This document shows, piece after piece, positions 1 through 33,370 of a stretch of 33,370 nt of DNA. The DNA comes from Trichocoleus sp. FACHB-46 (GTDB lineage: Bacteria; Cyanobacteriota; Cyanobacteriia; FACHB-46). A model generated the notes under the pieces. The model was not told the DNA's origin. It made no database searches and was given only the letters and a program-made list of their open reading frames with translations. Location: the NCBI RefSeq assembly GCF_014695385.1, contig NZ_JACJOD010000059.1:1-33370 (forward strand), read 5' to 3'. Positions within the stretch are counted from its first letter, which is position 1. The number at the start of each line of letters is the position of its first letter. A program made the position numbers and the translations under genes.

Positions 1-171
1 TAGTGGTTGAACGTTGTCCCACAACAGACGAGGGGTCAACTTCTCACCACGCAAATAACGGTTGATGCGGTCATGACTAATGCCATCAAGATGGTCAGCC
101 AAGTTTGTCACTGGGTAGTTGATCGGGCTACTGATCAGGTATTGGCAGTAGTCGAGTTTAGTGAAGCTCAT
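1..171 (-). CDS. DDE-type transposase, N-terminal fragment (cut by window edge)
   Basis: Reading leftward from an ATG at 171, 57 codons are open to the window edge. The peptide begins MSFTKLDYCQYLISSPINYP and continues with ISHDRINRYLRGEKLTPRLL. I recognise this as the N-terminus of a DDE transposase group widespread in cyanobacteria, probably IS701/IS4-like. The family assignment is from memory and the catalytic part lies outside the window. No terminal inverted repeat was identified between this start and the next gene at 262. The plus-strand reading frame over the same bases (7-207) is its shadow. Confidence 0.65.
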   Translation of the reverse strand, partial: MSFTKLDYCQYLISSPINYPVTNLADHLDGISHDRINRYLRGEKLTPRLLWDNVQPL

Positions 172-261
172 TGCTCCAGTCTAATATTGCTCCTGCGTAA
201 GTCCTGAGGGTGTTCTTAGAATAACGCTATGATTTGCCCATAGCTTAGAGTTGATTTTCTT

Positions 262-1320
262 GTGCCTAAGTCAGGTTCTTTGTTTCCCATTGATGAAAAC
301 TACACTGCCTTTCTGCGATCGTTGAAGGAGCGAATACGTCAGGCACAAATTAAAGCAGCATTAGCTGTCAACAATGAACTAATCCTACTTTATTGGCAAA
401 TTGGTCGCGAGATATTGAATCGGCAGCAGCAGGAAGGGTGGGGAACAAAGGTCATTGAACGTCTAGCACAAGATTTGAAACGGGAGTTTCCTGATATAGG
501 TGGATTTTCGTCCCGCAATCTCAAATACATGCGAGCGTTTGCTGAAGCATATCCCGATGAGCAAATTGTGCTACGCTACGCTGCACAAATTCCCTGGCGG
601 CATAATCAGGCGCTACTAGATAAGTTGAAAAATCTTGAGCAGCGACTTTGGTATGCTCAGAAGTCGTTTGAGAATGGTTGGAGCCGCGACATTCTGGTAA
701 CGCAAATTGAAACTAACTTATACATACGCCAGAGGGGAGCAATTACTAACTTTGAGCGCACTCTACCGGATCTAGACTCTGATCTAGCTCAGCAGTTAGT
801 CAAAGATCCCTATAACTTTGATTTCCTGACTATTAGTGAAAATGTTAAAGAACGGGACTTGGAACGAGCTTTAGTAGAGCGCATCCGAGACTTTTTATTG
901 GAGTTAGGTATTGGCTTTGCTTTTGTGGGTAGCCAGTACCGTTTGGAGGTGGAGGGTGACGAATACTTCCTTGATCTGCTTTTCTATCATCTAAAGCTGC
1001 ATTGCTACATTGTGATTGAGCTGAAGGTGACAGAGTTTAGGCCAGAGTATTCCGGCAAAATGAATTTTTATGTTTCAGCTGTCAATAACATTCTGCGTAC
1101 AGAGGTGGATGGTCCAACAATAGGAATTATTCTATGTCGCTCTAAGAAAAAAACGACAGTTGAATTTGCTTTGGATACTGTACAAAACCCAATTGGTGTC
1201 TCCACTTATAAGTTGCGCGATCAACTGCCCCCTGCCTTACAGGATTGCTTGCCCACAGTTGAGCAGCTAGAGATGGAGCTAGAAGCGGCAGCTTCTGCCC
1301 TAGAGGAAGAGCAGAATTAA
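262..1320 (+). CDS. DUF1016/YhcG-type PDDEXK nuclease domain protein
   Basis: The protein has 352 residues and starts at GTG 262. No strong Shine-Dalgarno sequence precedes it. The N-terminal half (about 15-150) is the helical DUF1016 domain, with signatures such as YWQIGREILNRQQQEGWG and GFSSRNLKYMRAFAEAYPD. The C-terminal half (about 190-320) is the YhcG-like PDDEXK nuclease fold. It carries an acidic residue in EYFLDLLFYH followed by the E-L-K triad of YIVIELKV and a Q/N-rich helix, the usual core of this family. E. coli YhcG is the reference member. DUF1016 proteins are scattered among restriction, toxin and mobile loci, and their substrate is not established. The gene sits between a transposase fragment and parAB and may be mobile cargo or a nuclease tied to plasmid maintenance. 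Family assignment is firm; function is not. Confidence 0.85.
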   Translation: MPKSGSLFPIDENYTAFLRSLKERIRQAQIKAALAVNNELILLYWQIGREILNRQQQEGWGTKVIERLAQDLKREFPDIGGFSSRNLKYMRAFAEAYPDEQIVLRYAAQIPWRHNQALLDKLKNLEQRLWYAQKSFENGWSRDILVTQIETNLYIRQRGAITNFERTLPDLDSDLAQQLVKDPYNFDFLTISENVKERDLERALVERIRDFLLELGIGFAFVGSQYRLEVEGDEYFLDLLFYHLKLHCYIVIELKVTEFRPEYSGKMNFYVSAVNNILRTEVDGPTIGIILCRSKKKTTVEFALDTVQNPIGVSTYKLRDQLPPALQDCLPTVEQLEMELEAAASALEEEQN

Positions 1321-1393
1321 TTTTTCAAAAGTATTTGTGACAGGTCGGCGTAAACTCGCTGTACACTAACCCTGTGTTGCAACAATTTGAATC

Positions 1394-2146
1394 GTGGCAA
1401 AGGTTATCTCATTTTTTAACCAAGCTGGGGGCACAGGCAAAACGACCTTGGCAATGAACTTGGGATATTCACTTTCCCAACAAGGACACCGTATTTTACT
1501 TGTGGATATGGACCCACAGTCCTCCTTGACTGTTTTCATGGGAGTGCAGCCTCATGAACTTGAGGACACTATTGCTCAAAGCATCCTGGATAGAAAACCG
1601 CTGCCTATTTTAAGCGGGGTTCATCAAATGGATCTAGTTCCAAGTAATTTGACGCTTAGTGCTGCTGATGTAAAGTTGGCAACGGCGATCGCTAAAGAGA
1701 CCCGCCTCAAAAAAGCGCTCTCTCCGGTTGAGTCTGCCTATGATTTTGTCTTGATTGACTGCCCGCCAACGTTGGGCGTTCTCAGTATCCTCTCCCTGGT
1801 AGCATCGACTCATATCCTGATCCCAATGCAAACTCAATATAAGAGCTTCGTTGGTTTAGATCTGCTGCTAGGTACGATTAGTGAACTTCAGCAAGAAGGG
1901 GTTGCTGCAGACCTGAAAATTGCTGGAGTAATTCCCAATCTGCACGATCGCACAGCCCAAAGTAAAGAGATTTTAGAGGCGGTGACAGAGCAATTTGGTG
2001 GCGTTGCACCCGTTTTCCCGCCTATTCCACGCGCAATTGCATTTGCAGACGCTTCAATGCAGCACCTACCGCTAGGGCTATATGACCCTAAACACCCTGC
2101 TCTTACTGTCTTGACAACTATTACTCAAAGTTTGGAGTCCTTGTAG
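1394..2146 (+). CDS. parA: ParA/Soj-type partition ATPase
   Basis: The protein has 250 residues and starts at GTG 1394. It is a deviant-Walker P-loop ATPase of the ParA/MinD class. It shows the Walker A motif NQAGGTGKTT at residues 9-18, the A' motif VDMDPQSS around 37-44 and the Walker B-like FVLIDCPP around 118-125. ParA dimers bind DNA non-specifically on the nucleoid and, with ParB bound to parS, position and segregate replicons. There is no N-terminal HTH extension, so this is a short Soj-like (type Ib or chromosomal-like) ParA that would not autoregulate by itself. Its stop overlaps the parB start by one base, indicating an operon with coupled translation. It is one of the main arguments that the window belongs to a plasmid or a self-maintained island. 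Confidence 0.93.
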   Translation: MAKVISFFNQAGGTGKTTLAMNLGYSLSQQGHRILLVDMDPQSSLTVFMGVQPHELEDTIAQSILDRKPLPILSGVHQMDLVPSNLTLSAADVKLATAIAKETRLKKALSPVESAYDFVLIDCPPTLGVLSILSLVASTHILIPMQTQYKSFVGLDLLLGTISELQQEGVAADLKIAGVIPNLHDRTAQSKEILEAVTEQFGGVAPVFPPIPRAIAFADASMQHLPLGLYDPKHPALTVLTTITQSLESL

Positions 2147-3084
2147 TGCCACCCCGTCGTAAGGCTGCATCTCAGCCCCAGCTTCGTAATGTTGCAGTCA
2201 TTCTCAACCGAGAGAGTCCTGCTCAGTCCGCTCAACCTGCTCAGCCAATTTCACTTGAAAAGATTCATTTGCCTGCAAAGCAACCCCGTCGTTTCTTTGA
2301 TGCAGACAAAATGGCTCAACTAGTAGCATCTGTGAAAGAGTTTGGCATTCTAGAGCCGCTTCTAGTTCGTCCATTGAAGAGTGGTGAGTATGAACTGGTC
2401 GCAGGGGAACGGCGGCTACGGGCAGCTCGTGAGCTAGGCCTAACTGAAGTGCCCATTTTGGTACATGATTTGGATGAGCGGCAAGCGCTTCAAGTGACTT
2501 TGATAGAGAATCTTCAGCGAGAAGATTTAAATCCGATTGAGGAAACAGAAGCAGTCTTAGACTTGCTCGCGATCGCTCTTGAAGTAGATAGGGATGAAGT
2601 AGTATCTATCTTGCATCAATCGTATAACGCTAAACAGCGTGGTCAGGAGTTGAATCAGAACGTTCTGATTCAAATTGGGAAGATTGAATCATTACTCTCA
2701 GAGATAGGTCGCTTCAACGCCGGAACTTTTCGCTCTAGCCGGCTTCCGCTTTTGAACCTTCCTGATAATGTTCTGTCTGCCTTACGGAACGGGGAGATCG
2801 AGTACACCAAAGGTCAAGCGATCGCCCGAGTTAAAAATGAAGCTCAGCGAGCTGAACTACTCAAGCAAGCAATTTCTGAGAACTTGCCTTTGAGTGAAAT
2901 TAAAGCAAGGATTCAGGAGTTTAAGTCTCAGCCAGAACTAGCGCCAGAGAAGGTGATTGCTCAACGATGGAGTGAAATTGGTAAGCGGTTACAAAAGGGC
3001 AAGATCTGGAGCGATCGTAAGAAACGGGATCGAATTACGAAACTATTGAATGAATTGGACAAACTAACCGCAAGCGATGACTGA
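2146..3084 (+). CDS. parB: ParB-type partition CTPase/DNA-binding protein
   Basis: The protein has 312 residues and starts at GTG 2146, inside the parA stop codon. After a basic, Pro/Gln-rich N-terminus (1-34) comes the ParB N-terminal CTPase domain. It contains GERRLRAA (87-94) and ENLQREDLNP (121-130), which are the nucleotide-binding boxes of ParB/Spo0J. The middle (about 130-250) is helical and should hold the parS-binding HTH. The C-terminal part is charged and probably dimerises. The linker between the N-domain and HTH (about 150-180) is longer and more degenerate than in chromosomal ParB. ParB loads at parS as a clamp and stimulates ParA. No canonical chromosomal parS (TGTTTCACGTGAAACA-like) was seen, so the cognate site may be the hairpin at the gene end or lie elsewhere. 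Confidence 0.92.
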   Translation: MPPRRKAASQPQLRNVAVILNRESPAQSAQPAQPISLEKIHLPAKQPRRFFDADKMAQLVASVKEFGILEPLLVRPLKSGEYELVAGERRLRAARELGLTEVPILVHDLDERQALQVTLIENLQREDLNPIEETEAVLDLLAIALEVDRDEVVSILHQSYNAKQRGQELNQNVLIQIGKIESLLSEIGRFNAGTFRSSRLPLLNLPDNVLSALRNGEIEYTKGQAIARVKNEAQRAELLKQAISENLPLSEIKARIQEFKSQPELAPEKVIAQRWSEIGKRLQKGKIWSDRKKRDRITKLLNELDKLTASDD

Positions 3085-3107
3085 ATAAGAGGTTATCGCT
3101 TGCGGTT
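3066..3107 (+). terminator. Perfect 13-bp inverted repeat spanning the parB stop codon
   Basis: AACCGCAAGCGAT (3066-3078) is perfectly complementary to ATCGCTTGCGGTT (3095-3107), with a 16-base loop that contains the parB stop. This would form a strong hairpin at the end of the parAB message and is probably a transcription terminator. There is no clean T-run after it, so a Rho-independent call is not certain. A perfect palindrome beside parB could also be a centromere-like ParB site. Confidence 0.55.
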
Positions 3108-3437
3108 GTCATACTTCAAAAGAGCCGCACGTAAGATGCAGTGCAACTTGAGCAACACGCATCGCTAGCCTGCCCTAGCTCAACATCAGTTTCAAAGCAG
3201 CTGCAATGGAGTGGATTGGCATTGTTAGTGAAGTTCTGTAAGCGCCATCTAACAGATAGATGGAAGCAGTGTGTTGGTTGTCCTAGGCCCAAAATGAGCC
3301 GAGCGACCGTTCGGCTTGTGAGCTTACCAGGCTGCTCGACTCGGTTTGTTTTTGGATGCTGTGATTCGCATCGCTGGAGCAGATCTGGACTCTTCGTACA
3401 CACCCGATGAATTCACATTCACCAGCTCTGGCAATGA
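3108..3437. other. Intergenic stretch between parB and the DGR operon end
   Basis: About 330 bases lie between two convergent transcription units. I see no convincing gene; the small reading frames here overlap each other on both strands and resemble nothing known. Two hairpins stand out. One is CCATCTA/TAGATGG (3245-3263, 5-base loop). The other is AGCCGA/TCGGCT (3297-3316), which on the minus strand is followed by CATTTT and may terminate the minus-strand operon. I looked here for a DGR template repeat resembling the variable regions and found none. Confidence 0.5.
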
Positions 3438-3573
3438 AGAGTGCTCACGCCGAACAGGCAACCCGAAAACCGAGGTAGTTGAGCCTGCTGTCCGCATCAA
3501 GCCAGTCGCGGTAAGCAGAGCGGCAGTGTTGCGGAAGGCCGTACCACGAACCGCCGCGCAGCACTCGACGATC
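3438..3573 (-). repeat. DGR variable region 2 (VR2), 3' end of the second FGE-domain gene
   Basis: This segment aligns base for base, without gaps, with 5822-5957 (offset 2384) at the end of the other FGE-domain gene. The framework is identical, including the last stretch encoding GFRVACSA plus stop and several bases beyond the stop (AGAGTNCTCA on the plus strand). Across 15 codons I count 21 differing bases: 11 at first, 6 at second and 4 at third codon positions. That is the pattern expected when a DGR rewrites template adenines in AAY-type codons. The variable residues cluster in the C-type-lectin ligand face (W-Y-G-L-P-Q-H-C and D-W-L-D-A-D). The 3' limit is taken where the flanks diverge. 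The 5' limit is less certain because the two genes stay similar further upstream. Confidence 0.8.
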
Positions 3574-4305
3574 GCTGTCTCCACCTTTTACCCAGGCACT
3601 CCCATCTACGGGCGCACCCTCGTAGTTTTCATGCCAGCGACCGGCACACCACTCCCACACATTCCCATGCATGTCATACAGCCCGAAAGCATTGGCAACT
3701 GCAAAATTTCCAACGGGAGTAGTTTCCTGACGACAAACCCCTTTTGGACCTCGATCATAGGAGCCTAACCATCCCATAGTTTGGTCGTCTTCACCGCGAT
3801 AGTTTGCTAAATCAGTTGTAATCGTTTCGCCAAAGTGAAAGGGGGTTATGGTTCCGGCTCGACAAGCGTATTCCCATTCGGCTTCACTGGGTAGGCGGTA
3901 TTGTCTGTTGGTGTGGCGGGAGAGGCGATCGCAAAACTCCACCGCGTCAAACCAGGTGATCTGCTCAACCGGACGGTTATCGCCCTTAAACTCAGAGGGG
4001 TCGGAGCTAAGTTCTTGATTCACCTGGGGTAGGGCAGCTACGGCTCGCCATTGCGCCTGAGTAACGGCATACTTCCCTAGAAAGAACTTTTGAATAGTGA
4101 CCTGATGCTGGGGTTCTTCATTTTCCTTGCGTTCTAGTTCATCGGGTGGGGAGCCCATCATGAAATTGCCAGCCGGGATGAGCACCATATCTAAGGTGAC
4201 TCCTTTGCCCAGATCCTCAACAAAGTACTGAGCTTTTTCGCGGCGACGGTTAATCACCAGTATGGCAGTGGGTTCTTGGGATGCTTCCGGAAGCTTTGCG
4301 CTCAT
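3445..4305 (-). CDS. FGE-sulfatase/C-type-lectin-fold DGR target protein (second variable protein)
   Basis: The protein has 286 residues. The ATG at 4305 overlaps the RT stop as ATGA. Residues about 36-286 form a formylglycine-generating-enzyme-like (SUMF1) domain with the family signatures [59 protein letters not shown] and VLRGGSW, ending in [12 protein letters not shown]. In true FGE two cysteines flank this last region. Here only the second position keeps a Cys (HC), so oxidase activity is unlikely and the fold probably serves as a ligand-binding scaffold. The last 40 or so residues are VR2. The domain is closely similar to the C-terminus of the 1133-residue protein upstream. Unlike that protein, this one has only a short N-terminal arm, so it may act as a free sensor or as a donor of binding sites. 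It is the last gene of the operon. Confidence 0.9.
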
Positions 4306-5363
4306 CGAGGTGACTCAAAGGTGAGGGAGTTAAAAATGTGTTGTCTTGGGTGCCAGGTATCACCATGTTTGAGGTGAGCAGACCAGCTTTGAACTGATTG
4401 AGTTACATCCTCAAAGCTGGTTAGCCCTTGCCGATAGCTCTGCTGTAGCCGTCGCAAACGGCATCTTGCTCGCTTGAGATTGTGAGAGCGTGCCCGAATG
4501 TGGTCAGGAAAGACCCGAAAGCCCACAAAGTTTGCACCTAACCGAGTGGCAAAGAGTTGGCTCTTAATCGGATGAATTTTGAGTCGAAGCGTAGCTAGAT
4601 AGTTTTCGATCGCTAGGCGAGCTTCTGCTAGGAATGTGCGATCGTCCGAAAACAGGCTGAAGTCATCGACATAACGCACATAGCGAGATACTTTGAGCTG
4701 TTCTTTAACGAAGTGGTCAAAGCTACTTAAGTAAATGTTGGCAAAGCACTGACTGGTCAAATTACCAATGGGTAAACCTTTTCGCCGTTCAATCGGCGTT
4801 ACGAGTGTATCTCCTGGAAAATATGCGATCGCTGGCTCTTGCTCGTTGCTGCCGTCGATAATTGTGTCAATTAACCAGAGGGTTCCTGGACATTTGATTT
4901 TGCGGCGGAGCAACCCTTTGAGGATTTCGTGATCGATATTGGGGAAGTATTTGCGAATATCACATTGCAAGATATAACGACTGGAGCGGGCGAACTGGGT
5001 AAAGCGCTTTAAGGCTCGATGCGTGCCAAAGCCCAACCGATTAGCGTGGGAATCGTGGATAAAGGTGCGCTCGAAGATCGGCGTAATGATGTTGCACAGG
5101 GCGTGGTGTACGACACGATCGCGGTAGGGTGCAGCGGAGGTCATTCGAGGTTTGGGTTCTCTAATCCGAAAGGTTCGATATGCTCCTGGCTGATAGGTCT
5201 GGCTTTGCAGTTCTCGCTGAATTTTTTCTAGTTCTTGCTCCAAATTGTAGTTAAATCTCAATACATTGTCGCGAAAACGCTTTCCTCGTTGGGCTTGACG
5301 GGCTGCCAGCAGCAAATTCTCAAACGCAATAATTTGATTCCAAGGGTTGCCGTGGCGCTTCAT
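4302..5363 (-). CDS. Diversity-generating retroelement reverse transcriptase
   Basis: The protein has 353 residues. I chose the ATG at 5363 because [18 protein letters not shown] is the standard N-terminus of cyanobacterial DGR RTs, and this ATG overlaps the avd stop by four bases (ATGA) behind a GGCGGGGA ribosome site. The open frame continues 36 bases further upstream, inside avd. RT motifs in order: [15 protein letters not shown] with catalytic Asp135, LPIGNLTSQ (197-205) and [11 protein letters not shown] with YVDD at 231-234. The IGNLTSQ form of motif 4 is characteristic of DGR rather than group II intron or retron RTs. There is no maturase (domain X) or endonuclease domain. The enzyme copies a template RNA with adenine-specific errors and the cDNA replaces a variable region. 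It works together with Avd. Its usual template repeat was not found here. Confidence 0.95.
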
Positions 5364-5710
5364 GTGGTTCCCCGCCTCTGCCGTTGCTGATTGATCCAAC
5401 CACCTAAATCTGTACCAATGGCGTTGATTTGTTTCCCAGCATACTCATAGCGATCGGTATTGATCAGGCTAAAATCAACCAGTAGCCGTGTTTGGTACCG
5501 TAAGATATCGAGTTCGGTATTGAGGACTTCTAGTTGCCTTAATTTGTTTTGGCTATACCGTGCCTGGATTAGCCCTTCCAATAAATCGTAAAGCTTAGAA
5601 ATGAGACGGTCTCCCAGAGCAAATCGATGGTCACGAGGAAGGCGGTTCAGAATGGGAACGTACCATTTGATCAGGTCATAGGTCTTTGGAATAATGGGCA
5701 GTTCTTCCAT
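5360..5710 (-). CDS. avd: Avd-like DGR accessory protein (four-helix bundle)
   Basis: The protein has 116 residues, from ATG at 5710 ([19 protein letters not shown]) with GAGGGT upstream. It is rich in Leu, Arg and Tyr and looks entirely helical: [20 protein letters not shown], then [20 protein letters not shown] and a final segment ending [15 protein letters not shown]. This is the layout of Avd and 23S-rRNA-intervening-sequence proteins. Avd forms a basic pentameric barrel that binds the DGR RT and template RNA and is needed for cDNA synthesis. The stop overlaps the RT start. The 118-base gap upstream, back to the 1133-residue target gene, contains a short GCGC-GAA-GCGC hairpin followed by a T-run on the minus strand (about 5733-5757) and then a pyrimidine-rich tract. 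It could attenuate readthrough from the sensor genes into avd-RT. Confidence 0.88.
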
Positions 5711-5821
5711 AGCTGGGTTGACCCTCAAATCGCTAAAAAAATTTAAGCGCTTCGCGCCAAAGGAAGGAGCGTAAAGAGAAGCAGAGCAAAGGGTAAAAGA
5801 GGAAAAGGGTAAAGAGATATC

Positions 5822-5957
5822 AGAGTCCTCACGCCGAACAGGCAACCCGAAAACCGACGTAGTTGAGCCTGCTGAACGCGTGGACCCTGGCGCGGTAAGC
5901 AGAGCTGCAGAGTCGCGAATAGCCATCCCACGAACCGCCGCGCAGCAGTCGAAATTC
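5822..5957 (-). repeat. DGR variable region 1 (VR1), 3' end of the vWA-FGE fusion gene
   Basis: This is the counterpart of VR2, 2384 bases away and aligned without gaps. Variable residues in VR1 read [10 protein letters not shown] and R-A-R-V-H-A-F, against [10 protein letters not shown] and R-D-W-L-D-A-D in VR2. The shared framework SRLNY-x-GFRVACSA and the bases flanking the stop should contain the initiation-of-mutagenic-homing sequence. Because two targets share one reverse transcriptase, both are probably served by one template. Confidence 0.8.
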
Positions 5958-8900
5958 GCTGTCTCCACCTTTCACCCAGGCACTCCCATCTACAGGCACA
6001 CCCTTATAGCTCTCATGCCAGTGATCGGCACACCAGTCCCACACATTCCCATGCATGTCATACAGCCCGAAAGCGTTGGCAACCCCAAAACTGCCAACAG
6101 GGGTAGTTTCGTGTCGATAGATACCCTTGAGACCATCGCCATAGGTTAAGTTGTCGTGATAGTTAGCCAAATCGGTTGTGATCGTTTCGCCAAAGTGAAA
6201 GGGAGTTGTGGTTCCAGCTCGACAAGCATATTCCCACTCGGCTTCACTGGGCAGACGGTACTGCTTGCCAGTGTGCTGAGAGAGGCGATCGCAAAACTCT
6301 ACAGCGGCATACCAGTTAATGGTTTCGACAGGCCGATCGTCCCCTTTGAATCGGGAAGGGTCAGGGTCAAGTTCGCGATTTACTTGAGGCATTGCGGCAA
6401 CCGATCGCCATTGAGCCTGAGTCACTGGGTATTTGCTCAAGAAAAAGGAAGTAACCTCTACGATGTGTTGAGGGCTTTCTGAAGGCGATCGCTCTGGTTC
6501 ATTCTCTGGCGACCCCATCAAAACGTTTCCTGCAGGAATCTGAACCATTTCCAGCGTGAAATCGTTGTCTAAATACTCAATAAACTGTTGCCCTTCTCGC
6601 TGTTGCCGTTGAGTGCATCGTTGCCAAAGCCATCGGTTTAGAGTATCTTCAAAGCTTTTCTTAGTAACCTTTTCACCCAAAATAGGGGATAGCAGTTGCC
6701 ATAGCTCAGAAGCCTCAGTGCGTAGGTAATTAGAAGTGAAATGAGGTTCAGTTGCAATTTGCTGGTAAGTTTTGTTTTCTAACGTCCCCCGTAGGATGAG
6801 TTCTTGAACATAGTTCAAGTGCATTCCGATGTGATTCCAGAACTCTTCATTAATCGCCGCCAGTTTATCTTCCACACTCATTTCTGTAGGAAACGGTCTG
6901 GTCAGAGTTGCCAGGGTAAACAGAAACGGTTGTAGTGAAATGGATGGAGTGGAAGTTTCAAAGGCGATCGTAGCTACATCAAATTCAAACCATTGTAGAG
7001 GCGGGAGTTGTGCAGAAGGTTGGTCTCCAGTAAGAGTCGGATTGATTAAAATGGGCTGCTCTACCCGCAACTCCACCAGCTCAGGCACAATCTCATTTTC
7101 ATCCTCAGAAAACCAGAGGATAACCTCAGCCATTGCATCCACTGATTGATTGTGAACTCTTTCCTTATAGGTAGGATGTTCATTGAACTCAGAAGGGTAG
7201 GCATCGAAGTCAAAATAGCTGAGTTCCGCTGCAAAACGAATTTTGACTTGTAATTCAAAAGATGCCTGATCCTCTGAAATTTCAGTAATTGTGCGTTCAA
7301 GAATTGCAGCTGAAATTTCCTCACCCTCAGCCAGCTTTATCTCTTCAGGGTAGGGTTCTGTTGTTATTTCTTTGGGGCGAAGACCTGGAAAATGCACCTC
7401 AAGTCGATGCCTTTGTTGAGTAAATTCATCAAGAATTTCCCATTGAAAATAGTCTAGATGTTGTTCTAAAGCGGCATAAACTGTTGCTTCATCTAAATAT
7501 TGTTCCTCTTGCTTATTTGATGCCTCTCGCCGCTCGAGTTCCTCTGCTAAAGCGGCATAATTTCCACCCCAACGTCGCAACACCTGCCCCGTTACCTGAG
7601 CAAATGGGAAAACTTCCGCAGCAGCGTTTTCTCCCCAAGGCAAATCTGGAATTAGAAATGCCTCGAAATACCTTAAGGAGCCACCAAATCGCCGCTCAAT
7701 ATCGGCACCAACTCGTTTCTGTACCTCTGCTGGTAACTGCTTAAACACTACCTCTGCGATTTCTTCACCAACTGCCTGCGCTTCAGAAATGGGAATGGTT
7801 CCCAGCAGCACATCTCGAACGCCGTTTACAAAGTCATACTGCTGCTTAATTTTGCGGTTTCTAGGTTGCTTTGAGTCTATGGATACTGGTCGCAGCAACC
7901 CACTCAAAAAAATCTCTGCCAAAGATAGGGCGGCGGTCTCTTGGCAGCGGTCTGCAGTTTGCGGTACCCAGTTCTTCTGAATCAGGCGGATCACTGACCA
8001 GTTGACTGGCAGCACTGCCATCCTATCTACCAGTTCCTGGGCTGAATCTGAAGCGGTTTTGCGAAACTGCTGTACCAACTGTTTTGCCGTCAGAGGATCA
8101 GACTTCGCACTTCCCGCATTATCCGTTTGAAATGCCTGTGGGTCAAGAACAACTCCAATGGTTTGTTGCTCACAAATTGCAGCGATCGCCCGTGCCCACT
8201 CTGCCAACGATTCTGGCTGAATGGTTACTACCGGAAACTTCAGTCCTCTTGGTAAGCGTCGCCGCCGTCTTGGTGAGAGTCCTTCAATCAACCAATCCCG
8301 GCTCAATGCTCCTGGCAATCGCGATCGTAATGCTACTGGATAACTTGTTTTCAACGCACTGCGTTCCCAATAGTGCTCGGGGAGCAGTTGCACAATCGTC
8401 ACTGGGTTTTCGCGTGACCACAGTTCCAAAAGTTTGGGAATTTTACCGGATCGCCATGCCCTGGAGGTGCAATCGCTCACGAGCAAAACGAGCCGTCGTC
8501 CACTGACATCGAGCAACTCTTTTGGGTTACGAGCACTGCCCTTTAATCCTGCTACTGTTTGTAGAAAGAGTTGGGGGTCGCCATCGGCAGTGAGTTTTAG
8601 CTGCCAGGTTCGTACATCCCGAAATGCTCCATGCCGCTTCATCAACTGCTGGAACTCTAAGATCGTGTCCTGCCACACATCCAGCAGATTGGTCACTTCA
8701 ATCACAATCGCTAATTCTAACCATCGCTCTGGCTCTGGCTTCTCCACTGGACGCCAAGTTTGCGCCTCGGCACTAGCAATCACAGTTGCCTCTTCATCAA
8801 ACACCTGTCGCAGTTTGGATGGTACTTTTCGCTTCAGGGGACGCAGCGCTCGGGCAATTTGCTGCCGATTTCGCAAAGCGACTGTTTCCGGGACGCTGAC

Positions 8901-9230
8901 AGGCAGTGCTGCTCCTGCCACTCGGGCTTCAGTTTCTTGCTTGTTCTCTTCGGTTGGTCTGCGTGGCTCTGCTACAACCGCTGCTGTAGGAGATTTTTCT
9001 CGTTCCTCCGATGGCGTAACTGGAGGTAAAGGTGGCTCTGGTGCATCTAGTTTGCCGGGGGATAAAGTTGAGCGGCGAGACCGTTCCCTATCGGCAGCGA
9101 TTTCACCTCTTTGCAAGGCCAGCCAAAGAATTTCTGCCAGTTCAACTGGACTCAGATCAATTTTCGCTCGTTCCTTTAAAAGCGTTTTGAGTTCGGCGAT
9201 CGGGTTTGACGGTTCAGAGGGCAACGTCAT
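5829..9230 (-). CDS. vWA-like (SAV_2336-type) protein fused to an FGE/C-type-lectin DGR variable domain
   Basis: The protein has 1133 residues. The ATG at 9230 overlaps the MoxR stop (ATGA). Layout: a short helical N-terminus (1-45); a Pro/Glu/Arg-rich linker (to about 150); a SAV_2336-like, vWA-related domain (about 165-390). The metal-site motif is degenerate in that domain (IVIEVTNL where DxSxS is expected), although [12 protein letters not shown] is kept. Next come the SAV_2336-associated helical region (about 390-560), a beta-rich section I do not recognise (about 570-770) and a helical HTH-like segment (about 772-870). The HTH-like segment contains [16 protein letters not shown] and [14 protein letters not shown], resembling the domain that precedes NB-ARC modules in cyanobacterial receptors. 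The last part is an FGE-like domain (about 882-1133) whose end is VR1. In ternary conflict systems the vWA protein partners the MoxR ATPase. Here I infer that it is also the sensor, with a hypermutable binding face at its C-terminus. Confidence 0.87.
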
Positions 9231-10264
9231 ATTTCCTCTGGGCTGCTCAAATCTTTCAGTAACCGCTTTTCTAGCTCAGTTAATGTCAGCGTCATAGCCT
9301 CATCTGGGCGTGCCTTGGTCTTTTTGTTTGATTCTGGGCGGGTCCTTTCCTGCGTTCGTAGATGAATTACATTCAGTAGCTGATCATTGGCTAGGGTTCC
9401 TCCTGCCTCAATCTGGTCACAAAACCATTGAATTAACTGTTTCGATTGTTCTGCGGCAGCTTCGCCTAAGTGTTTTTCAACAATCTCCTGAAGTTCCTTC
9501 GGACTGGGATTTGGCATTTTCAGTCGCAAACACCGACGTAGAAAGGGGGGCGGAAAATCGCGTTCGCCATTACTGGTCATAATTACCAGTGGAAACGCCC
9601 GACAGCGAACAACCCCACTCAAGACAGGGGCTTTGCGTTGCTTACCGTCCTTGTCTCGGTCAATGGTGCGAACCTCTGCTTTCGACAGTTCTAGCCGTTG
9701 CAACTCTGGAATCGGAAACTCCCCATCCTCAAAGAGATTCAGCAAATCATTAGGAAGGTCAATATCGCTTTTGTCAATCTCATCAATCAGCAACACCCTG
9801 GGCAGATCGGCAGGTAAAAAGGCCGTTCCCAATGGACCTAAGGTGATGTAGTTGCCTGTTTCCTTGCGATTATCTTCCCCACTGGCTTGAGCATCTTGCA
9901 AGCGGGCGATCGCGTCGTAGCTATACAACCCATCCTTAAGCGTTGTTCGCGTCGTAATCGCCCATTTCAAGACCTTTCCCAGTCCCATCTCCCGCGCCAC
10001 TGCATAGGCCAGGGAAGATTTACCCGTCCCCGGATTGCCTGTGATCAACAAAGGGCGTCGCAAGGCTAGAGCTGCATTAACCATTTCTACAGCTACATCA
10101 GGTGGCTTAAAGTTTTCTCCCTTCAATTGCTGCTGCTTTGCTGCACCCTCTGCATCATCCCGGAACTGCCGCCAGCTTGGAGCAGGTGGCAACTCAATGG
10201 GTTTACTGGGGGTCTTCCCATTTCCCTTATAAAGGTTCCAGTTCGATGGGTCGGATGTTAGCAT
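9227..10264 (-). CDS. MoxR-type AAA+ ATPase
   Basis: The protein has 345 residues. Walker A is GNPGTGKS (76-83), Walker B is VLLIDEIDKSD (from about 157), sensor 1 is IMTSNGERDF (Asn232) and PPPFLRR (238-244) supplies the arginine finger. The order and spacing match MoxR/RavA-like AAA+ proteins, which act with vWA partners to remodel protein complexes. It lies two bases after the VMAP gene and overlaps the vWA-FGE gene by four bases, so stoichiometric production with its partner is likely. In ternary (vWA-MoxR-VMAP) conflict systems this ATPase is thought to gate effector activation in an NTP-dependent way. Family assignment is strong; its role here follows from the neighbours. Confidence 0.93.
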   Translation of the reverse strand: MLTSDPSNWNLYKGNGKTPSKPIELPPAPSWRQFRDDAEGAAKQQQLKGENFKPPDVAVEMVNAALALRRPLLITGNPGTGKSSLAYAVAREMGLGKVLKWAITTRTTLKDGLYSYDAIARLQDAQASGEDNRKETGNYITLGPLGTAFLPADLPRVLLIDEIDKSDIDLPNDLLNLFEDGEFPIPELQRLELSKAEVRTIDRDKDGKQRKAPVLSGVVRCRAFPLVIMTSNGERDFPPPFLRRCLRLKMPNPSPKELQEIVEKHLGEAAAEQSKQLIQWFCDQIEAGGTLANDQLLNVIHLRTQERTRPESNKKTKARPDEAMTLTLTELEKRLLKDLSSPEEI

Positions 10265-10266
10265 GG

Positions 10267-11676
10267 CTAGGCACTTTGGTAATCGATGGTGGGGAATGGG
10301 CGATACGGGTTATCGAATAGAAGGCAGAGACATGCAGCCTCTAGCCTAGCAACCTCACAGTCGTGAGATAAAGCCCTTTGCCGATGTTCTGCTAAAGATG
10401 TTGATAATTCTGCGATTGTACACGTTGACAAAGACTGCATCTTTTTCTTGGTCGTTGGCTGACGTATCCACATGGCGATCGGTGTACCCTGGCTCAGTAA
10501 CTCATCCCAAAGGTTTTCCCGCTGCTGTGGGTTGTCATGTTCTACAAATCTACAGCCAACCACCTTTGAGCTTTTCCAGTTAATTCTTGTCTTGCCTATT
10601 ATCGGATCTATGTGAACCAGAGCCTTGGAACACTGTGACTGCTGTATAGTGAGCAGGCGATTCCAGTACTTTTTCCAGTCTCCTGATGCCAACTGATAAT
10701 CTGATGAAAAATGGCGATCGGAGGAACGCACAATTACTGCTTTGCAGCGTCTTCCACTATATTCCTGCTGCTTTCTTCCAATCTGAAACTGCCAGTGTTC
10801 CACAGGCAAACTCATGAGTTCAATAGGTAGAAAACACTGAATGATCAGTTCGGTTAAAGGAACACCGTGTTCATTTCCACAAGTAGTGATTAGTTCATTC
10901 AGAATATGCGGTAAATCATCCTGAGAATAGCCGGGAGCATATTTGGGGTCAGGTGGGACAGATATCGGGATTGGCTTTGAAACCAATTCAAGTTCAGGTC
11001 GGAAAGGACTCGAATCCGCAACAAGTGCAGCACTGACTAGATACCCCAAGAATGGGTCATTCAGAGCACGGGGTTTCACCTTCACCATTAAACAAATTTC
11101 TGCTGTTTCTATTTGCTCTGCAATTTGCTCCTGAACAGATAACCCCTGCGTTTTTGCCCATGATTCTAAAGGTTCCCGTTGTTCATTTTCTAAAGATGGC
11201 TCTTGAATCAAAAGACTAACAAAATGCAAAAGTGGTTCAGGTTCATTTGGGTCTCCCGGAATCTCTCTCAGTTGTCGCACTAAAGTCCCCAAGGTTTCGG
11301 GCACCGGACGAAGGCGACCTGCTGATAAGCAAGCTCTATAGGCTTTGGTAACTGTCTCAAAATCGATAGGAGCTAGAAGATCAATTAACGCTTGTAAAGT
11401 CTTAGGTACAGCAGTAGCTAATTCGTTCGCCTCAAGTTCCTGAATTTCTTTTTGAAGCTGATTGCACTCTAGTCCTACTCTCTCAAGGTTTTTGAGAATT
11501 GTGTCTAGTTGCCGTTCTAACTTGTTAATCTCTTGCGCATTCGTGGTGTGGTTACGTTGCCTAGCAACATCTTCATAGTCTTTCTGTAATTTCTCGAAAA
11601 AATTCTCTAACTCTTTCAGCTTAATTTTTTTACATTTGATCTCGTATGGTTCGCTCACACTACTTTCCCAATCCAT
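10267..11676 (-). CDS. VMAP-like adaptor (vWA-MoxR-associated protein)
   Basis: The protein has 469 residues from ATG at 11676. A GTG at 11658, just after the stop of the preceding gene, is an alternative start. Residues about 18-82 form a coiled coil (DYEDVARQRNHTTNAQEINK and onwards) that closely matches the C-terminus of the trypsin-TIR protein. A helical middle region (about 88-200) follows. The C-terminal half has the hallmarks of the VMAP C-terminal domain: LPIELMSLPVEHWQ, then GTPIAMWIRQ, then CLLFDNPYRPFP near the end. VMAPs are the third component of vWA-MoxR ternary systems, and their N-terminal domains are shared with effectors to bring them together. The gene overlaps its upstream neighbour by 17 bases with this start and is followed two bases later by MoxR. 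Confidence 0.82.
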   Translation of the reverse strand: MDWESSVSEPYEIKCKKIKLKELENFFEKLQKDYEDVARQRNHTTNAQEINKLERQLDTILKNLERVGLECNQLQKEIQELEANELATAVPKTLQALIDLLAPIDFETVTKAYRACLSAGRLRPVPETLGTLVRQLREIPGDPNEPEPLLHFVSLLIQEPSLENEQREPLESWAKTQGLSVQEQIAEQIETAEICLMVKVKPRALNDPFLGYLVSAALVADSSPFRPELELVSKPIPISVPPDPKYAPGYSQDDLPHILNELITTCGNEHGVPLTELIIQCFLPIELMSLPVEHWQFQIGRKQQEYSGRRCKAVIVRSSDRHFSSDYQLASGDWKKYWNRLLTIQQSQCSKALVHIDPIIGKTRINWKSSKVVGCRFVEHDNPQQRENLWDELLSQGTPIAMWIRQPTTKKKMQSLSTCTIAELSTSLAEHRQRALSHDCEVARLEAACLCLLFDNPYRPFPTIDYQSA

Positions 11677-13054
11677 CAAGCTCTATAGCTACCTTGTCCA
11701 TGTCTTCAGCGATCGCCTCAAGTTGTCGGTTCAGTTTGTTCCGATCAGCCGCATTGGTTGTGTAATCTCGCTGTTTAGCCAGTGCTTCATAGTCCGCTGT
11801 TAAACTATCCAGTCGTTGTTGCAAACTCTTTTCTTTAATCTGCTGCACCCGGCTCAAAGCACTTGGAAATGATTTTGGCTCTGTTATCGCTGGCTGATTG
11901 TATGTTGATTCTTTACCTACACCTATTTCTGGGAAGGCTGGTTTTTGTGGGGGTCTACCACTAGGTCTTAAACCATCCAACAATGTTTGTTTTGCTTCTA
12001 GTTCCGACTTTCCAACCAAATCTGTGTAAACAATAGGACGCAACATCCCCTCCGGTTTACACTCCTTCACCCGCACTGGAATTAGTTTACGCTCAAGAGA
12101 TTGCGGGTCATTGGCAAATGCTGCTGCCCATTCCGGCTGTGTATAGGAGGACTTGAGATAGGACTCGGAGAGAACCGCGATCGTCTTCTGGCTCTCAGCC
12201 GCTGCCCGCTGCATATCCAACACAAAATTTCCACCGGGTCGAAAATCCCAAGCTTGAATCACTACCGAATAACCAGCCTCTTCCAACGTCCAGGCAATCC
12301 ACTCTGCCCACTGCTTATCTGCCCGGTTATAACTAACAAAGAAATCCTTCATTGTCTGGTTCTCCAAGTCCGGTTTAGGAGCATCTGGCAGTTGAACAGA
12401 CTGTCCTAATTCTTCCCAGGCTCTCGTCAAAACTGACGTTGGAATCATGAACGCAGTTTTGGTTTCATCCCGTTTCTTGTCGGCGGCGACTGCCATTCCG
12501 ACAACTCCCTCAATCTGTTCATCCCAAATCGGAGCACCACTAAACCCGGGTTGAACCGGATGCCCCTGAGCCTTAATGTCCTCAATTTGTACCCAACCAC
12601 TTGCTAAGCGATCGCGAATGACACCGGAAGCCCAAATACCATCATCTCTTCGGGTAGGAAACCCAAAAATCTGGAAGGCATGTGCCCATAGTTCACTTGA
12701 GGAAACCAATCGGACAGGTTGGCAACCATTTGGAGGTGGCTCCTCTAAAACTAATCCCGCAATATCTTCACCTTCCTCCGCAGAGTTCAATGGCTGCAAT
12801 TGAACGGGGCACCAGAAAGTTACCTTTGCCTTAACCTTTTGCCCTGGCGCAGTCAGTGGAAAATCAAAGTCAATCCAATCAGTTGGTGCTTCTTGAGTTG
12901 TGGTAGGAAGCCCTAATGCTGCTGTAATCACATGGGCACAGGTTAGTAATTGACGGTCTGCCACCAGGAAACCTGCTCCCACCACAGCACCACTTTTGTT
13001 ATAGACTCGGGCGATCGCAGACTTGAATGCCTGTCGATAATTATTCTCGACCAT
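11660..13054 (-). CDS. Trypsin-like peptidase-TIR domain effector
   Basis: The protein has 464 residues. I chose the ATG at 13054, four bases after the previous stop; the open frame extends 60 bases further but overlaps the upstream gene. Residues 1-215 form a trypsin-like serine peptidase with His41 (LLTCAHVI), Asp97 (GEDIAGLVL) and Ser172 (GFSGAPIW), so the triad looks intact. Residues 235-365 form a TIR domain beginning MKDFFVSYNRADKQWAEWI. Glu308 in YTQPEW lies where the catalytic Glu of NADase TIRs is found. Residues about 400-464 form a coiled coil with DYEALAKQRDYTTNAADRNK, nearly the same as the VMAP N-terminus. There is no signal peptide, so it acts in the cytoplasm. I infer that this is the executing component: protease, NAD-cleaving, or both. 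The shared coiled coil would be the contact to VMAP. Confidence 0.88.
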   Translation of the reverse strand: MVENNYRQAFKSAIARVYNKSGAVVGAGFLVADRQLLTCAHVITAALGLPTTTQEAPTDWIDFDFPLTAPGQKVKAKVTFWCPVQLQPLNSAEEGEDIAGLVLEEPPPNGCQPVRLVSSSELWAHAFQIFGFPTRRDDGIWASGVIRDRLASGWVQIEDIKAQGHPVQPGFSGAPIWDEQIEGVVGMAVAADKKRDETKTAFMIPTSVLTRAWEELGQSVQLPDAPKPDLENQTMKDFFVSYNRADKQWAEWIAWTLEEAGYSVVIQAWDFRPGGNFVLDMQRAAAESQKTIAVLSESYLKSSYTQPEWAAAFANDPQSLERKLIPVRVKECKPEGMLRPIVYTDLVGKSELEAKQTLLDGLRPSGRPPQKPAFPEIGVGKESTYNQPAITEPKSFPSALSRVQQIKEKSLQQRLDSLTADYEALAKQRDYTTNAADRNKLNRQLEAIAEDMDKVAIELDGLGK

Positions 13055-13058
13055 GAGC

Positions 13059-13397
13059 CTAACTGGATTTCTCCTCTTTCCACTTAAGCGTGATCTCAAA
13101 GTTGACGTCCCCACTGATTGAGGTGAAAATGGCTCCTGCTTCGGCAGTTAACTTCAGCCCAAATTTCACTTCCACTTCATCAGCAGGCGTCGTCATCCCT
13201 CGCCTCAATCGAGTAACTAGTACAGAAGCTACAGGCTTCACCGCATCGATCGCCTCTTCAAAGGTTTGCCTTGCCTGAAGTACCATCTGCCCTGTGTTAA
13301 TGGCAACCCGTTCAACTGCAACAGCTTCTGGCTCTTCAACTTCAACCAGAAACTTTGTGCCGTCCTCTAGAGAAAACTGGGCAACTTCCTTATCCAT
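13059..13397 (-). CDS. Trypco1 (trypsin-co-occurring, CU044_2847-like) small protein
   Basis: The protein has 112 residues. I prefer the ATG at 13397, which overlaps the previous stop as TGATG; an in-frame TTG lies one codon earlier. The sequence opens with QFSLEDGTKFLVEVEEP and has a helix (QTFEEAIDAVKPVASVLVTR). It ends with the beta-strands VEVKFGLKLTAEAGAIFTS and FEITLKWK, the standard form of Trypco1. These proteins occur next to trypsin-like peptidases in bacterial conflict operons, and a chaperone or inhibitor-like role is suggested by context only. The gene is immediately upstream of the trypsin-TIR gene (4-base gap) and fits that association exactly. Confidence 0.82.
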   Translation of the reverse strand: MDKEVAQFSLEDGTKFLVEVEEPEAVAVERVAINTGQMVLQARQTFEEAIDAVKPVASVLVTRLRRGMTTPADEVEVKFGLKLTAEAGAIFTSISGDVNFEITLKWKEEKSS

Positions 13398-13579
13398 CAA
13401 CCTATTGGCTCCTGATTTTTAGCTCTCCCTCGTTGCCGCAATCGACGGATGAAGGAGCGGATTACCTGACGCTTACTCTCCTGACGCGCCAAGCAATAGT
13501 CTTCCAAAACCCTATACTCACTCTCTGGCAGTTCCACCGTTAGGCGCTTAATTGGTTCTGTAGAAATCTTTCTAAACAT
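13397..13579 (-). CDS. Ribbon-helix-helix (CopG-like) small DNA-binding protein
   Basis: The protein has 60 residues from ATG at 13579 (MFRKISTEPIKRLTVELPES). The frame is open to 13633, so a longer start is possible. The segment KRLTVELPESEYRVLEDYCL followed by ESKRQVIRSFIRRL has the strand-helix-helix pattern of RHH/CopG repressors and antitoxins, with a basic tail. It is the first gene of the operon and overlaps the Trypco1 start by one base. The likely role is autoregulation of the conflict/DGR operon. It could also be a stand-alone plasmid repressor that happens to be co-transcribed. Confidence 0.68.
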   Translation of the reverse strand: MFRKISTEPIKRLTVELPESEYRVLEDYCLARQESKRQVIRSFIRRLRQRGRAKNQEPIG

Positions 13580-13650
13580 GGATAATACATGGACCTCATG
13601 CATCGCAATTACCTTAGCACCCCCACTCTGCAAAGGATAGAGGTAACTAC

Positions 13651-13663
13651 AAGAATTATTCTT
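13651..13663. promoter_or_regulatory. Candidate operator upstream of the RHH-led operon
   Basis: AAGAATTATTCTT is a 13-base palindrome 72 bases upstream of the RHH start. It lies inside a wider imperfect repeat AAAGGA (13632-13637) / TCCTTT (13663-13668). A short AT-rich palindrome ahead of an RHH gene is where an autoregulatory operator would be expected. This is position-based; no promoter boxes are clear. Confidence 0.25.
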
Positions 13664-14328
13664 CCTTTAGTTTTTTGACTAACATGGTGCCCAATCTGGT
13701 TAGGACAACGATCCATGCGAAGTAGACCCAAACGACGAAGCTTCAAACACCGGTTCCGTTGCCTTAACCTTTTCGGACTTCCCCTTGCCCTTACCCAAAT
13801 TGAGGCTTCTAGGCTCGCATACGTTCGTGGTCTGCATTCCACTGAGTTTATTACTAACTACCAGTGTGAACAGAGTCAGAGACTCTTTTACGTGGGGACA
13901 GCGGGATAGATTCCACTGGGAGAGATGGCTCTCTACTCACTTGGGAAGATTGGCTTAATTCTCTAACACTCGACTTGCTACATCGCACCGCTACCTTTGG
14001 GCCTATTAGCTAGTAAAAAACTTTGGTCACAAGAAGTTCCCACTGCCAAATCTAGCTACACCAAGACTTCAAAGGCATTGTTAGTTAAACTTGTTCTGAT
14101 GCCAGAGATATTCAAATTGCCTACTGTCGCTCGTATCCGGAGCGGGAGGTTCTGAAAAAGCTCAGTTTTTCTCCTTAGAGTCGATCGCAAGTGGTAATTT
14201 TTCATTGCATTGAAAATAGCAGCGATCGCTGGGTGGATCAGGTAAACTACTCTTCAAGTTACGTAAAAACGGGAGGAATCAGTGATTGTAGGAATGCGAA
14301 ACGTGTCGTCACAGAAAAGGAGGTAAAG

Positions 14329-14346
14329 ATGTCTCATGAAGCCTAA
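14329..14346 (+). CDS. Five-codon ORF (MSHEA) with near-consensus ribosome binding site
   Basis: AAAAGGAGGT (14315-14324) sits five bases before ATG 14329. The frame ends at TAA after five codons, and a strong hairpin begins immediately afterwards. The ribosome site is better than that of any other gene in the window. It may be a leader peptide of an attenuator, the decapitated start of a lost gene, or chance. Confidence 0.3.
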   Translation: MSHEA

Positions 14347-14395
14347 AAACCAAAAACCCCAACTGCGCTAACAGAAGGGGTTCGAAGGTTTTTTA
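14344..14395 (+). terminator. Two-tier stem-loop ending in a T-run
   Basis: The inner stem is AACCCC (14355-14360) with GGGGTT (14377-14382). The outer stem is TAAAAACC (14344-14351) with GGTTTTTTA (14388-14396), which provides the T-run. The form is that of a Rho-independent terminator for plus-strand transcription. It lies just after the five-codon ORF and 400 bases before the primase gene. Confidence 0.55.
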
Positions 14396-14650
14396 TTATC
14401 AGTTCGGAATAGAGGGGACTCTAACTTGTGTGCTTGCTCGGCCCGCAGTTAAGTCACCCACATCGCCATGCGTCTATATTACGGTCATTTGGCAAAAAGT
14501 GACAAGACCTTTTGAACCGTTTTTACCAAGGCAAATGGCTCTCTATTCCTCTTGACACCAGGGATGGAGCGCATCGAAGAAAAACGAGGAATTTTTTGGT
14601 TGTCTAAGCCAGTCTTAGAGAAAACTTAGCTGTTCTCAATCTGCGGATCG

Positions 14651-14688
14651 CTCTCTCCCTGTCCAGCCGTTATTTCGGGACAGAGAGA
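14651..14688. repeat. Hairpin upstream of the primase gene
   Basis: TCTCTC-(CC)-TGTCC on the left pairs with GGACAGAGAGA on the right, with a two-base bulge and a loop around agccgttattt. It is about 110 bases upstream of the primase start. It could lie in the 5' leader as a control element or belong to the replication origin. Confidence 0.35.
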
Positions 14689-14796
14689 CCATGCATAGCT
14701 ACTGTGACGATCACCTGCATCAGCAGCGTGACCAGTCGTACTTACTCACTTTGCACCCTCTGTCCCCTTGCCCCCACCGGACTAGAGAGTTGCATC

Positions 14797-16494
14797 ATGC
14801 CACGAAAACAAACCCCTGCCTGTGGAAGTCAGGCGATCGCCCCAAAGCCCGCTCGTCAGCGTTTATCAGAACCCCTGCCCCGCGACCCATTAGGCCAGCG
14901 CTTGTGCCAGCTCTTCCCCTACCCCTGGCAAGCGATCGTCGCACCTACCCCCGCAGAGGCTAGCCAAAAACCCGCTTGGCAGACACTCACCCAATACCCG
15001 CTCAAGCCCCGTAGTCTCTGGACCTACTGGCAGGATGCCGCTCAGCTCGTCGGCGTCCGCTTTGGCCCTACTACCATTTACGGCCTCATCGACCTGGATG
15101 CCTTCAGCCTGCATCATCCCACCCGCGATCGCCAAGCTCTCACCACCCTCCGAGCCGCTCTCGCCAGCATCGGCATTCACCAAACCGTTTTGCTGCGCTC
15201 CAGTTGGAACGGTGGCCTTCACCTCTACATCCCCCTACCCGAAGCCGTCCCCACCTTTGGTCTCGCCGTTGCCCTGAAGCACTGCCTAGAAGCTCACCAC
15301 CTACCCCTGCAAGCAGGCCAACTCGAAGTCTTCCCCAACGTCAAGCGCTACACCAAAGCCGGAGAGTATAGCGAATACAATGCCCATCGCCTACCTCTAC
15401 AACCCAGCAGTGGCTCTGTCCTCCTCAGCGATCGCCTGCAACCCTTGCCCAGCGATTTGCCCTCCTTCTTTCAGCAGTGGGATCAAGCTGTCGCAGCTCA
15501 GAATTTAGAGCAACTGCATGAAGCGATCGCTGTCGCCAAGAAGCAGCATCAGTACCGCTTCTACAACCGTCGCAGCAACATCGCCCTCTGGCAGCAAGAA
15601 CTGGAAATTGAAATGAAGCAAGGGTGGACAGGACCCGGACAAACAAACCACCTGCTCAAAACCATCGGCTGCTACGGCGTCGTCTTTCAATCCCTCTCTG
15701 GTGCCGCGCTCTCTCATTACATTGAACACACTGCCATCCACAGCCTTGGCTACCGAGAGTGGTGCCAACACCAGCACGAAATTAGCCGTCGCGCTCAAGA
15801 ATGGGCTACAGCCGTAGAAAACTATTACTGGCCGCTCGGCACCTCTCCCAAACGCGATCGCACCCTTGCTCGAGGCACTGCTGCCAACAACATCGTCAAC
15901 TTCAACCAGAAGCGAGCCGAAGATGCCCAGACGCGGATCAAGCAAGCTGTCTTGGAACTGAACCAACAAGGGCAACTACCTGATCGTCCCACCGCACGAG
16001 CCGAAGCGATCGCCTCAATGGCACAGTGCAGCCACAGTACCTTGCAGAAGTACAAAGAGCTGTGGCATCCCGAATGGTATGTAATAGAGCCACTAGAAAC
16101 AGTTGCAGCCGCATCACGGCCTCCAGCAACGGAACCAACCAAAGCGCTAGAAGAGGCTCCCACAGAGGAATTACACACCTTTACCTATATGAAGGGTGGG
16201 GGCCATGACGCTGCTTCGGAAAAACAAATAAACTCTACTGGGGAGGGTCCAGGGAGGGGGGAAATGAGTTTTCCACAGCCTTCGATTCTCGCTTCAGCGA
16301 TCGCCCTGGACGATCTCAGTGATGTGATTGTGGGAACCCAGATTCAAGTCAGGCGATTGGGATGGACTGTAGAGCAAACCCACCAGTTTATTGCCGATCA
16401 TTTCCAAGGGAAGCGCCGAAGTCAGCTGACGGATGATGAGCTACTGTGCTTGCTATATCGCCTCACAACGTACCCCTTTAGCGATCGCCCCTAG
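14797..16494 (+). CDS. Archaeo-eukaryotic-type primase (AEP/PrimPol-like) replication protein
   Basis: The protein has 565 residues. The ATG at 14797 (MPRKQTPACG) is chosen because the upstream extension (to 14704) is low-complexity and unlike a protein. Three AEP motifs are visible: IYGLIDLDAF with Asp99 and Asp101, then SSWNGGLHLYIPL with His142, then QLEVFPNVKRY with Glu177. The middle is helical with basic patches. Residues about 390-425 (ARAEAIASMAQCSHSTLQKY) look like a helix-turn-helix. A Pro/Glu-rich linker leads to a C-terminal helical domain. Proteins of this form are common on cyanobacterial plasmids and probably prime or initiate replication. No helicase motifs are present. The Tn7-like left end begins ten bases after its stop. 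Confidence 0.75.
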   Translation: MPRKQTPACGSQAIAPKPARQRLSEPLPRDPLGQRLCQLFPYPWQAIVAPTPAEASQKPAWQTLTQYPLKPRSLWTYWQDAAQLVGVRFGPTTIYGLIDLDAFSLHHPTRDRQALTTLRAALASIGIHQTVLLRSSWNGGLHLYIPLPEAVPTFGLAVALKHCLEAHHLPLQAGQLEVFPNVKRYTKAGEYSEYNAHRLPLQPSSGSVLLSDRLQPLPSDLPSFFQQWDQAVAAQNLEQLHEAIAVAKKQHQYRFYNRRSNIALWQQELEIEMKQGWTGPGQTNHLLKTIGCYGVVFQSLSGAALSHYIEHTAIHSLGYREWCQHQHEISRRAQEWATAVENYYWPLGTSPKRDRTLARGTAANNIVNFNQKRAEDAQTRIKQAVLELNQQGQLPDRPTARAEAIASMAQCSHSTLQKYKELWHPEWYVIEPLETVAAASRPPATEPTKALEEAPTEELHTFTYMKGGGHDAASEKQINSTGEGPGRGEMSFPQPSILASAIALDDLSDVIVGTQIQVRRLGWTVEQTHQFIADHFQGKRRSQLTDDELLCLLYRLTTYPFSDRP

Positions 16495-16503
16495 CAAGAG
16501 AGG

Positions 16504-16707
16504 TGTACATTCTCGAACTAAACGCCGCAATTTATCAGCCGTTTTCGCTTAAAAATAATCAGGCGAAAAATATATACGGTAAGGGTTACAAAAGCTTTTC
16601 TCTGGTATGGCGACATTTGAATTAATTCGCATATTATGCGATGCAAAATCAGATTCGCGAATTAAACGTCGCTTTTAACCAATGTTTTCTTTGCAAATTG
16701 TGTGTCG
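16504..16707 (+). mobile_element. Left end of a V-K CAST-like Tn7 element with TnsB-binding repeats
   Basis: The segment starts with TGTACA, the terminal sequence of type V-K CASTs and related Tn7-like elements. It contains spaced repeats: ATTCTCGAACTAAACGCCG (16509-16527), ATTCGCGAATTAAACGTCG (16653-16671; 16 of 19 bases match the first) and TTTGCAAATTGTGTGTCG (16690-16707). A partly inverted copy lies around 16611-16632. These resemble the TnsB sites at the left ends of Anabaena cylindrica-type CASTs, as I recall them. A five-base duplication would be agagg (16499-16503). No matching right end was found downstream, so the duplication cannot be confirmed. Confidence 0.7.
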
Positions 16708-16869
16708 TTTTCTTGTGCCAAAGTCACCTTTCTCTTCCCTCTAGACAGCGGCTGGAAAAGGTTAGGCGTCTCTGCTCTCAATGACTCTTAAATCTTATGC
16801 AGCAATGTATAGCAACCCCGAGAAAAGGACAGTAAATTTCTACCATTCCAATCAATACGGCATTCTCCT

Positions 16870-18729
16870 ATGGATGAGAGCCAAGTCAAATTTTTAGAGC
16901 TTGATTCAGTGGCTTTTGATGAAGTGCGGTTGAGCGATCGCACCTTTGATACTGACCCGTCCAAAATCCTGATCGAATCATCCGATCCGCAGAAGTTGCG
17001 CTTTGGTCTGATTGAGTGGCTAGCTGGGGCACCTAACCGTCAAGTCAAAGCTGAACGGAAACAAGCGATCGCCCAAACTCTGGAAATATCAACTCGCCAG
17101 GTTGAGCGGTTGCTCAATCAATACACCGAGGACAGGTTACGGGAGACGGCAGGGATCGAGCGTTCTGACAAGGGACAGCATCGAATCCATGAGTACTGGC
17201 AAGACTACATCCGCAAAGTTTACGAGCAAAGTCTTAAGGATAAACATCCTCTCAAGCCTGCTGATGTGGTACGCGAGGTACAGCGCCATGCGGTGATTGA
17301 TCTACGGCATGAAGAAGGGGACTGGCCTCATCCTGCAACGATTTACCGAATTTTGAAGCCCTTAGTCGAGCAGCAGAAACGAAAAAAGAAAATTCGCAAT
17401 CCGGGGTCGGGTTCATGGCTAGTTGTGGAAACCCGAGATGGAAAATCACTCAAAGCCGATTTCAGCAATCAGATTCTCCAGTGCGATCACACCAAGCTCG
17501 ATATTCGGATTGTGGACAAAGATGGCAAACTCCTGAACTGGAGACCTTGGCTCACCACAGTGGTTGACACTTTCTCAAGTTGCTTGGTTGGTTACCATCT
17601 CTGGCATAAACAGCCTGGGGCTCATGAAGTCGCTCTCACCCTTAGACATGCCATATTGCCCAAGCAGTATCCACCGAATTATGAATTGGAGAAACCTTGG
17701 GAGATTTATGGAGCACCACTACAGTACTTCTTTACCGACGGCGGTAAGGATTTGAGTAAATCCAAGCTCATTCAAACAGTGGGTAAGAAAATAGGATTTC
17801 AATGCGAACTGCGCGATCGCCCGATTCAAGGGGGCATCGTTGAGCGGCTTTTTAACACCATTAATACTCAGGTTCTCCAACCGTTTCCCGGCTACATCTC
17901 CCAAGAGGAGGGTGGAGCAGAACGGGCAGAAAAGGAAGCCTGTCTCACCTTCGAGGATATCGACAAATTTTTAGCGGGTTACTTCTGCGACGACTACAAC
18001 CATCAGCCCTACCCTAAAAGCCCAGGTGATACGCGCTTTGAGCGATGGTTTAGGGGAATGGGAAAGAAGCTGCCTGAACCTCTCAATGAACGTGACCTGG
18101 ACATCTGCTTGATGAAAGAGGAACAACGGGTGCTTCAGGCGCATGGGTCTGTTTACTTTGCCAACCTGACCTACCGCTGCGAAGAATTGCGATCGCGACC
18201 AGGTGAATATGTCACGCTGGCTTATGACCCTGACCACATTTTGACCCTGTACATCTACAGCCAAGCCACAGGAGAAGCAGGTGAGTTTATTGGCTATGCT
18301 CACGCGATCAACCTGGATACTCAAGATTTGAGCCTAGATGAGCTGAAGCAATTGAACAAAGCCCGGAGTCATGCTAAGCGTAACCATTCAAATTATGATG
18401 CGCTCGTAGCACTGAACAAGCGCCAGAAACTCGTAGGAAAGCGGCAGCAAGAGCAGAAGGAACGGCAGCGCTCAGAGCAGAGAAAACTGCGTGGAAAGAG
18501 CCAGCAGCACTCGAACGTGGTGAAACTGCGCCAAGAGCGAGCAGGCAAAGCTGCTAGCAGTTCCGAATCGATCGAACTGCTGCCAGAAAGGGTTGCGCCC
18601 GAATCAATGAAGCCTCAGTCCCCTGTACTTCCTCCACAGACACTTGAGGTTGCGGCTTCTGCACCTCAGCCTGAGGAACGGCATCGACTGGTTGTGACCA
18701 AGAAGCAGGTACTGAAGAGGACTTGGTAG
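16870..18729 (+). CDS. tnsB: TnsB-like DDE transposase (type V-K CAST relative)
   Basis: The protein has 619 residues and appears full length. An N-terminal helical/HTH DNA-binding region (about 40-165) includes STRQVERLLNQY and RETAGIERSDKG. The catalytic RNase H fold has Asp206 (LQCDHTKLDIR), Asp290 (YFFTDGGKDL) and Glu325 (GGIVERLFNTINTQ). A beta-barrel follows (about 420-500). The basic, poorly conserved C-terminal tail (about 510-619) ends HRLVVTKKQVLKRTW, the part that contacts TnsC in CASTs. It closely resembles the TnsB of the Anabaena cylindrica CAST as I remember it. It catalyses strand transfer at the transposon ends, and without TnsA transposition is replicative. The left-end repeats lie directly upstream, as in CASTs. 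The DDE set is intact but its AAA partner downstream is broken and no Cas12k, TniQ or CRISPR array is in the window. Confidence 0.92.
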   Translation: MDESQVKFLELDSVAFDEVRLSDRTFDTDPSKILIESSDPQKLRFGLIEWLAGAPNRQVKAERKQAIAQTLEISTRQVERLLNQYTEDRLRETAGIERSDKGQHRIHEYWQDYIRKVYEQSLKDKHPLKPADVVREVQRHAVIDLRHEEGDWPHPATIYRILKPLVEQQKRKKKIRNPGSGSWLVVETRDGKSLKADFSNQILQCDHTKLDIRIVDKDGKLLNWRPWLTTVVDTFSSCLVGYHLWHKQPGAHEVALTLRHAILPKQYPPNYELEKPWEIYGAPLQYFFTDGGKDLSKSKLIQTVGKKIGFQCELRDRPIQGGIVERLFNTINTQVLQPFPGYISQEEGGAERAEKEACLTFEDIDKFLAGYFCDDYNHQPYPKSPGDTRFERWFRGMGKKLPEPLNERDLDICLMKEEQRVLQAHGSVYFANLTYRCEELRSRPGEYVTLAYDPDHILTLYIYSQATGEAGEFIGYAHAINLDTQDLSLDELKQLNKARSHAKRNHSNYDALVALNKRQKLVGKRQQEQKERQRSEQRKLRGKSQQHSNVVKLRQERAGKAASSSESIELLPERVAPESMKPQSPVLPPQTLEVAASAPQPEERHRLVVTKKQVLKRTW

Positions 18730-18732
18730 GAC

Positions 18733-19200
18733 ATGGCACAATCAGAGCTAGCGATTCAGGCTCCAGTAGAAGTTTTAGCGCCTCAACTCGACCTCTGCGA
18801 TGTCCTGGCCACAACGGCGGCGATCGAGGAACTATTCAAAACAGCGTTTATTCCCACCGATCGGGCTTCGCAATATTTCAGATGGCTAGATGAACTGCGA
18901 TTGTTGAAGCAGTGTGGTCGAGTGATTGGCCCCAGAGAAGTTGGCAAAAGCCGATCGTCCGCACATTATCAAGAAGTGGATCGAAAACGGGTTTCATGCG
19001 TCAAAGCGTGGTCCAACTCAAGCTTTAAACGGTTGTTTTCCCAAATCCTCAGGGACATCAACCATGCAGCACCAATGGGAAAACGGCAGGACTTACGCTC
19101 TCGATTAGCTGGATGTTTGGAGCCCTTTGGCATTGAACTTTGGTTGCTTGAGTCCAAGAGCTTACTAGCGGCGGGTAAGGCGGAACGTTATGCAGCCTGA
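18733..19200 (+). pseudogene. tnsC: TnsC, truncated before Walker B
   Basis: The frame encodes 155 residues and starts three bases after tnsB. It matches the first half of CAST TnsC: IPTDRASQYFRWLDELRLL, a Walker A-like GPREVGKS (66-73), VKAWSNSSFKRLFSQIL, INHAAPMGKR and RLAGCLEPFGIEL. TnsC normally continues with the Walker B segment (VIVDNADN-like). Here the sequence switches to an unrelated tail (WLLESKSLLAAGKAERYAA) and stops. Intact TnsC is about 275 residues, so Walker B, the sensors and the C-terminal lid are missing and ATP-driven filament and target selection should be lost. The same frame after the stop reads on to about 19290 with two more stops and ends LEQLLKLQRVIQVSNILDMV, a relic of another unidentified gene. 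The junction looks like a deletion that removed the rest of the transposon. Confidence 0.82.
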
Positions 19201-19330
19201 GTTATTAGCAAAGACATCTATGATTAGTTAGAACAATTGCTGAAGTTACAACGAGTGATTCAGGTTTCCAATATTTTGGATATGGTGTGAAGCCCGACTA
19301 GCTACTGAGAATAAGGAGCAGGTGCCATCA

Positions 19331-20146
19331 ATGATTAGAAAGGAAGAGGCAATCGCGCAGCCAGAAGCAATTTTTAATGCCGCATCTGATTACTTTGACG
19401 CTCCAGCATTATCTTTTTGGAATCGCTTTGGACAACAAACTATTGATCGGCTCTCGCTTCGTTCCGGCGATCACGTTTTAGATGTTTGTTGTGGGACTGG
19501 TGCTTCTGCAATTCCAGCAGCAGTAAGTGTGGGTTCTACGGGACAGGTGCTGGGGATAGATCTGGCTGAATCTTTGCTTGAACTGGCACGTAACAAGTCA
19601 CGGCAGCAAGGTCTTGAGAATATCGAGTTTCGATATGGGGATTTTGAGAATCTAGGGTTACCCAACGAAAGTTTTGACGCGATTGTTTGTGTTTTCGGGA
19701 TTTTCTTTGTTCCAGACATGCTCGCAGCAGTTCGAGAACTTTGGCGGATGGTTCGTCCTGGCGGGAAACTAGCCATTACCTCCTGGGGAGAGAAGGTGTT
19801 TGAACCTGCTAATCAAAATTTCTGGGGTGCGATTGAGGCTGAGCGCCCAGATCTGTGTAGGAAATTTACGCCGTGGGAGCGGATCTGCGATCCTGCCTCA
19901 CTACAATCACTACTAGAAGCAGGCGGCGCAACCCATGTAGAGATTTTCGCTGAAGTCGGCACTCATGAACTGGTTACTCCAGAAGATTGGTGGACGATGG
20001 TTTTGGGGGGTGGACTCAGAGGTACGATCGACCAACTTGATCCGGCAGCAAGGGAGCGTGTCCGACAAGCGAATCTGCATTTCCTTCGGACTAATGAAGT
20101 TCATTCACTTGAGGTTAATGTCTTGTATGCAGTAGCCCAGAAATAA
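19331..20146 (+). CDS. Class I SAM-dependent methyltransferase
   Basis: The protein has 271 residues from ATG 19331; an in-frame GTG at 19322 is possible, and AAGGAG (19313-19318) could serve either. The SAM-binding motif I is HVLDVCCGTGASAIPAA, followed by an acidic residue after strand 2 (VLGIDLAESLLELA). IEFRYGDFENLGLPNESFDA and AIVCVFGIFFVPDM are motifs II/III, and MVRPGGKLAITSWG is the post-motif. It belongs to the UbiE/Methyltransf_11-like group of small-molecule methyltransferases; the substrate cannot be told. It stands alone, with a relic of the Tn7-like element before it and an attC-like hairpin plus terminator after it. That is the layout of a captured gene cassette. Confidence 0.88.
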   Translation: MIRKEEAIAQPEAIFNAASDYFDAPALSFWNRFGQQTIDRLSLRSGDHVLDVCCGTGASAIPAAVSVGSTGQVLGIDLAESLLELARNKSRQQGLENIEFRYGDFENLGLPNESFDAIVCVFGIFFVPDMLAAVRELWRMVRPGGKLAITSWGEKVFEPANQNFWGAIEAERPDLCRKFTPWERICDPASLQSLLEAGGATHVEIFAEVGTHELVTPEDWWTMVLGGGLRGTIDQLDPAARERVRQANLHFLRTNEVHSLEVNVLYAVAQK

Positions 20147-20195
20147 CTCCAAAGAAATTAGGTAATCGGTATTTTTAGATGGGTCCTGTCGTCGG

Positions 20196-20283
20196 TTGCA
20201 TAACATTGCGCTGAACTGGAACGGAGCGTGAATTATCTGTGAGCCCCAGAGCATCGCCGTCCGATTAGCTTCAACGTTAACAA
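20196..20283. repeat. attC-like imperfect inverted repeat
   Basis: The left arm TTGCATAACATTGCGCTGAA (20196-20215), continuing to about 20230, pairs imperfectly with the right arm ending CTTCAACGTTAACAA (20269-20283). Several single unpaired bases and a roughly 20-base loop are present. Imperfect arms with extrahelical bases, AAC/GTT at the tips and a position just after a lone ORF are features of integron attC sites. The core does not match GTTRRRY exactly, and no integrase or second site is visible. Confidence 0.4.
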
Positions 20284-20290
20284 CTAGCAA

Positions 20291-20323
20291 CAATGCCGAA
20301 AATGAGTGAATTCGGCATTGTTT
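20291..20323 (+). terminator. Terminator after the methyltransferase gene
   Basis: CAATGCCGAA (20291-20300) and TTCGGCATTG (20311-20320) form a perfect 10-bp stem with a 10-base loop, followed by a short TTT. The most likely role is termination of the methyltransferase transcript. It could also serve in the opposite direction. Confidence 0.6.
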
Positions 20324-20641
20324 GGATTGCGATCGCTTGAGCTCCCAATGGTTTGAGGCGTACTACAAGAAGCACGCCGGTATTAGTTTTCGGCAATGTT
20401 TGCAGGAAACGTACAACACCTCCTCGCAAACCGAAAAATCAAGAGGTGCGATCGCAGCATTTTGATCACGCCTTTCCACTCCCTTTCACTCCCCTCGGCT
20501 CATCCAGGAAATTTATCCAATTTAGTCCTAGTGGAAAATTAGTATTACTATCCGCTGAGACTAATTTTTGAGGGCGCAGCGGGGTGCTTAGAAACCTATA
20601 CCGCTCCACCCACTGGCTGTGGGTACTTTCCATTTCCTCAC
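20324..20641. other. Intergenic region with a short unrecognised reading-frame remnant
   Basis: About 320 bases lie between the terminator and the end of the histidine kinase gene. Plus-strand bases 20344-20466 read SQWFEAYYKKHAGISFRQCL and then to a stop without a start codon. It has the composition of a real protein and may be the C-terminus of a lost gene. The rest shows nothing recognisable apart from scattered GCGATCGC-type sites. Confidence 0.35.
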
Positions 20642-23614
20642 TCACTTTCTTCCTATCAAAGTTGTGATGGCTTTGATGAGTTTATCCGGTTCAATGGGTT
20701 TGGCGAGATGCTGCTGAAATCCCGCTTGCAGAGCTTGTTGGTGGTTCAACTCTCCCACATAAGCAGTTAGGGCGATCGCCGGAGTTTGCCCGCCCTGCTC
20801 TGGGGGTAAGGCTCTCAGCTGCTGCATCAGCATATAGCCATCCATGTGCGGCATGCCCACATCACTGACAATTACATCTGGAACAGACTGCTCTAGGACT
20901 TCCAGCGCTGCCTCACCAGAGCTAACCGCTGTGACCTTCGCCCCGTTTTGTTCTAGCAGAAAAGCCTGAAATTCACGGGTATCTGTATCGTCATCTACCA
21001 GCAAAACTTGGATGTTGTTTAAAGGCGCTTTTGTTTCGGTTGGAGTACGGTTGGATCGAGGCGTGATGGATGCGGTTTGCAGCATGACGGGCAATTGCAC
21101 GATGAAGGTTGCACCTTGATTCTCCCCAGCGCTCTCTGCACTCACCGTGCCCCCGTGCAGTTCCACGATTTGTCGCACGATCGCCAGACCTAACCCTAAG
21201 CCTCCGAATCTGCGCGTAGTGGAACCGTCTTCTTGGCGAAAATACTCAAACACATGTGGTAGAAACTCGGGATTAATACCCTTGCCCGTATCGATTACCT
21301 GAATTTGAGCCGATTGCCCGATTTGTTTCAGTTCGACCGTGACCTGTCCACCGTTAGGTGTGAATTTCACGGCATTCGTCAGCAAGTTCCACACAACTTG
21401 CTGGAGGCGTGCCGCATCACCGAAGACGGGCGCGATATCCGAGGTGAGGTCCAGCACGACTGCAATGTTCTTGGCTTCTGCCGCCAACTGTACGGTTTCA
21501 AGCGCCGCAGAAATCACAAACGCCAAACTGGTGGGGGTCGCGGTTAAGGTCAGCTTGCCCTGCATAATGCGGGCGATGTCAAGCAGATCTTCAATCAGTT
21601 GCGATTGTAGCTTGGCATTGCGCTCGATCGTGGCGATGGCTTCGGCTTGCCGGGTCGCATCGAGTTTGCCGGTTTGCAGTAAGCGCGTCCACCCCAAAAT
21701 CGGGTTCAGGGGCGATCGCAGTTCATGCGACAGCACCGCTAGAAACTCATCTTTGATGCGATTCGCTCGTTCAGCCGTGGCGCGAGCGGCTTGTTCGCGT
21801 TGCAGGAGATGTTCGCGTTCAGCCTCAGCCCGTTTCTTCTCACTGATGTTGAGGACGGTGCCGATGAAGCGGCAGGCAATACCTGCTGGATTGAAAAACG
21901 CTCTCCCTTTTGCCGCAATCCAGCGCTCTACACCATCTTCGAGACCGATCGTGCGGTATTCAATATCATACTCACCGTTACTTTCAGGGTTGAACGCAAA
22001 CTGCACTACTTGATCCGTGCGCTCGCGATCCTCTGGATGTAACCCAGATAAGAAGACATCGTAGTTAACCTCTGATTCAGGTGACAGCCCAAATGCGGCT
22101 TTGCATTGGTCGTCCCATTGCAGGACACCTGTGATCGGGTTAAAGTCCCAGATGCCCAGCTCGGCTGAAGCCAATGCCAACCGTAAGCGATTTTCACTTT
22201 CACGCCAGGCGGCCTCGGCCTGTTTGCGATCGGTGATGTCTGCCAGTGCTCCAGGAAAAGCGAGTGGCGTCCCATCCGCACCATATTCAACGCGACCTCG
22301 TGCCACCAGCCAGCGCTGCTCCCCCGTCGCTGTGTGGACGCGGTACTCAGTGACATATTCCTCGCCCGTTTCAATGGCTTGATGAATGGCTGCGACTACT
22401 CGGGGGCGGTCTTCTTCGTGCATCGCTTGTACAAATAGTTCGAGTGGTAAGCCGCTCACCGCTTGTACTGGGTCAACGCCAAACAGGTGAGCAAAGGCTT
22501 GATTCACGATGACGAGATTCTCTGGAATCTTCCACCGCCAGGTGTAAATCGCTCCTGCCAGCAAAGCCGCCTCTAACTGCACATGAGTTTCTCGCAGGTC
22601 AGCTTCTATCTGCTGTCGCTCTAGTTCCGTGACCACTCGATCCGCAAAAATTGTCAGCAAGGATGCTGCCAGTTGCGTCTGCTCCAATGGCTTGCCATCC
22701 ATAACCCCTAATAACCCGAGGGGAGTGCCGCTGGAGTTAAAGAAGGGAACCGCTACATAGCTTTCAACTGCAAGTGGTTTCAGTAGGGGTGCGTTGGGAA
22801 ATTGAGCTTGCACATTGCGTGGGTAGCAGCAAGTTTTTCGTTGTGCAATGACTTCCCAACAGGGGGTGTCTTGCAAAGGATATTCCAGGTTATCTACGAG
22901 CTGAGCATGAGCGCAGGTAGCGACCGTCCTCAGCATTTTGGGATCATCACCCCTGACTAAGCCGATGTAGGCATAATTCATGCCTAAAACTCTGGCGAGG
23001 TGCTGCACCAGAGCCGAGAAAAAAGCATCCCCCGTGACCGTCGATACGCCTTGAGTCATCTCTAGCAGCGCCGCATTGACCTGAGCAATCTGATGAGCGG
23101 CCAATCGCAATTCCAGTTCATCCACGACCATTGCTGCCAGGTCAACTAAAGTCGCTTGTTGCTTGGGGCTCAAGGGCTCATGGGGTTGAGTATCGAGCAA
23201 ACAGAGCGTACCGAGATTGAAGCCGTCTGGAGTCAGGAGGGGGGCACCTGCATAGAAGCGTACACCGGGTTCACTTTGCACAAAGGGATTACAGACAAAA
23301 CGATCGTCCTGGCGAGTATCGGGAACAATCAGAGACTCATTCGTTAACAGGGCAAAGCTGCAAAGGGTCGCATCACGCGGAACTTCAGAAGCATCGAAGC
23401 CAATGGTGGACTTAAACCAAGCTCTAGACTCATCGACGAGAGAGATCAGGACGATGGGCAAATCAAACAGCCGGGCTGCCAGGGTAGTAATGCGATCGAA
23501 TGCAGCTTCGGGGGGAGTGTCGAGAATCTTGTAGCGATGCAACGCTGCCAACCGCTCAGTTTCATTTGCTGGGAGGGGTCTAGTTACAAGCTTTTGAGAC
23601 AGTTGCTCAGTCAT
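20642..23614 (-). CDS. Hybrid sensor histidine kinase (GAF-GAF-PAS-PAS-HisKA-HATPase-REC)
   Basis: The protein has 990 residues from ATG 23614 (MTEQLSQKLVTRPLPANETE). The open frame begins at TTG 23701, but the extra residues do not look like protein. Two GAF domains come first (about 20-175 and 180-345), the first with ILDTPPEAAFDRITTLAARL. Two PAS/PAC pairs follow (about 355-480 and 485-610), then HisKA with the phospho-accepting His near 629 (VLSHELRSPLNPILGW) and the HATPase with N, G1 and G2 boxes (NLLTNAVKFTP, DTGKGI, GGLGLGLAI). The C-terminal receiver domain has its phospho-accepting Asp near 917 (DVIVSDVGMPHMDGY). No membrane segments are seen, so it is a cytoplasmic sensor. The first GAF type is common in stress or light sensing, but no bilin-binding Cys motif is evident. 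No response regulator or output gene is adjacent. Confidence 0.93.
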   Translation of the reverse strand: MTEQLSQKLVTRPLPANETERLAALHRYKILDTPPEAAFDRITTLAARLFDLPIVLISLVDESRAWFKSTIGFDASEVPRDATLCSFALLTNESLIVPDTRQDDRFVCNPFVQSEPGVRFYAGAPLLTPDGFNLGTLCLLDTQPHEPLSPKQQATLVDLAAMVVDELELRLAAHQIAQVNAALLEMTQGVSTVTGDAFFSALVQHLARVLGMNYAYIGLVRGDDPKMLRTVATCAHAQLVDNLEYPLQDTPCWEVIAQRKTCCYPRNVQAQFPNAPLLKPLAVESYVAVPFFNSSGTPLGLLGVMDGKPLEQTQLAASLLTIFADRVVTELERQQIEADLRETHVQLEAALLAGAIYTWRWKIPENLVIVNQAFAHLFGVDPVQAVSGLPLELFVQAMHEEDRPRVVAAIHQAIETGEEYVTEYRVHTATGEQRWLVARGRVEYGADGTPLAFPGALADITDRKQAEAAWRESENRLRLALASAELGIWDFNPITGVLQWDDQCKAAFGLSPESEVNYDVFLSGLHPEDRERTDQVVQFAFNPESNGEYDIEYRTIGLEDGVERWIAAKGRAFFNPAGIACRFIGTVLNISEKKRAEAEREHLLQREQAARATAERANRIKDEFLAVLSHELRSPLNPILGWTRLLQTGKLDATRQAEAIATIERNAKLQSQLIEDLLDIARIMQGKLTLTATPTSLAFVISAALETVQLAAEAKNIAVVLDLTSDIAPVFGDAARLQQVVWNLLTNAVKFTPNGGQVTVELKQIGQSAQIQVIDTGKGINPEFLPHVFEYFRQEDGSTTRRFGGLGLGLAIVRQIVELHGGTVSAESAGENQGATFIVQLPVMLQTASITPRSNRTPTETKAPLNNIQVLLVDDDTDTREFQAFLLEQNGAKVTAVSSGEAALEVLEQSVPDVIVSDVGMPHMDGYMLMQQLRALPPEQGGQTPAIALTAYVGELNHQQALQAGFQQHLAKPIEPDKLIKAITTLIGRK

Positions 23615-24067
23615 AGAAATGGGTGAGGACGGTGAATCAAGATCGGTGTTAGTCGCAAGCCATGAAAGATGGCTGTAGATTCTAACCAGTACGTTAATCA
23701 AATTGGCGATCGCTTTTGAGTATCAGAATTCCCGATGATCCCTAGAGGTAGATAGCTTTATAGAGGAGAGTACAAAACCATCGCACCACTTAGCAATCAA
23801 AATTTCCCATCACCATACGAAGGCGGAAAGGCGGAACTACTTTTAGAAACTGAGAGCCGCGATCGCCCCCTCCAGCTGTACTTCCGAAACCTCTAAATAC
23901 CGCTAAAGCGCTTGTGACCTGCGGGGCCCAGATATCTCCTGAATCACTCTGCTCTCTTGCACCCCATGTAGCTTCTAGGCTTTGTACTACTCTGTCTTAT
24001 AAGCATAGGCTTTGTAAATTTAAGGCATTAGAACATTCCAAGTAAAGCTAACAATTTCAAAACCGTG
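23615..24067. other. Intergenic region containing a recombinase relic
   Basis: Upstream of the histidine kinase about 450 bases carry no intact gene. The only recognisable content is the tyrosine recombinase relic at 23841-23950, annotated separately. The rest is AT-rich and no promoter can be assigned with confidence. Confidence 0.4.
23841..23950 (-). pseudogene. Relic of a tyrosine recombinase C-terminus
   Basis: The plus-strand sequence from about 23841 (tttagaaactgagagcc) through gatatctcctgaatcactc runs parallel to 24806-24920 with many substitutions over about 105 bases. That second copy encodes the C-terminal GHRSLQALQRYLEVSE region of a recombinase. Here the frame is broken and key residues are altered. 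It is therefore an older, more decayed copy on the other side of the membrane-protein gene at 24068-24697. Confidence 0.65.
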
Positions 24068-24697
24068 TTAAGCGTCATCAGTTCTCGTTGCTTGTACCTT
24101 TGTGGAAAGTATGTTGCCTACGTAGTCTCGCTGTTCTTCTGGAAGGAGAAGCTTTGCGCTAGGTTTCAGGGAAAACATCGAACCCGGTTTTACAGTGATT
24201 ACAAGAAGGTTAGGCTCTGCCCGGTCCCAGTGGTAAGCAGTTATCTCTTCCCACTTCAGCAAAACAAAGCCAAGGTAAATGCCGTTTTCATAAACAAGTA
24301 AATTGCTAAAGACCGATAGGGCGTAGCTAATTGAAAAACTCCAAAGTAGAAGCAGGGGCGACCAATCTCGTAATGAACTCGGGAAATTTGGAGTACCACC
24401 CATCACTTCATAAATTATGAAAGCTAAGGCAATGAGGCTAATAACAATATAAATAACGGCAAGAGACTGAGCTAAATAATTATTCTGAAGACGGCCTACT
24501 CTCCTCAATAGAGAGCCTGTTTCTCTATGGCCATAGGCTGCCCAATTTAACACTGGAATCCATATAAGAAGGCTAGCCAAAATCAGAAAAGATGAGGGGA
24601 AATCTAGCCTTGCATCAATTCCTGAGAGGGCCAAGCAGTAGTACAAACCAATAAAGACAACGAGGCCCAGAATGAAAAAAAGAAAAAAGCGGGGCAT
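24068..24697 (-). CDS. DUF5673-like integral membrane protein
   Basis: The protein has 209 residues from ATG 24697 (MPRFFLFFILGLVVF); a TTG four codons upstream is in frame. Four hydrophobic segments (about 3-25, 35-57, 75-100 and 113-137) are followed by a soluble C-terminal domain of about 65 residues. That domain runs from ENGIYLGFVLLKWEEITAYH to LLLPEEQRDYVGNIL. The C-terminal pattern (G-x2-L-L-x-W-x-x-I-x-x-Y/H-W, a strand pair, then P-x2-x-R-x2-V-x2-I-L) is that of DUF5673, a PH-like membrane-associated domain of unknown role. A second protein with the same architecture is encoded at 30889-31608. Recombinase relics lie on both sides, suggesting it arrived as cargo. Confidence 0.7.
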   Translation of the reverse strand: MPRFFLFFILGLVVFIGLYYCLALSGIDARLDFPSSFLILASLLIWIPVLNWAAYGHRETGSLLRRVGRLQNNYLAQSLAVIYIVISLIALAFIIYEVMGGTPNFPSSLRDWSPLLLLWSFSISYALSVFSNLLVYENGIYLGFVLLKWEEITAYHWDRAEPNLLVITVKPGSMFSLKPSAKLLLPEEQRDYVGNILSTKVQATRTDDA

Positions 24698-24806
24698 TCT
24701 ATGTTCCAAGTGATTTAATGCAGACCAGAGCTTAAAAACATTAACGGATTGTTCAACTCCGGAAGCAATTGCTTATGTCCTCCATGCTTTGTGAAGCATC
24801 AATACT

Positions 24807-25360
24807 TCAAAAACTGAGAGAGGCGATCGCCCCCTCCAGTTGCAGTTCCGACACCTCCAGATAGCGTTGGAGGGCCTGCAAGCTACGGTGTCCCGATATC
24901 TCCTGAATGACTCGTAATGGCACTCCGGCACTACTCATCTGGGTTAGAGCAGTTCGTCTAAAACTATGCGTACTAACTCCTACTAGCCCCAAGCGATCGC
25001 ACGTCTCTCGCAGAATCTCATCCGCTGACTTGGGGTTAATGTGGCCGCGCCCGTGCCGTCCGGGGAAGAGGTACTGTTTTTACCCGCCCTAGCGCGGTAC
25101 GTCTCCAGGTATCCCCTTAGAACTGCGTTAACTGGAATCTGGCGCGTCTCCTGCTTCCCCTTCGTGTTGGCCTTGCGCAGAGTAATCTTCATTCTGACTC
25201 CAGCTGCATCATAAGAGTCTGTGATCAGCATCGAACAAGCTTCACTGATACGACATCCCGTGTAGAGACAGATGCCAAAAAGGGCACGATCGCGATCGCC
25301 CTCAAACGCTTCAAACAACTTGCCAATTTCGTCAGACGTTAAAACCTTAGCTTTGCCTTA
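24807..25360 (-). pseudogene. Tyrosine recombinase/phage integrase, frameshifted
   Basis: Three reading-frame pieces together make a XerC/D-like catalytic domain. The upstream piece (about 25360-25319) reads KVLTSDEIGKLFEAFEGDRD after a frame change near KVDGKAK. The middle (25318 to about 25085) holds LFGICLYTGCRISEACSML with the first catalytic Arg. At a five-A run in GGTAAAAACAG (near 25080) one base appears to be missing. The next frame reads KQYLFPGRHGRGHINPKS and so on into HSFRRTALTQMSSAGVPL (His-x-x-Arg), SGHRSLQALQRYLEV (His and nucleophilic Tyr) and the end. All catalytic residues survive, so inactivation is recent or the frameshift is a sequence error. The N-terminal core-binding domain is absent or not recognised upstream. 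Confidence 0.8.
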
Positions 25361-25393
25361 CCGTCTACCTTCACGAAGCTGCTTCAGCAATTA

Positions 25394-25425
25394 CCCGAAG
25401 TAATTGTATTTTCTTCGGGTAAAAC
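25394..25425. repeat. Inverted repeat near the recombinase relic
   Basis: TTACCCGAA (25394-25402) and TTCGGGTAA (25417-25425) form a perfect 9-bp inverted repeat around 14 bases. It lies about 35 bases beyond the readable start of the recombinase pseudogene. It could be a crossover or accessory site, or simply a terminator for a lost gene. From here to 25640 I see no gene. Confidence 0.35.
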
Positions 25426-25673
25426 AGTCAAAGCATTGGTACGCCGTTGTTACGTCTGAACGGAGAGAAGCAGTTAATCCCAGCTTATCGATCGCTTCCT
25501 ATCCAAAATCGCTGAAACCTTGATTCTGTCGTTCATCGATAAGTTTTACTTAATCCCTGGGTCCTATCAGCATCATTTAAACCTTGAGCTGCTTAAAGAT
25601 GGAGGGCAAGTGGACTAAACCAGTAGGTCAGTCTTGCCTGACAGAAATAATTTCTAAGAATGTTGAACTCAAG

Positions 25674-25703
25674 TTGTATTTTTATGAGAAATCTCTTTAT
25701 ATA
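25674..25703 (+). promoter_or_regulatory. Possible sigma-70-type promoter for the NLR-like gene pair
   Basis: TTGTAT (25674-25679) and TATATA (25698-25703) are separated by 18 bases, about 175 bases upstream of the small helical protein gene. The region is AT-rich and has no competing ORF. This is motif matching by eye only. Confidence 0.25.
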
Positions 25704-25879
25704 AGGCAGGGTTTAGGCTCCAACATCCGTGGCACAGATCTCAACAATTAAATCTGCCATGCTGTTAACTGAGGGACGAAGCATTGGGGCTAGGGGATTT
25801 GTTGATTTTCTCAGCCTTTGGTGGAGAGCTTTGCTCCTTGTTTGTTTTGACTGTCTTAACATCTCAGGAGTTGAAGATC

Positions 25880-26272
25880 ATGGACCCAATTACAGTCATT
25901 CTGTCTGCTCTGGTCGCAGGCGCAGCTAAAGCAACGGGTGATGCTGTTCCAGATGCCTACAAAGGGTTGAAAGCGCTCATTCAGAAGAAATTCGCTGGTA
26001 AGCCAGTGGCAGAGGCGATGCTGGAGGAGCATGAGAAGGACCCAGAAACCTATGCAGCACCGCTGAAAAAGAATCTGGTGGAAGCGGGAGCTGACAAAGA
26101 TGAGGAGATTCTGAAGGCAGCGCAGGAATTACTGAATCAGGTGAAAGACCAACCGGGTGGGCAGCAAATCATTAACCAGACCGTCAGTAATGTCAAATAT
26201 GCCGCGACTTCGGGTTCGGGGAATGCCACGATCAGCGGCATCACCGAGCATGGCACCTCTAAAGATAGTTAA
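25880..26272 (+). CDS. Small helical protein, putative NLR-associated effector with C-terminal amyloid-like motif
   Basis: The protein has 130 residues. The ATG at 25880 is chosen for its AGGAG (25866-25870) at good spacing. Residues 1-40 form a hydrophobic/amphipathic helix pair (MDPITVILSALVAGAAKATG), and about 42-92 are charged helices. Residues about 98-122 are a Gly/Asn/Thr-rich tail with VKYAATSGSGNATISGIT. This protein type often sits directly upstream of STAND-WD40 genes in cyanobacteria, as I recall. The tail matches residues 14-31 of the next protein (Y-x-A-T-S-x-x-G-N-A-T-I; 9 of 13 identical). That recalls amyloid signalling motifs shared between NLRs and membrane-targeting Bell/HeLo-like effectors. 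I infer an effector that is nucleated by its receptor; a simple adaptor is the alternative. The gene lies 30 bases before the receptor gene. Confidence 0.75.
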   Translation: MDPITVILSALVAGAAKATGDAVPDAYKGLKALIQKKFAGKPVAEAMLEEHEKDPETYAAPLKKNLVEAGADKDEEILKAAQELLNQVKDQPGGQQIINQTVSNVKYAATSGSGNATISGITEHGTSKDS

Positions 26273-26302
26273 GCGGATACTTCCCTGAATCAGGGTGCTG
26301 CC

Positions 26303-29300
26303 ATGTCTGAGCAAAGCGAGATTCACCAGAAGGTGACCGAGGCGGAATATGTTGCCACTTCCGCGACGGGTAACGCCACGATTAACATCACCAATTACTA
26401 TTACCGAGAAGAGACAACCGTAGTATCCGCTCAATCTCCGGATGCTGAGGATGCAAGTCTCCCCTGTCCATATCGGGGCTTGTTTCACTTTGGTCCGGGG
26501 GATGCAGAGTATTTCTTTGGCCGCGAAAGCTTTGTCGAGACCTTAGTTCAAGCGACCCAGACCCGTAACTTCCTCCCGCTATTAGGCGCATCGGGCAGCG
26601 GTAAATCTTCAGTTGTTTTAGCGGGATTAGTCCCGAAATTGCAACAAACAGGACATTGGCAGTTTACTCATTTTCGTCCCGGGTCTGATCCGTTTCATGG
26701 ACTGGCGATGGCGCTAGTTCCCCTGTATGCAACGAATCTAAATGAGACAGAACGCATCGCCCAAACGCGACAGTTAGCGAACTACTTGCGCCAGGGCGAC
26801 ATCGGCTTAGCAGATGTTTTTGCCCAAATTCAACATAATTTCCCAAACGATCGCGTTCTGCTGATTGCCGATCAATTTGAAGAACTCTATACGCTCTGTA
26901 TCGAGGAAGCAACCCGGCAAAGTTTTCTCAACCAATTAATTGCCGGCTTTCCTAAAGGCGACCAGTTGAACGCTGTCGGAGCGAGCGCCCTCTCTGCCCG
27001 ACTTGTGTTAACCATGCGAGCGGATTTCCTAGGCAATGCCCTATCCTATCGCCCCTTTGCCGATGTCTTGCAAAATGCTGACCTGAAACTGGGGCCCATG
27101 AATCGGGCAGAACTGACAGACGTGATTGCTCAGCCTGCCGAAAAATTGGGAGTTGCGTTTGAAGCGGGACTGGTGGAGCGTATCCTCGCGGATGTGGAGG
27201 CTGAACCCGGAAATTTGCCTTTGCTGGAATTTGCCTTGACAGAGTTGTGGCAGCGTCGGCAGGGGAAACAGTTAACCCATGTGGCATATACCGACATTGG
27301 CGAAGTCCAGGGAGCACTAGCCCGCCATGCTGATGCCAGTTACCGCAACCTTAGTCCCGCAGAACAGCAACAAATGCGGCGCATATTCATCCAATTGGTG
27401 CGCCCAGGAGAAGGCGCGGAAGACACACGACGGCTGGCGACAAAGGCAGAATTGGGAGAGGTCAATTGGGCACTGGTGAAACAACTGGCAGACGATCGCC
27501 TAGTGGTGACCAGCCGCAGTGACGCAGCCCAGGTAGAGACGGTGGAAGTGGTGCATGAGGCCCTGATTCGCAACTGGGGTGAACTGCGGAGCTGGATGGT
27601 GACTGACCGGGTGTTTCGTGCTTGGCAGGAACGGCTGCGGGGAGCGATGCAGCAATGGCAGGAGACGCAGGAGGATGAAGGCTCCTTATTACGTGGGGCA
27701 GCGTTAGTAGAGGCGGAAGAGAAACTGCAGGAACGCCCCGATGACCTCAGTGATGCGGAGCGAAACTTCATCCGTCAGAGCCTGCAAGCAAAAGAACGTC
27801 AGGACCAGAAAACCGTAGCCCAGCGCAGGCGCGAAGTTAGAACTGCCTGGGGGATTGCAGTCGGTTCTTTGGTGGCAGTCGTGATCAGCAGTGGCTTGGG
27901 TTGGATGGCGTGGAATAAGACAAACGAGGCAGAACTCAATCAAGCCAATTCTCTGGGTCGCTACTCTCAATCTCTCTTTAGTGGAGGAAACGAGTTAGAG
28001 GCTTTCGTTCAAGCCGTCAAGGCAGGGAAAACTCTGCAACGCCGACGTGCAACTGACCCAGAGGTGATTCTTGGCTTGCGAAACATTTATCAAGGAAGCG
28101 AACGGAACCGCTTGAAAGGGCATGCTGAGTCTGTCAAGAGCGTCAGTTTCAGCCCAGACGGGAAGACCTTGGCCACGGGCAGTGAAGACAAGACGGTCAA
28201 GCTCTGGGATGTAGAGAGCGGCAAAGCACTTCGTACTCTCCCAGGGCATGCTGACTTTGTCCATAGCGTCAGTTTCAGCCCAGACGGGAAGACCTTGGCC
28301 ACGGGCAGTGGGGACAACACGGTCAAGCTCTGGGATGTAGAGAGCGGCAAAGTACTCCGTACTCTCCCAGGCCATGCTGGCTACGTCACTAGCGTCAGTT
28401 TCAGCCCAGACGGGAAGACCCTGGCCACGGGCAGTGGGGACAACACGGTCAAGCTTTGGGATGTAGAGAGCGGCAAAGTACTCCGTACTTTCCCAGGCCA
28501 TGCTGACTTTGTCTATAGCGTCAGTTTCAGCCCAGACGGGAAGACCTTGGCCACGGGCAGTGGGGACAAGACGGTCAAGCTCTGGGATGTAGAGAGCGGC
28601 AAAGTACTTCGTACTCTCCCAGGGCATACTAGCTCTATCACTAGCGTCAGTTTCAGCCCGGACGGCAAGACCTTGGCCACGGGCAGTCTCGACACGACGG
28701 TTAGACTCTGGGATGTGGAGAGCGGCAAAGCACTCCGTACCCTCCCAGGGCATACTAGCTATGTCAATAGCGTCAGTTTCAGCCCAGATGGCAAGACCTT
28801 GGCCACGGGCAGTCTCGACGAGACAGTCAGACTCTGGGATGTGGAGAGTAGCAAAAAACTCCATACTCTCCCAGGGCATACTAACTCTGTCTGGAGCGTC
28901 AGTTTCAGTCCAGATGGCAAGACCTTGGCCACCGGTAGTGCTGACAAGACGGTCAAACTCTGGACTGTGGAGAGCGGCAAAGTACTCCATACTCTCCCAG
29001 GGCATGCTGAGGCTGTCAATAGCGTCAGTTTCAGTCCAGATGGCAAGACCTTGGCCACCGGTAGTGCTGACAAGACGGTCAAACTCTGGGATGTGGAGAG
29101 CGGCAAAGCACTCCGTACCCTCCCAGGGCATACTAGCTATGTCAATAGCGTCAGTTTCAGCCCGGACGGCAAGACCTTGGCCACGGGCAGTCTCGACACG
29201 ACGGTTAGACTCTGGGATGTGGAGAGCGGCAAAGCACTCCGTACTTTCCCAGGGCATGCTGAGGCTGTCAATAGCGTCAGTTTCAGCCCAGATGGCAAGA

Positions 29301-29845
29301 CCTTGGCCACGAGCAGTGACGACAGGACGGTCAGACTCTGGGATGTGGAGAGTGGCAAAGCACTCCGTACTTTCCCAGGGCATGCTGACTTTGTCTATAG
29401 CGTCAGTTTTAGTCCAGATGGCAAGACCTTGGCAACCGGCAGTGCCGATAGGACGGTCAAACTCTGGACTGTGGAGAGCGGCAAAGCACTCCATACTCTC
29501 CCAGGGCATACTAATTCTGTCTTGAGCGTCAGTTTCAGTCCAGATGGCAAGACCTTGGCCACAAGCAGTGACGACAGAACGGTCAGACTCTGGGATGTGG
29601 AGAGTGGCAAAGCACTCCACACCCTCCCAGGGCATACTGACTCTGTCTATAGCGCCAATTTCAGTCCAGATGGCAAGACCTTGGCAACCGGCAGTGACGA
29701 CAACACGGTCAGACTCTGGGCAATAGACTTCAAATTAGACTCTTTAATGGGGCGCAGTTGTAATTGGGTTCGAAATTATTTAACCCACAATTCTAAAGTC
29801 AGCGAGAGTGACAGGCACCTCTGTGATGGCATCATTAGCCAATAG
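26303..29845 (+). CDS. nSTAND1-type NTPase with 13 WD40 repeats (NLR-like receptor)
   Basis: The protein has 1180 residues. Residues 1-35 carry the short motif shared with the upstream protein (AEYVATSATGNATINITN). CPYRGLFHFGPGDAEYFFGR (55-74) is the hallmark entry to the nSTAND1 domain. Walker A is GASGSGKS (95-102) and Walker B is RVLLIADQFEEL (Asp190). A helical region (about 250-500, with VEVVHEALIRNW) is the winged-helix part of the STAND module. A single hydrophobic segment (about 515-535) precedes a short linker. Thirteen WD40 units of exactly 42 residues fill 604-1149, followed by a short Cys-containing tail. STAND proteins are ligand-switched ATPases that oligomerise; the WD40 part would be the sensor. 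The near-identity of the repeats and the clustering of differences suggest rapid repeat exchange. Confidence 0.93.
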   Translation: MSEQSEIHQKVTEAEYVATSATGNATINITNYYYREETTVVSAQSPDAEDASLPCPYRGLFHFGPGDAEYFFGRESFVETLVQATQTRNFLPLLGASGSGKSSVVLAGLVPKLQQTGHWQFTHFRPGSDPFHGLAMALVPLYATNLNETERIAQTRQLANYLRQGDIGLADVFAQIQHNFPNDRVLLIADQFEELYTLCIEEATRQSFLNQLIAGFPKGDQLNAVGASALSARLVLTMRADFLGNALSYRPFADVLQNADLKLGPMNRAELTDVIAQPAEKLGVAFEAGLVERILADVEAEPGNLPLLEFALTELWQRRQGKQLTHVAYTDIGEVQGALARHADASYRNLSPAEQQQMRRIFIQLVRPGEGAEDTRRLATKAELGEVNWALVKQLADDRLVVTSRSDAAQVETVEVVHEALIRNWGELRSWMVTDRVFRAWQERLRGAMQQWQETQEDEGSLLRGAALVEAEEKLQERPDDLSDAERNFIRQSLQAKERQDQKTVAQRRREVRTAWGIAVGSLVAVVISSGLGWMAWNKTNEAELNQANSLGRYSQSLFSGGNELEAFVQAVKAGKTLQRRRATDPEVILGLRNIYQGSERNRLKGHAESVKSVSFSPDGKTLATGSEDKTVKLWDVESGKALRTLPGHADFVHSVSFSPDGKTLATGSGDNTVKLWDVESGKVLRTLPGHAGYVTSVSFSPDGKTLATGSGDNTVKLWDVESGKVLRTFPGHADFVYSVSFSPDGKTLATGSGDKTVKLWDVESGKVLRTLPGHTSSITSVSFSPDGKTLATGSLDTTVRLWDVESGKALRTLPGHTSYVNSVSFSPDGKTLATGSLDETVRLWDVESSKKLHTLPGHTNSVWSVSFSPDGKTLATGSADKTVKLWTVESGKVLHTLPGHAEAVNSVSFSPDGKTLATGSADKTVKLWDVESGKALRTLPGHTSYVNSVSFSPDGKTLATGSLDTTVRLWDVESGKALRTFPGHAEAVNSVSFSPDGKTLATSSDDRTVRLWDVESGKALRTFPGHADFVYSVSFSPDGKTLATGSADRTVKLWTVESGKALHTLPGHTNSVLSVSFSPDGKTLATSSDDRTVRLWDVESGKALHTLPGHTDSVYSANFSPDGKTLATGSDDNTVRLWAIDFKLDSLMGRSCNWVRNYLTHNSKVSESDRHLCDGIISQ
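28112..29749 (+). repeat. Thirteen tandem 126-bp WD40-coding repeats
   Basis: The array has an exact period of 126 bases. Core segments encoding SVSFSPDGKTLATGS and LWDVESGKAL are almost invariant at the DNA level. Bases 28643-28740 and 29147-29244 are identical over 98 bases at a distance of 504 (four units). The block around 28741 recurs at 29119 (378, three units). Such offsets point to unequal crossover or gene conversion in recent time. Confidence 0.93.
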
Positions 29846-30373
29846 TAGGCTTGATATTAGCAGATAAAGATTTTGGTCGTTAGTGAACATTCCAAGGCAA
29901 TTGTCTCTCTTTCGGTGTACGGTAACGATTCGGATACCGTTGGCGAACTCATTGGAGAAAAAGCAGCGAGTTCTGGAACCTAGGCTTATCAGAGATTATC
30001 AAAATGGTATTTTGACTACTGGGTGAACGTAGGACTAAGCAATCAACGGCTATCAAAAAAAGGGTATAAATTGACGAGGCTGAAACGACCTTGAATCAGG
30101 GTGGGAGTTGTGAGTAAAAGCCCTATCAAAAAAGGACCCTTTTTTGGTACCCTGGCGGCACACGAATGGGGCGATCGCCCTAAATCTTAATTGCGGGGAC
30201 GCAACTAGTCCACTAATAAGTACCCAAACCTTAAAATCCTATAGGCGGGATCGCTCCTGCTAGTTGAGCCCTAGCACCTTTAGACAAATTTCTATTTATA
30301 CAGTCACTAAAATTTGCAGAAAACTACTGCTATATGTTGTAGTTATTTCTACATCAATTATTCGTGCAGCCTT
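29846..30373. other. Non-coding region with terminator-like hairpin
   Basis: About 530 bases after the receptor gene. A fragment at 29878-29982 reads VSEHSKAIVSLSVYGNDSDT and on to a stop without a start, an unidentified remnant. AAAAAAGG (30128-30135) and CCTTTTTT (30138-30145) form a tight hairpin that could terminate transcription in either direction. The word CTATCAAAAAA occurs at 30050 and again at 30124. Nothing else is recognised. Confidence 0.45.
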
Positions 30374-30859
30374 ATGAGCCGTCCCACAGGGGTTACTGTC
30401 CTTGCAGGTGTGCTGTTCTTTAACAGTGGTTTTGTGTTGTTCACTAGCCTAGCTATTCTCCTAATTAAACCCACTAGAGCTATTTTCATTGAAGTTTTTA
30501 GGCAGGATCTTCTAGCTGAATATCCCCAGGTGCAACCTCAAGCTTTAGCAGAGTATGCACAGCTAATAGCCGTGACAGCTGCCGGATTTGTGGTCATTCT
30601 TAGCCTCATTGGTTTCCTGATGGGGTATGGGTTGCTGAAATTAAAAGGCTGGGCCTGGGGAGGGACACTCACTTTAGCAATTGTGAATATATTGGGTAGC
30701 TTGAATCAAATTTTTGAGGTTTTTGAAGCAAAAGTTGGAATCGGAATCATCCTCTTTCGGGAAATCTTTCAACTAACTCTTGCTGGTCTGATTATCTACT
30801 ACTTGTTCCGACCAGATGTAAGACAAGCATTTAGCCGACAACGGTTGCGTCACGAGTAA
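30374..30859 (+). CDS. Small integral membrane protein of unknown function
   Basis: The protein has 161 residues from ATG 30374 (MSRPTGVTVLAGVLFFNSGF). The frame is open further upstream, but that extension is Cys/Tyr-rich and lacks a ribosome site. Four hydrophobic segments are seen (about 6-32, 66-88, 96-112 and 124-143), with the motif GYGLLKLKGWAWGGTL between the second and third. That motif is common in small DUF2127-like membrane proteins. It is probably co-transcribed with the next gene, 29 bases downstream. No function can be assigned. Confidence 0.65.
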   Translation: MSRPTGVTVLAGVLFFNSGFVLFTSLAILLIKPTRAIFIEVFRQDLLAEYPQVQPQALAEYAQLIAVTAAGFVVILSLIGFLMGYGLLKLKGWAWGGTLTLAIVNILGSLNQIFEVFEAKVGIGIILFREIFQLTLAGLIIYYLFRPDVRQAFSRQRLRHE

Positions 30860-30888
30860 TATCAAGCACTTGAAGTAAATCGAGTTTC

Positions 30889-31608
30889 ATGATTTGGTAT
30901 ATAGGCACATTTCTTGTTGTATTTCTTACCTTGGTTGCTGCATACGCCTCTGCCTATGCGGCGAAACAGCAGATGTTAGAAAGGAAAGCAACCCGGAGAA
31001 ATTATCAATTCCAATTTATCCCCTTCTTGCTTTTTCTAACTCTATGTGGGGTGGGGCTTGTTTTCCTCCTTCCGGCACTAGTGGCTATTGAATATGGAAT
31101 TCAAAGCTTTTTTATCTTCAATACCGTCGTACTTCTGGCATCTCTCCTAAATGGTTTCTTAAGGATTAAGAGAGCTGGAGCGTTGCTGATTGATACAGGA
31201 AAAATTCCACAGGGAAAAACGTTTCTCTGGGCAGCCGGGTTCCAATTAGGGTCGGCGCTTGTGTATACTTGGGGATTTTTCTCAGACGGAATTCCATCAC
31301 CGGATAGGCTAGCAAAGGGCTTGCCTATGCTTGTTCTTTTGCTTACCTTGGCTGCTGCTTCTCTTGTAGGCGGATTGGGCAGAACTCAATTCAGAGAAAA
31401 AGGTATCTGTTCGCTGGGTGGTCTGCTTGAGTGGCAAAAAATTAAGTCCTTTTATTGGGAGTCATCAAACCCCAATACCCTTACGCTTGAACTAAAACCC
31501 CGTTCCTCCTTAATCTTCCAGCGCTTTGGCAGTATTCCGATTCCTGAAAGGCATCGAGAAGCTGTAAACCAAATTTTGAATCAGTACGTACAAGCAGTAG
31601 ATACCTAA
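30889..31608 (+). CDS. DUF5673-like integral membrane protein, second copy
   Basis: The protein has 239 residues. It has about five hydrophobic segments (about 2-25, 42-66, 70-90, 112-132 and 146-165) and a soluble C-terminal domain running from EKGICSLGGLLEWQKIKSFY to IPERHREAVNQILNQYVQ. The C-terminal domain has the same pattern as the protein at 24068-24697 (G-x-L-x-x-W-x-x-I-x-x-x-x-W, then P-x-x-x-R-x-x-V-x-x-I-L). The membrane part is longer and only loosely similar, so these are distant paralogues. The role of DUF5673 proteins is unknown. A recombinase relic follows about 70 bases after the stop, repeating the association seen at the first copy. Confidence 0.68.
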   Translation: MIWYIGTFLVVFLTLVAAYASAYAAKQQMLERKATRRNYQFQFIPFLLFLTLCGVGLVFLLPALVAIEYGIQSFFIFNTVVLLASLLNGFLRIKRAGALLIDTGKIPQGKTFLWAAGFQLGSALVYTWGFFSDGIPSPDRLAKGLPMLVLLLTLAAASLVGGLGRTQFREKGICSLGGLLEWQKIKSFYWESSNPNTLTLELKPRSSLIFQRFGSIPIPERHREAVNQILNQYVQAVDT

Positions 31609-31680
31609 ATGTTTGTACTAACAGGGGTAAAGATAGCGAGCATCTAAGACAGAAACTCGTGGGTGAGAGGAAATTCATCT

Positions 31681-31730
31681 GCCCCATGCGATCGCACATC
31701 TCCCGCAGAATTTCATTTGCTGACTTTGAG
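31681..31730 (-). pseudogene. Third relic of the tyrosine recombinase
   Basis: Fifty bases beginning gccccatgcgatcgcacatc match 24986-25035 at 42 of 50 positions. On the minus strand the piece encodes SANEILREMCDRMG where the larger copy has SADEILRETCDRLG. Nothing else of the gene remains on either side. From 31609 to 31798 no other feature is seen. Confidence 0.7.
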
Positions 31731-31798
31731 AATTGCTTGATGGAGCTGACGCATTCTAGAGCTAACTGTTCTGAGTCAGCCGCTGCAACTGAAGGCCG

Positions 31799-32848
31799 CT
31801 ACTTTTGCTGACCACCATGACGCTTGAGCAACTCAATGATGATAGAAAGATTGGCTGAAAGCTCTTTTTTGTTCACAACGTTATAGTCAGGGCGCTGTAG
31901 AAACTCTAGTGATCTAGTTGCATCAGCAAGCGGCGTCCGCCCTAAAACATCTTTGGCATTGCTGTCTGACCCTTGAGCAAGCAACGTTTCTACCAATGCA
32001 GGACTATCACCCTCTCTAGCGGCAATGTGTAAGGGAGTGCGACCGCAATCATTTTTAGCTGCAATGTCTGCACCTTTGGCAATCAATACTTCTGCAACTG
32101 AAGTTTGACCATAGTAGGCAGCTAAGTGCAAGGGAGATGTTCCCGACACGTCTACCACGTAGCGATCACAGATAAATCGATTGATGAGATTACTACTTCT
32201 TTTGCTATTGACCCCCGCACCCTCGGCAATCAGCAACTCTGCGATCGCTCGTCGGTCTGCTGCATTCTCCCGATAACGCGACGTTGCAATTGCATGTAAC
32301 GGGGTGACACCAATACGGTTCTTCACGTTAACATCAGCACCTCTGGCCACCAAAAGTTCTGCAACTTCGCGATTCTGCCGACTCGATACGATAGTTTCGT
32401 CTCTGTCGATTGCCAACAGGGCTAGTGTTAGTGGCGGTGATTTTTGGCCTCGGTCCCAGTGGGTGCCGTTAATCTTTGCGCCTCGGTCGAGCAACATCTC
32501 TGCAACTCCACGGTTGCCATGCCAAGCAGCACAACTGAGAAGGGAGAGAGAACTAGGCCCATCCGAATCAGGGCGACTGGCATGAATGGCATTGGGGTTG
32601 CCGCCTTGATTTAGATAGTTTTTGACTGGATCAGCATTTCGAGCTTTTATTGCCTCACACAGCCCTGGCGGAGCAATTCCCAGTAAAGTCCTAGCTGGAG
32701 CAGGAATAGAGGCTTCCAGCATTGCAAACAGGATGACAAAGCGAACCAGCCAAACACTGAAAGCTGTTAGACCCACAATATTGACAACCCGCCAAATGAG
32801 GGGCAAGGTTTTTCGCATCGAGGACGAAGGCTCCATTAGCGAACTCAT
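31799..32848 (-). CDS. Membrane-anchored ankyrin-repeat protein
   Basis: The protein has 349 residues from ATG 32848; a TTG at 32881 and later ATGs at 32836 and 32818 are alternatives. A hydrophobic segment (about 15-45, WRVVNIVGLTAFSVWLVRF) near the N-terminus should anchor it in the membrane or act as an uncleaved signal. Then come about six ankyrin units: GPSSLSLLSCAAWHGNRGVA, the NREVAELLVARGADVNVKNR unit, GVTPLHAIATSRY, GTSPLHLAAYYGQTSVAEVL, GRTPLHIAAREGDSPALVET and GRTPLADATRSL. Ankyrin arrays bind proteins. No enzyme domain is fused, so this is a scaffold or inhibitor type. It is convergent with the membrane-protein pair and stands as its own unit. Confidence 0.85.
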   Translation of the reverse strand: MSSLMEPSSSMRKTLPLIWRVVNIVGLTAFSVWLVRFVILFAMLEASIPAPARTLLGIAPPGLCEAIKARNADPVKNYLNQGGNPNAIHASRPDSDGPSSLSLLSCAAWHGNRGVAEMLLDRGAKINGTHWDRGQKSPPLTLALLAIDRDETIVSSRQNREVAELLVARGADVNVKNRIGVTPLHAIATSRYRENAADRRAIAELLIAEGAGVNSKRSSNLINRFICDRYVVDVSGTSPLHLAAYYGQTSVAEVLIAKGADIAAKNDCGRTPLHIAAREGDSPALVETLLAQGSDSNAKDVLGRTPLADATRSLEFLQRPDYNVVNKKELSANLSIIIELLKRHGGQQK

Positions 32849-33246
32849 AACAAATGAAGATGACTGGCTGCCTAGGGACAACTACACACGATTCTGAAAG
32901 ATTCCGCAAATGAGGAGTTAACTGAGGAGCATCGATAGCTATATTGTCGGTCTCTCAGCATCTAGGCGATCGCCCCACTTCAACCCAGACCTCTAAAAAC
33001 TGTCACAGGGCTAAAAGGTAATTTTGTGATTGAGTAATTGCCGAGTGACGCAATTACTCAACGAGGGAATGCGGGTTTCAGGCTTCAAAAATACTCAGGA
33101 TTACGCTTGTAGTATGGACGTTTCTGCATTTTTAAGGCCAAAATTAGTCCAACCTGTTGTAGTACGCAATTGTTCATTGGTCACAAACTAGTTAAAAATG
33201 CGGGCGTTGCACAATAGTAATATGATGCAGCGTTGAGGGTCTCCTG
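32849..33246. other. Intergenic region with an 11-bp hairpin
   Basis: No gene is seen. TTGAGTAATTG (33030-33040) and CAATTACTCAA (33051-33061) form a perfect 11-bp inverted repeat with a 10-base loop. It may be a terminator or the remnant of a mobile-element end. A stretch at 32967-32997 (gcgatcgccccacttc onward) weakly resembles the start of the recombinase relics. The region just before 33247 should contain the left end of the IS1-like element, but its inverted repeat cannot be defined without the right end. Confidence 0.45.
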
Positions 33247-33370
33247 ATGCAATGTCCAGACTGTCAATCCACTCACGTCGTCAAAAACGGTCGCCGTCAA
33301 CAGCAGCAGAACTACTTGTGCCGTCAGTGCTCTCGTCAGTTCCTGGATGCTTACCAGCCCAAAGGCTATC
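33247..33370 (+). CDS. IS1-like transposase, N-terminal fragment (cut by window edge)
   Basis: ATG 33247 follows GAGGG at suitable spacing and is open to the window end for 41 codons. The peptide begins MQCPDCQSTHVVKNGRRQQQ and has a second Cys pair in YLCRQCSRQFLD, forming the C2C2 zinc ribbon of IS1-family InsA/InsAB proteins. It ends in AYQPKGY, which precedes the HTH in these proteins. The catalytic domain lies beyond the edge. This is a cyanobacterial-type IS1 relative; whether one or two frames encode the transposase cannot be seen. Confidence 0.8.
   Translation, partial: MQCPDCQSTHVVKNGRRQQQQNYLCRQCSRQFLDAYQPKGY

Follow-up and report, generated by a model that had tools for sequence, protein, structure and literature searches.

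A V-K CAST remnant is joined to half of an integron attC site on a plasmid-like contig of Trichocoleus sp. FACHB-46

The window, by which we mean the whole 33,370-nucleotide stretch of DNA that was analysed (contig C59 of the draft genome of Trichocoleus sp. FACHB-46, G000; 6.56 Mb in 92 contigs), carries a V-K CAST of the ShCAST group that is reduced to one end, a full tnsB and the first half of tnsC (Table 1). Homology to other CASTs stops near 19140, and from there the sequence is that of an integron attC site, of which only the 3' half is present. We consider it very likely (about 0.85) that a plasmid-borne V-K CAST was cut by a deletion running from tnsC into the attC site, and that the remnant is now immobile. 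A sequence-only reading had described a CAST reduced to its left end, a full TnsB and half of TnsC. The reduction is as described, except that the end at 16504 is the tnsB-side end, which is the right end in the published V-K nomenclature (as given in the available text of PMC9938897).

Table 1. Features of the CAST remnant and its surroundings (positions are those of the window)
Feature	Position	Strand	Basis
ParA-like and ParB-like partition genes	1394..3084	+	NCBIfam profiles
Replication-related gene, plasmid-type	14704..16494	+	tblastn against plasmid records
AGAGG, 5 bp just outside the end	16499..16503	.	read from the sequence
tnsB-side (right) end, four TnsB-type repeats	16504..16869	+	matrix scan and spacing
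tnsB, 619 aa, open, DDE triad kept	16870..18729	+	match to ShTnsB
tnsC up to codon 136; has Walker A, lacks everything from Walker B on	18733..19140	+	homology
attC 3' half, ends in core GTTATGC	19140..19193	+	match to attC sites on C81 and C50
Probable gene cassette, core to core	19188..20276	+	two AACGTTA cores, 19184 and 20273
Second attC-like site	20198..20282	+	attC model R1, built without this site

The right end, tnsB and the start of tnsC

The CAST end begins at TGTACA, and its repeats start at 16510, 16626, 16654 and 16690. We scored them with a matrix from 16 sites in six relatives (maximum score 31.6) and took the chance level from 20 shuffled windows, where the top score was 15.2 and each window had 0-4 sites scoring at least 9. 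The four repeats score 8.9, 10.9, 21.5 and 17.9: two of the four are above chance by score, and the other two are supported by their spacing. This spacing (116/28/36) is shared with five relatives (114-115/28/37 in G257, G035, G141 and G117, and 116/29/36 in G251), which places the end at TGTACA, 16504. No further repeat scoring at least 9 was found elsewhere in the window, and none right of 16708. The terminal repeat, at 8.9 versus 26.6-30.8 in G257, G035, G141 and G117, has decayed further than the tnsB gene. A pattern for ShCAST ends has 0 matches in the window. We also considered a far end at 1360 (TGTACA after GGTCGGCGTAAACTCGC) as the missing end on a circular plasmid, but its repeat-matrix score is below 9.

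The position of the far end in the relatives agrees with 16504 being the right end, because their left end adjoins a tRNA-Thr gene, at a distance of 5 bp in G130, 12 bp in G257, 8 bp in G169 and 14 bp in G117. (The stretches examined from G035 yielded no tRNA gene.) We made no use of PAM spacing: the PAM sits on the left-end side, and that side is lost here.

TnsB matches ShTnsB (PDB 7svw) over residues 31-554 with 392.8 bits (E = 2.6e-116), and its D206, D290 and E325 align with D205, D287 and E321 of ShTnsB, which are named as the catalytic residues in the available part of PMC9527255. It thus belongs to the V-K group, DDE triad included. Our class search covered 388 genomes drawn evenly from a larger group, with at most 3 candidates scored in each. 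TnsB was present at E ≤ 1e-150 in 19 of the 388 genomes, counting the source genome, and the best other protein (from G130) is 82% identical. The closest CASTs, those of G130, Tildeniella nuda (G257, L005) and Myxacorys californica (G035, L006), have TnsB proteins that are 78-82% identical to ours, and the window shares with V-K CASTs the tnsB-tnsC order, the TGTAC tip and, for G257 and G035, the spacing of the repeats in the tnsB-side end. It differs from them in that the C-terminal half of TnsC, TniQ, Cas12k, the left end and the tRNA gene are missing and the terminal repeat is decayed.

TnsC, TniQ and the far-side terminal repeat are present in G130, G257, G169, G035 and G117. The Cas12k of G130 is confirmed by family (NF038191, 850.9 bits), and by eye there are similar open reading frames in the other four. 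Some relatives are themselves incomplete: G130 is without the tnsB-side end because of a contig edge, the G141 stretch stops short of Cas12k, in G169 the TniQ is spread over two frames and the tnsB-side end was not seen, and G117 has a broken tnsB. In this last case (G117:C6, about 2768080-2771230), the tnsB of a V-K CAST with TnsC and TniQ is broken by internal stops and its N-terminal part is displaced by about 1.3 kb.

With synonymous sites near saturation, dN/dS for TnsB against five relatives is 0.071-0.100 (0.040-0.103 among the relatives), and for TnsC codons 1-136, also near saturation, it is 0.030-0.078 (0.042-0.105 among the relatives). At columns that are invariant in the other five sequences, TnsB is changed at 23 of 400 (relatives, 2-29 of 379-406) and the TnsC piece at 6 of 96 (relatives, 2-9 of 92-99). 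As neither has an excess of amino-acid change, either the break is recent on the dN/dS scale or TnsB is still used; this test cannot separate the two. The 619 open codons, the intact DDE residues and a dN/dS that is no higher than the relatives' (given near-saturated synonymous sites) could be taken to mean that selection maintains TnsB as an orphan, either to bind DNA or to act as a transposase in trans. We view this as very unlikely: dN/dS does not distinguish selection from recent breakage, TnsB's own terminal repeat has decayed as described above, and neither a pair of ends nor a complete V-K TnsC was found. That an orphan TnsB works in trans, for example on incoming V-K ends, as a helper with no target choice of its own, seems just as improbable.

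An attC half-site at the break in tnsC

DNA homology to the relatives' CASTs stops at 19136-19141 in G130, G257, G169, G117 and G141 and at 19151 in G035; against L009 and L010 it stops at 19137 and 19067. TnsC retains GPREVGKS, which we take to be Walker A, and its alignment stops after FGIEL, ahead of Walker B. The sequence-only reading had put the break before Walker B at 19137, within the range in most relatives. The fragment is only weakly similar to solved structures (E = 0.059 for ShTnsC), yet it is 85% identical to the TnsC of one relative. Because coding ends at codon 136, it is not a complete TnsC AAA+ ATPase; it is just the attC half, free of stops in the tnsC frame, that carries the open reading frame on to 19200. 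We rejected the idea that the tail of this frame, WLLESKS, is a mutated Walker B, as the same DNA aligns with attC sites.

It had also been suggested that the junction after FGIEL could tell what replaced the cargo, and it does: tnsC is followed by half an attC site from an integron and then, probably, a gene cassette. We place the junction at about 19139-19141. Just beyond it, 19148-19190 matches C81:28075-28117 with 88% identity; on contig C81 these positions are the 3' half of an attC whose form is TAACAATCCGCCTGCACACCGACCG ... CGGCGGGTGAGGCGGAACGTTA. An attC on C50 aligns with the window from about 19140. We also built an attC model; its eight source sites, all outside the window, include those on C81 and C50. 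It matches 19117-19193 at 15.8 bits (E = 0.11), which is weak and not independent of the direct match to C81 and C50. The model's best match in the window is the second site, also weak at 16.0 bits (E = 0.093), and the third-ranked match has 10.9 bits. As single-stranded DNA, the second site folds no better than shuffled sequences (191 of 200 shuffles equal or surpass it on the + strand and 127 of 200 on the - strand). The argument for these sites is therefore carried by their position and orientation and, for the first site, by direct similarity.

Between the two cores lies a segment that is probably a gene cassette. Its open reading frame (19322-20146) encodes a class I SAM methyltransferase (Pfam Ubie_methyltran, 87.9 bits), and its upstream boundary falls at the core of the attC 3' half that matches the sites on C81 and C50. 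Integrons in cyanobacteria are already in print (PMC8352920 and PMC2426708, in their available parts). The window resembles cyanobacterial integrons and orphan cassettes in its attC cores, its cassette-like spacing and the presence of attC sites elsewhere in the genome; it differs from them in that the first attC is only half a site and no complete IntI scored above the cut-off. With the same model, attC matches at E ≤ 0.05 occur on C38, C49, C50, C51, C60, C76 and C81, and there are none at this threshold in the examined stretches of C16, C44 and C66. C81 also matches the integron integrase family TIGR02249 over residues 1-79 only, with 93.5 bits, below the cut-off of 265, and no complete IntI above that cut-off was found in the genome. 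Five other TIGR02249 matches, at 20-23 bits, have little meaning, and weak signals were also seen in all 14 of 14 control genomes.

On C81, the region 19351-28120 (L033) is an integron-like array with a 5' intI fragment and eight attC matches on the + strand; the array also contains a group II intron, which by eye interrupts another attC. A dispersed element occupies 20288-25575 of the window, with a hairpin left end (repeat 20288-20640). Other copies are at C38:3480, C49:14512, C50:11967, C51:1533, C66:21119, C76:180 and C81:28126. The copies in the window and on C66 include a histidine kinase, and a 191-aa open reading frame with weak matches to tyrosine recombinases is broken in the window and whole on C66. 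In six of the eight copies with an intact left end (partial copies left out), the element is preceded, at a distance of 5-10 bp, by the end of an attC match; these are the copies in the window (a weak match) and on C38, C50, C51, C76 and C81, and not those on C49 and C66. It may be that the dispersed element inserts at integron attC sites or brings such sites with it. In the CAST of Cyanobacteria bacterium FACHB-63 (L008, 4655-10001), a histidine kinase with 74-76% DNA identity to the window's kinase (20642-23701) lies between the tnsB-side end and tnsB. The V-K CAST of Myxacorys californica (G035, 23011-27461 of stretch L065) lies near three attC matches, a weak one (E = 0.1) at 2.3 kb and two clear ones at 3.3 kb (E = 9.8e-5) and 4.4 kb (E = 7.2e-4).

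The genome is a draft in 92 contigs, and attC sites and dispersed repeats are numerous in it, which raises the concern that the junction is an assembly artefact, in which a CAST contig was joined to a cassette array. By eye, tnsC and the attC overlap by about 1-3 bases, which is as a rule too short to mislead an assembler, and the remaining part of tnsC was found on no other contig, so we judge an artefact to be very unlikely. Counting against the deletion reading, the 388-genome class search revealed no second genome with the tnsC-attC junction and no empty site.

Another account of the same junction is that the integron cassettes were cargo of the CAST, in which case the deletion would be internal and the left end would lie beyond the end of the contig. 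This overlaps with our preferred reading, in that the deletion is the same and its extent differs, so the odds of the two are not additive. One survey found an intact or partial integron in 10% of Tn7-like transposons (available text of PMC8649781), and the contig does stop at 33370 without a left end, but the scan right of 16708 gave no repeat scoring at least 9, the only related end elsewhere in the genome (at up to 3 mismatches) is a tip on C24 with a different flank, and among the 19 sources of the relatives' CAST stretches (some of them partial) attC matches at E ≤ 1 were found only in L065, outside the CAST. We regard cargo as unlikely.

Other CAST parts in the genome

The sequence-only reading held that the targeting parts are missing, and our searches agree. 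At E ≤ 1, nothing in the window matches the G257 TniQ or Cas12k; no V-K TniQ lies beside tnsC in the window; and Cas12k was not found in the window or in the genome at E ≤ 1, although an empty Cas12k search alone carries little weight. A complete V-K CAST elsewhere in the genome had been proposed as something to look for, and a split but complete TnsC as something that would overturn the claim. Neither turned up: there is one match to the V-K TnsB at E ≤ 0.01 and hence no second copy, and at E ≤ 10 a full-length TnsC query finds residues 1-142 only, in the window, and the C-terminal half was not found in the draft genome. CRISPR-like direct repeats were not found in the four stretches of the window that remain when 3401-13399, 16504-19140 and 26251-29849 are set aside. 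Beyond the end, tnsB and tnsC, the window has no DNA in common with the relatives' stretches except for WD40-gene matches to G130.

A search of the genome for the terminal CAST repeat (up to 3 mismatches) gave a single match, at C24:54709-54733 with 2 mismatches, and the reversed control pattern gave 0. (The pattern is too distant to match the window's own decayed end, and other decayed ends could escape it as well.) The tip on C24 is altered to TGTAGA and is 19 bp from a chromosomal tRNA-Val gene, which points at it. Within 20 kb there is one other site scoring at least 12, at 13.3. In the same-genus genomes G001 and G002, the tRNA-Val site is about 47 bp shorter and is without the tip. The C24 match is a solo left-end tip, probably from a separate chromosomal insertion at tRNA-Val. 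It is flanked by GAACA and the window end by AGAGG, so these look like two insertions, and we rejected the idea that they are the two ends of one. No pair of V-K ends was found in the genome with this one pattern at up to 3 mismatches.

These results bear on two further suggestions of the sequence-only reading. It proposed that TnsB might act on the ends of relatives elsewhere, which finds no support, as the only other V-K end found is the solo C24 tip with its altered sequence. It also proposed a search for an AGAGG duplication. AGAGG is possibly half of a 5-bp target-site duplication, but a left end with its AGAGG partner was not found by the repeat scan of the window or the terminal-repeat search of the genome (up to 3 mismatches), and the sole related end has GAACA.

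The TniQ family profile PF06527, which is not a V-K TniQ query, has two matches in the genome, both on C32, and none in 14 control genomes. C32:24627-31373 (L032) is a separate Tn7-like element with these two TniQ-family genes, a fused transposase of 953 aa (730 bits to PDB 9bw1_M) and an ATPase-like open reading frame of 410 aa. We considered this element as a source of helper parts and rejected it, since its transposase belongs to another group.

A plasmid-like setting

The CAST end begins 9 bases after the replication-related gene. By tblastn (E ≤ 1e-5), this gene matches 66 of 72,556 plasmid records, and 54 of the 66, in ten named genera, are cyanobacterial. The best match is 47.4% (Leptolyngbya sp. 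BL0902). Among the 15 plasmid matches listed, 2 are annotated "replication-related protein", and no Pfam family matched. The ParB-like gene scores 116.7 bits against TIGR00180 (cut-off 58.45); the ParA-like gene has NCBIfam matches that are all below their cut-offs. The replication-like and partition genes make the contig compatible with a plasmid. Comparison of the contig's ends revealed no terminal overlap that would indicate circularity, and no plasmid record matched the DNA. A scan of the window with Rfam gave no match, and there are no tRNA genes in it.

Other genes lie on the same contig. At 4302-5399 is a reverse transcriptase that adjoins a gene with a terminal FGE-sulfatase domain (5829-9230), and a gene that resembles the latter by eye is at 3445-4305; we take the region 3445-9230 to be a candidate diversity-generating retroelement, which it resembles. 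It is followed at 9227-13114 by a conflict-system-like region with an AAA ATPase, a VMAP-C/EAD9 protein and a trypsin-TIR-EAD9 protein.

Discussion

We propose that a V-K CAST once inserted into a plasmid-like replicon, downstream of its replication gene, and that a later deletion joined tnsC codon 136 to the middle of an integron attC. The deletion would have taken out the remainder of tnsC together with tniQ and cas12k and, to judge from the contig, the tracrRNA, the CRISPR and the left end as well, leaving behind the right end and the full TnsB. TnsB is presumably inert; it may bind its end. The remnant should not move. Only one end is left, which makes excision of any element impossible; a functional TnsC of the V-K type is lacking, and our searches turned up no target selector of that type. 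According to the available text of PMC9371665, TnsB binds TnsC via a C-terminal hook, and removal of the hook abolishes transposition. The remnant looks like an ordinary immobile relic.

Degenerate V-K CASTs are known: 12 degenerated Cas12k proteins were set aside in PMC9938897 (in the part available). Those too are decayed CASTs in cyanobacteria. The window differs from them, as far as that part describes them, in that it keeps the tnsB side, the cas12k side is gone and an attC is joined on.

These findings do not change the known mechanism of CASTs. V-K CASTs have been described as having a two-pathway life, with a tRNA home site and plasmids (available part of PMC11406308), and to find, in one genome, a remnant on a plasmid-like contig and a left-end tip next to a tRNA gene is what that description predicts. 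The window is a snapshot of the death of an RNA-guided transposon: the break in this CAST falls within a recombination site of an integron, and the cyanobacterium that carries it has attC sites on several contigs.
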